Source: an uncultured bacterium
Lineage (GTDB): Bacteria > Chloroflexota > Anaerolineae > J036 > Brachytrichaceae
Reading direction: 5' to 3'
DNA: 62,113 nt
NCBI GenBank assembly: GCA_903921365.1
Contig: CAIXPS010000379.1
Location: forward strand, 1-62,113
This document shows, piece by piece, positions 1 to 62,113 of this stretch. Position 1 is the first letter of the stretch; each line of letters opens with the position of its first letter. The notes under the pieces were generated by a model. The model was not told where the DNA came from, did no database searches, and saw nothing but the letters and a program-made list of their open reading frames with translations. The translations under genes and the position numbers were made by a program.

Positions 1-3000
1 GCGCCAGCCGACGTAGTCGCCGCCGGATGAGACGTATACAGAACTGCCCGCCAGCGGCCCGGCATCTCCCGCGCCCGTGACGATGACGTGATATTCGCCG
101 CCGCCCTTCGGGGTGAACGAGGCCGTGGCCTTGCCGTCCGCGCCGGTCTTAATGTCGCTGTTCGATACCAGCGTATCACTGGGCACAGACGTAAACGAGC
201 CGTTGCCGCTTTTGTCCTGCTCCTGCGCCGTAAACCATTCGCGCTGGTAATACGACACAGTCGCGTTCTTGTCAGCAAGCGGCTGACCTTGCCAGTCCAC
301 CGAGATAACGTTGAACTTGAGTTCCTTGCCTGAGACGCCGACGTAGTCCTCGGGCGCGATGCCGAGGTAGTAATCACTCTTGTGGATCACGGCTTCGGCG
401 CGCGACGAGACGCTCTGGTCGTTGGCATCAGTGATGCTGACTTCGAGCGAATAGACGGCGCTGGTCTTGCGTTTGCTGATATCGGCCAACTGGGTGATGT
501 CGAGGTGACCGTTTGCATCAGTCTGGCCCACGCCGTTGGCGACCTGCTCGTTGTAACTCACGCCTCGGTAGAAATAGTCGTAATCGCCGAAGGAGTAGTT
601 GCCCGCACCCTGGTAGCGGTCGAACACGTAGTCGCGCGCGAACAATGTCCACTGCACTTTGGCATTGGCCACGTTGCCGCCGAAAAAGTACTTTGCGTCG
701 ATGCCGGCCTTGAAGGTGTCGCCGGCGAGGTAGTCGGTCTTGTCCGTCTTGATGGCGATCTCGAACTCGGGCAAGCGATACGCGGCCACCTGGAACTGCA
801 CGCCGTAGGTGCGACACGCGATCCCATTACCGGCAGCATTGGCGGGCTGGTTGCTGACTGTCCGCCCGATCCCATTGCCTTTGAACCCAGCCGAGACATC
901 CATGGGCAGACAGGTCTGGACATAATAGAAACCAGTGGCTGCGGCGTTATCGAGCGCAAATGCGCCGCTGAACGTGCCGTTGGCGCTCACTGGCAGCGTG
1001 GTGCTGAACACCACTTGTCCCTGATCATTGTTGATCGTGACATCGGCGGACGTGACCTGGGTCGCCAGTGTGAATCGCGCATCATCTTCCGAGCGCACGA
1101 TGCCCTTGTAGTACACCATCTGACCGGGGCGATAAATCGGGCGCTCGGTGTACAGGTAAGCCATGTAGCGCGTGCTCCCGAACTGAGTATTCAAGCTGAA
1201 GTCGTAGGGGTTGATGCCCTGATCCCAGCGGTTGTAGCCCAGACCGAAGGTGGGTGTGCCAGGTTCGCCGATCAACGCATAGAACGCAGTGTACTCCTCA
1301 AACGGCCCCGCGAACTTCGCCAGCAACTGCCCATCATCCGATGTCGCGCCTTTCTTGATCTCGTTGAAGGACCGGTCGTAGAACGACACCGCCAATCCTG
1401 CCGCAGGCTTCCCGTCGTTCAGGTTCGTGACCCACAGCAGCGCTTCGCGCTCGGCCTGTTTCAACGTCACATGCAAGTTCGATACGACCAGGATATGGCG
1501 CGCGGGTTCATAGTATTTCACCGTCGCAGCGGCTTCGGGCGCTGTGAGCGTCAGCAGGTAGATTCCCGGCGGCAGGTTGCCTGCATCAGCGGCGAGGGAA
1601 ATGGGCGCAAAGGCGACCTCGTTCAATCCTGCCGTAGTCGACAAGGACCATTTACGAACGACCTGAGTGTCTTCAGGTTTGAACTGGCGCAGCAACTCGT
1701 ATGCGTTGTCCGCGCCGGTGAACTGGTAGAACTGCTGAGGCGTCAGCGTCGCGAGCTCAAGGCTGAGTTTGCTGACGTTGCGATACGTGGCAAACAACTT
1801 GGTTGGTTTGCCGGCGTCATAAGTGCCCATCGTTCCGTTTGTGTTGAGCACCGCATAGGGGATCAACGGCGCAGTCGTGAACTGCACAACCGTATCCTTG
1901 CCGATGGTGACGCCATACTCGTCGGCGATATCGCCCCCAATCGTGACCTTATAAGCCGTGGATGGCTGCAACTGCAGATTGAGGAAAAAGCTCTTGTCGT
2001 GCGAATCGTAGTAGCTGTACACCTTGGTCAGCGATATTGCCGGCTCGAAGCGCAGGTTTGGCACGATCGTCTCAGCCAGCACCGGGGCGGCAAAGCGAAT
2101 GGTGAATCCATTGCCCGATTCAGCCTTGTTATCGCCATTGGTGGGCGCCGTGCTCGCTACGCCGGGGAGACGGATTGTGCGAATGCTGAAGGTGCGCGTA
2201 GATTGCGTCCCGCTGGAGCCCAGCAGCGCCTTCGCGCCGGTAGCAATCTCCACCTTATAGAGCGTATTGCGCTCGTAGTCCTGATTCGGGATGAAGGCCA
2301 TGACCTCGCCGGATGCCGCGTTTGCCTGCGGCGGTGTGCCAACGGCCAAACCTTTTTGATCCGCGCGCGGGCGCGCGCCCTGGCTCGTTTCGATCACTTC
2401 GTCCGCCCAGCGGAACGCGCCGGGAATCGCCGGCGTGATCTTGAACGCGGCCTCGGCGGAGGCGTGATCCATCTTCTGGCTGAAAGTGATGCTGATCGGG
2501 CGGCGCAGGTTGACATCAATTGTGGTGTCTTCCGGCGAGAGCGCCTTGATCGTTGGCGCAGCGACGCTGAAGCTCCATGAGAATTCCTTTTGCAGCACTG
2601 CGCCGGTTGTGTCCTTCAGACCCATTGCGACGACGCCTTTGTAGGCGACGCCCGCAGCCAATGGTTTGCTTGGGCGAAACAGATAGATGCTGGTATTCAG
2701 CCATTCACCCTGCCCCTCAATGGCCGGTGTGAATTTGACCGGGTTCGGCAGGTTCGCCTGCTGACCGATTCCCGTCAACGGCACGACCGGCCGGTTGAAC
2801 AGCACCGTAATGCGCGCATCCGCGGCCACATCTTTGGCCCCGTTTGACGGAATAGTCTGTGCCACATCGAGATACCCGATGGTGCTGATGTTGAACGTCT
2901 GCGGGCGCGCGAGTGCCAGCCCGCGCGCGCTCTTGGCGGTATCCTTCAGGCTGATGGTATATTGCGTGGCGCGATCCCACGTGGGCGAACCACTGGGCAC

Positions 3001-3387
3001 AAACGCGGCCGTGGCATCGTTCTTCCAGGTGAACTTGCCCCCAATCGCGCTTCCGTTGGCGGTATTGACCACCTGCACAGCTTTCTCGACCGAGGCGCGA
3101 TCCATCGATTGGTCAAACGTCAGCACGATAGGTTTATCAACTTGCAGCTCCTGGCCGCGCGCCGGTTCGCGATCGATCAATGCCGGGTTGACGGGCGGTC
3201 GCGGGGTCGGGCTGGCTGCAGGTATCGCTGTGGTCGCAGGGGTGTTGGTGACTGCCTGCGGTTGTGTTGGCGCTGTTGTCAGCGTTGGCGTAGCCGGAGC
3301 GGGCTGGTTGCACGCATTCAACAGGATCGAGAGTGCCGTGATCAATCCAACGATTTTTGCTTGAGCACTGATTGTGTATTTCATCAT
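1..3387 (-). CDS. Alpha-2-macroglobulin-like lipoprotein, 5' part (runs off window)
   Basis: The minus frame is open for 1129 codons from ATG at 3387 to the window edge, so the C-terminus, including any thioester motif, is not visible. A signal sequence ends in lipobox LLNAC (Cys26), followed by a Pro/Thr-rich tether and then bacterial Ig-like repeats (LTFDQSMDRASVEKAV near residue 85). MG-type motifs include PIYRPGQMVYYKGIVR (residues 750-765) and VTNLNDGKPAAG; the last visible residues read SSGGDYVGWR. Bacterial A2M proteins are envelope-anchored protease traps, often beside penicillin-binding proteins; the downstream neighbour lies outside the window. An AGAAGG Shine-Dalgarno precedes the ATG pair at 3387/3384. 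Family call is strong; the protease-trap function is inferred from the family. Confidence 0.9.
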   Translation of the reverse strand, partial: MMKYTISAQAKIVGLITALSILLNACNQPAPATPTLTTAPTQPQAVTNTPATTAIPAASPTPRPPVNPALIDREPARGQELQVDKPIVLTFDQSMDRASVEKAVQVVNTANGSAIGGKFTWKNDATAAFVPSGSPTWDRATQYTISLKDTAKSARGLALARPQTFNISTIGYLDVAQTIPSNGAKDVAADARITVLFNRPVVPLTGIGQQANLPNPVKFTPAIEGQGEWLNTSIYLFRPSKPLAAGVAYKGVVAMGLKDTTGAVLQKEFSWSFSVAAPTIKALSPEDTTIDVNLRRPISITFSQKMDHASAEAAFKITPAIPGAFRWADEVIETSQGARPRADQKGLAVGTPPQANAASGEVMAFIPNQDYERNTLYKVEIATGAKALLGSSGTQSTRTFSIRTIRLPGVASTAPTNGDNKAESGNGFTIRFAAPVLAETIVPNLRFEPAISLTKVYSYYDSHDKSFFLNLQLQPSTAYKVTIGGDIADEYGVTIGKDTVVQFTTAPLIPYAVLNTNGTMGTYDAGKPTKLFATYRNVSKLSLELATLTPQQFYQFTGADNAYELLRQFKPEDTQVVRKWSLSTTAGLNEVAFAPISLAADAGNLPPGIYLLTLTAPEAAATVKYYEPARHILVVSNLHVTLKQAEREALLWVTNLNDGKPAAGLAVSFYDRSFNEIKKGATSDDGQLLAKFAGPFEEYTAFYALIGEPGTPTFGLGYNRWDQGINPYDFSLNTQFGSTRYMAYLYTERPIYRPGQMVYYKGIVRSEDDARFTLATQVTSADVTINNDQGQVVFSTTLPVSANGTFSGAFALDNAAATGFYYVQTCLPMDVSAGFKGNGIGRTVSNQPANAAGNGIACRTYGVQFQVAAYRLPEFEIAIKTDKTDYLAGDTFKAGIDAKYFFGGNVANAKVQWTLFARDYVFDRYQGAGNYSFGDYDYFYRGVSYNEQVANGVGQTDANGHLDITQLADISKRKTSAVYSLEVSITDANDQSVSSRAEAVIHKSDYYLGIAPEDYVGVSGKELKFNVISVDWQGQPLADKNATVSYYQREWFTAQEQDKSGNGSFTSVPSDTLVSNSDIKTGADGKATASFTPKGGGEYHVIVTGAGDAGPLAGSSVYVSSGGDYVGWR

Positions 3388-3559
3388 AACCTTCTTACTG
3401 GATACCCCATCGTTAGTCCTCTGCCCACGTGAGGGTTTTTGTCTCCGCCAGGTGGGGGATTTATTGCTTACAATGCCGCAATAACACGCTTAAGTATATG
3501 CCGATGGTAACATGTTCACACAAACATAACCCGACTATTTACGCACACACAACTGACTG

Positions 3560-4489
3560 ATGGCTGATGCACCTCATCTAATAATCATTATTGGCCCGAC
3601 TGCAGCCGGCAAAAGCGCTCACGCCATGGCGCTGGCATCGCGGGCGCCCTGGCGCGGCGAGATCATCTCCGCTGATTCACGGCACATCTACCGCCGCATG
3701 GATATCGGCACGAACAAACCAACTCCTGCCGAACAGGCGCAGATCCGCCATCATCTGGTGGATCTGCGAGACCCGCATGAGAGCTTTTCACTCGGTGAAT
3801 ATGTCGGGCTGGCGCGCGCCGCAATTACAGACGCGCAGAGCCGTGGAAAGGTTCCACTTCTGGTGGGAGGCACCGGCCAGTATGTCCGTGCCATCGTTGA
3901 AGGCTGGCAGGTGCCGGAGGTTGCGCCGCAGCCCGATCTGCGCGCCCACTGGCTGGCCTATGCTGCCGAGCACGGACACGATGCACTGGGGGCAGAATTA
4001 GCGGCGCGCGACCCGGCGGCATTACAGACGATCGACCCGCGCAACGTTCGCCGAGTGGTGCGCGCCTTAGAGGTGATGACCATCACCGGGCGCCTGTGGA
4101 GCGATCTGCAACGGCATGAACCGCTCGACCGCACTCAAGTGCAGTTTGTCTATGTGAACCTGCCGCGCGACGAGTTGTATGCCCGCGCCGACAGGCGGCT
4201 GGAGGCAATGATCGCGCAAGGCTGGCCGGATGAGGTGCGCGCGCTGCTGGACGAACTCGCGCGCCACGGGATCGACGCGGATGCGGCGCTAGGCTTGCCA
4301 TCAATGTCGGCGCTAGGTTATCGCGAGATGGTGGGCGTGGTGTGTGGCCGCATCTCTCTGGACGAGGCTATCACGCAGATCAAGCGCGAGACGCGCCGTT
4401 TTATCCGGGCGCAGGATACGTGGTTCCGCAAGATCACCGACAATTTCCATGACCAGATCGGCCTTGCCGGTTCTGATGTGCCGAACTGA
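3560..4489 (+). CDS. miaA: tRNA dimethylallyltransferase
   Basis: The 309-residue product is normal length for MiaA, which transfers a dimethylallyl group from DMAPP to A37 of tRNAs reading codons that start with U. The P-loop GPTAAGKS lies at residues 12-19 and is followed by the family motifs ISADSRHIYRRMDIGT and HHLVDLRDPHESFSLGEY, with LVGGTGQYVRA further on. It is a single gene that converges on the blue-copper gene across a shared hairpin. The upstream intergenic region is AT-richer, but I see no convincing promoter. Isoprenoid supply may connect it to the type 2 IPP isomerase near 50.2 kb, a general pathway link rather than linkage. Confidence 0.97.
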   Translation: MADAPHLIIIIGPTAAGKSAHAMALASRAPWRGEIISADSRHIYRRMDIGTNKPTPAEQAQIRHHLVDLRDPHESFSLGEYVGLARAAITDAQSRGKVPLLVGGTGQYVRAIVEGWQVPEVAPQPDLRAHWLAYAAEHGHDALGAELAARDPAALQTIDPRNVRRVVRALEVMTITGRLWSDLQRHEPLDRTQVQFVYVNLPRDELYARADRRLEAMIAQGWPDEVRALLDELARHGIDADAALGLPSMSALGYREMVGVVCGRISLDEAITQIKRETRRFIRAQDTWFRKITDNFHDQIGLAGSDVPN

Positions 4490-4500
4490 GCAGGCACAAT

Positions 4501-4530
4501 AGAAGAGACGCGTCATGACACGTCTCTTCT
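4501..4530. terminator. Bidirectional hairpin between miaA and blue-copper gene
   Basis: AGAAGAGACG and CGTCTCTTCT form a perfect 10-bp stem around a further GTCATGAC palindrome. It sits 11 bases after the miaA stop and 15 bases beyond the stop of the converging gene, the expected place for a shared terminator. Confidence 0.75.
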
Positions 4531-4545
4531 GAATGACAAACCTGT

Positions 4546-5037
4546 CTACTTGATGGTCAGTGTGCCCTTCATCAGGACATAGTGACCGGGGAAGGTGCAG
4601 ATATATGGATAGGAACCCGGCGCGGGGGCGTCGAAAGTGACGCTGCCTGTCTCGCCGGCCTTGACCATCTTGATGTGGGCGATCACATTGGCATCCTGCG
4701 CCTTGATATAGTCGGCAGCCTCGCCAGCAGCCACGCCGTCATTGGCAACGGTATCGGTCGTGCCAGGCTTGACCAGCACCCAGTTGTGCTGCAGCGCAGT
4801 GGAATTGTTCTTCAGTTTCACGGTGATCTTGGAGCCGGCAGGCGCCTCAAGCTTGTCCTTGTCGTACAGCAATTCCTCGCCCTTGGAAGCGATTTCCAGG
4901 GTGACCTCAGACTTGGCAGCTGCCGGGGCCGCCGGAGCAGCTGGGGCTGCTGCGCCGCCACAGGCTGCAATTGCCAGACCAATCAGGCTCAGACCGCTGA
5001 TTTTAAGAAACTCTCTGCGTGAAGTTGTTGATGTCAT
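4546..5037 (-). CDS. Azurin/auracyanin-type blue copper lipoprotein
   Basis: This 163-residue cupredoxin has a Tat-like SRREFLK motif (residues 6-12), a hydrophobic stretch and a lipobox-like LAIAAC with Cys26, so it is predicted to be exported and lipid-anchored. An Ala/Pro tether follows. Type-1 copper ligands are visible: His84 (in LQHNW), then Cys147, His152 and Met156 in CTFPGHYVLMKG, which matches azurin spacing. Auracyanins are peripheral electron carriers in Chloroflexota, thought to act between the alternative complex III and terminal acceptors. No respiratory complex genes are adjacent, so the partner is unknown. Start chosen at ATG 5037, with AAGGAG upstream and a TATACT -10 at 5054-5059. 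Confidence 0.92.
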   Translation of the reverse strand: MTSTTSRREFLKISGLSLIGLAIAACGGAAAPAAPAAPAAAKSEVTLEIASKGEELLYDKDKLEAPAGSKITVKLKNNSTALQHNWVLVKPGTTDTVANDGVAAGEAADYIKAQDANVIAHIKMVKAGETGSVTFDAPAPGSYPYICTFPGHYVLMKGTLTIK

Positions 5038-5053
5038 TTTTGTTCTACTCCTT

Positions 5054-5059
5054 AGTATA
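5054..5059 (-). promoter_or_regulatory. -10 element of blue-copper gene
   Basis: On the minus strand TATACT lies 16 nt before the ATG at 5037, with an AAGGAG in between. No good -35 is seen at 16-18 bp spacing, so this is tentative. Confidence 0.4.
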
Positions 5060-5110
5060 GGTAACGTAAATATAGTATTTCAGTAACTGTTTGTGGATGG
5101 GATTCACATT

Positions 5111-7537
5111 CTACTCCTCATCCACTGCCGCAAAGCCTGCGGCGATGATGCTGTCCACGTCGATATGCATATAGCGATACACATCCCCGCGCGCGCCCGA
5201 CTGTCCGAACTTGTCCACCCCGAGCGAGGTGGTGCGTTGCCCGAACACGCTCCCGACCCAGGCCAGCGAATGCGACGCGCCGTCGAGGACGGTCACAATG
5301 GGCGCAGTGCGCTGTTCTGGTGGAATGAGTGTGGCGAGGTGGTGCGACGGCGTCGGGTCGCTGTGATGTTGTTGCCAGTCCTCGTATGCGCGGCGCGGGT
5401 TGAGCAGGTGGAGCACGTTCGCCCCCACGCCCTCCTGTTCCAGATAATCTGCCGCTGCAAGCACTTCGGGCGCCATCGTCCCGCACGTCACCAGATGCAC
5501 CAGCGGCGCCCGGATGCCCGCTTCGCGAATCACGTAACCGCCCGCGAGCGCCTGGCGCGCCAATTCATCTTTGCCCAGCCGATCAAGCGCTGGCTTCATT
5601 AACGCCTGGTTGATCACCTTGGTGGACAGGCGCAGGTAGGTGCTGCGGCCATTCGCGCGGTCGCAACACTGCCGCAGGCCTTCGAGCAGCGCCCATTCGG
5701 TTTCAATCGCAAAGCATGGCTCGTAGAAGTCGAGGTTGGGCAGCTCGACGCCCAGCGATGCGGTGACCGCCGACTGGTGCGCGCCGCCTTCGGGCGACAG
5801 CGATACCCCGCTGGGCGTGCCGGCGAAGATAAACTTGGAGGCGCTGTACAGGCCGTAGATGAGCGCGTCCAGCCCGCGACACACAAACGGGTCATAGACG
5901 GTGCCAATTGGAAAGAGCAACTGGCCGTTCAATTCATACGACAATCCCAATTGTCCCAGCAACATGAACAGGTTCATCTCCGAGATGCCCAACTCGATGT
6001 GCTTACCCTGTAAGGCGGCCTGCCAGTGCAAAGCGCGCGCGCGCCCTTCTTCGTAGTCGGTGACCGGCAGACGCGCAAACGATCCGACTTTATTGATCCA
6101 TCCGGCCAGGTTGGTGGATACGGAGACGTCGGGTGATGATGTCACGATGCGCCCGCCGATCTTCGGAATGTCCGCGAGGCGCAACAGTGCGCGCCCGAAG
6201 GCCTCCTGCGTCGAGGTGGATGCCATGTTGCTGGCGTTCAGTTCGTTTGGAATCTCGGCGGCGGTCACAGGCACGGGAGTGGTCGGGCCTTTGGCCTGCA
6301 ACCCCAGTCGCTCGCGTGACTGGAGGCACCAGTTGTGCGCGGCAGTCCCAGCCGAGAAGCCGTCCCATTGTTTCTGTTCATCGATGCCAAGCAACGCGCG
6401 GAAGGCGTCGAGGCGGTCAGTGCTGAGCAATGCCGAGTGGTTGAGCGGATCGCCCGCGATCGGCAGGCGCCAGCCCTTGATGGTGTAGGCGAAGATGACC
6501 GTTGGCCGGGTGGTATCCGCTTCGGCGTCGTGCAACACCTGGATCACCTCGGTCAAGTCGGTCCCGCCGAGATTGGCGATCAAGCCTGGCAACTGGTCGT
6601 CTGGAGTATCGGCCACGTTACGGAGGAGCAGGTCGCCATTTTCACGTTCGGCCAGCTTGCGCCGGATGACGTCGCCGGGTTCGCGGATCAGGCTCTGGTA
6701 CTCCTCGTTGCTCATGTCGTCGATGCACTGGCGCAATGCGGCGCCGCCTTCGCGCGCGAAGGCCGCCTGCAGCCTGGCGCCATACTTGGCCTCAAGCACT
6801 TGCCAGCCACTGTCGGCAAAGATGGCTTTCAGCCGCGAAGCGCGCACGCCGGGCACCACGCGGTCGAGGCTCTGACGGTTGAGGTCGATGATCCAGATGG
6901 TGTTATTCAATCCCTGTAGCGACTCCTCGATAATCGCTTCCCACACGTTGCCTTCGTCCAACTCGGCGTCGCCGCTCAACGCAATAAAGCGCTTCGCGGT
7001 GGTGTCGCCGAAATGCGCTTGCGCATATTGCTGCGTCAACGCAGCGAAGGTGGGCGCCACCGCGCCAAGCCCGACGGACCCAGTGGAAAAGTCCACGTAG
7101 TCAATGTCTTTGGTGCGACTGGGGTAAGCCTGCAGCCCGCCGAATTCGCGCAATGTGGCGAGGTACTTGCGGGGCAGCAACCCCATCAGATACATGGCGG
7201 AGTGAAAGACCGGCGATGCATGCGGCTTGACGGCGATGCGGTCGCCCGCCTTCATGAAGTGAAAATACAGCGCCGTCATGATTGTGACGACGGAGGCTGA
7301 TGAAGCCTGGTGCCCGCCAATCTTTGATCCATCCAGGCTGGGACGGACATGATTGGCGTGATGGATCATCAGCGTGGACAACCAGAGCAGGCGTTCCTGT
7401 ATCTCCTCGAGGACGGCAAGTTCCTCGGCGCTGACGATTGGGTTGTTTTGTGCGGGTGGGTTATTCGAAAAGACGATATCGCGAGTTTCGCGCAAAATAT
7501 AAGGCTCCGTTGATGCGGTTGCATCTGATCTTTTCAT
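5111..7537 (-). CDS. AceE-like (homodimeric) pyruvate dehydrogenase E1 / transketolase-family enzyme
   Basis: The 808-residue thiamine-diphosphate enzyme resembles AceE, the homodimeric E1 that decarboxylates pyruvate. Residues 74-95 (GGHQASSASVVTIMTALYF) match the substrate/TPP region, and the TPP-Mg motif runs from GDAELDEGNVWEAI (189-202) to DLNRQ (218-222). A central pyrimidine-binding domain and a transketolase C-terminal domain follow. It is shorter than proteobacterial AceE (about 890). No E2 or E3 gene is adjacent, so either these are elsewhere or the enzyme serves another acyl or ketol transfer. Its start has no Shine-Dalgarno but a promoter 6 nt upstream, implying a leaderless mRNA. 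Family strong, exact substrate uncertain. Confidence 0.85.
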   Translation of the reverse strand: MKRSDATASTEPYILRETRDIVFSNNPPAQNNPIVSAEELAVLEEIQERLLWLSTLMIHHANHVRPSLDGSKIGGHQASSASVVTIMTALYFHFMKAGDRIAVKPHASPVFHSAMYLMGLLPRKYLATLREFGGLQAYPSRTKDIDYVDFSTGSVGLGAVAPTFAALTQQYAQAHFGDTTAKRFIALSGDAELDEGNVWEAIIEESLQGLNNTIWIIDLNRQSLDRVVPGVRASRLKAIFADSGWQVLEAKYGARLQAAFAREGGAALRQCIDDMSNEEYQSLIREPGDVIRRKLAERENGDLLLRNVADTPDDQLPGLIANLGGTDLTEVIQVLHDAEADTTRPTVIFAYTIKGWRLPIAGDPLNHSALLSTDRLDAFRALLGIDEQKQWDGFSAGTAAHNWCLQSRERLGLQAKGPTTPVPVTAAEIPNELNASNMASTSTQEAFGRALLRLADIPKIGGRIVTSSPDVSVSTNLAGWINKVGSFARLPVTDYEEGRARALHWQAALQGKHIELGISEMNLFMLLGQLGLSYELNGQLLFPIGTVYDPFVCRGLDALIYGLYSASKFIFAGTPSGVSLSPEGGAHQSAVTASLGVELPNLDFYEPCFAIETEWALLEGLRQCCDRANGRSTYLRLSTKVINQALMKPALDRLGKDELARQALAGGYVIREAGIRAPLVHLVTCGTMAPEVLAAADYLEQEGVGANVLHLLNPRRAYEDWQQHHSDPTPSHHLATLIPPEQRTAPIVTVLDGASHSLAWVGSVFGQRTTSLGVDKFGQSGARGDVYRYMHIDVDSIIAAGFAAVDEE

Positions 7538-7543
7538 GGCGCA

Positions 7544-7572
7544 AGGATAGTTTTACTTTGCCATTGCGTCAA
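7544..7572 (-). promoter_or_regulatory. Promoter of AceE-like gene, leaderless layout
   Basis: On the minus strand TTGACG (7567-7572), a 17-bp spacer and TATCCT (7544-7549) precede the ATG at 7537 by only 6 nt. Transcription should begin at or next to the start codon. Confidence 0.65.
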
Positions 7573-7582
7573 TGGTTGAAGG

Positions 7583-7645
7583 GGAGATTAGAGATTGGAG
7601 ATTAGAGATTGGAAATTGGAGATTGGAGATTGGAGATTGGAGATT
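7583..7645. repeat. GAGATTG/GAGATTA tandem heptamer tract
   Basis: About nine imperfect 7-bp units of the form GAGATTG or GAGATTA lie between the AceE-like gene and the end of the converging-side MFS gene. The same unit recurs at 12239-12308 and 55392-55415, with a weaker version at 18849-18885. It could be translated as LEIGDWRLEIG, but no supported gene uses it here. Confidence 0.9.
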
Positions 7646-7672
7646 CGAAATGGGCAGGGTTGGCGCTAGTTG

Positions 7673-8989
7673 CTATTTGCTGCGCGCCGGCTTGGGGAGT
7701 CCGAAGCTGGTGAACATTCCCGCGACGACGCACACGGCGGCGATGGCGAACACGACGCTGTAGGCCGTAGCGCTGGTGGCGCTCTTTGTCAACGCCTCGA
7801 GCAGCAACCCGCCCAGCAACGGCGTCAGTGAGACGACGCCGCTGACCGAGTTCAACACGCCAACGTACATGGCGCGGTAACGCTCCGGCGCGACATCCAG
7901 CGGGTAGCCCTGAAACCCCAACAGGCCGGCCTGTCCAACCGCGCCGTTGATGGCGATTACGACGATGAAAAAGCCGGTCGCCAGCCACGGGGCCTCAGTG
8001 GGGATAGCGGGAAACGCCGCCACGGTCAGCGCCAACACTGGCGCGATGACTTGCAACGCAACCGAGAAATGGATGACGCTGCGCGAACCGCGCCGATCGG
8101 CCAGCCACCCGAAGAAAGCGGTGCCCAGGATACCACCGGCAACAGACGCAATGCTGAAAACGCCCAGTATGGCGTCACCCAGTCCAAGCCGTTCACGGAT
8201 GAAGACGACGTAGAAGGCGGCGGCCATCGTCTCGATGCCGGTGAATACGCGCGCGAGGATCAATCGCTGCATCACCCTGTCGGTGCGCACGACGGTGAGC
8301 AGGTTGTTGACGAAGTTCGATTCGGCGGTATGGGCGTGCTCCTGCTCGCTCATCGGTGTTTCCTTGATGCACAGGATGGCGATGGACGATGATTGAAAAC
8401 ACACCCAGGCGCACAGAAATATAACCGCGTAGTTGGTGGGAAACGGCGGCCCGGACGGCGACAGGACCCGCTCGACGATCAGGCCGGAGCCAATGCCAGC
8501 GATCAGGCCGATGAAGCTCCCGATAGCAAGACTGCGCCCGCGCGCGCGCGCCGAAAGGACGCGGCTGAGGATGTCGAACCACGCCACGCTCGCGAGAGAG
8601 TCAGTGATAAAGAAGACGGCGACGCTGCCGATGAGCAGCCACAGCGTCAGAACCGGGTCCTGCGCGCGCGTGACATACAGCCAGATCGCCATGAGCAGAT
8701 AGGTATTGCGTCCGATCACGAGCGGGATCACCATGTACGGGCGCTGATGCTTCTTGCCATGCACCATGCGCGCCGCAAAAAGCTGGGGCAGCAACCAACT
8801 CACGCTGCCGATCATGGCGACGACGCCCAACAGCACCTTGTTCTCGGTGAATCGACTGGCCAGCCCGACGAGGACAATCGTCGCGGGGACGAAGGACAAC
8901 CCGGCCATCGCCGTCGTCAGGTCCATACAGAACGCGATGAAGTTCCGGCGCGCATCCAGCGGGTAGGCTTCGCGGTTGATTGTGCTCAT
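7673..8989 (-). CDS. MFS transporter, copy B of tandem pair
   Basis: A 438-residue major facilitator with about 12 predicted hydrophobic segments. It opens MSTINREAYPLDARRNFIAF and continues with a first helix containing AGLSFVPATIVLVGLASR. Its start ATG (8989) overlaps the stop of the upstream paralogue as ATGA, so the two are translationally coupled; a longer in-frame start at 9043 would lie inside that gene and is less likely. The pair share blocks such as GLASR, GSGLIVERVL and ILxRVxTGIETMAAAFYVVFI. Substrate cannot be told from sequence. A third, more distant relative lies at 36028-37368. Confidence 0.9.
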   Translation of the reverse strand: MSTINREAYPLDARRNFIAFCMDLTTAMAGLSFVPATIVLVGLASRFTENKVLLGVVAMIGSVSWLLPQLFAARMVHGKKHQRPYMVIPLVIGRNTYLLMAIWLYVTRAQDPVLTLWLLIGSVAVFFITDSLASVAWFDILSRVLSARARGRSLAIGSFIGLIAGIGSGLIVERVLSPSGPPFPTNYAVIFLCAWVCFQSSSIAILCIKETPMSEQEHAHTAESNFVNNLLTVVRTDRVMQRLILARVFTGIETMAAAFYVVFIRERLGLGDAILGVFSIASVAGGILGTAFFGWLADRRGSRSVIHFSVALQVIAPVLALTVAAFPAIPTEAPWLATGFFIVVIAINGAVGQAGLLGFQGYPLDVAPERYRAMYVGVLNSVSGVVSLTPLLGGLLLEALTKSATSATAYSVVFAIAAVCVVAGMFTSFGLPKPARSK

Positions 8990-10335
8990 GTGCGTTGCGG
9001 TTTGGGCAGACCGAAGGTGATCAACATGCCTGCGCCGGCGCACAACGCCACTGCGCCAAACATCAGGCTATAGCCGGTGGGTTCGCCCAACGTCGCGGCG
9101 ATGGCGGATAGGAACGCGCCGCCAAACACTGGCGATAGCGCCACCACGCCGCCGAGCGTATTGAACACGCCGACATAGATAGCACGGCGCTGTTCCGGCG
9201 CGCGGTCGATGGTGTAACCCGAAAAGCCCAGCATCGTCGAACGCACCACAGCGCCATTGATTGCCAGTATCACGATGAATAGGCCATACGCGATGTCGGG
9301 GGATATAGAAGCCAGACCAGGCAGCGCCGCGACGATGAACGCCAGCGCTGGCGCAGTGAACTGCAGCAACGTGGCGGCATGGATAACCCTGCGCGCGCCA
9401 TAACGCTCAGCCAGCATCCCGAACAGCGACACGCCGAGAATCCCGCCGACGATATAGGCAATGCTGAACACGCCGATAGCCGAGTCGGGCAGCAACAGGC
9501 GCTTGGTGATAAAGATGACGTAAAACGCCGCAGCCATGGTCTCGACGCCGGTGAGAATGCGCGCCAGCAGCAGTCGCCGGAAAACGCTATCGGATTGCAG
9601 TGCTTCGCGGACATGGGTGAAAAATGACCCTTCCTGTGAGCGGGTCAGCGTCTCCTCCGACAACGGGTTTTCCTGCAGAAAAAAGACGACGACCAGAGAG
9701 ACCATGAAGCCGCCCCATGCGCAGGCGAAGATCAATGCGTAGTTCAGCGGGAACGGCAACCCGCCCGGCGCCAGGATGCGTTCGACGATCAGGCCGGAAC
9801 CGATCCCGACAATCGAACCGATCAACTGCGCGAGCGCAATCGCGCGCCCCCTTCGCCGCGGCGTCAGGTTGCGGCTCATCATGTCGAACCACGAGATGCC
9901 GGCGATGGCGTCGCAGATATTGAACAGCACAATTGAGCCGATCAGCACCCACAGCGTGAGCAGGGGTGGTTGTGCGCGCGTGATCGCCAGCCACACCGCG
10001 AACAACAGCATCATCTGGCGCCCGATGATGCTGGGAATGATCAGATACGGCTTCTGGCGGCGTTTCCCATGCACCAGCCGCGCCGCCACCAACTGCGGGA
10101 TCAACCACGAGACGCTCCACGACATCGCAACGGCGCCGATCAGCACCTTGTCGTCGGTCAGCCGGCTGGCCAGCCCGACCAGAACGGTGGAGGCCGGAAT
10201 AAAGGACAGACCGGCGATAAAACTGATCGTATCGCCCATGTAGACGGCGATGTTGCGGGGTTTGTCGTAGGGGACCGCCTGCGATGTCTCGACGCGTGAC
10301 TTGGTTGCAGCCTCAAGGCTGGTGTATGCTGCCAT
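8986..10335 (-). CDS. MFS transporter, copy A of tandem pair
   Basis: This 449-residue major facilitator is the first gene of a two-gene minus-strand operon and is paralogous to the one it overlaps downstream. The membrane part starts near residue 30 (YMGDTISFIAGLSFIPASTV). The cytoplasmic loop between helices 2 and 3 reads ARLVHGKRRQKPY, and the central region has GSGLIVERIL and LTGVETMAAAFYVIF. A tandem duplication with this degree of similarity suggests either a heteromeric pair or two related substrates. TATCAT lies 10 nt upstream of the ATG as a possible -10. Substrate unknown. Confidence 0.9.
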   Translation of the reverse strand: MAAYTSLEAATKSRVETSQAVPYDKPRNIAVYMGDTISFIAGLSFIPASTVLVGLASRLTDDKVLIGAVAMSWSVSWLIPQLVAARLVHGKRRQKPYLIIPSIIGRQMMLLFAVWLAITRAQPPLLTLWVLIGSIVLFNICDAIAGISWFDMMSRNLTPRRRGRAIALAQLIGSIVGIGSGLIVERILAPGGLPFPLNYALIFACAWGGFMVSLVVVFFLQENPLSEETLTRSQEGSFFTHVREALQSDSVFRRLLLARILTGVETMAAAFYVIFITKRLLLPDSAIGVFSIAYIVGGILGVSLFGMLAERYGARRVIHAATLLQFTAPALAFIVAALPGLASISPDIAYGLFIVILAINGAVVRSTMLGFSGYTIDRAPEQRRAIYVGVFNTLGGVVALSPVFGGAFLSAIAATLGEPTGYSLMFGAVALCAGAGMLITFGLPKPQRT

Positions 10336-10360
10336 AGCTGGCTGAATGATACGCGAGAAA

Positions 10361-11383
10361 CTAGCGCGCAGCTTTCACCGCATACTCATTGAACAACCGC
10401 AGATACGCGCGGTATTGGTCGTACGACACGCCGGGCGGGGTCTGATGATCGCAACTGATGATGAATCCGCCCTGACGCGCAGTGGGCAACAAGCGCTCGA
10501 ATTCCGCCCGCATCGCCTCTTCGCCTTTGGGCATGGTCATTTTGTCAAAGTGGCCGATGAAGCGCATCTGCGGATGCTGTGCGCGCAATGCGGCGATGTC
10601 CACGCCAGCCTGCCGTTCCAGTGGAAGCACGCCATCAATGCCCACTTCCTCAAACCAGTGCGCCGGGATCGTGACGTCGCCGTCGGAATCGATGATGACG
10701 AGGATACCGTGCTCCTTCAGCCGGGGAATGACGCGCTCGTAATAGGGTTTGAGGAACTCGTCATAGCTGGCCTTGGAAATCATCGGGCCGTGGTTGTAGC
10801 TCATGTCCTCGCCGAAAGTCATAAAGTCGGGCGTGCACACCGAACAGATGCGGTCGATGATTTTCAGTTGGAAGTCCGCCAGATCGCTGTTGATGCGATG
10901 CATCAGTTCGGGTTGATCGAAAAACGCATACAAGTGGCGTTCGATGCCCAGCAGGACGCGCGGAAACCAGAAGAAGCCGTCCAGAGTGAACCACAAAACG
11001 GCGTCGCCGCGCTTTTGCCGCGCAGCCCACAGCCGCATCCACGCCATGTCAACGGCGTGCGGCGAGTACAGGAGTGGGCGAATCTTCTCGTACTCATCCA
11101 TGTCGCGCAGGATGCCAGCGCCATGCGACGGCTCGCGCGGGCACTTGGGGCTCATCGCCGCCACCCACTGCTGGGCATACACTTCAACGCCAAAGTGGCG
11201 GTTGATGTTGTAGCGGCTTTTCACCGTTGGCGGCAAGCCTTCGGTGTGCCAGCGGCCGATGGTCTGATCCCACCATACGGCCCATTCGACGATGGGCAAT
11301 CGGTCGAATGGGCGGAAGTTCATCACTGCGTGAAAACGTTCACGCGGCGTCATCGCGTCTGAGGGTTGAGCGTATTTTGTCAT
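10361..11383 (-). CDS. Uroporphyrinogen decarboxylase-like (URO-D/methyltransferase superfamily) protein
   Basis: A 340-residue TIM-barrel protein of the URO-D superfamily, opening with the family's usual [20 protein letters not shown] after a short leader. Later motifs include [39 protein letters not shown]-like [11 protein letters not shown] and [14 protein letters not shown]. Members without heme-pathway neighbours are usually cobalamin- or methyl-transfer-type enzymes or uncharacterised; no corrinoid protein lies next to it. ATG 11383 was chosen over TTG 11395, though neither has a strong Shine-Dalgarno. A second family member occurs at 38218-39354. True uroporphyrinogen decarboxylase activity is unlikely but not excluded. 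Confidence 0.85.
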
Positions 11384-11515
11384 ATTTATCTGCAACTATT
11401 CCCGCATAAGGTCTGCATTGGTTCACAATTGCCAGTGTCTGGAATATACACCCAGGATAAAAATAGACGCGCAGTGCGGCGGGTGCTACTATTGGGCGCA
11501 CGTGAAATGGAGATT

Positions 11516-12871
11516 ATGGGAAAAACATTTGCCGAAAAAGCCCTGGCCCGCGCGTCGGGCCAGGCCAGCGTCAGCGCTGGACAGATCGTGGATGCTCAGC
11601 CGGATGCGATTCTGAGCCATGACAATACCGCCGCCATCTTTCGTTTGTTCAAACAGCTCGGTATCGAGCGCGTGAAAAACCCCGATCGGTTGCGCATCGC
11701 GCTCGATCACGCCGTGCCGGCGCCGACGACGCAACATGCGCAGAATCACGCCGAGGTGCGCAACTTCGTCGCACAGCAGGGCGTGAAAAATTTCTTTGAG
11801 GTCGGGCGCGGCATCTGCCATCAGGTGCTGAGCGAAGAGGCGATGGTGCTGCCCGGACAGTTGATCCTCGGCGCGGACAGCCACACCACGCACTACGGCT
11901 GGATGGGCGCGTTTGGCGCGGGCATCGGGCGCAGCGAGGTGGCGGCGCTATGGGCCACGGGCGAACTGTGGCTGCGCGTGCCGGAGAGCATCAAGGTGGT
12001 GCTCAATGGCGCGTTGCCCCCCGGCGTGACATCGAAGGACTTCTGTCTAAAGTTCATCGGCGACGTGGGCGCGGACGGCGGGTTGTATGCGTCGGTCGAA
12101 TTCCATGGCGACGGCATCAGCGCGATGAGCCTCGAAAGCCGCATGGTGATCCCGAACATGATGGCCGAGTTTGGCGCGAAGAACGCCTACCTGCCGCCGG
12201 ATCAGAAGGTGTATGAGTATTTGAGCGTTCCACTACAGAGGAGATTAGAGATTGGAGATTGGGGATCACAGGAAGCCCGGCAATCTCTCATCTCCAATCT
12301 CCAATCTCACTCCCTCTTCGCCGACGCCGACGCGACCTACCGCGCTACCTATACCTATGACGCGAGCACGCTGGAGCCGATGATCGCCAAGCCGCACCGC
12401 GTGGACAATGTCTCACCGCTGAGCGCGTTGAAAGGCATCCGCATCCAGCAGGCCTTCCTCGGCACCTGCACCAACGGGCGCATCGAAGATCTCGAAGCGG
12501 CGTGCGCGGTGCTGAAGGGCAAACAGATCGCCGCGGGCACGCGCATGCTCGTGATCCCGGCATCCTCCGAGATTCTCAAAGAAGCGACCCGGCGCGGGTA
12601 CATCTCCATCCTGCTCGACGCCGGCGCGGTCATCGGCGTGCCGGGGTGCGGGCCATGCATGGGCAATCACATGGGCGTGCCGGCCGTTGGCGAAGTCACC
12701 ATCAGCACGGCCAACCGCAACTTCCGCGGTCGCATGGGCACCCGCGACGCGGAGATCTACCTGGCCTCCCCCGCGGTCGTCGCCGCCAGCGCCGTCGCCG
12801 GCGTCATCGCTGACCCCCGGGAGGTGAGCGGAGGTGAAGAGGAGAAAAGGAGGGGGATAGAGGAGAGATGA
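11516..12871 (+). CDS. Aconitase / 3-isopropylmalate dehydratase large-subunit family, with in-frame repeat insertion
   Basis: The 451-residue protein carries the three cysteine-ligand regions of the 4Fe-4S hydro-lyases: [11 protein letters not shown], the [13 protein letters not shown] motif and the [11 protein letters not shown] motif. It matches the LeuC/HacA class that works with a separate small (swivel) subunit, but no small-subunit gene is adjacent. Product could be isopropylmalate, homoaconitate or citrate dehydratase. Codons from 12239 to about 12308 are a GAGATTG-type inverted repeat read in frame (LEIGDWG ... SLISNLQ), and the last about 15 codons lie in a GA-rich tract, so both a loop and the C-terminus look repeat-derived. 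Start [16 protein letters not shown] fits the family; ATG 11507 is an alternative. Confidence 0.88.
12239..12308. repeat. Inverted GAGATTG-family element inside the aconitase-family gene
   Basis: Left arm 12241-12265 has three GAGATT units; right arm 12281-12308 has the complementary CAATCTC units, so the transcript could fold into a long stem around ATCACAGGAAGCCCGG. The length keeps the reading frame open and adds about 23 codons where relatives pass directly from the YEYL segment to LFADADA. Confidence 0.85.
12822..12869 (+). repeat. GA-rich tract, left flank of four-helix-bundle gene
   Basis: A nearly pure purine stretch with GGAGGTGA and GGAGAAAAGGAG units. It encodes the tail of the preceding gene and supplies the Shine-Dalgarno of the next. 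A matching tract plus the first codons of the same gene recur on the minus strand at 14085-14165. Confidence 0.8.
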
Positions 12872-13255
12872 ATGAGTAAGATTCAGAGCCATGAGGAATT
12901 GGATGTTTACAGGATGGCTTTTGAGGCTGCTATGGTCATTTTTGAATCATCCAAGGGTTTCCCGCGAGAGGAAATCTACTCACTCACGGATCAGATTCGC
13001 CGCTCCTCCCGGTCTGTCTGCGCTAATATCACTGAAGCTTGGCGCAAAAGGCGTTATGAAGCCGCGTTTGTGAGTAAATTATCAGATGCTGAAAGTGAAG
13101 CGGCGGAGACGCAAACGTGGCTGCGTTTCACGATTGCCTGCGGCTACCTGCCAGAGGCAAAAGCCTTGGACTTGATCCAGACTTACGACTTTGTTCTGGG
13201 TAAGCTGGTGAACATGATCGCTCGCCCCGGCCCCTGGTTACTGGTGAGGGAGTAA
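12872..13255 (+). CDS. Four-helix-bundle protein (23S rRNA intervening-sequence protein family)
   Basis: A 127-residue, almost all-helical protein of the four-helix-bundle/IVS family. Visible signatures are the opening HEELDVYRMAFEAAM, FPREEIYSLTDQIRRSSRSV, CANITEAWRKRRY and a late SEAAETQTWLRFTIACGYL. Family members were first found in intervening sequences of 23S rRNA genes and are now common as stand-alone genes; molecular function is unknown. The ATG follows the previous stop directly (TGA-ATG) and has GGAGAG upstream. The gene is bracketed by GA-rich DNA on its left and CT-rich DNA on its right, giving inverted flanks. A decayed copy of its 5' end is at 14085-14120. Confidence 0.92.
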   Translation: MSKIQSHEELDVYRMAFEAAMVIFESSKGFPREEIYSLTDQIRRSSRSVCANITEAWRKRRYEAAFVSKLSDAESEAAETQTWLRFTIACGYLPEAKALDLIQTYDFVLGKLVNMIARPGPWLLVRE

Positions 13256-13257
13256 GC

Positions 13258-13335
13258 ATCGCCCCCTCACCTCCTACTCCCCTTCTCTCCTTCTCTCCTC
13301 TGCTCCTCCTCTCCCCCGCTCCCCCGCTCCCCCTA
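13258..13335 (+). repeat. CT-rich tract, right flank of four-helix-bundle gene
   Basis: A pyrimidine-only run (CTCCTTCTCTCCTCTGC and CCCCCGCTCCCCCGCTCCCC units) begins right after the four-helix-bundle stop and ends at the stop of the converging SDR. It is complementary in character to the GA tract at 12822-12869, so the gene lies between inverted arms. Confidence 0.8.
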
Positions 13336-14076
13336 AAACTCCCGCTTCCACATATGCCCGCCTTCGAGCATGATGCAGTCGCCGTTGATGAATTGCGGGC
13401 CGGTGATGAGGAACATGATGATCTCGCCGACCTGCTCGGCAGTGCCAAGGGCGTTGAGCGGGTTGGTGTGACGGATGGCTTCCCAACGCTCGTCGCTGTA
13501 GTCTGGGGGCTTAAGAATAGGCCCGGGGCAGATGGCGTTGACGCGCACCTTGGGACCCAGTATCAGCGTCTGCGCGTGTGTGAGCGCGAGCAGCCCGGCC
13601 TTCGAGATGGCATGCGCCGTGAATGTCCTGCTCGGGTAGAACGCGCCCTCGTCGGTGATGTTGATGATGTTGCCGCCCTCGCCGGCGATCATCGCCTTGC
13701 CAATCACCTGGCTGATCGCATAGGGCCCCTTGAGGTTGACGTTCATCGAGGCATCGTATTGCGCCTCGGTCGAGTCGAGGTAGGCTGCGCCGATGAAGCT
13801 TGAGGCGTTGTTGATCAGAATATCGACCTTGCCAAAATGCTCCAGCGCCTTCCGACCCACCTGCTGTGCTTCCTGCCAGTTGCCCATGTCGGCCTGCACC
13901 AGCAGTGTGCGCCGGCCAAGTGCCTCGATCTCGGCAACGGTTTGTCTAGCCGCGTCTGCGCTGCCGCCGTAATGGACCACGATGTCCGCCCCTTCCTGCG
14001 CCAATGCCAGCGCAATGGCTTTGCCGACGCGATGGGCCGACCCCGTAACTAATGCCACTTTTCCGTTTAGTTTCAT
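13333..14076 (-). CDS. Short-chain dehydrogenase/reductase-like protein with altered catalytic residues
   Basis: A 247-residue Rossmann-fold SDR closest in style to the PTR1/FolM (pteridine reductase) group, with TGSAHRVGKA at 11-20, NNAS at 89-92 and an ICPGPI segment. The classical catalytic pair is changed. The Tyr of YxxxK is His155 (HAISK, codon CAT) and the usual Ser position falls in NITDEG; Lys159 is kept. It may be inactive or use another mechanism. Start ATG 14076 was chosen because GAGGAG lies 5 nt upstream; ATG-like codons further up run into the decayed four-helix-bundle remnant. Pterin reduction is possible but not shown. Confidence 0.85.
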   Translation of the reverse strand: MKLNGKVALVTGSAHRVGKAIALALAQEGADIVVHYGGSADAARQTVAEIEALGRRTLLVQADMGNWQEAQQVGRKALEHFGKVDILINNASSFIGAAYLDSTEAQYDASMNVNLKGPYAISQVIGKAMIAGEGGNIINITDEGAFYPSRTFTAHAISKAGLLALTHAQTLILGPKVRVNAICPGPILKPPDYSDERWEAIRHTNPLNALGTAEQVGEIIMFLITGPQFINGDCIMLEGGHMWKREF

Positions 14077-14084
14077 ATTTCTCC

Positions 14085-14165
14085 TCATAAATCCAAACCA
14101 TGTCTCTGAATCCTACTCATTCACCTCTTCTCCTCCGCTCCTCTTCACCTCTTCTCCTTTTCTCC
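14085..14165 (-). repeat. Decayed copy of GA tract plus 5' end of a four-helix-bundle gene
   Basis: Read on the minus strand, GA-rich DNA leads into GTGAATGAGTAGGATTCAGA, then GACATGG. The intact gene at 12868 reads ATGAATGAGTAAGATTCAGA, then GCCATGA. About 20 of 22 bases match, and weaker similarity (TTGGATnTTTA) continues before the SDR start. Confidence 0.7.
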
Positions 14166-14203
14166 GAGGATGCCTCCGACGAGCGTGAAGTATACTCAGC
14201 ATT

Positions 14204-14713
14204 GTGATCACAAACCCCCTTGAGATTCCAGTGATTCTGCAGATACGGCGCAACCATGGTTTGGAACACGCGACCATTCACATCCTGAGTGAACGGCTGC
14301 GCCATCTGCGCGTGGTCGGGCGCTCGCAGGCCAACGGTTTCTACCTGTATGGCGACCTGAAGACCGAGGACATTGCGGCGGCCGTCGAGGAAGCGCTGAA
14401 ACGCATGAAGGCCGGCGACAGCCGGCTCGCGGTGCACCCCGGTTGCGGCACAAACATGGTCACCGCAGGGTTACTCGCGGGCAGCATCGCTTTTGTCGCG
14501 TCGCTCTTCGGTGGAAAGAAAGCGCACTGGTATGACCGGCTCGCGAATGCCGCATTTGGCGGCGTTCTGGGCGTGGCCGCAGCACAACCGATTGGGCCAT
14601 GGCTGCAAGCCAACGTCACCACCTCCGCCGACATGCACGGTATGCGCGTGCGCAAGATCGCGCGAAGCCAGACCGGGCCGGTGCTCACGCATTTCGTCGA
14701 GACGCAGGCGTAA
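14204..14713 (+). CDS. DUF6391-like small membrane protein
   Basis: A 169-residue protein with an N-terminal RRNHGLEHATIHILSER motif (about residues 15-31) of a family found in Chloroflexota and cyanobacteria and listed, as far as I recall, as DUF6391. A Gly/Ala-rich hydrophobic pair of segments follows (GLLAGSIAFVASLFGG and AAFGGVLGVAAAQPIG), so it is probably a two-TM membrane protein with a cytoplasmic helical head. The conserved H-x2-EHA pattern could bind metal, which is speculation. It lies alone between oppositely oriented genes. Function is unknown. Confidence 0.75.
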   Translation: MITNPLEIPVILQIRRNHGLEHATIHILSERLRHLRVVGRSQANGFYLYGDLKTEDIAAAVEEALKRMKAGDSRLAVHPGCGTNMVTAGLLAGSIAFVASLFGGKKAHWYDRLANAAFGGVLGVAAAQPIGPWLQANVTTSADMHGMRVRKIARSQTGPVLTHFVETQA

Positions 14714-14714
14714 G

Positions 14715-15296
14715 CTACGCTTCGAGTTTCTTCAAAAGCCGTTTCGCATCCATGTCGCCGGGGTCAGATTTAGCCGCGAGCCGGAAGGCGGCGATGGCTT
14801 TGTCGCGTTCGTCGCGATCCACGTAAATCAAGCCGATGTTGTACGCGGCGCTGGGCGCAAACGGGTCGATCTGCAGGGCGCGCTGGAAGGCGGCGATGGC
14901 TTTCAGTTGTTGTTCATCCCTTGCCAGTATCGGATTGCCGAGGTAAGCGGCGCCGAGGTTGATCCACAACTGAGCAATCGATGGCGTTTGCCTGACGGCT
15001 TCTTCCAGCACAGGCACTGCCAGCTTGTAGCGCCCAAGCAAGAGATAGGCGCTGGCCAAATTGAGCGATGCACTGGCATCGGTTGGCCGGAGTTCGCAGG
15101 CGCGCTTGAGCAGCGGCAACGCCTCTTCGGTTTTGCCCTCCTGCAACAAACGCGTGCCCTCAGTAATCTGTTCGCGGAACTGGCGCTCCTGCCTGTCCTT
15201 CAACCACGAGTTCAGCCGTTCCTGGTCGTGTTCGCTGGGGATTGGTTCGGTTCCCGCTCCATCGTTATTATTTAACTCATCACCTGTGCCGTTCAT
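14715..15296 (-). CDS. TPR-repeat protein
   Basis: A 193-residue soluble protein with an acidic/polar N-terminus and at least four tetratricopeptide-like repeats, such as GKTEEALPLLKRACELRPTD, LLLGRYKLAVPVLEEAVR, AFQRALQIDPFAPSAAYNIG and ERDKAIAAFRLAAKSDPGD. TPR proteins scaffold protein complexes; no partner can be named. The start ATG 15296 has no Shine-Dalgarno, but TATAAT ends 6 nt before it, indicating a leaderless transcript; the in-frame codon at 15320 would lie upstream of that promoter. Divergent from the AspT-like gene. Confidence 0.85.
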   Translation of the reverse strand: MNGTGDELNNNDGAGTEPIPSEHDQERLNSWLKDRQERQFREQITEGTRLLQEGKTEEALPLLKRACELRPTDASASLNLASAYLLLGRYKLAVPVLEEAVRQTPSIAQLWINLGAAYLGNPILARDEQQLKAIAAFQRALQIDPFAPSAAYNIGLIYVDRDERDKAIAAFRLAAKSDPGDMDAKRLLKKLEA

Positions 15297-15302
15297 GCGC
15301 GA

Positions 15303-15308
15303 ATTATA
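15303..15308 (-). promoter_or_regulatory. TATAAT -10 of TPR gene, leaderless layout
   Basis: A perfect minus-strand TATAAT is separated from the ATG at 15296 by TCGCGC. No Shine-Dalgarno can fit in between. Confidence 0.6.
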
Positions 15309-15330
15309 GGGGACGCGCAAGGCGCGCTCT

Positions 15331-15339
15331 TGCTATACT
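15331..15339 (+). promoter_or_regulatory. Extended -10 of AspT-like gene
   Basis: TGCTATACT is an extended -10 (TGn plus TATACT) 10 nt before the ATG at 15350. It gives at most a few bases of leader. Confidence 0.5.
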
Positions 15340-15349
15340 CACCCCTATC

Positions 15350-16993
15350 ATGATTGCTCTCTTAATTGATAATCCGTTGCTGTTGCTTTTTATCGTCACG
15401 GCCATCGGCTACCCGCTGGGCCAGATCAAAGTGCGCGGCACAAGTCTGGGCGTGGCGGCGGTGCTGTTTGTCGGCCTCGCGATCGGCTCGCTCGATCCCA
15501 ATCTGAAACTCCCCGAAATCATCTACACGCTCGGGCTGGCGTTGTTCGTATACTCTATTGGCCTGAGCAGCGGCCCCGGGTTTGTCGCATCGTTCCGGCG
15601 CGCCGGGTTGCGCGATAACCTGCTGGTGATCGGCATGGTGGCGCTGGCGGCTGTCGTGACGGTCGCAGTGGCTGTGGCGATGGGGATCAAACCGACGTTC
15701 ACGGCCGGGATGTTCACTGGCAGCCTCACCAACACACCCGCCCTCGCTGCCGTGCTCGAATACATCAAATCCGCCGCCCCGCAGGCGCTGCGCGATCAGA
15801 TGGCCTCGGAGCCCGTGGTAGGGTACTCAGTGGCATACCCAATGGGCGTCATCGGGATGCTGCTGACCATCTACGTGATGCAGAAGGTGTGGAAGATCAA
15901 CTACAAACAGGAATCACGCGAGATGAAAGAGTTCGGCGTGTCGAACGAGGCGTTGCACAACCGCACCATCCTCGTCAAAAACGCCGACGCCAGCGACCAG
16001 ACGCTCGCCGCGATGCGGCGCAACTGCAGTTGGGACGTTATCTTCGGGCGGATCAAGCGCGCCGAACAGATATCGCTCGCCAACGGCGAAACGCGCCTGC
16101 AGGTGGGCGATCTGGTGAGCTGCGTCGGCACGACCGAGGAACTGGAGAAAGTCGCCGACTGCCTGGGTGAGTTCAGCCCATTGCGCCTCGATTACGACGT
16201 CAGCGAGTTCAAGCCGCGCCGCGTGTTTGTGTCCAACCCGCGCGTGGCCGGGCGGCGCTTGCGCGACCTGAACCTGAATCAACAGTTCGGCGCCATCGTC
16301 ACGCGCATCCGCCGCGGCGACGTGGACATGCTGGCGCACGGCGATACGGTGCTCGAACTAGGCGACCGCGTGCGCGTGGTGTGCCATCGCGAGCACATGG
16401 ACGCGGTCAGCGTCTTCTTCGGCGACTCGTATCGCGCCATCAGCGAAATCGACATCCTCACGTTCAGCCTCGGGTTGACGCTCGGGTTGTTGCTGGGCAT
16501 CCTGCCCATCCCGCTGCCGGGCGGCATCACGCTCAAACTCGGTTTCGCTGGCGGCCCGCTCATCGTTGCGCTGATCCTCAGCGCCGTCGGTCGCACCGGC
16601 CCGATCGTGTGGAGTCTGCCGTATGGAGCGAACCTGTTGCTGCGACAGATTGGTTTGATCTTCTTCCTGGCGGCGGTCGGCACGCGCGCGGGCTACGCGT
16701 TCGTCAGCACGCTGTCGCAGGGCGGCGGGCTCGCCATCTTCGCGGCCGGCGCGATCGTCACCTGCGTCACAGCGCTGATCATGTTGTGGATCGGCCACAA
16801 GCTGCTCAAGATTCCGATGGGGTTGCTCGTCGGCATGCTGGCGGGACTGCAGACCCAGCCGGCAGTGCTCGGTTTCGCGCTCGAACAGACCGGCAACGAC
16901 CTGCCCAACATCGGCTATGCGGCGGTATACCCGGTGGCGATGATCACGAAGATTGTGGTGGCGCAGGTGATTATTACGCTGTTGTTGCGGTGA
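15350..16993 (+). CDS. AspT/YidE-family aspartate:alanine-exchanger-like transporter with RCK_C domains
   Basis: A 547-residue membrane protein of the AAE transporter family. It shows the typical layout: an N-terminal set of hydrophobic helices (MIALLIDNPLLLLFIVTAIG onward, including TPALAAVLEYIK), a cytoplasmic centre with two TrkA-C/RCK_C-like units (about residues 190-360, with DLVSCVGTTEELEKV and GDRVRVVCHREH), and a C-terminal set of helices. The two membrane halves are the internal duplication of the family. Characterised relatives exchange aspartate for alanine or move dicarboxylates; substrate here is unknown. Start at ATG 15350 leaves the first membrane segment intact and follows an extended -10. 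Confidence 0.88.
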   Translation: MIALLIDNPLLLLFIVTAIGYPLGQIKVRGTSLGVAAVLFVGLAIGSLDPNLKLPEIIYTLGLALFVYSIGLSSGPGFVASFRRAGLRDNLLVIGMVALAAVVTVAVAVAMGIKPTFTAGMFTGSLTNTPALAAVLEYIKSAAPQALRDQMASEPVVGYSVAYPMGVIGMLLTIYVMQKVWKINYKQESREMKEFGVSNEALHNRTILVKNADASDQTLAAMRRNCSWDVIFGRIKRAEQISLANGETRLQVGDLVSCVGTTEELEKVADCLGEFSPLRLDYDVSEFKPRRVFVSNPRVAGRRLRDLNLNQQFGAIVTRIRRGDVDMLAHGDTVLELGDRVRVVCHREHMDAVSVFFGDSYRAISEIDILTFSLGLTLGLLLGILPIPLPGGITLKLGFAGGPLIVALILSAVGRTGPIVWSLPYGANLLLRQIGLIFFLAAVGTRAGYAFVSTLSQGGGLAIFAAGAIVTCVTALIMLWIGHKLLKIPMGLLVGMLAGLQTQPAVLGFALEQTGNDLPNIGYAAVYPVAMITKIVVAQVIITLLLR

Positions 16994-17056
16994 TCAGGAC
17001 AACAATCGACAGACTGAGTCATTACGCCCGCGATGTATTTCGGGTGCGACCGGCTG

Positions 17057-17812
17057 TCAATCAGCGCGTGTCTGGTATCCGCCGTCCACGCGCACGGTAA
17101 TGCCTGAGATGTACTCGGCATCGTCGGAGGCCAGGAAGACAGCCGCTTTGCCGATGTCCTCCGGCTGACCGATGCGGCCCATTGGAACGCGCCTCTTGAT
17201 GTAGGCCGCGTTCTCGGGCTTCTCCCAGTGGAAACGCGTCATGTCAGTCAGGATCATGCCCGGCGCGATGGCGTTGCACGTAATGCCGTGCTCGCCAAGC
17301 GCGGTGGCAAATCCCACCATCGCCATGCGCAAACCGCCCTTCGACGCGCCGTAGTCCACCTGCGCTGGGCCGGTGATGTTCTCTGCCAGAGAGGTGATGA
17401 AGAGAATGCGCCCGCCCTTGCCGCGCTTGATCATCTCGCGCGCCACGACCTGCGTGCAGTGAAACGCGCCATTCAGGTTCACGTCGATGGTGCGCTGCCA
17501 CATTGCCGGGTCCATCTCCATGACGTTAACGAATGGGCAGATGCCCGCGTTGTTGACCAGCACGTCGATGTGACCGAACGCCTCAACCGTCCGGCGCACC
17601 ATCGCCTCCACCTGTTCCCGGTCGGTGACATCGCACGCTATGCCGAGTGTAGCCGTGCCGTTCGCCTCGGCGAGCGCCTGAGCGGACTGCTCGGCTGCCT
17701 GCCCGTTCATGTCTGCGATCACGACGGTTGCGCCCTTGGCGGCAAAGCACCTGGCTGTGCCCCAGCCGATGCCTTTGGCCGCGCCGGTGATGATGACCAC
17801 TTTATCTTTCAT
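17057..17812 (-). CDS. Short-chain dehydrogenase/reductase (canonical)
   Basis: A 251-residue classical SDR with all expected residues: TGAAKGIG at 9-16, NNAG at 87-90, and the catalytic Ser141, Tyr154 and Lys158 (YGASK). The C-terminus SGITVRVDGGYQ is typical for NAD(P)H-dependent oxidoreductases of the FabG/sugar-dehydrogenase group. It is the last gene of a minus-strand run behind galE (56-bp gap) and the LLM oxidoreductase, so it may act on a sugar or a secondary metabolite. GAGGT lies 5 nt upstream of ATG 17812; the longer reading frame upstream has no support and overlaps galE. Substrate not assignable. Confidence 0.9.
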   Translation of the reverse strand: MKDKVVIITGAAKGIGWGTARCFAAKGATVVIADMNGQAAEQSAQALAEANGTATLGIACDVTDREQVEAMVRRTVEAFGHIDVLVNNAGICPFVNVMEMDPAMWQRTIDVNLNGAFHCTQVVAREMIKRGKGGRILFITSLAENITGPAQVDYGASKGGLRMAMVGFATALGEHGITCNAIAPGMILTDMTRFHWEKPENAAYIKRRVPMGRIGQPEDIGKAAVFLASDDAEYISGITVRVDGGYQTRAD

Positions 17813-17868
17813 TTTGACCTCGCAATAGAGAGCATAGGGATGACTGAATCCGACCATGGGTGACGAAC

Positions 17869-18846
17869 TTAACTGGGATAGCCGTTCGGATGCCTTACCA
17901 TCCACTCCCACGCGCTGCCGACCATGTCTTCGAGCAGGGTGTAGCGCGGCTGCCAGTCCAGTTCGCGGCGCGCCAGGTCGGATGACGCCACCAGCCGTGG
18001 GGCGTCGCCGGGACGGCGTTCGCTTTCACGTACCTCGAAAGACTTGCCCGACACCTTGCGCGCCATATCGATTACCTCGCGCACTGAGTATCCAGTGCCT
18101 GTGCCCAGGTTGCAGGTAATCGTCTCGTGGTCGGCCAGGTAATCCAGCGCGCGCAGGTGCGCGGTCGCCAGGTCATAAATGTGAATGTAGTCGCGGATGC
18201 ACGTGCCGTCCGGGGTCGGGTAATCCGTCCCGTACACGGTGATGTAGGGTCGCTGCCCAGTCGCCGCTTGCAACGTCAACGGGATCAGATGCGTTTCGGG
18301 TGTGTGTGCCTCGCCGCGCGGGCCGTAAGCGCCGCACGCGTTGAAGTAACGCAATACCCCATAGCGCAGTCCGTGCACGCTGTTGAACCAGCGCAGCATC
18401 TGTTCGACCATCAACTTGGTTTCGCCGTAGCAGTTGGCTGGCTGGATGGGCGACATCTCGGTGAGCGGCGCGTCGCTGGCGGCGAACACTGCCGCAGTGG
18501 ATGAGAACACCAGCCGCTTGACGTTGTGCGTGACGCAACTCTCCAACAGGTTCAGTGTGTTCGACACATTGGCGCGGAAATAGAGCGCCGGTTTCTTCAT
18601 CGATTCACCGGCCTCGATCAGCGCGGCGAAATGAAACACGGCGTCGGCCTGCGCCAGATCAAGCGCCTGGTTGATGTCGTCCATGTTGACCAGGTCGCCG
18701 CTGATAAAGCGCGCCTGTTCGGGCACGGCCTGATGATGCCCCTTAACCAGGTTGTCGAACACGAAGACCTCGTGCCCGGCCTCGACCAATTGTTGCGCCA
18801 CAACGCCGCCGATATATCCGGCCCCACCCACGACTAATATGTTCAT
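17869..18846 (-). CDS. galE: UDP-glucose 4-epimerase
   Basis: A 325-residue NAD-dependent extended SDR that interconverts UDP-glucose and UDP-galactose. It has GGAGYIG at 7-13, DNLVKGH, a Ser/Thr cluster at 115-117, YGETK with Tyr140 and Lys144, RYFNACGA, and CIRDYIHIYDLA, the GalE signature. The last motif, YPTPDGTCIRDYIH, favours true GalE over related epimerases. It follows the LLM oxidoreductase by 51 bp and precedes the SDR. Its GGAGG Shine-Dalgarno is part of the short GATTGGAGG repeat-like sequence in that gap. Confidence 0.95.
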   Translation of the reverse strand: MNILVVGGAGYIGGVVAQQLVEAGHEVFVFDNLVKGHHQAVPEQARFISGDLVNMDDINQALDLAQADAVFHFAALIEAGESMKKPALYFRANVSNTLNLLESCVTHNVKRLVFSSTAAVFAASDAPLTEMSPIQPANCYGETKLMVEQMLRWFNSVHGLRYGVLRYFNACGAYGPRGEAHTPETHLIPLTLQAATGQRPYITVYGTDYPTPDGTCIRDYIHIYDLATAHLRALDYLADHETITCNLGTGTGYSVREVIDMARKVSGKSFEVRESERRPGDAPRLVASSDLARRELDWQPRYTLLEDMVGSAWEWMVRHPNGYPS

Positions 18847-18848
18847 TG

Positions 18849-18885
18849 ATAGCCTCCAATCTTCAGTCTCTGATCCCTGATCCCT
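18849..18885 (-). repeat. Degenerate GATTGGAG/GGGATCAG repeat upstream of galE
   Basis: Minus-strand GGGATCAGGGATCAGAGACT, then GAAGATTGGAGG, resembles the GAGATTG family and the GGGATCAGGC segment at 55414-55424. It provides the galE ribosome-binding site. Confidence 0.5.
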
Positions 18886-18897
18886 TCCTTCTGTCCT

Positions 18898-19944
18898 CTA
18901 CCACTGACTGCCAGCGATCGCATCGACCACTGGTTTGATGTCGTCCATCAGCGGATACAAGATCGGGCAGGTGACGCCCGCGTCCACATATTCGCGAATC
19001 TTCGCCACACAGTCGGCGCTTGTGCCCACGGCCATCAACATGCGCGGCACGTCGTCGGGGATCACCTGCGACGCGGCGATGTACTCGGCCTCGGTGGCGG
19101 GCCAACTCATCACGGCCTGCACGCGCTTGATCAGGTCGTCGGGCACACCGCTGGCCTTCATGATGTGCGGCTCGGTGGCGAGATAATAGGCCACCAGCTT
19201 CTTGGCCTCGGCCATCGCGGCCTTCGGGTTGTCGTCGCTCAGCGAGCACACCAGCAATTCGGGCCGATCAATCTGTTCGATTGTCTTGCCGGCTTTGGCT
19301 GCGCCCTTTGCCACCAATTCCACAGCCTTGCGGATGTAGTCGACGGACACGACGTAATTCAACACGACGCCGTCGCAAATCTCGCCGCATAGCTCAAGCA
19401 TCTTGTCGCCGGTCGCGCCAATATAAATCGGGATGTCGCGCGGGCGCGTGTCGCCGAATACCACATCCAGCTTGACGCGGTCGAGTTTAACGAACTCGCC
19501 CTGGTAAGTCACTTCCTGCATGGTGAACAACTGGCGAATGGCTTCGACATGCTCGCGCATCGCCAGCAATGGGCGCTCGCGCTTCTCGCCGACGCGCGCG
19601 GCGATTGGCTCCCACCACGCGCCCAGCCCCAGCATCACGCGGGATGGCGCATCGGGATCGCCACTGGTTTGTTTGCCCAGTTCCCACATCGTGCTCCACG
19701 ATGCGGCGATGACTGCCGGGTTGCGCGTCCAGATGGGCAGCACGCCACTGCCGAGACGCAGTTTCTTTGTGCGCGTGAGGAATGCGGACATCATCACGAT
19801 GCAGTCGCGCGCCAGGCGGGTGTCGGCCTGCCAGATTTCGGTGAACCCGTTGGCTTCGGCATACTCGGCCATTTCAAGCTCATAACCCAGCGGGTGCTTA
19901 TCTTGCATATACAGCGCAAAACGTGGTTGTTTGTTCGCAGGCAT
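18898..19944 (-). CDS. LLM-class (luciferase-like) oxidoreductase, probably F420-dependent
   Basis: A 348-residue TIM-barrel protein of the bacterial luciferase-like superfamily. Signatures include an N-terminal [20 protein letters not shown], then [34 protein letters not shown], a glycine-rich [13 protein letters not shown] and [15 protein letters not shown]. These resemble mer/F420-dependent enzymes more than FMN monooxygenases. Substrate cannot be told; context with galE and an SDR hints at sugar or secondary metabolism. Start ATG 19944 has GGAGAG at good spacing; a TTG 12 nt upstream is the alternative. The gene is divergent from murI. Confidence 0.88.
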
Positions 19945-20005
19945 GTTTCTCTCCAAAGTGATGGGATAATTTTATCCGACTTGCGAACGGTGATACGATA
20001 TCGGT

Positions 20006-20857
20006 GTGATTGGCGTCTTCGACTCTGGCGTAGGCGGGCTGTCTGTATGGCGCGAAATGGTGAAGCTCATGCCGGAAGAATCTATTGTATATCTGGCAGA
20101 TCAGGCGCATGTTCCATATGGCCCGCGCGAGCTTGCCGAAGTGCGCGACATGACTACCGACTGTGTCGGCTGGTTGTTGCATCGCGGCTGCGACATGATC
20201 GTTATTGCGTGCAATACCGCCTCGGCAGCGGCCTTGAGCCATGTGCGGGAACTATTCCCGCGCGTCCCGTTTGTCGGGATGGAACCTGCAGTCAAGCCGG
20301 CAGCCTCGCACACGCACACCGGGGTGATCGGCGTGCTGGCCACACAGGCCACGTTCCACAGCCAGGTATTTGCCAGCGTGGTGATGCGCTTTGCGTCGAA
20401 CGCGCAGGTGATCGAGCAACCCTGTCCCGGGTGGGTGGAACTGGTTGAGAGCGGCGCACAGGAGTTGGCACTGTGCCACCCGCTGGTGGATCACTATGTG
20501 TGGCCATTGCTGGATCGGGGCGCCGATAGGCTGGTGCTCGGATGTACCCATTTCCCGTTTCTGGCATCCGCCATTCTGTGCTCGATCGCAAGCTGGAAGG
20601 CGCCACATCCCGTGACTTATGACATCGAGCTGGTCGATCCCAGTCAGGCAGTAGCGCGCCAGGTGTTGCGTGTGCGCGACCAGCACGTCTCTGGGGCGCC
20701 GGCGGTCGCCGCATCTCACTATCAATTCTGGACAACCGGGGACGCCGGAGCATTCTCGACCGTTGCGCGCCGCTTGCTGCCCGATCGTCCTCACTTCCCG
20801 GCGGTTTCAGTGCCATTTTCCGACATAAAGGCAGTCATGGCTGCGTCTCCACGCTGA
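20006..20857 (+). CDS. murI: Glutamate racemase
   Basis: A 283-residue enzyme making D-glutamate for peptidoglycan. The N-terminus IGVFDSGVGGLSVWREM is the standard racemase motif (Asp6, Ser7). The two catalytic cysteines are Cys69 in IACNTAS and Cys180 in LGCTHFPFL, with His182. The gene starts with GTG at 20006 since no ATG is available before the conserved IGVFDSG. TACGAT lies 4 nt before that GTG and could be a -10 of a leaderless transcript. It is divergent from the LLM oxidoreductase and separated from lon by 170 bp. Confidence 0.96.
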   Translation: MIGVFDSGVGGLSVWREMVKLMPEESIVYLADQAHVPYGPRELAEVRDMTTDCVGWLLHRGCDMIVIACNTASAAALSHVRELFPRVPFVGMEPAVKPAASHTHTGVIGVLATQATFHSQVFASVVMRFASNAQVIEQPCPGWVELVESGAQELALCHPLVDHYVWPLLDRGADRLVLGCTHFPFLASAILCSIASWKAPHPVTYDIELVDPSQAVARQVLRVRDQHVSGAPAVAASHYQFWTTGDAGAFSTVARRLLPDRPHFPAVSVPFSDIKAVMAASPR

Positions 20858-20955
20858 TTTTCTAATCGCGCTATAACACTTGCTGGTTATATGCGATACT
20901 CTATGCTATTCACGTATTAACATCACTAAACGTCCATAAGTGCGCCAGGTTCATG

Positions 20956-20976
20956 GGCCAGTTGGCATAACTGGCC
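20956..20976. promoter_or_regulatory. Inverted repeat in lon leader
   Basis: GGCCAGTT-GGCAT-AACTGGCC is a perfect 8-bp inverted repeat 51 nt upstream of the lon ATG. It may be an operator or an RNA hairpin. It does not match the HAIR or CIRCE consensus. Confidence 0.5.
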
Positions 20977-21027
20977 TACTCACCACAACGACACGACCCG
21001 TAAACACGGATACCCAGAATTCTTACT

Positions 21028-23661
21028 ATGGTTGACCGAGACTTGGATCGAATCAATAATTTGCTCGAAGCTGCAGACGCGGTTGCTGAGGCAGAGGCCG
21101 AGGCGGTTGCGAATGCCGAGGCGTCAAACGCAGTGAACATAGACCTGAGCCAGAACACGCCGGAAACGATTGCCATACTTCCATTGCGCGGCGCGATCGT
21201 CTACCCGCTGTCGGCTATTCCCCTGCGTGTCGCGCAGGCGCGCTCCATCCGTCTGATCGACGAAGCGATGCAGCATAAGTGGTCGATTGGTCTCGTCGCC
21301 AGCAAACTTCCTGACAAGGAAGAGCCTGAACCGGGCGATGTCTATAGCATCGGGACGATGGCGACTATCGTGCGCATCTTCAAATCGCCCGATGGCGTGG
21401 TTAACATGATTGTGCAAGGCAGCGAGCGCTTCCGCATTGTCGAATGGACTGGCACTGAGCCATATATGACTGCGCGCGTCGAGTTGATGCCAGAGACGTG
21501 GGAGACCACGCTGGAGATTGAGGCGTTGCGGCGCAACATCAGCCAGGGTTTCTCCCGGATGGCCGAGTTGATACCCAATCTGCCCGATGAACTGGCGCAG
21601 ATGATCCAGAACATCGAGGATCCGCGCCAACTGACCTATGCCGTCGCCACCTATATGCGCATGGAGATGGTTGATGCGCAAAAGCTGTTGGAGATGGAAG
21701 GCCTGCCCGACAAGATGCTCTACCTTCTGCAGTTGCTCAACAAAGAACTTGAGGTTCTGGAGCTGGGCAAGAAGATCCAGACCCAGGCGCAGAGCGAGAT
21801 GGAGAAGGTGCAGCGCGAGTATTTCCTGCGCGAGCAGATCAAGGCCATTCAGCACGAGTTGGGCGAGGCTGACGAGCAGCAGATCGAGATTAACGAACTG
21901 CGCGAGAAGATCAACGCCAGCGGGATGAACGACGAGGCGCGCCAGGAGGCCGAACGCGAACTGGGGCGGCTGGCCAAGTTGCCCACCCAGGCGGCAGAGT
22001 ACGGCGTGATTCGCACCTATCTGGACTGGATGGTGTCGTTGCCGTGGCAGGTCACCACCACCGATAACCTGGATATCAAGCATGCGCGCGGCATATTAAA
22101 CGAAGACCATTACGGGCTGACAGATGTCAAAGAGCGCATCCTGGAGTTTCTGGCCGTGCGCAAGCGCAAGCTGGATATTGCAGCAGAGGCTGCAGCGGTT
22201 GAAACGAGCGCAGCTGAGAGTGAGGATGAGCCGGCGTTTGCGCAGAAGAAGGATGACAAAGCTGATCTGCCGCTGCGCCGCGAGCGCGAAGGAGTGATCC
22301 TGTGCTTCGTCGGGCCGCCCGGCGTGGGCAAGACCTCGCTGGGCGCCAGTATCGCGCGCGCGATGGGGCGCAAGTTTATTCGCATGTCGCTGGGCGGCGT
22401 GCACGACGAGGCTGAGATTCGCGGCTTCCGCCGCACCTACATCGGCTCGATGCCGGGGCGCATTGTGCAGGGCGTCCGTCGCGCGGAGAAGCGCAACCCG
22501 GTGTTCATGCTGGATGAAGTCGACAAAATCGGCGCGGACTTCCGTGGCGACCCGTCGGCGGCGTTGATGGAAGTGCTCGATCCTGAGCAGAACCGCGAGT
22601 TCCGCGATCATTATCTCGATGTGCCTTTTGACCTGTCGCAGACGATGTTCATCTGCACGGCCAACACGCTCGACACGATTCCCGGCCCATTGCGCGACCG
22701 CATGGAGATTCTGCAACTGAGCGGGTATACCGAAAAAGAGAAACTGCATATCGCTCAGGGGTATCTGGTCCCGCGCCAGTTCAAGGAGAACGGCCTGCGA
22801 CCCGGCGAGGTGACGTTCGAGGATGGCGGCATTCTGCAACTGATGCGCGACTATACGCGCGAAGCCGGCGTGCGCAACCTGGAGCGTGAGATTGGCAGCA
22901 TCTGCCGCAAGCTCGTCACGCGTGTATCTGAGGGCAAAGGCGTTTTTCCCGTGCGCGTCACTCCTGACAAGTTACAGGACATGCTTGGTAAGCCAAAGTA
23001 TTACTCCGAAGTGGCAGATCGCACCGAGACCTCTGGTGTAGCGACGGGGTTGGCGTGGACGCCGGTGGGCGGCGATATCATGTTTATCGAGGCCACCATC
23101 ATGCGCGGAACCAAAGGCTTCCAGTTGACCGGCCAGCTTGGCGATGTGATGCGCGAGAGTGCGCAGGCTGCGCTCTCGTACGTGCGCAGCCGCGCAGCCG
23201 ATCTGGGCATTGATGACAGCGTATTTGCGAAGAGCGATATCCATCTGCACGTGCCCGCTGGCGCGCAGCCAAAGGACGGCCCCTCCGCAGGCGTCACGAT
23301 CTCCACCGCGCTGGTGTCGGCGTTGACCGGGCGACAGGTGTTGCCCAACATCGCCATGACCGGCGAGATCACGCTGCGCGGGTTGGTGTTGCCGGTGGGC
23401 GGGATCAAAGAGAAGATTCTGGCCGCGCACCGCGCCGGATTGAAGACAATCATCCTGCCAAAGCGCAATGCGATTGACCTCGATGAGTTGCCGCAGGAAG
23501 TGCGAGATTCACTGACGTTTGTGCTGGCCGAACGCGTGGAGCAGGTGTGGGACAACGCGCTGCAACCTGCGAAACCCGCGCGTGGAGCCAAACGCTCGGC
23601 GGCGAAGAAAAAGCCAGTGGTTGCCGCGAGTAAGAATGGCAAAAAGACTGTGCGGCGGTAG
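21028..23661 (+). CDS. lon: ATP-dependent Lon protease
   Basis: An 877-residue AAA+ serine protease that degrades misfolded and regulatory proteins in the cytoplasm. Order: an acidic N-terminal extension (residues 1-40, Glu/Ala-rich), LON substrate-binding domain opening with [15 protein letters not shown], coiled coil, AAA+ module with Walker A GPPGVGKT at 429-436 and Walker [11 protein letters not shown], and the protease domain with the Ser753 (DGPSAG)-Lys796 dyad. An insert of about 30 acidic residues just before Walker A ([17 protein letters not shown]) and a Lys/Arg/Ala-rich tail of about 30 residues are unusual. The gene stands alone, with an inverted repeat in its leader. Confidence 0.98.
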
Positions 23662-23683
23662 GGATCGGGCGCCGTCCCGATCC
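23662..23683. terminator. Hairpin after lon, GGGACGGCGCCCG family
   Basis: GGATCGGG-CGCCGT-CCCGATCC is a perfect 8-bp stem right after the lon stop. Its minus strand contains CGGGACGGCGCCCG, which recurs at 23729-23744 and 35276-35291. No T-run follows, so it may be a repeat rather than a canonical terminator. Confidence 0.5.
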
Positions 23684-23728
23684 GTGTTCACCTGACGCGA
23701 AATGCGGGGTATAACGGCAACAGAAGCG

Positions 23729-23744
23729 CGGGACGGCGCCCGCG
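23729..23744. repeat. GGGACGGCGCCCG dispersed hairpin, copy 2
   Basis: GCGGGACGGCGCCCGC lies between lon and the tRNA; the arms GCGGG and CCCGC pair. It is the same core as at 23662 (opposite strand) and 35276. Confidence 0.6.
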
Positions 23745-23755
23745 CACAACTAAGG

Positions 23756-23827
23756 CTGGGGCGGCAGGTTTCGAACCTGCGAATGACGGATTCAAAGTCC
23801 GTTGCCTTACCACTTGGCGACGCCCCA
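23756..23827 (-). tRNA. tRNA-Gln (anticodon TTG)
   Basis: A complete cloverleaf is readable on the minus strand: acceptor TGGGGCG/CGCCCCA with discriminator G, D-arm with AAGTGGTAAGGC, anticodon stem CGGAC/ATCCG-type around loop CTTTGAA giving TTG, and the T-arm GCAGGTTCGAACCTGC. The 3' CCA is not encoded (CCT follows). Length is 72 nt. Confidence 0.95.
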
Positions 23828-23935
23828 AAGGGATTTGCTTGTCGAGACTGCTGATGGCCCGCGCCGTATACGCATAACAACAGCCGGGCAACCTGTAATC
23901 GTAACGGATGCATATTTTACACTATCTTTCAGGCC

Positions 23936-23964
23936 TTTTCGTCTGTTAAAATCCTGCATATAGT
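23936..23964 (+). promoter_or_regulatory. Possible promoter of liv operon
   Basis: TTTTCG (23936-23941), 17 bp, TATAGT (23959-23964). The -35 is weak. The leader to the livK-type ATG is about 30 nt and contains AAGGAG. Confidence 0.4.
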
Positions 23965-23998
23965 ATGACCTCGCAGATATGTTCCAAGGAGTAAATCG

Positions 23999-25243
23999 AT
24001 GAGTAAGCAACGATCTTTTGTTGTCAACCTGATGGTCGCTGTGAGCGCGAGTGCACTCATCCTGGCAGCGTGTAGCAGCGCCACAACGCCGAATGCTGCT
24101 GTATCTCCCACAACCGCGCCCGGCGCAGACGCCAAGGGTGACGCCATCCCGATCGGCATCGGCGTGGCGCAGACCAGCAACGTGGCGTTGTTTGGGCAGG
24201 ATCAGGTCGCCGGCGCGAAGATCGCTGAGAAGTGGATTAATGACAACGGCGGCATCAACGGCACGCCGATCAAACTCGTGCTTCAGGACACCGCCGGGGA
24301 TGAAAACGGCGCGATCAACGCCTTTCAGTCGCTGATCAACCAGAGCAAGGTAGTCGCGATTGTCGGCCCCACGCTGTCGCAACAGGCATTCGCGGCTGAC
24401 CCGATTGCCGACAAAGCCAAGGTGCCGGTGGTGGCGCCCTCTAACACGGCCAAGGGCATCCCGCAGATTGGCCCCTACATCCAGCGCGTCTCGGCGCCTG
24501 TCAACGCCGTTGCCCCGAACGCGCTCAAAGCAGCGCTCAAGGCCAATCCCGATATCAAGAAAGTCGCCGTGGCCTATGCGCAGAACGACGCCTTCAGCAA
24601 GTCCGAAACGGTTGTTTTTCAGAGCGTGGTGACCAGCGAGCTTAAACTCGAACTCGTCACAGTGCAGACGTTCCAGACCACCGACACCGACTTTACCACG
24701 CAGGCCACCAACCTGCTCAACGCGAAAGTCGACCTGGTTGTGATCTCCGGGCTTGCGGCAGACAGCGGCAACCTGGTCAAGCAATTGCGCGATCTGGGTT
24801 ACAAGGGACTGATCGTCGGCGGCAATGGGTTGAATACGCCGAATCTGTTCACGGTATGCAAGGCACAGTGTGACGGCATATTCGTTGCGCAGGCTTATAG
24901 CGCCGACACCGATAACCCGGTGAACAAGGCGTTTCGCGATGCCTATATGGCCGACCAGAAGAAGACTCCCTCGCAGTTCGCGGGACAGACGTTCACGGGT
25001 GTGCAGGTCATCGCCGAAGCACTCAGGGCCGTTGACAAAAAGAGTAAGCTCAGCGGGATGACGTTGGAGCAGATTCGCACTGAACTAAACAGCACACTCA
25101 AATCCGGCATGAAGTTCACCACACCTCTTGGCGTGATTTCGTTTGACAACCAGGGTGAAATTCTCCAGACGCAGTTTTACGTGGCGCAGGTCAAGATGGA
25201 CGCCGACGGCAAGGCCGGCAAGTTCGTCTTCCTGAACAACTAA
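23999..25243 (+). CDS. Branched-chain amino-acid-type ABC transporter substrate-binding lipoprotein
   Basis: A 414-residue periplasmic-binding-protein of the LivK/Leu-Ile-Val family. The signal peptide ends in LILAAC (Cys25), so it is predicted to be lipid-anchored, and a Thr/Pro/Ala-rich linker follows. The mature fold begins IPIGIGVAQTSNVALFGQDQ, with WINDNGGINGTPIKLVLQDT and VVAIVGPTLSQQAFAADPIA typical of type I binding proteins. It opens an operon with two permeases and one ATPase. Ligand could be a branched-chain amino acid, an amide or another small molecule. A strong hairpin after it should let it be expressed above the permease genes. Confidence 0.93.
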   Translation: MSKQRSFVVNLMVAVSASALILAACSSATTPNAAVSPTTAPGADAKGDAIPIGIGVAQTSNVALFGQDQVAGAKIAEKWINDNGGINGTPIKLVLQDTAGDENGAINAFQSLINQSKVVAIVGPTLSQQAFAADPIADKAKVPVVAPSNTAKGIPQIGPYIQRVSAPVNAVAPNALKAALKANPDIKKVAVAYAQNDAFSKSETVVFQSVVTSELKLELVTVQTFQTTDTDFTTQATNLLNAKVDLVVISGLAADSGNLVKQLRDLGYKGLIVGGNGLNTPNLFTVCKAQCDGIFVAQAYSADTDNPVNKAFRDAYMADQKKTPSQFAGQTFTGVQVIAEALRAVDKKSKLSGMTLEQIRTELNSTLKSGMKFTTPLGVISFDNQGEILQTQFYVAQVKMDADGKAGKFVFLNN

Positions 25244-25260
25244 CCCATTCGCCGTCTCCG

Positions 25261-25288
25261 GCAACGCTTGCGCGCGCGCAAGCGTTGC
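25261..25288 (+). terminator. Strong hairpin between substrate-binding and permease genes
   Basis: GCAACGCTTGCG-CGCG-CGCAAGCGTTGC is a 12-bp perfect stem 17 bp after the binding-protein stop. No T-run follows, so it probably acts as an mRNA-stabilising or partial termination site that sets a higher level for the binding protein than for the permeases. Confidence 0.7.
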
Positions 25289-25312
25289 CCAATCCCACAC
25301 CATTCCACACCA

Positions 25313-26263
25313 TTGGACGCCACACTCCTCCTGCAGCAAATCCTGAACGGGCTGGCGATCGGCAGCGTGTTCGCGCTGTTTGCACTCGGTTACACGCTTG
25401 TGTTCTCGATCCTGCGGGTGATCAATTTCTCGCACGCGGCGGTGTTCACGCTCGGGGCGTACTTTACCTATGCGCTAACCGGCGGCGCGTTCGGGTTCAA
25501 CGGCCTGCTTGCCAACGCCCAGCTTCCCTTTGGCCTGCCTTTTCCAGTCGCGCTGGTGCTCGGTAATATCCTGGCCGGGTTGACGGCGATGGGCATTGAG
25601 CGGCTGGCATTCAAACCCTTGCGCGCGCGTGGGGCTGATCCTTTGCTGGCGCTGGTATCCAGCCTCGGCGTGGCTGTGGTGATCGTCAATTTGATCCAGT
25701 ATCTGGTCGGCGCGGAACTATACACGTTTCCAGCAGAGACCTATGGCGCCCTCCCGCCGGCGGTCAACTTTGGCACAGCGGAGCACCCGGTGCAGGTGCG
25801 CACCACGCAACTGATCATGTTCGTCGTTTCGCTAGTCGTTCTCATCGCGTTAACCCTGTTTATCAACCGCACGAAGATCGGCACGGCGTTGCGGGCAGTG
25901 GCCGAGGACGAGACAACAGCCCGATTGCTCGGCATCGACACTGATAAGCTGATCCTTCTGACCTTCTTTCTCAGCGGATTCCTGGGCGGGATCGCCGGGA
26001 CGCTCGTTGGCGCAAGTGTCAGCATCTCCGGCCCGTACTTCGGCATCGCCTTTGGGTTGAAAGGGTTGGCGGTGATCATCCTCGGCGGGCTGGGCAGCAT
26101 CCCCGGCGCCGTGGTGGGTGGGCTGGCAATCGGGCTGGCCGAGTCATTTGTGCCAGGACAGTATGTGGCGTACAAAGAAGCCGTCGCCTTTGCCTTTTTG
26201 TTTATTGCATTGCTCATCCGTCCGCAGGGGCTGCTGGGGCGCGCGGTGATTCGCAAGGTCTGA
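25313..26263 (+). CDS. livH: Branched-chain amino-acid ABC transporter permease, LivH type
   Basis: A 316-residue inner-membrane permease. It opens with LLLQQILNGLAIGSVFALFALGY, the normal LivH N-terminus, and has ERLAFKPLRARGADPLLALV, RTKIGTALRAVAEDETTARL and a GLGSIPGAVVGGLAIGLAE segment. About eight hydrophobic helices are predicted. No ATG or GTG is available before the first helix; TTG at 25313 is the likely start, and a TTG at 25268 would lie in the upstream hairpin. It overlaps the next gene by one base (TGATG), so the two permeases are coupled. Confidence 0.92.
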   Translation: MDATLLLQQILNGLAIGSVFALFALGYTLVFSILRVINFSHAAVFTLGAYFTYALTGGAFGFNGLLANAQLPFGLPFPVALVLGNILAGLTAMGIERLAFKPLRARGADPLLALVSSLGVAVVIVNLIQYLVGAELYTFPAETYGALPPAVNFGTAEHPVQVRTTQLIMFVVSLVVLIALTLFINRTKIGTALRAVAEDETTARLLGIDTDKLILLTFFLSGFLGGIAGTLVGASVSISGPYFGIAFGLKGLAVIILGGLGSIPGAVVGGLAIGLAESFVPGQYVAYKEAVAFAFLFIALLIRPQGLLGRAVIRKV

Positions 26264-27201
26264 TGGCTGACTTCCTGTCCACGTATGGCTCCTTGATTGT
26301 CTCGATGATCCTCGCGGCGATGCTGGGACTGTCGCTGTATCTGCCGCTGATGTCGGGGCAACTATCGCTGGCCGGGGCGGGGTTCTATGCGCTGGGCGGT
26401 TACATTGCGGCCATCCTGTCTACGAAGGTATTTACAACTTACAGCGGCGACCTGTATCCTGTCTCCTATGTGCTGATCGAGATGATCGTAGCAGGTATTG
26501 CAGCCGGCGCGCTGGCCGTCATTGTCGGTATTCTGGCGCTGCGCTTGCGCGGCGTCTATCTCGCGCTTGCGACCATCGCCTTTGTCGAAATTCTGCGCGT
26601 GCTGTCGCTCAACATCGACATCACCGGCGGGGCCATCGGCATCTTCGGCGTCCCGCAGCCGTTTGGCACACCAATCGAGTATTTGTGGATAGCATTGCCG
26701 ATGCTGCTGCTCTCGATGCTGTTTGTGTATCGGCTGGAGCGCGTTCGCACTGGCCGCGCGCTAATCGCCATACGCGAGGATGAACTGGCGGCGGAGTCGA
26801 TAGGCATCAACCCCACCTATCATAAGGTGCTCGCGTTCATGCTGAGCGCCATACTGGCGGGTTGCGTCGGCGCGCTCAGCGCGCATGTCTTGAACACATG
26901 GAACGCGCGCCAGGGCACGTTTGACGCCGCCATCGGTCACCTTGCTTTCGTGCTGGTGGGCGGTTCACGCACATTTGCCGGCCCGGTCGTCGGCGGGCTG
27001 GCGCTCACGCTGCTCCCCGAGGCGCTGCGCCAGTTGGCGGGGATCAACGGCCTGCCACCGTGGCTGGCGCAATTCCTGCGCGAGGGGCGCCTCATTCTGT
27101 ACGGTCTGCTGATCGTGCTGGGCGCGATCAACTTCCCGCAGGGGCTCATCACACCAGCAATGTTCAAGCACCACCGCGCGGCGAAGGACCCGACGACATG
27201 A
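26263..27201 (+). CDS. livM: Branched-chain amino-acid ABC transporter permease, LivM type
   Basis: A 312-residue permease partner of the preceding LivH. Motifs are LYLPLMSGQLSLAGAGFYALGGY, LRLRGVYLALATIAFVEILR, and the late AIREDELAAESIGINPTYHKVLAFMLSA, which is the loop that contacts the ATPase. GLALTLLPEALRQL near the end completes the fold. Its ATG shares a base with the livH stop and its own stop overlaps the start of livG as ATGA, so livH, livM and livG are one translational unit. Confidence 0.93.
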   Translation: MADFLSTYGSLIVSMILAAMLGLSLYLPLMSGQLSLAGAGFYALGGYIAAILSTKVFTTYSGDLYPVSYVLIEMIVAGIAAGALAVIVGILALRLRGVYLALATIAFVEILRVLSLNIDITGGAIGIFGVPQPFGTPIEYLWIALPMLLLSMLFVYRLERVRTGRALIAIREDELAAESIGINPTYHKVLAFMLSAILAGCVGALSAHVLNTWNARQGTFDAAIGHLAFVLVGGSRTFAGPVVGGLALTLLPEALRQLAGINGLPPWLAQFLREGRLILYGLLIVLGAINFPQGLITPAMFKHHRAAKDPTT

Positions 27202-28001
27202 CCGACGCACCGATTCTATCGGCCTCACCGATTCTATCGGCCTCGTCGGTGACGCACGCCTTTGGCGGTTTGATCGCCGTCGATGGTGTTTCGATCAGCG
27301 TTCAACGCGGCGAGATATTCGGATTGATTGGCCCCAACGGCGCAGGCAAGACCACGCTGTTCAACATCATGACAGGATTAATCGCGCCGAACCGTGGCAA
27401 GCTGTTCTTTGAAGGGCGCGAGACGACACGACTGCCGCCCTATCGCATCGCTGAGCGCGGCATCGGGCGCACCTTCCAGAATATCCGGCTTTTTGGCGAA
27501 TTGTCGGTGCTGGAGAACGTGATGACCGGGCGGCATACGCGCACACACAGCAATGTGCTCAGCGGCGTGCTGGGGTTGCCGGCGGCGCGCGCCGAGGAAC
27601 GCGCCACGCGCCAACAGGCCATGCAACTGATCGATAGGATCGGTCTCACAGACCGCGCACACGTCCGCGCCGGCAGCCTGCCCTATGGCGACCAGCGCCG
27701 GCTGGAGATTGTGCGCGCGCTGGCGCTCGAACCGCGCCTGTTGTTGCTCGACGAACCGGCAGCCGGGATGAACACGCGCGAGAAACAGGCGTTGAGCGAT
27801 TTCATCCGGCAGGTGCGCAACCAGTATCACCTGACCATCGTGATCATCGAGCACCATATGCCGCTGGTGATGGGCTTATGTGATCGCATCGCGGTGATGA
27901 ACTTCGGACAGTTGATCGCAATAGGCGTGCCGGCGGCGGTGCAACGCAACCCGGCGGTGATTGAGGCTTATCTGGGGAGCCGCAAGTTCGTTGATCGGTG
28001 A
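27198..28001 (+). CDS. livG: Branched-chain amino-acid ABC transporter ATPase, LivG type
   Basis: A 267-residue ABC ATPase. Walker A GPNGAGKT, the LivG-specific RTFQNIRLFGELSVLENVM, a signature-like SLPYGDQRRLEIVRAL (SYG/LSGGQ variant usual for LivG), Walker B LLLLDEPAAGM, and the H-loop IIEHHMPLVM are all present. The N-terminus carries PILSAS twice, from an 18-bp tandem duplication at 27210-27245. A LivF-type second ATPase is expected next, but the following gene is on the other strand, so the partner is elsewhere or LivG acts as a homodimer. Confidence 0.94.
   Translation: MTDAPILSASPILSASSVTHAFGGLIAVDGVSISVQRGEIFGLIGPNGAGKTTLFNIMTGLIAPNRGKLFFEGRETTRLPPYRIAERGIGRTFQNIRLFGELSVLENVMTGRHTRTHSNVLSGVLGLPAARAEERATRQQAMQLIDRIGLTDRAHVRAGSLPYGDQRRLEIVRALALEPRLLLLDEPAAGMNTREKQALSDFIRQVRNQYHLTIVIIEHHMPLVMGLCDRIAVMNFGQLIAIGVPAAVQRNPAVIEAYLGSRKFVDR
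27210..27245 (+). repeat. 18-bp tandem duplication in livG 5' end
   Basis: Two copies of CCGATTCTATCGGCCTC, differing only at the last base of the 18-bp unit, add six codons (PILSAS) before the ABC domain. Confidence 0.9.
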
Positions 28002-28024
28002 CGGTTTCTAACCGATGCTGCTAC

Positions 28025-29176
28025 TCACGTCCGTTCGCGCGGGTCAAACAACCGTGCATGGTCTTCGAGCGCGAAGCGGTCAGTCATCCCGGCGATGTAG
28101 TAACACACCACGCGCTCCTTGGGCTGGCTGGCCAGCCGCGCACTTGGTCCGGGGGGCAGGATGCGCGGTTCGTTGTTGTAGGCGCGGAACAGGTCCTCAA
28201 TGACGCGGTCGGACTTGGTGTGCATGCGCAGCACACGATAGTTGCGGTACAGGCGCTCGTACAAGAAGTCCTTCAACTCGCGGTTCAATGCGCGCGTCTC
28301 ATCGACGTAACCCACCAGCACGCTCGGATACCGGCGGACGTCGTCGGGACTGTTCACGCCGGAAGCCTCGATGCGGCGCGATGTCTCTGTGAGCAGATCG
28401 GTGACCATCAGGTTGATCAGCCTGCGGATGATGCGGTGGCGCGCCTGTTCGGTGTACAACTCGTCGCCGCTGATGCCGGCTGACTCGCACGCCCGTTTCC
28501 ACCAGCCTACATGCGCCACGTCGCGAATGTCAATCAGCCCGGAACGCAGGCCGTCATCCACGTCATGTGTGTTGTAGGCCAACTCATCCGCCAGCGAGGC
28601 GATCTGGGATTCGAGCGTGCCGCGCAGTGCCGGTTCATACGCGGATTCAGAATGGACGTCATACTCAGTCTCGTGCTTGACCAGCCCTTCGCGAAATTCG
28701 TAGGTCAGGTTCAACCCTGGAAAATCGGGGTAGCGGTTCTCCAGTTCGGTCACGATCAGATAACTGTGGCGGTTGTGGTCGAACCCGCCATGCTGCTGCA
28801 TCAGCCCAGAAAGTCTGGCTTCACCAGAGTGGCCGAATGGCGGATGACCGAGGTCGTGCGCCAGGCAGACGCCCTCAACCAGATCCTCATTGGCGCCCAG
28901 GCTCCGCGCGAGGGTGCGCCCGATCTGCGCCACCTCAAGCGTGTGCGTGATGCGCGTGCGGTAGTAGTCGCCCTCTGTGGCGATGAATACCTGGGTCTTG
29001 CCCTGCAAACGGCGGAAGGCGGTGGTGTGCAGCACGCGCTCGCGGTCGCGTTGGAACGCAGTGCGGTAGGGGGCTTCGGGTTCCGCATATGCCCGCCCGC
29101 GTGATTCGGCGCTTTTAACGGCATAGGGCGCCAAGGTTAGCGCTTCGTTCTTCTCGAGTTGTTGTCGCGTCCGCAT
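28025..29176 (-). CDS. dgt: Deoxyguanosinetriphosphate triphosphohydrolase-like protein
   Basis: A 383-residue HD-domain enzyme that hydrolyses dNTPs to deoxynucleoside and triphosphate. The metal-site residues are visible: His78 in RITHTLEVAQIGR, His107-Asp108 in CLAHDLGHPPFGHSGE (also His111 and His116), and a late Asp in LADELAYNTHDVDDGL. The N-terminus YRTAFQRDRERVLHTTAFRRLQGKTQV matches the short Dgt-like subgroup, which is allosterically controlled by dNTPs. Its start lacks a Shine-Dalgarno, and TAGAAT ends 6 nt upstream, indicating a leaderless mRNA. The gene converges on the liv operon. Confidence 0.93.
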   Translation of the reverse strand: MRTRQQLEKNEALTLAPYAVKSAESRGRAYAEPEAPYRTAFQRDRERVLHTTAFRRLQGKTQVFIATEGDYYRTRITHTLEVAQIGRTLARSLGANEDLVEGVCLAHDLGHPPFGHSGEARLSGLMQQHGGFDHNRHSYLIVTELENRYPDFPGLNLTYEFREGLVKHETEYDVHSESAYEPALRGTLESQIASLADELAYNTHDVDDGLRSGLIDIRDVAHVGWWKRACESAGISGDELYTEQARHRIIRRLINLMVTDLLTETSRRIEASGVNSPDDVRRYPSVLVGYVDETRALNRELKDFLYERLYRNYRVLRMHTKSDRVIEDLFRAYNNEPRILPPGPSARLASQPKERVVCYYIAGMTDRFALEDHARLFDPRERT

Positions 29177-29182
29177 GGTTGA

Positions 29183-29188
29183 ATTCTA
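29183..29188 (-). promoter_or_regulatory. TAGAAT -10 of dgt, leaderless layout
   Basis: Minus-strand TAGAAT is separated from the ATG at 29176 by TCAACC. TTAGCG with a 16-bp spacer is the best -35 and is weak. Confidence 0.5.
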
Positions 29189-29250
29189 CACTTTATAATC
29201 AGATCGCTAAGGTTTGTGTAAGACGGGCATGGTAGTATTTCATCATATAA

Positions 29251-30201
29251 ATGAAGCCTGTACAGACATTCGCCGCCCGCCTGATCGATAACGTTGAAAA
29301 GGTGATCTACGGCAAACGCGACATCGTAGAACTAACGGCGATCTGCCTGTTGTGCCAGGGACACCTTCTGATCGAGGATGTGCCCGGCGTTGGTAAGACA
29401 ATGCTGGCGAAGGCGTTGGCAAAGTCCATCGGCGGCGAGTTCAAGCGCATCCAGTTCACTCCCGATATGCTGCCGGCGGACGTGACTGGAGCCTCGATCT
29501 ACAACCAGAAGACTGGCGAGTTTGAATTCCGCGCCGGCCCAATCATGGCGCAGATCGTCCTCGCGGACGAGATCAACCGCGCCACACCCAAGACGCAAGC
29601 CGCCATGCTCGAAGCGATGGAAGAGCACCAGGTGACCGTGGATGGCATGACGCACATGCTGGCGCAACCCTTCCTGGTGCTGGCTACGCAAAACCCGATC
29701 GAGTACGAAGGCACCTTCCCGCTGCCCGAGGCGCAACTCGATCGTTTCCTGATGCGCATCTCGCTGGGGTATCCGTCTGCTGAACAACAGGTCGCGATCC
29801 TTGACGCGCAACAGTTCGCGCACCCGATCGATAGCATCGCGCAGGTGACGACCACCGGTGACCTTCTGGCTATGCAGGAGCAACTCAAGTCGGTATATGT
29901 GGATACGTTGATCAAGCAGTACATCGTGCAGATTGTGGATCGCACGCGCTCACACGCCGATGTTTATCTCGGCGCCAGCCCGCGCGGCGCGCTGGCGATG
30001 TATCGCACTTCCCAGGCGCGTGCCGCCCTGCGCAACCGCGATTACGTGATCCCCGATGACGTGAAGGCGCTGGCGCGCGCGACGCTCAGCCATCGCATCA
30101 TCATCAGCCCCTCTGCGCGCATCAAAGACACCAACGCCGACGGCATCCTGGAAGAAATCCTGCGCAACACGCCGGTCCCTGGAACAAAGGTGCGCGCCTG
30201 A
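29251..30201 (+). CDS. MoxR-family AAA+ ATPase
   Basis: A 316-residue AAA+ ATPase of the MoxR/RavA group. Walker A is VPGVGKT (44-50), Walker B is [24 protein letters not shown], and sensor 1 is [23 protein letters not shown]. MoxR proteins act as chaperones that mature metalloproteins or surface complexes, usually with DUF58 and VWA-domain partners. Here a DUF58 gene starts 23 bp downstream, but no VWA gene follows, so this is a minimal two-gene module. No Shine-Dalgarno is visible before ATG 29251. Confidence 0.95.
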
Positions 30202-30224
30202 GTCGGTATCGCGTCATTCTGGTA

Positions 30225-31460
30225 TTGTTCGTCGTGACGCTGGCGGGCGCATTCTACAGCGGCAGGTCGTTGTGGTGGAGTTTTGCCGGCGCGCTCTTTG
30301 CCCTCATTTTGGTGTCGGTGCTATGGGCGTGGCTGGGCGTCAACTGGTTGCGCATCCGCCGGCGCACGCTGACGCGCGTAGCGCAGGCCGGTGAAACACT
30401 CACCGAAGAGTTCATCATCTCAAACCTCAGCGCCATCCCCAAGCTGTTTGTTGAAATTCGCGATTTCTCCAACTTGCCCGGTCACTATGCCAGCCGCGTG
30501 GTTGGGCTGATCGGCGCGAACAAGTGGCGCGGCTGGAAGACATCCACTTTCTGCGCGTGGCGCGGGCGCTATACGCTCGGCCCGATGAAGGTGCGCAGCG
30601 GCGATCCACTCGGCATCTATCAGATGGAGCGATCGATCGATAAACTTACCAGCATACTGGTGTATCCGGCAGTATGGGTGTTCGGCGAATTTCCGCTGCC
30701 GGCCGGGTACCTCCCCGGCGGGCTGGCGTTGCGGCGGCGCACACATTACGTCACGACAAACGCCGCCGGGGTGCGCGACTACACCAACGGCGATGTGATC
30801 AACCGCATCCACTGGCCGCTCAGCATCAAACGCCAGCGTCTCACGGTGAAAGAGTTCGATCTGGATCCGATGTCTGAGATATGGATCATGCTTGATCTGG
30901 AGCGCAACGCACAGACGCGCGCTCCCGCCCCCGCCGGCGAGGAAAACGAGCAGTTGGAAGTGATCCCCGCATCGACGGGCGCCTTTATTCTGCCTGCACG
31001 GACAGAAGAGTACGCGATTTCGATGGCCGCATCGGTCGCGCAACATTTCCTGAAGCAGAATAAAGACATCGGGTTGGTTTGCTACAGCCATCATCGCGAG
31101 GTAGTTGCTTGCGAGCGCGGCGAACGCCAGAACAGCAAGATCATGGAGATGCTGGCGGCGTTGCAAGCCGACGGCGCAACGCCGTTCGACCGCGTGTTGC
31201 ACGCTGAGGGCGCGCTCCTGCCGCGCGGCGCAACCATCATCGCGATCTCGGCCTCGCCGGACCCAGCATGGGCGATTTCAGTGCAGCAGAGGGTGCGCAG
31301 CGGTCAACGCGTGGTCGCCATTGTGATCGACGGCGCAACTTTCGGCGGCGCCGCGCCGTCCACGCCCGTAATCACAGGACTGATTGACACTGGGGCAGTG
31401 GTGCGCGTCGTCAAACGAGGAGACTCGCTCTCGGATGCGATTGAGCGACTGGTATTGTGA
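30225..31460 (+). CDS. DUF58 domain protein, MoxR partner
   Basis: A 411-residue protein with two N-terminal hydrophobic segments (VVTLAGAFYSGRSLWWSFAGALFALILVSVLWAWLGV region) followed by a conserved cytoplasmic or extracytoplasmic part. The DUF58 signature is AAGVRDYTNGDVINRIHWPLSIKRQRLTVKEF, and a VWA-like fold with IMLDLER follows. It works with the MoxR ATPase just upstream. No ATG or GTG exists at the expected position; TTG 30225 is the first plausible start, and translation is probably coupled to moxR. Precise substrate protein unknown. Confidence 0.88.
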   Translation: MFVVTLAGAFYSGRSLWWSFAGALFALILVSVLWAWLGVNWLRIRRRTLTRVAQAGETLTEEFIISNLSAIPKLFVEIRDFSNLPGHYASRVVGLIGANKWRGWKTSTFCAWRGRYTLGPMKVRSGDPLGIYQMERSIDKLTSILVYPAVWVFGEFPLPAGYLPGGLALRRRTHYVTTNAAGVRDYTNGDVINRIHWPLSIKRQRLTVKEFDLDPMSEIWIMLDLERNAQTRAPAPAGEENEQLEVIPASTGAFILPARTEEYAISMAASVAQHFLKQNKDIGLVCYSHHREVVACERGERQNSKIMEMLAALQADGATPFDRVLHAEGALLPRGATIIAISASPDPAWAISVQQRVRSGQRVVAIVIDGATFGGAAPSTPVITGLIDTGAVVRVVKRGDSLSDAIERLVL

Positions 31461-31468
31461 CCTGCAAC

Positions 31469-31501
31469 CCTTGCGAAAGGCGCATATCGCCCTTCGCAAG
31501 G
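31469..31501. terminator. Bidirectional hairpin between DUF58 gene and PFK gene
   Basis: CCTTGCGAAAGGCG and CGCCCTTCGCAAGG pair over 14 bp with one mismatch and a 5-nt loop, between two converging stops. Confidence 0.7.
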
Positions 31502-31514
31502 CTGTGATGTTGTG

Positions 31515-33758
31515 CTAATCGATTTTCGTGACGTCCGGGCCGGTCTGTGAGAGCTCTTCGCAGATGGCGCGCAAGCTCAACCACCACTGTTCCTTCGGGC
31601 GCATGAACGCGGCGTCGACCAGGCGCGGCATATCCTCGATATTGGTGAACTTGACGTGTCCGCCCACCAGACCGATGAACGCGCTATCGGATCCATTCGC
31701 CTCGCCTTTCTCGCTGAGGAACTCCACGCTGAGCCTCGCGAGCCGGGTAGCCTGAATGCGGTCGAATGGAGACGGGTCGCCGCCCTGTTGCAGGTGCCCG
31801 AGGATTGCGGGACGCACATCGAACAGCTTCTTGCCTTCTTCCTCAAACAGCGCGCACATAAAATCGGTGGTATAGAGCGCGTTGGCCTGCTCGTTGCGGA
31901 TCACCAGGCTGAGACGCTTGCCCTCCTGGAAGCCCTTGATCATGGTCAGCAGGTCGGCGTAAAGGTCCTTCATCCGCACGCCGTCTTCGTGCATGTACAC
32001 ATGCTCGGCGCCGGTGGCCAGACCGCTCATCAGCGCGAGGTAGCCGCAATAGCGCCCCATGACCTCAACGACGAAGCAGCGCCGCGCCGCCACCGCCGAC
32101 TGCTTGATCTTGTCGATTGCCTCGACGATGCTGTTCAATGCCGTATCAGCGCCGATGCTCAACTCGGAATTTGGCAGGTTATTGTCGATCGTGGCGGGCA
32201 AACCGATCGTCGGGATGTCAAATGCCGGGTACTGCGCGCGCTCGTTATACAGTTTGAGCGCGGCTTCATAGGCCGTCCATCCGCCGATGATCATCAGCCC
32301 TTCGATGTTGTGGCTTTCGAGCTGGCGCGCCACGGCATACAGGTCGGCGCCGCTGGGAACCCGGCGACTGGTGCCCAATAGCGACCCGCCCATCGGCCCC
32401 CAGCCGGACACACTCATCCAGCCAAATTCTTCAATTTCATTGCGCACCAGTCCCTCGAACCCATTGTGGACGGCGAGCACAGTATGGCCGCGATCCAGCG
32501 CCAGGCGAGTGGCCGCGCGCACGGCGGTGTTCATACCTGGCGTCGGCGCGCCAGCAGTAAGGATGGCCAGGCGCATGCGCCGGCGACCCGGCACTGGCGG
32601 GTGGGGCAACGCGCGCACCATCGTGCGCAGCGTGCGAAACGCATCCTTGAAACTACCGCCGCGCAGTTCGAGCGCGCGTTCGTAATCGTGCGCTGCGATG
32701 GCTTCCGCGACGGCGCGGGTCTGTGTCACGCATTCCATCAGCGGACGGCTGCGGATGCGGTTGTAGCGCATGCCCATCAGTTGCGGCTCGCGTTCAGGCG
32801 TGGACGCCAGCAACTCCTCGACGGCCGCATGCCCAAGCAGCGTGCTCATCCAGCGGTCGAACGCGCTTGGGGCGCCGCCGCGCTGGATGTGACCGAGAAT
32901 TGTCACACGGACGTCTTCGCCCAACCGCTCTTCCAACACCTTGCACTCGCGCGCGCTGCTGATCGGGTTGCCGTTGCGGTCGCGCGCGCCCTCAGCGACG
33001 ACGATAATGCTGTCGCGCCGGCCGGCCTTGCGCCCTGCCGCCACAACTTCGCACATGGCGTTCTCCCAGTTATCGGTGTCGGGCGGGCTTTCAGGGATCA
33101 AGACCCAGTCGGCGCCGCCTGCGATCGCGCTCATCAGCGCGAGATATCCACAGTTGCGCCCCATCACTTCGACGACAAAGGAACGCTGGTGACTGGCAGC
33201 CGTGCTGCTGATCTGATCGAGCGCGGTGGTGATGCGATGAAGCGCAGTGTCGGCGCCGATGGTCATGTCGGTGCCCGTAAAGTCATTATCAATCGAGCCG
33301 ACCATGCCCACAATTGCGAGGAAGGGGTGCTGATCGGCAATCTCCGGCGTGATCTGACCGGTCGCGACAAGCTCAGCAAGCAACCCCGACCACTCCTGGC
33401 GGAAGAGATTTGCGCCGGTGAGGCTGCCATCGCCGCCGATAACCACCAGACGGTCGATATCTTTGTCGAGTAGGTTCCTGGCTGCTTTGAGCCGTCCTTC
33501 ACGCGTGCGGAACACGGCGCTGCGCGCTGTGCCGATGACGGTGCCGCCGCGCTGCATGATGCCGCCGGCGTCGTCCCACGTTAGCGCGCGGATGCGATCA
33601 CCGCCCTCAACCATTCCCTGGTAGCCTTCGTAGATAGCATAGACGGCTACCCCGCGACTCAGCGCCGTTCGCACAACGGCGCGCAAAGCGGCGTTCATAC
33701 CCGGTGCATCACCGCCGCTGGTGAGGACGCCGATTGATTTCGTTGTTGTATTTGTCAT
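31515..33758 (-). CDS. Duplicated (eukaryote-style) ATP-dependent 6-phosphofructokinase
   Basis: A 747-residue fusion of two PFK domains. The N-half (about 8-385) is catalytic in appearance: GGDAPGMNA, ATP-site GGDGS at 108-112, and VGSIDNDFTGTDMTIGADTALHRI-type active site with Asp157. The C-half (about 395-747) has TPGMNTAVRA and PATIDNN at 521-527 followed by SIGADTALN, but its ATP motif is GGWTA (492-496), so it cannot bind Mg-ATP normally and is probably regulatory. This matches fungal and animal PFK architecture and is rare in bacteria. Start ATG 33758 chosen; GTG 33788 is an alternative. It follows the PPi-PFK gene on the same strand behind a strong terminator. Confidence 0.93.
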   Translation of the reverse strand: MTNTTTKSIGVLTSGGDAPGMNAALRAVVRTALSRGVAVYAIYEGYQGMVEGGDRIRALTWDDAGGIMQRGGTVIGTARSAVFRTREGRLKAARNLLDKDIDRLVVIGGDGSLTGANLFRQEWSGLLAELVATGQITPEIADQHPFLAIVGMVGSIDNDFTGTDMTIGADTALHRITTALDQISSTAASHQRSFVVEVMGRNCGYLALMSAIAGGADWVLIPESPPDTDNWENAMCEVVAAGRKAGRRDSIIVVAEGARDRNGNPISSARECKVLEERLGEDVRVTILGHIQRGGAPSAFDRWMSTLLGHAAVEELLASTPEREPQLMGMRYNRIRSRPLMECVTQTRAVAEAIAAHDYERALELRGGSFKDAFRTLRTMVRALPHPPVPGRRRMRLAILTAGAPTPGMNTAVRAATRLALDRGHTVLAVHNGFEGLVRNEIEEFGWMSVSGWGPMGGSLLGTSRRVPSGADLYAVARQLESHNIEGLMIIGGWTAYEAALKLYNERAQYPAFDIPTIGLPATIDNNLPNSELSIGADTALNSIVEAIDKIKQSAVAARRCFVVEVMGRYCGYLALMSGLATGAEHVYMHEDGVRMKDLYADLLTMIKGFQEGKRLSLVIRNEQANALYTTDFMCALFEEEGKKLFDVRPAILGHLQQGGDPSPFDRIQATRLARLSVEFLSEKGEANGSDSAFIGLVGGHVKFTNIEDMPRLVDAAFMRPKEQWWLSLRAICEELSQTGPDVTKID

Positions 33759-33862
33759 CGTGAAACCATTCCTGTCCGCCTGCGGCACTCTACACTGCAG
33801 ACGCTACAGCAAGGATATTACACCAGAGAATTCAATGCCGTCACCCTGGGCGGAAAAACAAA

Positions 33863-33894
33863 CGCAGGTTCAGAATGGCCGTTCTGAACCTGCG
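33863..33894 (-). terminator. Intrinsic terminator of PPi-PFK gene
   Basis: CGCAGGTTCAGAA-TGGCCG-TTCTGAACCTGCG is a perfect 13-bp stem with a 6-nt loop; on the minus strand it is followed by TTTGTTTTT. It lies 26 bp after the PPi-PFK stop. Confidence 0.9.
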
Positions 33895-33920
33895 CAAACG
33901 TGACGTCTCGACAATTCGGC

Positions 33921-35081
33921 CTAATACAAGAACATCGGCTTGCCGTCGACGTGGCGAACTTTCGGCACGTAGTTGACGCTGTCGTACAACTCATCCACGT
34001 CCACGCGCTTAAGACCCTGCATGATGGTCGAGATTGGCACGCTGGTGTAAGTGCCGTTGCGCAACGCGACCATGCGGTTTGACGCGCCGCGGCGAATCAG
34101 CAGCATGGCCATATTGGCGTAGTTCACGGCGACCATCAGATCGAGTGAGTCCGGTGCGCCAGAGCGCATCAGGTAGCTGACTTGCTGGTACAGGATGTCC
34201 TCGCCAGTGATCTTCTTCAGCGCCTCGCCGGTAATCTGGCCGATGCCGCCAAGCTTCTGGTGACCATAAGCGTCCGCCTGGCCGTACTCGACAATCTTGC
34301 CGCCGACCATCTGCGCGCCTTCCGAGATCGTAACCATGGCATAGTGGCTGGGGTTGCTGCGCTTATCGTCCATGATCATCGCAGCCAGTTTCTCCGGGTC
34401 AAAGTGCACTTCGGAGATGAGGGCGCGATCGACGCCGGCGAGATATGACGCCATCAGCGAGGTCTCACCGCTGTTGCGGCCGAACAACTCGACTACGGCG
34501 ATGCGCTCGTGGCTGCCTGCGCTGGTGCGCAACTGATGGATGAACTCGACACTGCGCGTGACGGCGGTGGAGAAGCCGATGCAGTAATCGGTGCCGAACA
34601 CATCGTTGTCCATCGTCTTGGGGATAGCCACGATGTGGAACCCTTCGCGATGCAGGCGCTCGGCATAGCTCAGCGTGTCATCGCCGCCGATTGGCACCAG
34701 CACATCGACGCCCAATTTGTCGAGCACCTTTAGCACATGCGGTGTGAAGTCATGGCGGGTCTTTTCATCTTCTTCAGCGTGCGGGACGCGCAGAAACTCG
34801 GGGATGTCGGCTGTGCGCACCTTGCCGGGATTGGTGCGGCTGGTGTGCAGCATGGTGCCGCCGGTTCGGTCGATCGTGCGCACGCGCTGTTTGTCGAGTG
34901 GGATGATCCAGTCGTGTTGCGCGCTCGGGTCGTCCAGGTTGTAATTGAGCAACCCGCCCCAGCCTCTACGAATGCCGACGACCTCGTAGCCCTCGTCTAT
35001 GGCGCTGTAGACCAGCGCCTTGATACACGGGTTCAGTCCGGGCACATCACCGCCGCCGGTGAGAATTCCTAAACGCTTCAT
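33921..35081 (-). CDS. Pyrophosphate-dependent 6-phosphofructokinase
   Basis: A 386-residue PFK. The residues that separate PPi- from ATP-enzymes are of PPi type: GGDDT (132-136, second Asp instead of Gly) and PKTMDND (154-160, Lys155). [16 protein letters not shown] opens the protein and [14 protein letters not shown] is the substrate loop. PPi-PFK catalyses the reversible fructose-6-phosphate phosphorylation in glycolysis and gluconeogenesis. Beside a duplicated ATP-PFK, it gives this locus both irreversible and reversible options. AGAAGGA precedes ATG 35081 at short spacing. Confidence 0.92.
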
Positions 35082-35275
35082 TCCTTCTGACTCCTCTATT
35101 TTTAGTGAATATATTAATGTGTGGCGACCCTGTCTCCGGGCTGCATGCCACTTGCTGACTGGTAAAACGCGCGCCGCTCAACTGGCCCATGCGCTCCGTC
35201 GCTTAGTATAGTTGAACACGCTTTTTCGCGCTAAGGCGCCATGAACTGCCTTCGCGGGATGGGAACACGGGCGCG

Positions 35276-35291
35276 CATCGGGACGGCGCCC
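35276..35291. repeat. GGGACGGCGCCCG dispersed hairpin, copy 3
   Basis: ATCGGGACGGCGCCCG shares its core with the copies at 23662-23683 and 23729-23744. With the upstream ACGGGCGC (35267-35274) it can also form an 8-bp stem with GCGCCCGT, which may terminate the minus-strand response-regulator transcript. Confidence 0.55.
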
Positions 35292-35296
35292 GTTCC

Positions 35297-36004
35297 TTAC
35301 TTTTTGAAATCTGCGAAGCGGTAGCCGATGCCGCGCTCAGTCAGGATGTAGCGCGGGTGCGCCAAATCCTTTTCGATCTTCTGGCGCAGGTAGGTGATGT
35401 ACAGGCGCAGGTACTGTGTTTCGTCACGGTATTCCCAGCCCCATACTTTCGACAACAGCGTCTCATGCGGGACAACCCAGCCGGCATTCTGGATCAGGTG
35501 ATACAGCAAGCGCCATTCGGTCGGGCGCAGCTTCACCCCTTTGCCTTCCACGATCACTTCCCTGCGGTTGAAGTCGATTGACAATCGCTCGTCCACCTTG
35601 ATCGGCGCCTTCTCCACTTGCGCAGGCAGCTCAGCGCGCCTCACCACGGCTTTCACGCGCGTGACCAGTTCGCGCGGGCTGAATGGTTTGGTGATGTAGT
35701 CGTCGGCGCCCAGATCCAGACCTTTGATCTTGTCGTCCTCTTCACTTTTCGCGGTCAGCATGATGATGGGCACGTTGCTCTCTTCACGAATCGCCTTGAG
35801 CGTCTCGAAGCCGTCCATCTCAGGCATCATCACATCCAATAGGACGACATCGGGCAGCAGTTCACGCGCTTTGCGCACCGCGTCCAATCCATTCTCTGCC
35901 GACACAACACGGTAGTTTTCCAACTCCATGTTCATGCGGATAAAGTTGATCATGCGTGGCTCGTCGTCCACGACAAGAATTATTTTTGATTCTTCACTGG
36001 GCAT
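35297..36004 (-). CDS. OmpR/KdpE-family response regulator (orphan)
   Basis: A 235-residue two-component regulator. The receiver has Asp13/Asp14, phospho-acceptor Asp57 in [11 protein letters not shown], Thr84 and Lys106 (TKPFSP). The C-terminal winged helix has [18 protein letters not shown], then [21 protein letters not shown], closest to KdpE-type regulators. No histidine kinase gene is near, so its sensor is elsewhere. It is divergent from an MFS/YqeB-like/URO-D operon with which it appears to share one -10 element. Self-regulation or control of that operon is a reasonable guess. Confidence 0.95.
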
Positions 36005-36012
36005 GGGAAATC

Positions 36013-36020
36013 ATTATAAT
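36013..36020. promoter_or_regulatory. Shared bidirectional -10 (ATTATAAT) for response regulator and MFS operon
   Basis: ATTATAAT reads TATAAT on the plus strand (36015-36020) and TATAAT on the minus strand (36018-36013). The plus ATG is 7 nt and the minus ATG 8 nt away, and neither has a Shine-Dalgarno. No strong -35 was found on either side. Confidence 0.6.
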
Positions 36021-36027
36021 CAACCGG

Positions 36028-37368
36028 ATGCCTTCAACACAGTTCCGCAGACGCATGGCGCAGCGATTGCGCGGCGCAAGAAATCAGACGCCGCCGGAAC
36101 GCGTGTTTCGGTTTAACTTCATTCTGTTTATCATGAACGGCGCATTCGGCGGCCTCGGCGATGCGCTGACCAGCACGCCGCTGGTGATGACCGCTTTTCT
36201 CAGCCAGCTCACTACTTCCAACACCTTGATCGCAATGCTGGGGCCATTGCGCGACGCCGGGTGGTATCTGCCACAATTCTTCATGACTTCGTGGGTGGAT
36301 CGCGCGCGCCGCAAAGTCACAGCTTATCGCGCCAGCACGATCTTCCGCATGGCCGCCTGGCTGGCGCTCGTCGTGTGCATTTTCACCATCCAGGATCGCG
36401 TGATCCTGCTCATCGCCGTCTTCGCGTGCACGATTGCCATCTCATTTCTGGCTGGTTTTGCGGCGCTTCCGTTTCTGATCCTTACCGCCAAGGTCATTCC
36501 AGCGGACCGGCGCGGGCTGGTATTCGGGTTGCGCCAGTTCATCGGCGGCGCCCTCGGCGTCGCGGCAGGCGGGTTGGTGGCGCTTATCCTCGGCGGTCAG
36601 TTCGGGCTACAGTATCCGCAGAATTATGCCCTCGTCCTCGGCGGCGGCGCGACCGGTTATGCACTCTCGTACATCGTGCTTGGCTTTACCCGTGAGGAAC
36701 CGGACGAAGCCCCAGCCCGGACGAGTCCTATCAGGGTGAACCTGAAGCTGGCCTGGTCGATTGCGCGCAGCGACGCGCAGTACCAGCGTTACATCGTGAT
36801 GCGCGTCGCACTGCTCGCTGCCTCTGCATGTGTGCCGTTCCTCACGGTATATGCCAAGCGCGCTCTTGGCGTGAACGATGGCTTTATCGGCACGCTGATC
36901 TCGGTGACGCTGGCGTGCAGCCTGCTCTCCAATATGGTCTGGGCGCGACTGAGCGATCGGAGCGGCAATCGGCTCGTGATGATCATCGCCGCCGTGATGG
37001 GGTTGATTTTCTGCGCCGTTGCCGCGATCATCACAGGGCTTACCCCGGATGCATCCAACAGCGATCTGGCGCATTTGGCGTTGATCGGGCTGTTTGGGTT
37101 CAGCGGTGTTCTGCAGACCGGCATCAACCTTGCGTCGTTGCCGTTAATGATAGAAGTTGCGCCGGTGAATAACCAGTCGCTCTATATCGGTCTGAGTAAC
37201 ACGATCCTGGGGGTTATGATACTCTTGACGAGTTCGGTGGGAATTATCGTGGATCAACTTGGTTTTACGGGTTTGTTTATCTTCAGCGGACTTGCCTTTG
37301 TCGTTGCGCTTGAGCGACTGGCCCGCATGAACGAGCCGCGTGTTTCGGCAGTGCGCGAGGTTGCATGA
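36028..37368 (+). CDS. MFS transporter, third family member
   Basis: A 446-residue major facilitator with about 12 hydrophobic segments and a basic N-terminus. Conserved pieces are GPLRDAGWYLPQFFMTSWVDRARRK (the cytoplasmic loop, paralogous to the loop in the 7.7-10.3 kb pair) and a GLRQFIGGALGVAAGGLVA segment. Substrate unknown. The start was set at ATG 36028, directly behind the shared -10; the longer frame from 35956 would cross that promoter and the start of the divergent gene. Its stop overlaps the next gene's ATG (ATGA). Confidence 0.9.
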   Translation: MPSTQFRRRMAQRLRGARNQTPPERVFRFNFILFIMNGAFGGLGDALTSTPLVMTAFLSQLTTSNTLIAMLGPLRDAGWYLPQFFMTSWVDRARRKVTAYRASTIFRMAAWLALVVCIFTIQDRVILLIAVFACTIAISFLAGFAALPFLILTAKVIPADRRGLVFGLRQFIGGALGVAAGGLVALILGGQFGLQYPQNYALVLGGGATGYALSYIVLGFTREEPDEAPARTSPIRVNLKLAWSIARSDAQYQRYIVMRVALLAASACVPFLTVYAKRALGVNDGFIGTLISVTLACSLLSNMVWARLSDRSGNRLVMIIAAVMGLIFCAVAAIITGLTPDASNSDLAHLALIGLFGFSGVLQTGINLASLPLMIEVAPVNNQSLYIGLSNTILGVMILLTSSVGIIVDQLGFTGLFIFSGLAFVVALERLARMNEPRVSAVREVA

Positions 37369-38186
37369 TGGCAGTACGCACACATCCAGTTGTGGTGGTG
37401 AAAGGCAGCGGTGACCTGGGAACGGGCGCCGCCTATCGGCTGTGGCGCGCCGGGTTTCATGTCCTGTGCACCGACCTGCCGCAACCGCTTGTCATTCGCC
37501 GCTCAGTATCCTTTGCATCCGCGCTGTACGACGCGCGCATTACGGTGGACGGCGCGATGGCCGAGCGCATCATGTATGTCGATGAGGCGGTCTATACCTG
37601 GCAGCGCGACGGCGTGCCCGTGATTGCCGATGCCGATGGCCGCTCGATTGCCGCGCTTCATCCGGAGATCGTTGTGGATGTCGTGATGGCTAAACGCAAC
37701 ACCGGCACAACCCTCAGTGATGCGCCGCTAGTCATTGCGTGTGGGCCGGGGTTTACTGCCGGGCTGGACTGTCATGCGCTGATTGAGACCCAGCGCGGGC
37801 ACAACCTTGGGCGCGTGCTCCACACGGGCAGCGCCGCCGCAGACACGGGAGTGCCCGGCACCGTGGGCGGCGCAGATGTCCAGCGCGTGGTGCGCGCGCC
37901 GATCGCGGGGATGATGTACGGGCGCAAGGCCATTGGCGACGTGGTCAAGGCCGGCGACATTCTCGCGCAGATTGACACCACAATCGTGCGATCTCCACTT
38001 GGCGGTGTGGTGCGCGGTCTGCTGCATGACGGCGTGCGCGTCGTCGCGGACATGAAGATCGGCGACATCGATCCGCGCGCCGACATCAGTTACTGCTACA
38101 GCATCTCCGACAAAGCGCTCGCCGTCGGCGGCGGGGTGCTGGAGGCGGTTTTTGCGTTGCGCGATAAATGGCAGACGGTGAAGTAA
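37365..38186 (+). CDS. YqeB/EF2563-type protein of selenium-dependent molybdenum hydroxylase systems
   Basis: A 273-residue protein of the YqeB family. The N-terminus VVVVKGSGDLGTGAAYRLWR is a Rossmann-like GxGDLxxG motif, followed by VIRRSVSFASALYDARITVDG. A lipoyl/biotinyl-like hairpin (APIAGMMYGRKAIGDVVKAGDILAQID) lies near the C-terminus. Family members co-occur with selenium-dependent molybdenum hydroxylases and are thought to help cofactor maturation, but the exact step is unproven. None of the usual partners (xdhC, mocA, selD, yqeC) is in this window. Here it sits between a transporter and a URO-D-like gene, and it is coupled to the former by ATGA overlap. Confidence 0.85.
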   Translation: MMAVRTHPVVVVKGSGDLGTGAAYRLWRAGFHVLCTDLPQPLVIRRSVSFASALYDARITVDGAMAERIMYVDEAVYTWQRDGVPVIADADGRSIAALHPEIVVDVVMAKRNTGTTLSDAPLVIACGPGFTAGLDCHALIETQRGHNLGRVLHTGSAAADTGVPGTVGGADVQRVVRAPIAGMMYGRKAIGDVVKAGDILAQIDTTIVRSPLGGVVRGLLHDGVRVVADMKIGDIDPRADISYCYSISDKALAVGGGVLEAVFALRDKWQTVK

Positions 38187-38217
38187 GCAGAATAAGGCGA
38201 AAGCGAGGAAATGACAC

Positions 38218-39354
38218 ATGAACCAGCGTGATTGTGCAATGGCCGCCATGCGCGGACAACCGACCGACCATATTCCATTTATCGCGCGCATGGAACTGTG
38301 GTTCAACTATCACCGCCGGCGCGGCACGCTGCCCCATCCCTACGAGCATGCGCACCTGTGGGAGTGCCTGCGCGACATGGGCATCGGCATCAACGGCATC
38401 GGTGGTGAGGCAGTGCCGCTGTATCGGCTGGGGCAGAAGGGGTTTGAGGTGACTGTATCCAACGAGCGGCACGCCGACGGCAGCGCGCAGACCGTCACCC
38501 GTTATGCCACACCGTTTGGCACGCTGACCGCGCGCGAGGTGGTGTCCAGCGAGTTGCACGACGCCATCGACTACGGCGCGCGCGTGGAGTTCCCCTTCAA
38601 GTCAGAGGCCGACTACGACGCCCTGCAATACCTGATCGAGCACACCGAGGTGGTCGAGAACCTGGATGAGTTTGGCCGCTACGTGGACGGCATCGGCGGC
38701 GACGGCGTGGCCCTGCCGATGTGCGGTCACCTGCCCGCGCAGCAACTCATGCTCGACTATATGGGCTACGAGCAGTTCTACCTGGAGTGGCACGACCACC
38801 CGGCGCGGGTCGAGCAGTTGATCGACGCCTTGACGGCACAGTACGACCAGATACTGCAACTATCGTTGCAGTGCCAAGTGGGTGCGGTGCAGGTCGGCAG
38901 CAACTACGACGAGCACATGACGCCGCCATGGGTGTTTGACACCCTGTTTGCGCCGTTGTATCGCCGCGCGCGCACCCTGCTGTCCGGTCACGACAAGGTC
39001 GTGGTGGTGCATGGCGACGGCGAGATGCATGTGCTGCTGGAGAAACTGCGCGACTGCGGCGTGCAGGTGGTCGAAGCCTTCACTCCCAAACCGATGACAA
39101 GCATCGATGTGGCCGCGACGCGCCGCCTGTGGCAGGATCGCGTCGCCATGTGGGGTGGTGTCGCCTCGACAATCCTGACCAGTGTCTACAGCGAAGACGA
39201 GTTCGAGCGCTATATGGATGACCTGTTTACCGCGGTGGCGCCAGGGGATCGTTTTATCCTGGGCTTCGGCGATAACGTCCCGACCGACGCCCTCTACCCG
39301 CGCATCCAGCGCGTGGCGGCTATTTGGCGGGAACGCGGCAAGATGCCGATCTGA
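38218..39354 (+). CDS. Uroporphyrinogen decarboxylase-like protein, second copy
   Basis: A 378-residue URO-D superfamily protein. It begins MNQRDCAMAAMRGQPTDHIP, the usual family opening, and shows GGDGVALPMCGHLPAQQLMLDYMG, VGSNYDEHMTPPWVFDTL and a C-terminal RFILGFGDNVPTDAL. It differs clearly from the protein at 10361-11383. It ends an operon with the MFS and YqeB-like genes, with GAGG before the ATG. Methyl- or decarboxyl-transfer is possible; the substrate is unknown. The downstream region is decayed DNA that overlaps its last codons in another frame. Confidence 0.85.
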   Translation: MNQRDCAMAAMRGQPTDHIPFIARMELWFNYHRRRGTLPHPYEHAHLWECLRDMGIGINGIGGEAVPLYRLGQKGFEVTVSNERHADGSAQTVTRYATPFGTLTAREVVSSELHDAIDYGARVEFPFKSEADYDALQYLIEHTEVVENLDEFGRYVDGIGGDGVALPMCGHLPAQQLMLDYMGYEQFYLEWHDHPARVEQLIDALTAQYDQILQLSLQCQVGAVQVGSNYDEHMTPPWVFDTLFAPLYRRARTLLSGHDKVVVVHGDGEMHVLLEKLRDCGVQVVEAFTPKPMTSIDVAATRRLWQDRVAMWGGVASTILTSVYSEDEFERYMDDLFTAVAPGDRFILGFGDNVPTDALYPRIQRVAAIWRERGKMPI

Positions 39355-39371
39355 AGATCATCCTATCCACG

Positions 39372-39638
39372 AGGGGACGAAACGACCCCACCGACAAAGC
39401 CCGCCACGACCGCATGGTGACGATGGTCGAACAAATGTTACAACTTCACAAGCGCCGGCAGTCCGCCCAGACTGACCACGAGCGCGAGATGGTTCAGCGC
39501 CAGATCGACGCCACGGATCGGCAGACTGATGCACTGGTATACGAACTATACGGATTGACGGATGAAGAGATTGAGATTGTAGAGGGAACAGTGGGGAAGT
39601 CACAGGCAGAGACGGGTGTTAACGTCCTGAATAAATGA
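39372..39638 (+). pseudogene. C-terminal remnant of a type IIG restriction-modification enzyme
   Basis: About 88 codons match the usual end of Eco57I/type IIG N6-adenine methyltransferase-nucleases: DKARHDRMVTMVEQMLQLHK, then QRQIDATDRQTDALVYELYG, then LTDEEIEIVEG. These enzymes are about 1000 residues, so nearly all of the gene, including the nuclease and methyltransferase domains, is missing. The frame runs back into the end of the URO-D gene, and the homology begins just after it, which marks the deletion point. A short peptide could start at ATG 39414, but activity is not expected. Confidence 0.75.
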
Positions 39639-39645
39639 TGCCAGC

Positions 39646-39736
39646 CAACGCCGCCCAACTTCAACGCGCTTCCAACGCGTTTTCGCGCAACGGCGTTTAC
39701 GTGCCGCGATTTCGAATCGCGACGATGGTCGCATGG
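39646..39736. repeat. 91-bp structured direct repeat, copy 1
   Basis: It runs from CAACGCCGCCCAACTTCAAC to the GGTCGCATGG end and contains the near-palindrome CCGCGATTTCGAATCGCG. It matches 40055-40145 over its full length with scattered substitutions. Confidence 0.85.
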
Positions 39737-39811
39737 CATCGGCGACACGTCGTCCTCGCCCATACGCTGACCGAATGAGCGAAGGCGCAAGCCGTGCGCG
39801 CCTCGGGCTAT

Positions 39812-40044
39812 TGTAGGGGTGACAGCATTGCCCGACGTGCCGTGGCCTGCAGGATATTTAATGGCAATGTGGCTCTGCACACCCCGGATGTCATCCACCC
39901 AATAACGATGATGTATGCGAACCCGCCGTCAATCATGCCGCTACCCGTAGCGATCACCTGCCGAAGTGTCCGGGGCGTGCCGAGCCACATTGCCAAATAC
40001 GTCACGGCGCACCTGGTTTCGACGGGCAATGCTATCGCCCCTAC
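39812..40044. repeat. Imperfect inverted repeat with GTAGGGGYGAYAGCATTGCCC ends
   Basis: The left arm (39812-39890) starts TGTAGGGGTGACAGCATTGC and includes GGCAATGTGGCTC. The right arm (39969-40044), reversed, starts GTAGGGGCGATAGCATTGCC and includes the same GGCAATGTGGCTC. The arms of about 76-79 bp surround an 78-bp centre. This looks like a MITE-type element. Confidence 0.8.
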
Positions 40045-40054
40045 TCGGAACAGA

Positions 40055-40145
40055 CAACGCCGCCCATCTTCAACGCGCTCCCATCGCGTTTTCGCGCAGC
40101 GTCGTTTACGTGCCGCGATTTCGAATCGCGGTGGCGGTCGTACGG
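40055..40145. repeat. 91-bp structured direct repeat, copy 2
   Basis: It has the same length as copy 1 and holds CCGCGATTTCGAATCGCGG, a 19-nt perfect palindrome around TCG. Read on the minus strand both copies encode SKSRHVN, but the frames end quickly. Confidence 0.85.
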
Positions 40146-40310
40146 CAACCCCAGCCTCGCCGCAAGATCAACCTGTGTGCGCACCTCCGGCCATTGAAGG
40201 GGTGATGCAAGCGCCACGCATCTTCGCGTTGAATGATCTTCCACGCCTCACATGATACGTAGTTCGGTTGTGGTTCGTCGAACAGGAACAGTTGCGGCAT
40301 GCGCGCGCAA

Positions 40311-41324
40311 TCACGCGCACGCTGGCGCGTCATTGCTCCAGCGGTTGAACATGGGGTTTTCGTTCACCGCCAAGCGCGCGCGCGCATCCAGCCAGAGTTG
40401 CCGCCATGCGCGCCAGTCATGCAGTTCGCTATCGGGATTGCGGCGGCTGCGCGCGACGAAGCCCGGGAAGGCGGGACGGCCGGTCGGCTGGCCGCTGGGT
40501 TGGTAGCGCAGATCGAAACTCCAGCGTATGCCATCGCTCACGTTGGCGAGCGACGAGTGAATCGTGCGTTTATGCAGGAACAGCACACTGCCACGCGGCA
40601 CGGGCACGGGCAACGTCTGCCGGGTAATCAGCTTGGCGGGTATCTGCAGACCGCCATCCGGCCCTGTGCCGGGGCAATGGGCGGTCAACCCGTCGCGGTG
40701 ACTGCCGGGCACAACGCTCAGGCAACCATTCTCGACCGTCGCATCGGTCACAGGCAGCCAAACGGTCAGTATGTTCACCTCATCCTGTTCCGGCAGCGCC
40801 ACACCTTGATCCTGATGCCAGCCCACGCGCACCATCAAAAAGCCGCTATGCTCCTTCGGCACCAGCCGTTCGGGCGGCTTGATGCGAGTGTGCTGGATGG
40901 GATTGGAGTAGATTTCGGGGCCGACGAACTGCTCAACCGCATCGAGCAAGCGCGGATGGCGCAAAAGGGCGAACATGGCCGGCGTGCAGTGTATCGGCGT
41001 ATCGGGTCGCACATTGACCTGAGGCAGCGAGATGTCAAACGGCTGTGACCAACTCAGCCCGCTGGTCGCAATGATGCGGGTCAATCGCTCACCGAACTGC
41101 AGCCCCTCGAACGTGTCTGCCAGCTTGCCTTGCGCATGCCATTCTTGTGCCAGTGCGTCGAGGGTGGCAGCATAGTCATCACAGAGCGGCTGCAGGTCCT
41201 GTTCAGGATCCAATATGCCATCGACGGCCACATAGCCGAGTTCATCAAACTGGCGCATCTGGTCTTGTGTAACTGGCGCAACGCCGGGAGTCGCGTGGTT
41301 GTGTTCCTGCAAATGACTGGTCAT
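40311..41324 (-). CDS. Phytanoyl-CoA dioxygenase (PhyH) family protein
   Basis: A 337-residue non-heme Fe(II)/2-oxoglutarate-dependent oxygenase. The metal triad is visible as His170 and Asp172 (GWHQDQG) and His256 (LHKRTIHSSLANVS), with an Arg near 267-273 for 2-oxoglutarate. GCLSVVPGSHRDG is a PhyH family motif. Bacterial members hydroxylate diverse small molecules, often in secondary metabolism; the substrate is unknown. It is a single minus-strand gene beside the repeat island; the last codons approach it but the reading frame looks intact. Candidate start ATG 41324. Confidence 0.9.
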   Translation of the reverse strand: MTSHLQEHNHATPGVAPVTQDQMRQFDELGYVAVDGILDPEQDLQPLCDDYAATLDALAQEWHAQGKLADTFEGLQFGERLTRIIATSGLSWSQPFDISLPQVNVRPDTPIHCTPAMFALLRHPRLLDAVEQFVGPEIYSNPIQHTRIKPPERLVPKEHSGFLMVRVGWHQDQGVALPEQDEVNILTVWLPVTDATVENGCLSVVPGSHRDGLTAHCPGTGPDGGLQIPAKLITRQTLPVPVPRGSVLFLHKRTIHSSLANVSDGIRWSFDLRYQPSGQPTGRPAFPGFVARSRRNPDSELHDWRAWRQLWLDARARLAVNENPMFNRWSNDAPACA

Positions 41325-41426
41325 GGCCTGAATTCTCCTTCGCCTGGTTCACCACCTGCTGCGTGGTGGTGATGGTATCACCCTTCTTGCCGCCAGGGCA
41401 ATAAAGTATTTCTAAGTGTCCCAGCC

Positions 41427-44267
41427 TTATCCCGTATTCCTTAGCCCGCTACTCACCCCGTTGATCGTCAGTTCGATGACGGCGCGCAATGCCTCGGTGT
41501 CTTCCGTCGCGCCGCGCGCTTGCAACGCCCGCAGCCGCCGGATCATCTCGACCTGAATGTAGTTCAGCGGGTCGACATACGGATTGCGCAACTGGATCGA
41601 GCGTTGCAGCACCGGCTCGTTTTCAAGCAGTGTGCTCTGACCCGTGATGCAGAAGATGGCGTTGCAGGTGCGCTCAAACTCGGCCTTGATCTCGTCGAAG
41701 ATGCGCGCGCGGATGGCCGTGTCGGGAACCAGCGAGGCGTAGATTTCCGCGATGCCCATGTCGGCCTTGGTCAGGCTCTGTTGCGCATTGTCGATCATCG
41801 TCTGGAAGAACGGCCAGCCACGGTACATCTCGCCAAGCAAGGGGCAACCGCCGCTATCGGGGTCGTTAATCATGCTGTCGAGCGCGCTGCCCAGCCCATA
41901 CCAGCCCGGCAGCACGAAACGGCTCTGCATCCACGAGAACACCCACGGAATCGCGCGCAGGTCGGCCACGGTGCGGGTTTGTTTGCGATAGGCCGGGCGC
42001 GAGCCGAACTTTAGCCCGCCGATCTCGGCAATGGGCGTGACAGCTTGCCAGAAGGTGATGAAGTCTGGGTCGTCGTGGACGAGCGCCTTGTAAGCCTCGT
42101 AGCCGTCGCGCGCCATGCGCTCCATCGATGCGCGCCACACATCCGGGATGGGCGTCTCATGTTGCGCAGTATGCGCGGCCAGCAACACGCCGTAGGCCAC
42201 TTGTTCGAGCGTGCGGTGCGCGATGTCGATGTCGTGGTAGCGGGTGGAGAGCACTTCACCCTGCTCGGTAATACGGATGTGCCCGCTCTGCACGCCGCGC
42301 GGTTGCGCCAGGATCGCCTTGGCCGCCGGCCCGCCGCCGCGCGCGATAGAACCGCCGCGGCCGTGGAAGAGCGTGTAGTCCACCTGGCATTCGCTGCACA
42401 CGGTGACAATCGATTCCTGCGCCTTGAACAACGCCCAGTTCGCGGTGATATACCCGCAGTCCTTGTTGCTGTCCGAGTAGCCCAGCATAATCATCTGGTG
42501 GTTATGGTGCGCTTTCAGGTGCTCGCTGTAGCTGGGGTGCTCGCACATCGCCTTCAGGATGCGCGGCGCGTTATCGAGGTCTTCGAGCGTCTCGAAGAGC
42601 GGGACGATGTCGAGGCTGACGCGGCACCAGTGCATCATCGCCTCTACCTCCAGCACATCGGAGAGGTCATCGGTCATGCTGATGATGTACACGCCCATGA
42701 TGTCGTTGCCGTAGCGCCGGGTTGCCTCGCGCGCCAGCATCAACGGTTCGAGGATGTTACGCGTCTCGTCGCTGAGCGGGCCGACGCGGTCGAGCACGCT
42801 GCGCCCGGGTTGCGCCAGCACCTGGGTCAACACGGCGACCTTGGCGGATTCGTCCAGCTTCTCGTAGTTGTCTGCCAGCTTTAGTTTGGCGAGCACTTCG
42901 GTGATGGCGCGCTCGTGCCACGCCGAGTGCTGGCGCAGGTCGAGCCGCGCGATGTGCAGGCCGAACACGTCCAACTGGCGGTGCAGATTGCTCAATTCGC
43001 CGTCGATCAAGACGGCGCTGCGCCCCTGCTTCAAGCTGTCGATGATGATGTTCAATGTGGTGGCAATGTTGGAAGCGTTGGGAACGGGTGCGACGGGCAA
43101 CGGCAACGACATCGTTGGCGAGAGCGCCAGGGAGGGCGTGACATAGAACGGATACAGCGGTCGCGAGAGCGTCTCTTGCGAGGCGTCGGCCAGTTGCCCC
43201 GACAGCCCGGCCATCACGGCGCGATAGGGTTCGTTTGGATAGCGATTGACCAGCGCGCGCACGTGGCTTGATCCCTGCTGGTAGGCGTTGATCAACCCAT
43301 CGATCTCCGGCGCGATGCGGTCGCGATGGCGCGAGATGCTGAGGCGGCGCGACATCTCGTGGGTGGCTTCGCGCAGCTTCTCAAGCGCGCCGCGGCGGTG
43401 CAACTGCAGCGTCTCGGCGGTGACGGCGACTGTGACGTTCGGGTTGCCGTCACGATCCCCGCCGATCCACGAGCCAAAGGTCAACCAGCGCCGCGGTGGT
43501 TGTGCGCCGGGGTAGTGGGTTGCAATCGCTTGTTCCATATCTGCCTGCAATCGAGGCATCGCGTCCCAGACGGTGGTGTCAAAGTACCACAGCCCGGTGC
43601 GCACTTCGTCGGTGACGGCCGGCTGCATGCTGCGCGAGCGGTCGGTGAGCCACAACGAGGCGATCTCGCGCCGCATATCGGCGTCGAGCAGCGAATGGCG
43701 CACGGCGGACGATGAAGCCGTCTCGCCTGTGATACTGGTTTCATCGGAGCGTAACAGCGCTGCCAGCCGGCGCAGTTTCGACAACACGGTGCGGCGCTTG
43801 GATTCCGTGGGGTGCGCGGTGAACACCAGTTCAATCGATAGCTTGTCGAGCAGCGCCTGCATCTCCTGTGTGGTCACGCCATGCTCTTTGAGCTCGATGA
43901 TGGCCGCCTCGATCGATTCGCGCACGACAGGCCCATTCCCGGCCATCCGCGCGGCGCGACGCCGGCGCAGGATGTTGGTGCGGTAGTTCTCCTCGGCCAG
44001 GTTCACCAGTTCGAAATAGGTGGTGAAGGCCATCGCCATCTCATAGGCGTCGGCTTCGCTCAACTGGCTGGTGGCAGCGCGCAGTTTCTCTGTCGCGTCA
44101 GCGTCTCCGGCGCGGCTGGCCTTGGCAAGCAGCCGCAGCTCTTCCTCCATGGTGAGGATCGCCGGTCCAACAAGCGTGGTGATGACTTCGCCCAGCGCGT
44201 TTCCCAGGCGGCGTATTTCACTGGCCAGAGTGTCCAGGTTGTGATCGGCAGGAGGAGTGGTGTTCAT
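41427..44267 (-). CDS. ppc: Phosphoenolpyruvate carboxylase
   Basis: A 946-residue enzyme that carboxylates PEP to oxaloacetate with bicarbonate. The two active-site signatures are present: VFTAHPTESKRR with His152, and the GRGGSIARGGGPA motif in the second half; the C-terminus ends LRNTG, the conserved anchor at the regulatory site. Length is normal for bacterial PEPC. It follows the alkD-like gene by 6 bp on the minus strand and is probably co-transcribed with it. It provides anaplerotic carbon near two phosphofructokinases, which is common but not specific. Confidence 0.97.
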   Translation of the reverse strand: MNTTPPADHNLDTLASEIRRLGNALGEVITTLVGPAILTMEEELRLLAKASRAGDADATEKLRAATSQLSEADAYEMAMAFTTYFELVNLAEENYRTNILRRRRAARMAGNGPVVRESIEAAIIELKEHGVTTQEMQALLDKLSIELVFTAHPTESKRRTVLSKLRRLAALLRSDETSITGETASSSAVRHSLLDADMRREIASLWLTDRSRSMQPAVTDEVRTGLWYFDTTVWDAMPRLQADMEQAIATHYPGAQPPRRWLTFGSWIGGDRDGNPNVTVAVTAETLQLHRRGALEKLREATHEMSRRLSISRHRDRIAPEIDGLINAYQQGSSHVRALVNRYPNEPYRAVMAGLSGQLADASQETLSRPLYPFYVTPSLALSPTMSLPLPVAPVPNASNIATTLNIIIDSLKQGRSAVLIDGELSNLHRQLDVFGLHIARLDLRQHSAWHERAITEVLAKLKLADNYEKLDESAKVAVLTQVLAQPGRSVLDRVGPLSDETRNILEPLMLAREATRRYGNDIMGVYIISMTDDLSDVLEVEAMMHWCRVSLDIVPLFETLEDLDNAPRILKAMCEHPSYSEHLKAHHNHQMIMLGYSDSNKDCGYITANWALFKAQESIVTVCSECQVDYTLFHGRGGSIARGGGPAAKAILAQPRGVQSGHIRITEQGEVLSTRYHDIDIAHRTLEQVAYGVLLAAHTAQHETPIPDVWRASMERMARDGYEAYKALVHDDPDFITFWQAVTPIAEIGGLKFGSRPAYRKQTRTVADLRAIPWVFSWMQSRFVLPGWYGLGSALDSMINDPDSGGCPLLGEMYRGWPFFQTMIDNAQQSLTKADMGIAEIYASLVPDTAIRARIFDEIKAEFERTCNAIFCITGQSTLLENEPVLQRSIQLRNPYVDPLNYIQVEMIRRLRALQARGATEDTEALRAVIELTINGVSSGLRNTG

Positions 44268-44273
44268 AGTGCG

Positions 44274-44951
44274 CTATCTTACCAACTTAGCCTGCACAGC
44301 GTCGCTACTCAGTTCACGCAATGCATCCGCCGCAATCCAGCGCGCGGTTTTGGAGTCCAGCATCTGGATGTCGCGAGCTGTCTGAATCGCGACCTGGTTG
44401 AGCGCCCGGTTGCGTTTGCCGATGCCGCGCAAGGCCCAGTTCACCGCTTTACGGACGAAGTTGCGCGCATCGTTCGACTCACGCGCGATCAACGGCAGGA
44501 AAGCGATGAATCGGTCGTCCGCCGCCTTCTTGTCGTGCACGGCCAGCGCGGCCATGAGCACGAACCCGGCGCGTTTGACAAACTCCTCGGGGCGCGCAGT
44601 CCACTCGACAGCCTTATTCCAGGCGAACGGCGTGGCGTCAAACAACCCCGCGCACACCTGGTCGCACACATCCCATGAATCGAAGCCGGCGACCCACGCT
44701 TCCAACTGCGCTTCAGTCACGAGCTTCGGGTCATCCACGAAGCCCGCCAGGATGCGCGCCTCGTGGATGCCGCTGTCCCACAGTTCCTGCGCAATGCGAT
44801 GATCTCGTCCGATCTGTTTCGCCAGCTTGCGCAACGCCGGGATCGACACCCCCAATGTCTTATCCGGGTTGATGCCGAACCGCGCCATCCCGGCCACGTT
44901 GTCCGGGCTCGCCTGAGATTTCAGGATATTGAGAATGTCTTCGAGAGTCAT
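44274..44951 (-). CDS. DNA alkylation repair enzyme, AlkD-like HEAT-repeat glycosylase family
   Basis: A 225-residue all-helical protein of the AlkD family. Family motifs are GVSIPALRKLAKQIG, LWDSGIHEARILAGFVDD, and the characteristic DSWDVCDQVCAGLF with the following AWNKAVEWTARPEEFVKRAGFVLMA and RNFVRKAVNWALRGIGKRN. AlkD excises N3- and N7-alkylpurines without base flipping; activity of this particular protein is inferred. It lies 6 bp upstream of ppc on the same strand and 91 bp downstream of the M32 carboxypeptidase, separated from the latter by a hairpin. Confidence 0.9.
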   Translation of the reverse strand: MTLEDILNILKSQASPDNVAGMARFGINPDKTLGVSIPALRKLAKQIGRDHRIAQELWDSGIHEARILAGFVDDPKLVTEAQLEAWVAGFDSWDVCDQVCAGLFDATPFAWNKAVEWTARPEEFVKRAGFVLMAALAVHDKKAADDRFIAFLPLIARESNDARNFVRKAVNWALRGIGKRNRALNQVAIQTARDIQMLDSKTARWIAADALRELSSDAVQAKLVR

Positions 44952-44968
44952 TTTACCTTCGGGCTCTT

Positions 44969-44985
44969 AACCCGCGAAGCGGGTT
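44969..44985 (-). terminator. Small hairpin between M32 gene and alkD-like gene
   Basis: AACCCGC-GAA-GCGGGTT is a 7-bp stem with a GAA loop in the 91-bp gap. Nearby CGGTTTCCAACCG (45003-45015) is another short palindrome, also seen in the form CGGTTTCTAACCG at 28002-28014. Confidence 0.55.
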
Positions 44986-45042
44986 TCTCCGTGATCCAGA
45001 CGTCGGTTTCCAACCGATGTCTTCTTCCAACCGATGTCGCTC

Positions 45043-46551
45043 TTAAAGCCCGTATATCTGCGAATATTTCCTCTTGAGGTAGTTCAGATAGGGCTGAGCG
45101 CTGAGCGGTTTACCCGTGGCCTTGCGCATAATCTCGTCCGGCGAATACTTGCGGCCGTACTGATGGATGTTCGCGCGCAGCCACTGCAGCAGCGGCGCAA
45201 AGTTGCCCGCGCGGATGTTGTCGCGCAACGCTGGGATGTCCACCTCTGCCTGCTCAAATAACTGCACTGATGCCAGGTTGCCGAGGGTGTATGTGGCAAA
45301 GTAACCGATCAACCCGATCCCCCAGTGCGTGTCCTGCAGGACGCCGACGGCATCGTTCGGCGGTGTGATGCCCAGGTACTCTTTGTAGCGCGCATTCCAC
45401 GCCTCGGGCAAATCGCGCACTTTCAACTTGCCCTCGATCAAATCGAGTTCGAGCTCGAAGCGCACCATGATGTGCATGTTATAGGTCACCTCGTCGGCTT
45501 CGACGCGGATGAATGACGGGCTGACGCGGTTGATCGCGCGGTAGAAGTCATCGAGCGACACCGGGCGGAACTGCTCCGGGAAGGTCGCCTGCAGTTCGGG
45601 GTAGAAGTGCTCCCAGAACTCGTGACTGCGCCCGACCAGGTTCTCCCACATGCGCGACTGTGATTCGTGAATACCCAGCGACACGCCATGTTCGAGCGGC
45701 GTGTGCGCGAAGGCCGTGCTCACCCCCTGCTCGTACAGGGCATGGCCGGTCTCGTGCAATGTGCCGAACAGCATCGGGTTGAAGAAATTCTCATACAGTC
45801 GCGTGGTGATGCGCACGTCGCGGGCTGAAAACGATGTCTCGAACGGGTGCGCGGCGAAGTCCATGCGCCCGTGGTTGTAGTCATAGCCGAATTGCTTACT
45901 GACGCGCGTCGCGAACTCAATCTGCTTCTCACGCGGGAAGTGGCCGTGCAGCGGCGCGTCGCTGATCGCGTCAGCTTTGGCGCTGATGGCTTTTACCAGC
46001 GGCGCCTGCCCGTCGCGCAGTTGGGCAAAGATCTTGCGCGCGTGGCTGGTGCGCATTTCGGGCTCGAATCTGTCGAGGAGCGCGTCATAAGGATGTTCCT
46101 TATATCCCTGTAAGTCGGCATAGCGCCGCGCAAAGTCGATCATCTTGGTCAGCCACGGCTCGAAGTGCCTGAAGTCTGACGCCTTGCGCGCCTCGACCCA
46201 GGCCTGGTGCGATTGCGCCCGCGCGCGCTCAAGCTCGGTGACGAAGTCCACAGGTATCTTGCGTTCTTTCTTGTAGTCGCGCAACGTCACGCGCACAATC
46301 GCGGCCTCATCCGAATCGGGGTTGCCAGCGACTACGTCTTCCTTCGCCGCATCGCGCAATAGCCTGCCTGTTTTCGGCGCGACGAACAACTCGTGTGAGA
46401 ACTTGCTCAACGTCGCCAGTTGCTCGCCGCGATCGACGACCGCCCCCGGCGGCATGTAGGTCTCCTGATCCCATGACAGAAGCGACTCAGCCTGCTGAAA
46501 ATGCGTGTAATCTGCGAGCCTTGTTTTTAAGGCATTAAATGCTTCACCCAT
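45043..46551 (-). CDS. Carboxypeptidase Taq (M32) metallopeptidase
   Basis: A 502-residue zinc carboxypeptidase of family M32. The HETGH metal site (HEXXH) lies at about residues 266-270 counted from ATG 46551, followed by the family segments HESQSRMWENLVGRS and IRVEADEVTYNMHIMVRFELE. It trims C-terminal amino acids in the cytoplasm. Start: ATG 46551 is preferred because a TATAGT -10 lies 9 nt upstream and MGEAFNALKTRL is a family-like beginning; ATG 46572 would place the start 3 bp from that of the divergent alaX gene. The two share an overlapping -10. Confidence 0.92.
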   Translation of the reverse strand: MGEAFNALKTRLADYTHFQQAESLLSWDQETYMPPGAVVDRGEQLATLSKFSHELFVAPKTGRLLRDAAKEDVVAGNPDSDEAAIVRVTLRDYKKERKIPVDFVTELERARAQSHQAWVEARKASDFRHFEPWLTKMIDFARRYADLQGYKEHPYDALLDRFEPEMRTSHARKIFAQLRDGQAPLVKAISAKADAISDAPLHGHFPREKQIEFATRVSKQFGYDYNHGRMDFAAHPFETSFSARDVRITTRLYENFFNPMLFGTLHETGHALYEQGVSTAFAHTPLEHGVSLGIHESQSRMWENLVGRSHEFWEHFYPELQATFPEQFRPVSLDDFYRAINRVSPSFIRVEADEVTYNMHIMVRFELELDLIEGKLKVRDLPEAWNARYKEYLGITPPNDAVGVLQDTHWGIGLIGYFATYTLGNLASVQLFEQAEVDIPALRDNIRAGNFAPLLQWLRANIHQYGRKYSPDEIMRKATGKPLSAQPYLNYLKRKYSQIYGL

Positions 46552-46560
46552 AGTCTTACC

Positions 46561-46568
46561 ACTATAAT
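46561..46568. promoter_or_regulatory. Overlapping bidirectional -10 (ACTATAAT) for M32 and alaX genes
   Basis: The plus strand reads TATAAT (46563-46568), 7 nt before the alaX ATG. The minus strand reads TATAGT (46566-46561), 9 nt before the M32 ATG at 46551. The two -10 elements overlap by four bases. No Shine-Dalgarno precedes the alaX start. Confidence 0.55.
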
Positions 46569-46575
46569 CCATCGC

Positions 46576-47784
46576 ATGACAGTGCGTTTGTATCGCGACG
46601 ACTCATTCCTGTGGCGTTTCACGGCGCATGTGCGCGAGGCATTGGATATCGACGGGCGCCCCGCAGTCGTGCTGGATCAGACCGCGTTTTATCCGTCCGC
46701 CGGCGGCCAGCCCAACGATCTTGGCAGCTTGAATGGCGTCAACGTGATCGACGTGATCGAGCGCGCCGATGGCGAGATAGTGCATGTGCTAGCAGCCCCG
46801 TTGCACGCACACGACGTGTCTGGCGAAATAGATGGCGCGCGACGGGTCGATCACATGCAGCAACACAGCGGCCAGCACGTGTTGTCACAGGCATTTGTCA
46901 CCACGGCGGAACTCGATACCCTTGCGGTGCATATCGGCGCAGACGAATGCACCCTCGACTTGCCATCGCCGCGCTTGACACCGGCGGCGGTCGAGCGCGC
47001 TGAGGATGCCGCAAACCAGATCGTGTTTGAGGATCGTCCGCTGATCGTGCGTGAACTGACGGATGCAGAGGTCGCCTGCCTGCCCTTGCGCAAACCGCCC
47101 AAGGTGACCGGGCGGATACGGATCGTGGAGGTCGAGGGTTTCGACTGGTCAGCCTGCGGCGGGACGCACGTGCGTTCGAGCGCGCAGATTGGCATGATCA
47201 AGGTCACGCGCACCGAGAAGCGCGGCAATACGACCCGCATCTATTTTCGTTGCGGCGGGCGCGCGCTGGCCGATTATCGCGCGCTGAATCAGTTAGCCGC
47301 TGCGCTTATCGAGAGTTTTCGCATGTCGCGCGCCGAGATATTGCCCGCGATCGATCGGTTGCGCGATGAGGCGAAGGCTATGCGCAAGGAACTCGCCGAG
47401 GCGCAGAGCCGGTTGTTGGAATACGAGGCGCAGGAGTTGTTGCGCGAACACACAGGCGTTATTGTGAAATCGTTTGATGCGCGTTTCGCGCGCGATGCAA
47501 ACAGCCTGAAGTTCATGGCGAAACGCCTGACCAGTGGCCCCGGCGTTACGGCGTTACTGGCGAGTAACGCCGGCGGCAGGGCGCACCTGTGCTTCGCGCG
47601 GTCGGCTGATGTCAAGACCGATGTGGCGGCGCTGTTGCGCGGCGCGTTAAATACGCTCAATTCCCCCGCTGCGAAAGGCGGCGGGTCTCCGGAGTTCGCA
47701 CAAGGCAGTGGCCCGGCGCCCGATGCCGCTTCCGCGCAAGCCGCGTTAGACTCAGCAGTTCACGAACTGGCGAAATCCGGCTAA
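46576..47784 (+). CDS. Alanyl-tRNA editing protein (AlaX, long form with DHHA1 domain)
   Basis: A 402-residue trans-editing hydrolase that removes mis-attached serine or glycine from tRNA-Ala. It has the AlaRS-type editing zinc site His97-x3-His101 (MQQHSGQHVLSQAF) and Cys194/His198 (CGGTHV), then a coiled segment and a C-terminal DHHA1 domain with the glycine-rich KGGGSPEFAQGSG. TAFYPSAGGQPND at 36-48 is the N-terminal AlaRS-like motif. It is apparently leaderless, with TATAAT 7 nt before the ATG. Length and order match AlaX-L proteins. Confidence 0.94.
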   Translation: MTVRLYRDDSFLWRFTAHVREALDIDGRPAVVLDQTAFYPSAGGQPNDLGSLNGVNVIDVIERADGEIVHVLAAPLHAHDVSGEIDGARRVDHMQQHSGQHVLSQAFVTTAELDTLAVHIGADECTLDLPSPRLTPAAVERAEDAANQIVFEDRPLIVRELTDAEVACLPLRKPPKVTGRIRIVEVEGFDWSACGGTHVRSSAQIGMIKVTRTEKRGNTTRIYFRCGGRALADYRALNQLAAALIESFRMSRAEILPAIDRLRDEAKAMRKELAEAQSRLLEYEAQELLREHTGVIVKSFDARFARDANSLKFMAKRLTSGPGVTALLASNAGGRAHLCFARSADVKTDVAALLRGALNTLNSPAAKGGGSPEFAQGSGPAPDAASAQAALDSAVHELAKSG

Positions 47785-47862
47785 AGCCTCGGCTTCCAGG
47801 AGACGGGCAGTGCCATGTTTGGATGTGGCAAAATGAGTGAATAGACCGCCAAGGAATACGGT

Positions 47863-48738
47863 ATGCAGAAAATACACGAAAACATTTATGTCCACAGCGC
47901 CTCAGACGGGTTGAACGTCGGGTGTGTGATTGATAAGGACGGCGCCGTCAGCATCGATATGCCGCTGGGTGTGGACGAGGCGCTGCAATGGCGCGCCGAT
48001 ATCCAGTCGTTGACCCCAAAGCCGTTGCGCATGATCATCTTCACGTCGGCGGATCGCGTCAATAGCGAGGTGATGAAGGCGCTCGCGCCGAACCTCGGCG
48101 CGTTTGGCTTGCCGGCGATCATCCACGATGCCGGTTTTAACCAGTTGTATGCGGCGCTCGAAGCATCGCAACCGCGCATGCTCGAACCCCTCTCGCCGGC
48201 GCAGTTGCGCGAGCGGGCCGTTCTGCCCGACATGACTTACAGCGAAGCGACGACGTTCACGCTCGGGTCGGAGAATCCGATCCACATCGATATCAGCGGC
48301 GCGAACAGCTTCTCCCACGGAAGCTCAGTCGTGACGGTGCGCGACACCGGCATCGTGTTCGCTGGTTGGATGGTGGCTGGGAACGAGCCGCCGTCGCTGC
48401 AAAAGGCCAACCTGGATGCATGGCTGGCCGCGCTGGCAGTGCTGCGGCGCAATCGCAAGTTGAAAGTGGTCGTGCCGGCAACCGGTCCCATGGGCGACAT
48501 GGCGCTTGTAGCGCGCACGCAGGAATACCTGAAGGCCGCCCAGGCCGGTGTGCGTAAACTGGTGCGCAGCCACAAACCGCGCGAGAATCTGGACCAACTG
48601 GCTGGCGAATTGCTGGCATCCTTCGCGCCTGCCCACAGCAATGGCGAAGCCTATCTGCGCAACACCGTTGCCGGCCTCGAACGGCTGTGCGACGATTTTG
48701 TCACGCAGACCCTCGTCGGCGAATCCGTGCATGAATAA
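47863..48738 (+). CDS. Metallo-beta-lactamase-fold protein lacking the metal site
   Basis: A 291-residue protein that looks like an MBL-fold hydrolase in its order of elements (VGCVIDKDGAVSIDMPL near the start, LRMIIFT before the metal loop, and SHGSSVVTVRDTGIVFAGWMV later). The THxHxDH motif is replaced by TSADRVN (61-67), and the metal-bridging Asp of the usual TGD is Trp169 (AGW). Only His152 remains. It is therefore unlikely to be a metal hydrolase and may bind a ligand or protein. AAGGA precedes the ATG; the ribokinase-like gene follows by 15 bp. Confidence 0.7.
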   Translation: MQKIHENIYVHSASDGLNVGCVIDKDGAVSIDMPLGVDEALQWRADIQSLTPKPLRMIIFTSADRVNSEVMKALAPNLGAFGLPAIIHDAGFNQLYAALEASQPRMLEPLSPAQLRERAVLPDMTYSEATTFTLGSENPIHIDISGANSFSHGSSVVTVRDTGIVFAGWMVAGNEPPSLQKANLDAWLAALAVLRRNRKLKVVVPATGPMGDMALVARTQEYLKAAQAGVRKLVRSHKPRENLDQLAGELLASFAPAHSNGEAYLRNTVAGLERLCDDFVTQTLVGESVHE

Positions 48739-48753
48739 TTCCCCAATAACCAG

Positions 48754-49671
48754 ATGATCACGGTTGTTGGAAGCCTGGTCATGGACATCAGCATCCGCGT
48801 GCCGCGGCTAGTCCAGCCGGGCGGCATAGTGCACGGCAACAACCTGCAAGTGTCCTGCGGCGGCAGAGGGGCAAACCAGGCTTACGCGGTGGCGCGCATA
48901 GGCGGCGTCCCCGCGCTGATCGGCATCGTCGGCGAAGATTTGTTTGGCAATGCGATGGTGACGGCGCTGACCGCCGCCGGCGTGGATACTCAGGCGGTAT
49001 TGCGCCGGCGCGGCGCGGCCAGCGGCTGCTTCGTCGTCGCGACCGATCTGCAGGGGCAAAGTGAGATCGTTGTCGCGAACGGGATCAATGGCGCTCTGAG
49101 TGCGGCAGATGTTGTGCAGTATGCAGCGATGATTGCGTCGTCGCAGGCGGTGCTGACACAGCTTGAGACGACCTTCGAAGCGGTTGAAGCCGCCTTGCGA
49201 ATTGGCCGCGAGGCAGGCGCGCTGACCGTTCTAAATGCTGCGCCCACATTCCGATTCCGGGGCGCGCTCTTGCCGTTATCCGACTATGTTGTGGTCAACG
49301 AGAAGGAAGCGGGGGAAATCGCAGGAGGCGTCGTTAAAAGTATCGAGAGCGCAATGCGGGCTGCGACTACGATGAAGGTGATGGGCGCGCGCAATGTGCT
49401 GGTGACGCTTGGCGAAACCGGGGTGTGGGTGGATGGTGACGCGTGGCGCGGTCACATACCCAGCTATGCCGTGCCGGTGGTGGATACGCTTGGCGCTGGC
49501 GACACGTTCACAGGCGCGTTGACTGTCAGGTTGTGCGAGGGGTTTGAGTTGCGCGCGGCGGCTGAGTATGCGGTTGCGGCATCTGCCATTTCTGTCACGC
49601 GCCTGGGCGCCCAGCCCAGCATCCCGACGCGTCGGGAAGTCGATACTTTTCTGGCGGCGCACAAGGCTTGA
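48754..49671 (+). CDS. Ribokinase/PfkB-family carbohydrate kinase
   Basis: A 305-residue PfkB-type kinase. Signature 1 is CGGRGANQAYAVARIGG (35-51), and signature 2 with the catalytic Asp is DTLGAGDTFTGAL (Asp251). VVNEKEAGEIAGG and LVTLGETGVWVDG are typical of ribokinase. Substrate is likely ribose or a related sugar or nucleoside, not certain. It lies 15 bp after the inactive MBL-like gene and probably shares its transcript, and ends at a strong terminator shared with acpP. Confidence 0.88.
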   Translation: MITVVGSLVMDISIRVPRLVQPGGIVHGNNLQVSCGGRGANQAYAVARIGGVPALIGIVGEDLFGNAMVTALTAAGVDTQAVLRRRGAASGCFVVATDLQGQSEIVVANGINGALSAADVVQYAAMIASSQAVLTQLETTFEAVEAALRIGREAGALTVLNAAPTFRFRGALLPLSDYVVVNEKEAGEIAGGVVKSIESAMRAATTMKVMGARNVLVTLGETGVWVDGDAWRGHIPSYAVPVVDTLGAGDTFTGALTVRLCEGFELRAAAEYAVAASAISVTRLGAQPSIPTRREVDTFLAAHKA

Positions 49672-49689
49672 CGCGAGGAAAAGAAACAA

Positions 49690-49723
49690 AGCAAGCCGAT
49701 CTGCTTATACAGATCGGCTTGCT
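49690..49723. terminator. Bidirectional terminator between ribokinase-like gene and acpP
   Basis: AGCAAGCCGATCTG-CTTATA-CAGATCGGCTTGCT is a perfect 14-bp stem between converging genes. An A-rich run on its left supplies the U-tract for the minus-strand transcript. Confidence 0.88.
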
Positions 49724-49757
49724 GATGAAACCTGAAAATGAATCTACTGAATCAGTG

Positions 49758-50006
49758 CTACTTGGCCGCCCTATGCTCGTCCAGATATCGCACAGCCTCG
49801 CCCACGGTGGTGATTTTCTGCGCGTCCTCGTCAGAAATCTCACCGCCGAATTCCTCTTCAAACGCCATGATCAACTCGACCAGGTCAAGAGAGTCCGCTT
49901 CCAGGTCCTCGCGGAAACGGGATTCCATGTTGACCTTCTCGGGACTGACACCGAGCAGCTTGACGACCAGCGCCTTGACGCGTTCAAACGTTCCTTGATC
50001 TGCCAT
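49758..50006 (-). CDS. acpP: Acyl carrier protein
   Basis: An 82-residue acidic carrier protein. The phosphopantetheine serine is Ser39 in [19 protein letters not shown], an AcpP-type signature. The N-terminus ([19 protein letters not shown]) and length match the fatty-acid synthesis carrier. No fab genes are adjacent, which is usual in some lineages. GGAGGAATT lies directly before ATG 50006, and TAGAAT about 35 nt upstream is a possible -10. Confidence 0.96.
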
Positions 50007-50116
50007 TGATAATTCCTCCAGAATATGCCTTTAAGGGTGAGATTGTATTCTAATATATCACTGCAGTCGGCATGCGCCATTCGTGCAGGTCTACTAACGG
50101 AGTGAAACACCACACC

Positions 50117-50145
50117 TTGAATTCGGTTACGACTTGTACGATGAT
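50117..50145 (+). promoter_or_regulatory. Possible promoter of fni
   Basis: TTGAAT (50117-50122), 17 bp, GATGAT (50140-50145); the GTG start at 50171 follows after a GGAG. Confidence 0.4.
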
Positions 50146-50170
50146 AAGCAGACTAGAAAAGGAGCTATGA

Positions 50171-51199
50171 GTGACACAGGGACAACTTGAGCAGCGCAAA
50201 GCAGACCATATTCGCATCAACCTCGAACAGGACGTCGCCTCGCGCGCGACCACCGGCCTGGATAAAATCCGCTTTGTGCATCAGGCATTGCCCGAACTCG
50301 ACATGAACGCCATCGACATGTCGCTGTCGATTTACGGCAAAACGCTACAGTCCCCGTTGTTGATCTCCTGCATGACTGGCGGGACTGAAGAGGCGCGCCT
50401 CATTAACCGCAACCTGGCGGCAGCGGCACAGCGCGCCGGCGTAGCAATGGGATTGGGTTCGATGCGCGCGGCCGTGGTGCGCCCCGAAACCGCCCACACC
50501 TTTCAAGTGCGCGATGTCGCGCCGGATATTCTGTTGTTTGCCAATATTGGCGCGGTGCAGTTGAATTACGGGTTTACCGTCGACCAGTGCCGCCGCGCGG
50601 TGGATCTGGTTCGCGCCGATGTGCTGGTGTTGCACCTGAACCCGTTGCAGGAGGCGCTGCAGCCCGAAGGCGACGTCAACTGGGCGAACCTGCTGCCAAA
50701 AATTGAGGCAGTTGTAAAAGGCGTTGGTGTGCCGGTGGTTGCTAAAGAAGTGGGTTGGGGCATCTCGCGGCGCGCCGCGACCCAACTGGCAGAAATGGGC
50801 GTGGCGGGCATTGATGTCGCAGGCGCGGGCGGAACATCGTGGAGTCAGGTGGAGATGTACCGCGCCCGCACCGACGTGCAGCGGCGCGTCGCCGCCGCGT
50901 TTGTCGACTGGGGCATTTCCACCGCCGACTCGATTCGCAACGTTCGAGCCACCGTGCCGGAATTGCCTGTTATCGCCAGCGGCGGGCTAAAAAACGGCGT
51001 GGATGGCGCGAAGTGCCTGGCGCTTGGCGCGACCTTGTTCGGCATGGCCGGCCCGTTCCTCCGCGCGGCGACCGAGTCGGAGCAAGCCGTGCATGACGAG
51101 ATTGACATCGTGACCAGACAGTTGCGCGTCACGATGCTGTGCACAGGCGCGGCAAATCTCGCGGCGCTGCGACAAATCGAATTGGCGAGTAATACATAA
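50171..51199 (+). CDS. fni: Type 2 isopentenyl-diphosphate isomerase
   Basis: A 342-residue FMN- and NAD(P)H-dependent isomerase that interconverts IPP and DMAPP. Visible motifs are RKADHIRINLEQDV near the start, SCMTGGTEEARLINRNLA, GVAMGLGSMRAAV, VAKEVGWGIS, DVAGAGGTSWS and ASGGLKNGVDGAKCLALGA. The start is GTG 50171, with GGAG 6 nt upstream. An ATG 4 nt earlier in another frame opens only a 7-codon frame overlapping the fni start. The product supplies prenyl precursors, including DMAPP used by MiaA. Confidence 0.96.
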   Translation: MTQGQLEQRKADHIRINLEQDVASRATTGLDKIRFVHQALPELDMNAIDMSLSIYGKTLQSPLLISCMTGGTEEARLINRNLAAAAQRAGVAMGLGSMRAAVVRPETAHTFQVRDVAPDILLFANIGAVQLNYGFTVDQCRRAVDLVRADVLVLHLNPLQEALQPEGDVNWANLLPKIEAVVKGVGVPVVAKEVGWGISRRAATQLAEMGVAGIDVAGAGGTSWSQVEMYRARTDVQRRVAAAFVDWGISTADSIRNVRATVPELPVIASGGLKNGVDGAKCLALGATLFGMAGPFLRAATESEQAVHDEIDIVTRQLRVTMLCTGAANLAALRQIELASNT

Positions 51200-51208
51200 A
51201 CTCGCCCG

Positions 51209-51246
51209 CCAGATTCCCGGAATTTCGCGAAATTCCGGGAATCTGG
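51209..51246. terminator. Long perfect palindrome between fni and usp
   Basis: CCAGATTCCCGGAATTTCG and its exact complement form a 38-nt perfect palindrome (17-bp stem with a 4-nt loop as RNA) between converging genes. Confidence 0.85.
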
Positions 51247-51252
51247 TCTAGT

Positions 51253-51693
51253 CTAGTGGCGCGGCGGGCGCACCAGCAACACCGGCACCTTGGCTGCGCG
51301 CATCACGCGCTCGGCCACGCTCCCCATCAGCCAGCGCCCGATCCCGCTGCGCCCGTGCGTAGACATGGCAATCAAATCGGCCTTTGTGCTGTCGGCATAG
51401 TCCAGGATTGCTTCAGCTACTGGCCCTTCGCACATCTCGGTGCGCACCGCCAACCCGTTTTCACCGAGTTTTGCAGCCATCCGTTCGAGATAGGCCTTTG
51501 ACTCGTTGATCTGGTTCTCGCGCGCAGCGTTGGCCAACGCCGGCTCCGGGATGAAATAGTCGTAGTTGGGATGCACGACGACTGAAAGCAGGATGATTTG
51601 CGATCCCCCACATTCGGCCAGCATTTGAACCTGCGGCAACACGGCCTCGGCAACTTCTGAACCATCCAATGGCGCCAGAATGCGTTTGTACAT
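51253..51693 (-). CDS. Universal stress protein
   Basis: A 146-residue UspA-like protein with the ATP-binding pattern. Asp10 is near the N-terminus (ILAPLDGS), and [20 protein letters not shown] (111-130) gives the G-x2-G-x9-G(S/T) loop. It probably binds ATP and responds to stress. GAGGTG precedes ATG 51693. It is divergent from the DUF2089 operon, across an AT-rich 265-bp region. Confidence 0.93.
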
Positions 51694-51837
51694 GAGTCAC
51701 CTCAATAATTGTTTCACGCGTCTGCGTGGCATATCTAGCATACTCCCGATTTGGCAATGTGCAAACCGTGTTTTGAGCCAACGGTCTTGACATAAGACTT
51801 GCGGATAGCAAGTGCGTCGGATTCTTTTTGAGTAATA

Positions 51838-51860
51838 TCAATAATATTAATATTGATGTT
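51838..51860. promoter_or_regulatory. AT-rich palindrome upstream of DUF2089 operon
   Basis: ATCAATA-ATATTAA-TATTGAT (51839-51859) is a perfect inverted repeat 20 bp upstream of the operon's -35. A related ATAATATCAA follows at 51862-51871. It may be an operator for the DUF2089 regulator or another repressor. Confidence 0.5.
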
Positions 51861-51879
51861 GATAATATCAAAATTCATA

Positions 51880-51908
51880 TTGACAAATTCAATTCTACGC
51901 AGTAATAT
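51880..51908 (+). promoter_or_regulatory. Promoter of DUF2089/DUF4097 operon
   Basis: Consensus TTGACA (51880-51885), 17 bp, TAATAT (51903-51908). This is the best-matching sigma-70-type promoter I saw in the window, with a leader of about 45 nt to the ATG at 51959. Confidence 0.8.
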
Positions 51909-51958
51909 AATCACGAAATCAGAAGTCGGTTTTGTGTCGATCGTAATGAGGTGTGCCA

Positions 51959-52342
51959 ATGAAAATATTACCAACACAATGTCCAATCTGTGGCGGTGAC
52001 ATCCAGGTCACTCGGTTTTACTGTCAGCAATGTGACTCGACCGTGGAAGGTCATTTCGAGATCGGCCGCTTCATGCGCCTGACATCCGAGCAATTGCAGT
52101 TCATCGAGACGTTCGTGCGTTGCGAGGGTAAGTTGAACCGCATGGAGAGTGAGATGGCTATGTCGTATCCCACCCTGCGCAGCCGTTTGCTCGAAGTCAT
52201 CCGCGCGCTGGGGTATGAACCCGGGCGCGAGGAGCCTGCGATCAGGGTTTCCGATGAGGAACGTAAGCGCGTCCTGGATGAACTGGATCGTGGTCGAATC
52301 AGCGCCGATGAGGCGATGCGCATTTTGCAGGGAGGCGAATAA
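51959..52342 (+). CDS. DUF2089 zinc-ribbon/HTH protein with SHOCT-like tail
   Basis: A 127-residue DUF2089 protein. The N-terminus has a zinc ribbon with Cys8, Cys11, Cys22 and Cys25. A helical middle (LTSEQLQFIETFVRCEGKLN, then MAMSYPTLRSRLLEVIRALG) resembles a helix-turn-helix. The C-terminal 28 residues form the SHOCT-like hairpin (EERKRVLDELDRGRISADEA). It is the likely DNA-binding regulator of the operon it opens, but this is inference. ATG 51959 was preferred over GTG 51953 for ribosome-binding-site spacing. Its stop overlaps the next ATG (TAATG). Confidence 0.9.
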   Translation: MKILPTQCPICGGDIQVTRFYCQQCDSTVEGHFEIGRFMRLTSEQLQFIETFVRCEGKLNRMESEMAMSYPTLRSRLLEVIRALGYEPGREEPAIRVSDEERKRVLDELDRGRISADEAMRILQGGE

Positions 52343-53712
52343 TGGTGCAACAGAAATCCTTAGTGACCGGTGAAAAGCCGGATGTGGTGATTGACGAGGC
52401 TAATGGCGATCTCCGCCTGATGGGATGGGAGCGCGCCGAGGTGCTGGCCAAGGTCGAAGGTGACTTTACGCTTCAGCAGAGCGATGACCTGGTAGTGCAT
52501 CTGCGCTGCAATGGCGATGCCGTGGTGCGCGTTCCTTTTGGCGCGAATCTGAAGATCGGCCAGGCGCATGGCGATGTGCGCATCAAGTCAGTGAATGGCC
52601 GCGTGCAGCTTGGCGCCGCGACCGGCGACCTGGCGTTGCGCCATGTGGGCGACGTGACGCTCGATAACCATTCGGGCGACGTGTCGATCAAGCATGTGAC
52701 AGGCGACCTGGCGGTGAATAGCGTCAGCGGCGATCTCAGCCTGCTGGATGTGCGCACAGTAAACATCACTAATGTGAGCGGCGATCTGTCCGCCCGCGCC
52801 ATACAGGGCAATACTGGGATCGGCAACGTGAGCGGCGATGTCAGCATCGAAGGCGCACAAGGCAACCTCTCCCTCGCGAACGTCGGAGGCGACCTGCGCG
52901 TAGCCGGGGTGCAGGGCAACGTGACCCTCGGCAACACCGCCGGCGAAGTGTCTTTGGGCGGGGTGCAGGGCAATGTGAACGCCGGGCAGATCGCGGGTGA
53001 TCTCAACGCGCAGGGAGTCTTCAGCATCGAGGCCGTTGTGTTGGGCGACGCCGCTATTGGTTTTACTAACCCGCTTGGCAACTCGAAGGTACAGGCGAGT
53101 GGAGATATAACGGCGCGTTTTGTGCCTGATGCAAACGCTACCGTTCACATCATCAGTGAGTCGGCGAGTATTACTCTGAACGCCCCCGGCGGCGGCCGCA
53201 CCATCGAAGAGGGCAGCTACGATCTCAAACTCGGCAGCGGCGAAGTCGATGTCACGCTTAATGCGATGGGCGATGTCAGCATCATGAGCCATGCCCCGGC
53301 GACGGAGGATGGGCGAGGCGCTTTCCCGCAATTCGATTTTGATTTCAATTTCGACTTTGAACCCGATCTCAGTGGGCTGAACGGTCTGGGCGATCGCATT
53401 GCCCAGCGCGCGCGCGAAGCTGCGGAGCGCGCCACTGCCAGCGTGCAGGCAAAGGTGCAAGCGAAAGTGGAACGCGCCACACGCAAAGCCGAAGAGCAGG
53501 CGCGCCATGCCGATCGGCGCTTCCAATGGACCCGCCGTCCGAAAGCGGATGAGGGCTGGCGCGCGGCGCCGCCCCCACCTCCACCGGCGCCGCCGCGCGA
53601 ACCGGTGACCGACGAAGAGCGCATGTTGATATTGCGCATGCTTGAACAGAAGAAGATTACCGCGGCACAGGCCGAACAACTATTGTCAGCATTATCCGGT
53701 AAAGGAGCTTAG
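52342..53712 (+). CDS. DUF4097-type beta-solenoid protein with SHOCT-like tail
   Basis: A 456-residue protein without a signal peptide, so probably cytoplasmic. Residues 77-218 are eight tandem repeats of 17-18 residues beginning with GDV/GDL (for example GDVSIKHVTGDLAVNSVS), a regular beta-solenoid of the DUF4097 type. Then come an acidic/aromatic FDFDFNFDFEPDL stretch, an Ala/Arg/Glu-rich helix or coiled coil of about 50 residues, a run of prolines, and a final SHOCT-like hairpin (DEERMLILRMLEQKKITAAQ). Firmicute YvlB and LiaX pair a DUF4097 region with such a hairpin in one chain. Function here is unknown. Confidence 0.88.
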   Translation: MVQQKSLVTGEKPDVVIDEANGDLRLMGWERAEVLAKVEGDFTLQQSDDLVVHLRCNGDAVVRVPFGANLKIGQAHGDVRIKSVNGRVQLGAATGDLALRHVGDVTLDNHSGDVSIKHVTGDLAVNSVSGDLSLLDVRTVNITNVSGDLSARAIQGNTGIGNVSGDVSIEGAQGNLSLANVGGDLRVAGVQGNVTLGNTAGEVSLGGVQGNVNAGQIAGDLNAQGVFSIEAVVLGDAAIGFTNPLGNSKVQASGDITARFVPDANATVHIISESASITLNAPGGGRTIEEGSYDLKLGSGEVDVTLNAMGDVSIMSHAPATEDGRGAFPQFDFDFNFDFEPDLSGLNGLGDRIAQRAREAAERATASVQAKVQAKVERATRKAEEQARHADRRFQWTRRPKADEGWRAAPPPPPPAPPREPVTDEERMLILRMLEQKKITAAQAEQLLSALSGKGA

Positions 53713-53714
53713 AT

Positions 53715-54704
53715 ATGCCACAGGAACCAATTGAGCGCGCGTTTCAGACGCCCAGCCCAGCCAGACTGATACTGGCTAGCATCAGCGGCACGGTCGATAT
53801 TCAGACGGGCGACGAAGGCGTGATTACGGTCACTGCTGCAAAGCAGGACAACGGCGACGTGGAGCATACTCGCATCGAGATGTCCCAGGATGAAACAGGC
53901 GCCGTGACGATCAAGACCGAATATGGCGAGAGCTTCTGGCGCTTCTTCGGTCAGCGCCCGTGTGACGTAGCCTATACCGTGCGCGCGCCGCGCAACACTG
54001 CGTTGACGCTGAAATGCGTGAGCAGCACCGCGACCGTCAATGGGCTCTCCGGCCAATTTGACATCAGCACGATATCTGGCGATCTGGCGCTGGCAGATCT
54101 AGCCGGGCCGATCAAGATCAACCTGGTGAGCGCGACGTTGAAAGCGGAGAAGCTTGCTGGCGCTGGTGAAATTACGACTGTGTCCGGCAAAGTGGCGCTG
54201 GCGGGTTGCAACTTCCCGTCATTAAAGCTGTCCACAGTGAGTGGCGCGGTCACGATCGAGACGCCGCTTGGCGAGGGGCCATATGATTTTCACACGATCT
54301 CTGGCGACACGCAACTCTCCGTGCAATCCAGCGCGGGTTGTGCGGTTGATTTCAGCACGTTGAGCGGGCGCTTTACGTCCAATCTGCCGACCACGCACAG
54401 TCAGCAGTCCGGGCGCAACTGCCATCTGCAACTGCAGGGCGGCGGCGCGGCGGTCAAGTTCGACAGTATCTCGGCGAACCTCGATATTCACAGCGCGCAG
54501 TCCCCCGTGGCGACCGAGGTCGTTATGAAGAGCCTAATGCCTGTGTCCGCGCCTCCTGCGCCCATTTCGCCATCGGCGCCTGCAGCGGGGAGTGCGCCGG
54601 ATGTGGCGATTGCGTCGGCGGCCAAAGCGCGCCAGGACATTCTGGATCGCGTGGCGCAAGGACAGCTAGCGGTTGATGAAGCGGTGAACATGTTGCGAGG
54701 GTGA
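53715..54704 (+). CDS. Second DUF4097-type beta protein with SHOCT-like tail
   Basis: A 329-residue protein, again without a signal peptide. The first 270 residues form a beta-rich DUF4097 region with recurring STISGD, TVSGKVAL, TVSGAVTIE, TISGDTQL and TLSGRF turns. A Pro/Ala/Ser linker leads to a C-terminal hairpin (ARQDILDRVAQGQLAVDEAV). It begins 2 bp after the previous stop, with AAAGGAG upstream. It is clearly paralogous to the preceding gene in layout but not a simple duplicate: its repeats are less regular and there is no coiled coil. Confidence 0.87.
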   Translation: MPQEPIERAFQTPSPARLILASISGTVDIQTGDEGVITVTAAKQDNGDVEHTRIEMSQDETGAVTIKTEYGESFWRFFGQRPCDVAYTVRAPRNTALTLKCVSSTATVNGLSGQFDISTISGDLALADLAGPIKINLVSATLKAEKLAGAGEITTVSGKVALAGCNFPSLKLSTVSGAVTIETPLGEGPYDFHTISGDTQLSVQSSAGCAVDFSTLSGRFTSNLPTTHSQQSGRNCHLQLQGGGAAVKFDSISANLDIHSAQSPVATEVVMKSLMPVSAPPAPISPSAPAAGSAPDVAIASAAKARQDILDRVAQGQLAVDEAVNMLRG

Positions 54705-54756
54705 TCCACCCAGCATTGTTCTTCCCCGCCGGCTGGCAAGGTAAAAAGGACGTGGC

Positions 54757-55380
54757 ATGATGACTGAACCATTAAACGATGAGCGGATGCGCATTCTGGA
54801 ACAGATCGAGCGCGGTGATATCAGCGCAGCCGAGGGCATGCAGCGGCTTGAACAACTGGCCGTGGAGTCGCCGATTGTCGAGCAAACGGTCATCGATTCT
54901 GTTATGGCTGCGACCGAGGCGCCTCCACCCGTTGACGCCGACATCGCGCGCTGGAAGCGCTGGTGGACGCTGCCGTTTGCGATCGGCATCGGGATTACTA
55001 CGCTGGCCGCTCTGCTGATGCTTTCTGCGATTCAGGCTTCGGGTTATGGATTCTGGTTCTTTTGTCTGTGGGCGCCGTTCATCGCCGGTGTGGTCGTGAT
55101 TGCGCTGGCATGGGGCAGCCACACATCGCGCTGGCTGCATGTGCGCGTGAACACTGGGAATACGGAGTGGCCGCACAAGATTGCGATCAGCTTCCCCATC
55201 CCGATTCGCCTGACGGCCTGGCTGCTGCGCACTTTCGTCCCGAAGGCGTCTCAGTTGCGCAACACCTCGCTGGATGAGTTGATCCTGGCGCTGAACGAGA
55301 ATACCTCGGACTCGCGCCCGCTCTATGTTGATGTTACCGACGGTGATAAGGGCGAGAGGGTGCAGGTGTTTTTGGGGTAG
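54757..55380 (+). CDS. SHOCT-like membrane protein with two TM helices (LiaX/YvlB N-domain type)
   Basis: A 207-residue protein. Residues 8-34 are the SHOCT-like hairpin (DERMRILEQIERGDISAAEG), 71-92 and 98-119 are transmembrane helices with cytoplasmic ends, and 126-207 form an alpha/beta domain (WLHVRVNT ... LDELILALNE ... YVDVTDGDKGERVQVFLG). That last domain is homologous to residues 57-132 of the next protein, which has no TM part. It could anchor the other operon products at the membrane through the shared hairpin. Family relatives are uncharacterised. AAAAAGGA precedes the ATG. Confidence 0.8.
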   Translation: MMTEPLNDERMRILEQIERGDISAAEGMQRLEQLAVESPIVEQTVIDSVMAATEAPPPVDADIARWKRWWTLPFAIGIGITTLAALLMLSAIQASGYGFWFFCLWAPFIAGVVVIALAWGSHTSRWLHVRVNTGNTEWPHKIAISFPIPIRLTAWLLRTFVPKASQLRNTSLDELILALNENTSDSRPLYVDVTDGDKGERVQVFLG

Positions 55381-55391
55381 AGATAGAAGTG

Positions 55392-55443
55392 TGGAGATTA
55401 GGGATTGGAGATTGGGGATCAGGCGCAGCGGCGTGCCTGATCC
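55392..55443 (+). repeat. GAGATTG-family repeat with hairpin, inside the operon
   Basis: GGAGATTAGGGATTGGAGAT followed by GGATCAGGC-N10-GCCTGATCC (55416-55443, 9-bp stem) lies in the 77-bp gap between genes 4 and 5. It could weaken or separate expression of the last gene. Confidence 0.75.
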
Positions 55444-55457
55444 TTTGGAGTTAAGAC

Positions 55458-55856
55458 ATGGCTACTATTGAAGAACGCATGAAGATATTGAAGATGATCG
55501 AAGACGGTAAAGTGTCCGCGGAGGACGGCGCCAAGCTGTTGGCGGCGCTGGATGACAGCCGCAAGCAGACGCGCCCCACGCCTCCGATGCCGCCGCCATC
55601 AGGCGGAACCACAGCCAATGGCCGCTGGTTGCGCATCCGGGTGACCGATGCGGCCACCGGCAAGTCCAAGGTGAATGTCAATATCCCGATGGGGCTCGTG
55701 AACGTCGGTTTGAAGATGGGCGCGAAGTTTGCGCCGGAAGTCAACGGCATGGACATTCAGCAGATCACCGAGGCGATTAACTCGGGGATGACTGGAAAGA
55801 TCATCGATGTCGTCGACGATGAAGACGGCGAGCACGTCGAGATTTTTGTGGAATAA
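55458..55856 (+). CDS. Soluble SHOCT-like/LiaX N-domain protein
   Basis: A 132-residue protein with the SHOCT-like hairpin at 5-32 (EERMKILKMIEDGKVSAEDG), a Pro-rich linker (37-50) and an alpha/beta domain (57-132: WLRIRVTDAATGKSKVNVNI, then a central helix and VDDEDGEHVEIFVE). The last domain is the soluble counterpart of the C-terminal domain of the membrane protein upstream. GGAG lies before ATG 55458. It ends the operon; the XPB gene 76 bp downstream has its own promoter. Function unknown, possibly ligand binding or docking in envelope-stress signalling. Confidence 0.85.
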   Translation: MATIEERMKILKMIEDGKVSAEDGAKLLAALDDSRKQTRPTPPMPPPSGGTTANGRWLRIRVTDAATGKSKVNVNIPMGLVNVGLKMGAKFAPEVNGMDIQQITEAINSGMTGKIIDVVDDEDGEHVEIFVE

Positions 55857-55887
55857 CTCTGCTTTCTGGCATTGGTCTGGCATTTGG

Positions 55888-55921
55888 ACACTTGACCTCG
55901 CTCCCCCAAGTGTGTTCTAAT
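55888..55921 (+). promoter_or_regulatory. Promoter and inverted repeat upstream of XPB operon
   Basis: ACACTTG-N12-CAAGTGT (55888-55913) overlaps the -35 TTGACC (55892-55897); TCTAAT (55916-55921) follows at 18 bp, and the ATG is 11 nt further on. The inverted repeat over the -35 and spacer is a good repressor-site candidate. Confidence 0.5.
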
Positions 55922-55932
55922 AAAAGGTCTAT

Positions 55933-57801
55933 ATGCAGAGTTATAGGCCTGAAAATCCGCTGATCGTACAAAGCGACAAGACCGTGTTGCTGGAGGTTGA
56001 TAACCCCCAGTACACCGATGCCCGTGATGTTCTCGCGCGTTTTGCCGAGCTTGAAAAAAGCCCGGAATACGTCCATACCTACCGTGTCACCCCGCTGTCG
56101 CTGTGGAACGCAGCGGCAGCGGGTCTCACCGCGCAGGCAATTCTCGACGACCTGGAGCGTTTCTCCAAGTATCCGCTGCCCGATAACATCAAAATAGACA
56201 TCGCCGACTCGATCAGCCGTTACGGGCGAATTAAGATCGTGATCGACCAGGGGCGCATGCTGCTCATCTCCGACGACTACACCTTGATGGAGGAAATTTC
56301 GCGCCACAAGATGTTCGCGCCGCTGGTGAAAGCGCGGCTGGGGCCAACGACTTTCGAGATTGACCCGGCGCAACGCGGACACGTCAAGCGCGTGCTCGTG
56401 CAGATTGGCTTTCCGGCAGAAGATCTGGCCGGCTACGTGGATGGCGACGCCCTCCCGTTCGAGATGCGCGGCATCGGCGCAGTCACAGGCGACCCATTCA
56501 GCGTGCGCGCGTATCAGGACGAAGCCGCCGAAGTCTACTGGGCAGGAGGAAGCGCGGCCGGCGGCAGCGGCGTGATCGTGTTGCCGTGCGGCGCAGGCAA
56601 AACCATCGTCGGCATGGCCGCAATGCAGCGCACCCAGTGCGCCACACTCATCCTTTGCCCGAATACCATTGCCGTGCGGCAGTGGATTCGCGAGTTGCTT
56701 GACAAGACCACGTTGACCGAGGATCAGATCGGCGAATATACCGGGCTGAAAAAGGAAGTGCGCCCAGTCACCGTCACGACCTATCAGGTGCTCACCTACC
56801 GTCCGCGCAAGGCCAAGGTGTCGGGTCCCCCCGCGCCATTTATTGGCGACGCCAACGCTTTGCCGCCCCCGTCCGCGCCTGAAGACGACGATGCACCCGC
56901 CAGCAAGGTCAAGGCGCCGGTCGTCGTGGCGGAATACCCCCACATGCAGTTGTTTACCACGCTCGATTGGGGGTTGATCATCTACGACGAGGTGCATTTG
57001 CTGCCCGCGCCAGTGTTCCGCATCACAGCGGAGATTCAAGCGCGTCGCCGGCTGGGGCTCACCGCCACGCTCGTGCGCGAAGATGGCCGGGAAGGCGAGG
57101 TTTTCTCACTCGTCGGGCCGAAAAAGTACGATGTGCCGTGGAAGGATCTGGAGCGGCAGGGCTGGATTGCCACTGCCGAGTGCCACGAAGTGCGCGTCAC
57201 TCTTGATGAGGACGATCGCATGGAATACGCGGTCACCGATCAGGATACAAAGTATCGCTTTGCCGCGACCAACCGTAAGAAAGAGCAGATCATTTCGATG
57301 CTGACGCAAAAGCACCGCGAAGACTCCGTCCTGATCATCGGCCAGTTCCTCAATCAACTGGCGCGGATTGGCGAACGTGTCGGCGCGCCCGTCATCACCG
57401 GCGAAATGCCGGTGCGCCAGCGTGAGTTGCTCTATGCCCAGTTTCGCGATGGTCAGATAAATACACTTGTCCTGTCCAAGGTAGGCAACTTCTCGATCGA
57501 TCTGCCCGATGCCAATGTGTTGATTCAGGTCAGCGGCATGTTCGGCTCGCGCCAGGAAGAGGCGCAACGGCTGGGGCGCGTGTTACGACCCAAACAGAAT
57601 GGATTGCTCGCGCATTTCTATAGCATTGTCACGCGCGACACACTCGACCAGGAGTTTGCCGCCCGGCGGCAGCTCTTCCTTACAGAACAAGGCTACCACT
57701 ACGATATCTTCTACGAAGAGGAAGTGCCTGCCTTCCAGCCCGCGGTGATTGCGACCAACGCGGCTCCGGTGCGGCGCAGTCCGCACGGCTTTCTGAACTA
57801 A
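55933..57801 (+). CDS. XPB-type DNA repair helicase (SF2)
   Basis: A 622-residue bacterial XPB homologue. The N-terminal part (1-190) includes the helicase-associated region (PLSLWNAAAAGLTAQAILDD). The SF2 core has Walker A LPCGAGKT (217-224), DEVH at 352-355, GLTATL, and the arginine-finger motif QRLGRVLRP (545-553). An insert of about 50 residues rich in Pro, Ala and Asp sits before the DEVH box. XPB unwinds DNA in eukaryotic and archaeal repair and transcription; archaeal XPB pairs with the nuclease Bax1. Here the partners are two helicase-associated-domain proteins instead. ATG 55933 follows its own promoter and AAAGG. Confidence 0.93.
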   Translation: MQSYRPENPLIVQSDKTVLLEVDNPQYTDARDVLARFAELEKSPEYVHTYRVTPLSLWNAAAAGLTAQAILDDLERFSKYPLPDNIKIDIADSISRYGRIKIVIDQGRMLLISDDYTLMEEISRHKMFAPLVKARLGPTTFEIDPAQRGHVKRVLVQIGFPAEDLAGYVDGDALPFEMRGIGAVTGDPFSVRAYQDEAAEVYWAGGSAAGGSGVIVLPCGAGKTIVGMAAMQRTQCATLILCPNTIAVRQWIRELLDKTTLTEDQIGEYTGLKKEVRPVTVTTYQVLTYRPRKAKVSGPPAPFIGDANALPPPSAPEDDDAPASKVKAPVVVAEYPHMQLFTTLDWGLIIYDEVHLLPAPVFRITAEIQARRRLGLTATLVREDGREGEVFSLVGPKKYDVPWKDLERQGWIATAECHEVRVTLDEDDRMEYAVTDQDTKYRFAATNRKKEQIISMLTQKHREDSVLIIGQFLNQLARIGERVGAPVITGEMPVRQRELLYAQFRDGQINTLVLSKVGNFSIDLPDANVLIQVSGMFGSRQEEAQRLGRVLRPKQNGLLAHFYSIVTRDTLDQEFAARRQLFLTEQGYHYDIFYEEEVPAFQPAVIATNAAPVRRSPHGFLN

Positions 57802-57807
57802 AAGCAC

Positions 57808-60528
57808 ATGGCACGTAAATCACTGGAGGATCTTCTCAACGCCTTTGGATCATTCGATCCGCGCCTCGCTGAGGAACTAGAGAAGGAGATGGCGAGTCTG
57901 ATAAAAAGCAAGCTGCCTGGCGATATCGACAAGCAACGCCTGGTTGAGATCATTGAGGATTATAGCGGGTGCATCTATTTCATGGATGAGATCGCCGTCC
58001 AAACGCTTTGCAAAGCAAAAACGGTGGAGAAAAGCCGGGCGATGCTCGCCAGCGGGAAGCTGATAGAGCGATCGTTCAATGGTGATGAGATCACAGGCGT
58101 TGTCACCGATCTCAACCACATCTATAACCCATCCGTCAGCTTTGATTTCACTGATATGGCCTGCGATTGCAGCGAGCCCTCCACGAGGCTGTGCTCGCAT
58201 ATTACGATGTTGTTGCTGGTATGGGTGCAAGACAAGTTCGAGTTCCTCCCCGTGAACCCATCTCCGGATCAACAGCAAGCCATGATGGATTCCGAGTTCG
58301 GAGCTTTCATGATAGACGTGACGGGTGAACATGACTACACCCGCGCGCTCGCAAAGTTAAAGATGCCCCTTACACCTTCTCAGTCCATTCCACACTTGCC
58401 AACGGCGCTGTTGCCAGCGCCACAATCACCGACGGTAGCAGCGCCAGCGATGTTATCGCCAGCAGCGCAATTGCTTGAGGGCACAAAGATCAGTTCCGGC
58501 AAGGTAAACTGGCCGACTGCAGCCGTGAGATACGCGGCAGCGCCGCCGCTCAAGCAGACCGTCGAAGCCGAGTTCAACGCCACGCAGCTGCGAGAACTTG
58601 CCAAGAGTTACGGCATCAAGCTGAAAGGCACATCTAAGTCTGCCTTTGTCGACCAGGTGGTCGCAGAGATGATGTCCCGCGTGGAGCGCATGCGTCAAAC
58701 ACCGGACCTGTTGCTGGAGGGATTGACCGACGATCAGGCCAGCCTGGTGCGACGGATGATGACCGCGCGCGACTATTCCATGCCTTTTCCGCGCAATCTA
58801 GTCAATAACCTGTGGTCGCAGTTGACCAATCGCGACCCCGATAAACACGCAAACGATGCGCTTGATGCGCTGCGACGAAAAGCCATTCTTTTCCCCACCC
58901 GCAACCATGTTGGTTATCGCGACGTCTACTATCAGTGGTTGCCTCTGGATCCGAGCGGCGGCAACTGTCCGTTGATGCAGTGGCCGGCCCGACAACTTCT
59001 CGCCAAGAACAAACCGGGGCGATCCAGCCAGCAGTCCGAATCAGAAAATAAACCCAACTTCCTGGATGCTTTCGAGTTGTTTATCGGCGCGTTGATGTCG
59101 AGCGGAACAGAAGTGCGCGCGTCGTTGCCCCAACATGCAAAAACAGACAGCGTGCTGTGGCTGCAGCACTGGGAACACCACATGGATGAGGTCGAGCGCG
59201 TGATCAATTCCCGCCCGGGCTGGGTGCCAAACCCATCGAGCGGGATCAGCATCCCCTTGCTCTCGCCCCTGGCGCCTCAGGCACTCGTCGTGCTTCAGGG
59301 GCAAACCGGGTTGAGCAGCGCACAATGCGAATTCCTGTTTGGCATCGCGGCGGCGTTACAACTGGTTGAAGCCCCAGACACGGCGCCCATCAAGGGGCGT
59401 GGCAAACTCACTAATACGCCATGGAAAATAGGCGCGCGCGTCAGCACCATCGAAGAATGGTTTGCGCTTGCCGACGAGGTCAAGTTGATACTCGCCTGGG
59501 ACGCATGGCGTCAACTATTCCTGTTCGGATTCGAGGCGACACGCGCGGCCAATTTCAACCGCAAACCCACCGACGGCCAGCATTTTAATGTGATGCGGTC
59601 GATTGGCGCGCATGAGTTCCTCCCGACCGATCTCGCCGCCGAATGGGCATCCCTGCGCCGCTATGTCACGCGTGTGCTGAGCGGGTTGCCGAAAAATGAG
59701 TGGATCAGCTGGCCTGAATTGCGCAAACAGATGTTTGAGTTTTACCCCGACTGCCAGTGGACTATATTTGGCCAGGAGCAGTGGTGGTTCAATGCGCCTG
59801 GAAAGCCCACCCGGCTGGAAATCAATCGCTACGACAACTGGCAATATACTGTCGGCGCTGTCATTGAGAATATCATCGCCGAACCGTTGCGCTGGTTCGG
59901 CGTCGTGGAAGTGGATGCAGGAAGCAACGGGCTGGAGGCTTTCCGTGTGACCGAGTTGCTTGCCTGGCTGACCGAAGCGCAGGTTGTCTCTGCCATTAGT
60001 TCGACCGAGGCAGGCGCTCCGGCGAACCTGGCGCGGCTACCGGTCAGCACACAGCCGCGCCCGCGCCAGATCGAGCCGGTGCGCTGGTTAAGCGACAGCC
60101 GTTGGCATCTGCCGCCCGCGCCAGACCGCGCAGGGTTTATCACTTTCGCGCGGTTGATTGCCGATGCGACCGATGCGCCGTTCACCTATGTGTTGACGCC
60201 GGCAAGCATCGAACGGGCTATCGCTGCCGGCATCACACTGGACGAGGTGGGGCGGCAGTTTGAGCAGATCGGCGCGCCCATGCCCGCAGCAGCGCGAGAG
60301 TTGTACACATCCATCGCTGAACGGTTCGGGCGGGTGCGTTTGTACGAATCACTCACCCTTTTGCAACTGGCCGACGATTATGCGTTGCGCGAATTGCTGT
60401 CTTCGACCTCGCTGGGGCAGCATGTGATCTACCAGATATCACCCCGCGCGGTTGTGGTGAAGGCCGAAGCTGTGGACAGGCTGGTCAATGAGTTGATCGC
60501 CAAAGGATACACTCCGGGGGTGAAATGA
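57808..60528 (+). CDS. Helicase-associated protein with SWIM zinc finger and SAP domain
   Basis: A 906-residue protein. A SWIM zinc finger (Cys119-x-Cys121-x7-Cys129-x-His131) follows a helical start, and a SAP-like DNA-binding helix pair (FNATQLRELAKSYGIKLKG, about 255-290) comes next. A long middle region with winged-helix-like segments leads to a C-terminal part (from about residue 790) that resembles the XPB/Ssl2 helicase-associated domain (SIERAIAAGITLDEVGRQFE and DYALRELLSSTSLG). No helicase motor or nuclease motif is seen, so it is a DNA-binding or loading partner. It starts 6 bp after the XPB stop. Confidence 0.8.
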   Translation: MARKSLEDLLNAFGSFDPRLAEELEKEMASLIKSKLPGDIDKQRLVEIIEDYSGCIYFMDEIAVQTLCKAKTVEKSRAMLASGKLIERSFNGDEITGVVTDLNHIYNPSVSFDFTDMACDCSEPSTRLCSHITMLLLVWVQDKFEFLPVNPSPDQQQAMMDSEFGAFMIDVTGEHDYTRALAKLKMPLTPSQSIPHLPTALLPAPQSPTVAAPAMLSPAAQLLEGTKISSGKVNWPTAAVRYAAAPPLKQTVEAEFNATQLRELAKSYGIKLKGTSKSAFVDQVVAEMMSRVERMRQTPDLLLEGLTDDQASLVRRMMTARDYSMPFPRNLVNNLWSQLTNRDPDKHANDALDALRRKAILFPTRNHVGYRDVYYQWLPLDPSGGNCPLMQWPARQLLAKNKPGRSSQQSESENKPNFLDAFELFIGALMSSGTEVRASLPQHAKTDSVLWLQHWEHHMDEVERVINSRPGWVPNPSSGISIPLLSPLAPQALVVLQGQTGLSSAQCEFLFGIAAALQLVEAPDTAPIKGRGKLTNTPWKIGARVSTIEEWFALADEVKLILAWDAWRQLFLFGFEATRAANFNRKPTDGQHFNVMRSIGAHEFLPTDLAAEWASLRRYVTRVLSGLPKNEWISWPELRKQMFEFYPDCQWTIFGQEQWWFNAPGKPTRLEINRYDNWQYTVGAVIENIIAEPLRWFGVVEVDAGSNGLEAFRVTELLAWLTEAQVVSAISSTEAGAPANLARLPVSTQPRPRQIEPVRWLSDSRWHLPPAPDRAGFITFARLIADATDAPFTYVLTPASIERAIAAGITLDEVGRQFEQIGAPMPAAARELYTSIAERFGRVRLYESLTLLQLADDYALRELLSSTSLGQHVIYQISPRAVVVKAEAVDRLVNELIAKGYTPGVK

Positions 60529-62113
60529 ACTGGAACGATATCCTCAAGCCATACTCGCCCAAGGTGTTATCGTATATGTGCGGGGCATTCGGGGTGAATG
60601 AGTACATTGGGAAAGTCACCCCGACAAACCGATTGCGCGTGGTTGAACTGCTACGGAAGCATCTGGGCAAACCCAATACGGTGCATTCAGCGCTCGATAT
60701 GATGGGTCCGGTGGAGATATTCATCATCAAGACGCTGCTGTCGCACGGCGGTCATGCGGATACTGAGACGGTGCGCAGGACAGTGGAACAGGACATGCTT
60801 GTGAAACAACACGTGCCAGGGGCGGCGCCAACGCCGGTATACCAGGGCGTGCCGGGTTTCGAGGATGCGGTTCTTCGCGCTACAAGTTATGGGCTCGTTT
60901 TCACGCGCGACAACCACGAAATCGATATCGCCCCTGGCAAGTTTATGTTCATCCCCGACCCCGTGTTGAGCAGTATCAACGCGGATGCTGCATGGAAGAA
61001 AGCACTGGATGGCGCGGTCAGTCGCGACACTTCTCCATCTCTAGCGCCGGCCCCAGATGGCGTCTCCGTGGTTTCCGCCGCGGACTTTCAGCGCGACCTC
61101 AGCCGCTATCTGCGCCACGTGCGCAAACAGAAGGAAGTCCCCCTCACCGCGGTGGGCTGGATTTACAAGACCAACTTCAAAACGTTCCTGGCTGCGTTGA
61201 ACGCGCCGGCGGATGCCCCGAATGATGAAGCGTCCAACGGGCGGCTCTGGTTCATGCGGCGTCTGTTGACCAAGATGGGCGAACTTTATAATAACGAGAA
61301 CGCGATCACGCCTAATCCAGCGGCAGAATTGCTGAAGGTTCCGATGGCGCAGCGCATCAAACGCGTCTTCAGTGCGTGGAGCGAGTCCGGCGCCTGGAAC
61401 GAGATGAACCGCATTCGCACCGATCACCAGGGCTATGACTACAGGCGAGACGCGCCGCCCGAATTGGTAAAGGCGCGCGCAGCCGTCTTGCGTCAGATCA
61501 CCCGTCTGGCAACGCCCGTAGGATCGCCCGCGCGCAGTGGACCAGCCAGCGCACCCGCCGACATCAGCGAGCGCTGGATCGGCACAAACCAGTTAATCGA
61601 TCAGATGCGCCGGAGCGATTACCAGTTTCTCTTCTCGCGCAAGCACAACTATCGCGATCTGGCAGGCAGCACTAATTATTTCAACTCGCCGTACTACAGC
61701 ATGAACAACGCGTTCAACATGTCCTTCCCGAATGTGAAGGACGAAAAGAGCGGCTGGGAAGATGTCGAACGGCAGGTCATTATCAGCATGCTGACCGGGC
61801 CGCTGTACTGGATGGGTCTCCTCAGCCTGGGATATGCCAAAAGCCAGACGCTGGGTGAAGGCGTCGAACCCAGCGCGTTCCGCCTGACCCAGGCGGGCGC
61901 GTGGCTGCTCGGCCTGGCAAAGCAGCCAGAGTTTATCGAAACGGGCGGGCGCGTCCTGGTGCAGCCTAATTTCACCATCATCGCGATGGAGCCAATCAGC
62001 GACGCGGTGTTGATCGCGATAGATGAATTCGCCGAATCACAGGGCGGCGATCGCGCCATCACCTACCACCTCACGCGCCAATCGGTCTATCAGGCGCAAC
62101 GCCAGGGGTGGAC
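60525..62113 (+). CDS. Helicase-associated-domain protein, 3' end outside window
   Basis: The frame is open for 529 codons from ATG 60525, which overlaps the previous stop as ATGA, to the window edge. It starts MNWNDILKPYSPKVLSYMCG and includes helical segments such as TNRLRVVELLRKHLGKPNTV and VPLTAVGWIYKTNFKTFLAA. Near the edge it has VLVQPNFTIIAMEPISDAVL and ITYHLTRQSVYQAQRQG, typical of the XPB/Ssl2 helicase-associated C-terminal region. So both partner genes share that domain class. Its end and any enzymatic domain lie beyond the window. Confidence 0.75.
   Translation, partial: MNWNDILKPYSPKVLSYMCGAFGVNEYIGKVTPTNRLRVVELLRKHLGKPNTVHSALDMMGPVEIFIIKTLLSHGGHADTETVRRTVEQDMLVKQHVPGAAPTPVYQGVPGFEDAVLRATSYGLVFTRDNHEIDIAPGKFMFIPDPVLSSINADAAWKKALDGAVSRDTSPSLAPAPDGVSVVSAADFQRDLSRYLRHVRKQKEVPLTAVGWIYKTNFKTFLAALNAPADAPNDEASNGRLWFMRRLLTKMGELYNNENAITPNPAAELLKVPMAQRIKRVFSAWSESGAWNEMNRIRTDHQGYDYRRDAPPELVKARAAVLRQITRLATPVGSPARSGPASAPADISERWIGTNQLIDQMRRSDYQFLFSRKHNYRDLAGSTNYFNSPYYSMNNAFNMSFPNVKDEKSGWEDVERQVIISMLTGPLYWMGLLSLGYAKSQTLGEGVEPSAFRLTQAGAWLLGLAKQPEFIETGGRVLVQPNFTIIAMEPISDAVLIAIDEFAESQGGDRAITYHLTRQSVYQAQRQGW

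Follow-up and report, generated by a model that had tools for sequence, protein, structure and literature searches.

The DNA analysed here (the window) is the entire contig C379 with a length of 62,113 bp, which belongs to a 6.9-Mb genome; the named genomes nearest to it are MAGs that bear the labels Anaerolineae, Thermoflexales or Chloroflexi. At the right end of the window three genes follow each other on the plus strand and code for an XPB helicase, a helicase-associated protein with a SWIM signature (P2), and a third protein (P3) which runs into the contig end (Table 1). The gap between XPB and P2 is 6 bp and P2 and P3 overlap by 4 bp; the coordinates therefore confirm the adjacency of XPB, a SWIM/SAP protein, and a third protein, as stated in an earlier sequence-only reading of the locus. 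Upstream of XPB (51953-55856) there is a series of plus strand genes with a common short terminal motif, for example ERMKIL..IEDGKVSAEDGAKLL, and two of these genes contain adhesin-like repeats; both features were recognized by eye only.

Table 1. Features of the XPB operon in the window (positions in bp)
Feature	Position	Strand	Basis
XPB helicase, 622 aa, motifs intact	55933..57801	+	NCBIfam NF045503 'DNA repair helicase XPB', 833 bits, cut-off 610
XPB N-terminal domain (Helicase_C_3)	55960..56337	+	PF13625, E 6e-38
P2, helicase-associated protein, 906 aa, p52-like predicted fold	57808..60528	+	PF13625; AlphaFold; PDB fold matches
SWIM signature CxCx7CxH in P2	58162..58200	+	CDCSEPSTRLCSH at residues 119-131
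SAP-like stretch in P2, residues 256-284	58573..58659	+	by eye
Clutch-like (Helicase_C_3) domain of P2, C-terminal	60115..60525	+	PF13625 at residues 789-871
P3, first 529 of 796 aa in window, rest on contig C453 to base 943	60525..62113	+	exact 141-bp overlap
First clutch-like domain of P3, start only, cut by contig end	61953..62113	+	PF13625

The helicase motifs GAGKT, DEVH, TATL, and QRLGRVLR as well as the RED motif are all intact in XPB, and by these motifs together with its score against the curated model the protein qualifies as a member of the XPB/ERCC3/Rad25 family. Its N-terminal domain corresponds to the part of XPB that binds p52 in TFIIH. A reading of the operon as a defence system was discarded: P2 and P3 have no PADLOC match, and the PADLOC matches of XPB point to another helicase, PbeA. 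According to a review from 2026 the role of bacterial XPB is elusive (PMC13024598).

P2 carries at its C-terminus a Helicase_C_3 domain, that is, the domain type found at the N-terminus of XPB. The SWIM signature is kept in 15 of 37 P2 orthologues and the Pfam SWIM model matches nine of the 37. The P2 orthologues of sister genera lack the SWIM part, and as distant families are among the 15 carriers, comparison of the orthologues suggests that it has probably been lost in the sister genera. SAP or Rho_N models match only few of the 37 orthologues. In one genome (G019, L059 6008-9679) a single reading frame of 1223 aa covers XPB together with the first portion of P2. As P2 is subsequently interrupted by a frame change, this might reflect an error of the assembly instead of a natural fusion, and we did not use it as proof of an interaction.

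P3 could be completed because the start of contig C453 is identical to the final 141 bp of the window without any mismatch, which we take as an overlap in the assembly graph. The full protein has 796 aa and two Helicase_C_3 domains, the first of which contains the motif GGRxxVQPNF, and the next gene downstream lies on the opposite strand. Thus, both partners carry the XPB-associated domain, as the sequence-only reading had recognized, and that reading was also right in that no motor or nuclease domain is found in the partners, now including the complete P3. In particular, neither Pfam nor fold searches of the models detected a nuclease in P2 or in the complete P3, which rules out a nuclease on the portion of P3 beyond position 62113, where it had been proposed to look for one. 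A helicase–nuclease complex with a nuclease concealed in P2 or P3 would resemble archaeal XPB, which works together with Bax1 (PMC7293015). These searches speak against such a complex, as does the lack of a gene of the Bax1 family (PF05626) in the genome of the window, likewise anticipated in the earlier reading, and its presence in only one of the 40 genomes searched. We regard this explanation as highly improbable. The sole Bax1 carrier among the 40 genomes (G034, L067; Bax1 at C178:4465-5652) also has the XPB operon and an extra P3-like gene.

A profile search with P3 yielded 42 loci from named genomes, 41 of which belong to the Chloroflexota by title or relationship. XPB, P2, and P3 are found in the same order and on one strand in 35 of these 41 loci, mostly with gaps of few bases or short overlaps; the three-gene arrangement is therefore not due to chance. 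Among the remaining six loci, one is cut by the contig end and five are from Ktedonobacteria, in which P2 and P3 stay together with an overlap of 47–65 bases and XPB is located elsewhere in the genome. In two of the Ktedonobacter loci (L113 and L122, about 6700-16800) the overlapping P2 and P3 genes without XPB beside them are followed by a gene for a RecO-like protein (identified by eye). An extra P3-like gene after XPB is present in L111 and in L067, the latter from a separate search.

The occurrence of both proteins was compared across 251 sampled Chloroflexota genomes. A P3-like protein is encoded in all 39 genomes with a convincing XPB and in 38 of the 212 genomes without XPB (Fisher p about 1e-24, uncorrected for relatedness); with a strict P3 threshold the numbers are 34 of 39 versus 2 of 212. 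P3 relatives are thus also present in some Chloroflexota genomes devoid of XPB. A scattering of the partners in other genomes, which would have refuted the idea of a bacterial XPB complex, did not occur, and with the strongly conserved order and co-occurrence this idea is well supported; the physical interaction and any part in repair or transcription are inferences.

XPB is also found beside or close to a P3-family protein outside the Chloroflexota, namely in Deinococcus, Paenibacillus, Arthrobacter, Actinomyces (divergent), and Gloeocapsopsis. In Nonomuraea the P3-family protein is encoded a few kilobases from XPB, and in a MAG of the Victivallaceae XPB is flanked by two such proteins. With these neighbourhoods, which extend over five phyla beyond Chloroflexota, the pairing of XPB with the P3 family recurs across bacteria, and two partners in one operon are the form seen in Chloroflexota. 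Presumably the XPB of Mycobacterium tuberculosis (Rv0861c) also neighbours such a protein (Rv0862c); none of the papers found to mention the latter names it in its title or abstract. On two Deinococcus plasmids (L146 9759-10058, L151 9756-10085) and on an Actinomyces plasmid (L145 7208-7507) small genes coding for about 99–109 aa without a Pfam family are situated between XPB and its partner.

It could be argued that P2 and P3 are merely neighbours of XPB and function as DNA-binding regulators or in defence. The SWIM and SAP-like parts would fit to such a function and the P2 model weakly matches MarR-type folds. Moreover, the genome of the window codes for four more Helicase_C_3 paralogues away from XPB (contigs C8, C192, C520, and C253; L002, L004, L006, and L008), and the paralogue on C253 has a WYL domain, as does the P3-family protein near XPB in Nonomuraea (L144). 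Mere neighbours are, however, difficult to reconcile with a gene order that is conserved over many families and has short or overlapping junctions, with the complete co-occurrence with XPB, and with the recurrence beside XPB in other phyla, and PADLOC does not match P2 or P3. We consider this possibility very unlikely.

What had been missed in the sequence-only reading is the identity of the partners, which points to a specific subunit of TFIIH, p52/Tfb2. When a profile of the P3 family was searched against all PDB sequences, the only credible matches were TFIIH subunits, XPB with 8e-6 and p52/Tfb2 with 0.005. The two domains of P3 behave differently. For domain 1 p52/Tfb2 (human, yeast, and entry 6trs) is the best match with 6e-5 to 3e-4 and XPB is behind at 4e-3, whereas domain 2 matches XPB better (7e-7) than p52 (1e-3). 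On the basis of these profiles, domain 1 of P3 resembles the p52 clutch more than it resembles the N-terminal domain of XPB. This does not apply to domain 2, and the clutch-like domain of P2 shows no such preference for p52 at the sequence level either. As a control, the N-terminal domains of bacterial XPB were made into a profile, which found eukaryotic XPB with 3e-18 and never matched p52; this profile was built nearly wholly from the same operons and is narrower, which may reduce its reach.

The Pfam Tfb2 model matches 32 of 40 P3 proteins, most of them below the cut-off and centred on the clutch-like domain. One P3 relative exceeds the curated cut-off (38.4 versus 34.5 bits) over 110 residues that begin upstream of its Helicase_C_3 match. 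The P3 of the window alone stays below the cut-off and its closest relative scores 15.1. A six-frame search of 40 genomes with the Tfb2 model returned a P3 gene as the best match and below it mostly Helicase_C_3 proteins.

Predicted structures extend the likeness over the whole chains. AlphaFold2 gave confident models for P2 (mean pLDDT 84.3) and for a P3 orthologue from a relative of the same genus (mean pLDDT 87.7), which is 67% identical to the P3 of the window across the part in the window. When the models were compared with the PDB by Foldseek, p52/Tfb2 chains took the first 18 places for P3 (E from 1e-7) and the first 12 for P2 (E from 2e-7), aligned over about 400–690 columns; XPB chains rank next and unrelated structures are found only above about 0.05 (P3) and 0.002 (P2). 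The chains 8ebt_D, 7o4i_2, and 6trs are named p52/Tfb2 in the PDB sequence search and the other chains were assumed to be equivalent. Both models thus meet the chain-wide organization of p52, winged helices followed by the clutch, and are p52-like in their predicted folds without any catalytic domain being found. The TM-scores are low (0.13–0.19 by query length), which we attribute to the differing poses of multi-domain proteins, and no residue-level superposition stands behind the fold matches. Taken together, it is very probable that P2 and P3 resemble p52/Tfb2.

In a tree of the clutch-like domains (61 rows, 114 columns) eukaryotic p52 is joined with domain 1 of P3 (support 90/82), eukaryotic with bacterial XPB (98/91), and the P2 domain with domain 2 of P3 (99/99). 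The alternative topology with p52 and XPB together fits less well, but the AU test does not reject it (p 0.099). Hence, the data favour, without proving it, that the lines of p52 and XPB split before the bacterial and eukaryotic forms did.

The same data leave room for the explanation that the partners are not homologues of p52 as wholes, and that bacteria duplicated the N-terminal domain of XPB and combined it with winged-helix modules, with eukaryotes undergoing a similar event on their own; XPB would still be bound via that domain. The grouping of p52 with XPB that cannot be rejected, the mostly subthreshold Tfb2 matches centred on the clutch-like domain, and the closer resemblance of P3 domain 2 to XPB are in line with such a history. 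It does not readily account for the preference of P3 domain 1 for p52 over XPB, while bacterial XPB itself does not find p52, nor for the Tfb2 match of one relative that begins upstream of the clutch-like domain, nor for the chain-wide fold matches of both partners. An independent duplication is in our opinion unlikely, and we prefer p52-like partners.

In TFIIH the clutch of p52 and the XPB N-terminal domain have the same fold and form a pseudo-symmetric pair (PMC6422496), and the ATPase of XPB is activated by p52 with p8 (PMC7708078). We suggest that the operon probably encodes a bacterial XPB–p52 module, which would correspond in a simple form to the XPB end of TFIIH. That XPB and its partners form a physical complex is quite likely, and is inferred without interaction data. 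By analogy with p52, domain 1 of P3 would pair with the XPB N-terminal domain, and through this proposed pairing XPB would be anchored and its ATPase raised, for which no ATPase data exist. The clutch-like domain of P2 and domain 2 of P3, which are mutually the closest relatives, could associate as a second pair and thereby connect P2 with the complex. The complex could be held on the DNA by the SWIM, SAP-like, and winged-helix-like parts, so that XPB by ATP-driven translocation would open the DNA at lesions or stalled transcription complexes, which might then be processed by UvrABC or another nuclease. The module would work beside ordinary bacterial excision repair, since uvrC is found in the genome of the window, Bax1 is missing from it, and no homologues of p8 and p44 over the cut-off were found in 40 genomes. 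The best match of the p8/Tfb5 profile in these genomes lies inside an XPB (L105, G025:C201:3470-3610), just after the N-terminal domain, with an E-value of 0.003 below the cut-off; it may be due to chance or reflect a p8-like part built into bacterial XPB. A role of the module in DNA repair is the least certain step, inferred without phenotype data, and we regard the chances as even.

Several points count against the module: data on interaction, ATPase activity, and phenotype are missing, the P3 of the window stays below the Tfb2 cut-off, the TM-scores are low and the tree support is not decisive, P2 and P3 are away from XPB in Ktedonobacteria, P3 relatives occur in genomes without XPB, and no homologue of p8 or p44 was found over the cut-off in 40 genomes. 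More tentatively still, and with slightly less than even confidence, the XPB–p52 pair could be older than TFIIH. Bacteria would then have true p52 homologues that use the same clutch to bind XPB, and a small ATPase module of this kind would be the ancestor of the XPB end of TFIIH; in Chloroflexota the module would be doubled to two clutch pairs (XPB with P3 domain 1 and P2 with P3 domain 2).

Previously, p52 had been reported to be missing from bacteria, and no report of a bacterial p52 appears in the titles and abstracts of the literature searched, with most subscription journals and all preprints outside the scope. Yet in some Chloroflexota the two unannotated proteins beside XPB are p52-like. 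With such a partner, the anchoring and activation of bacterial XPB can be framed in a concrete and testable way. A p52-like partner also provides a small model system for the XPB half of TFIIH, in which mutations lead to xeroderma pigmentosum and related diseases, and it is relevant to the origin of TFIIH.

When compared with known systems, the operon shares with the archaeal XPB–Bax1 helicase–nuclease an XPB with a partner, but without Bax1 in the genome of the window and without a nuclease in the partners it does not qualify as such a system. Nor does it qualify as TFIIH, as no further TFIIH subunit was found, with no match to p8 or p44 over the cut-off in 40 genomes. The 'helicase-associated domain-containing' proteins of Deinococcus, Paenibacillus, Arthrobacter, and Actinomyces, for which the literature searched describes no function, are alike in being P3-family proteins adjoining XPB; these genera usually have one partner as compared to two in Chloroflexota. 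The subunit p52/Tfb2 (GTF2H4), which anchors XPB in TFIIH, is similar to P2 and P3 in its chain-wide fold, as far as predicted, in the clutch-like domain, and in the relation to XPB. The Chloroflexota operon differs from it by having two partners, P3 with a second clutch-like domain and P2 with SWIM and SAP-like parts.
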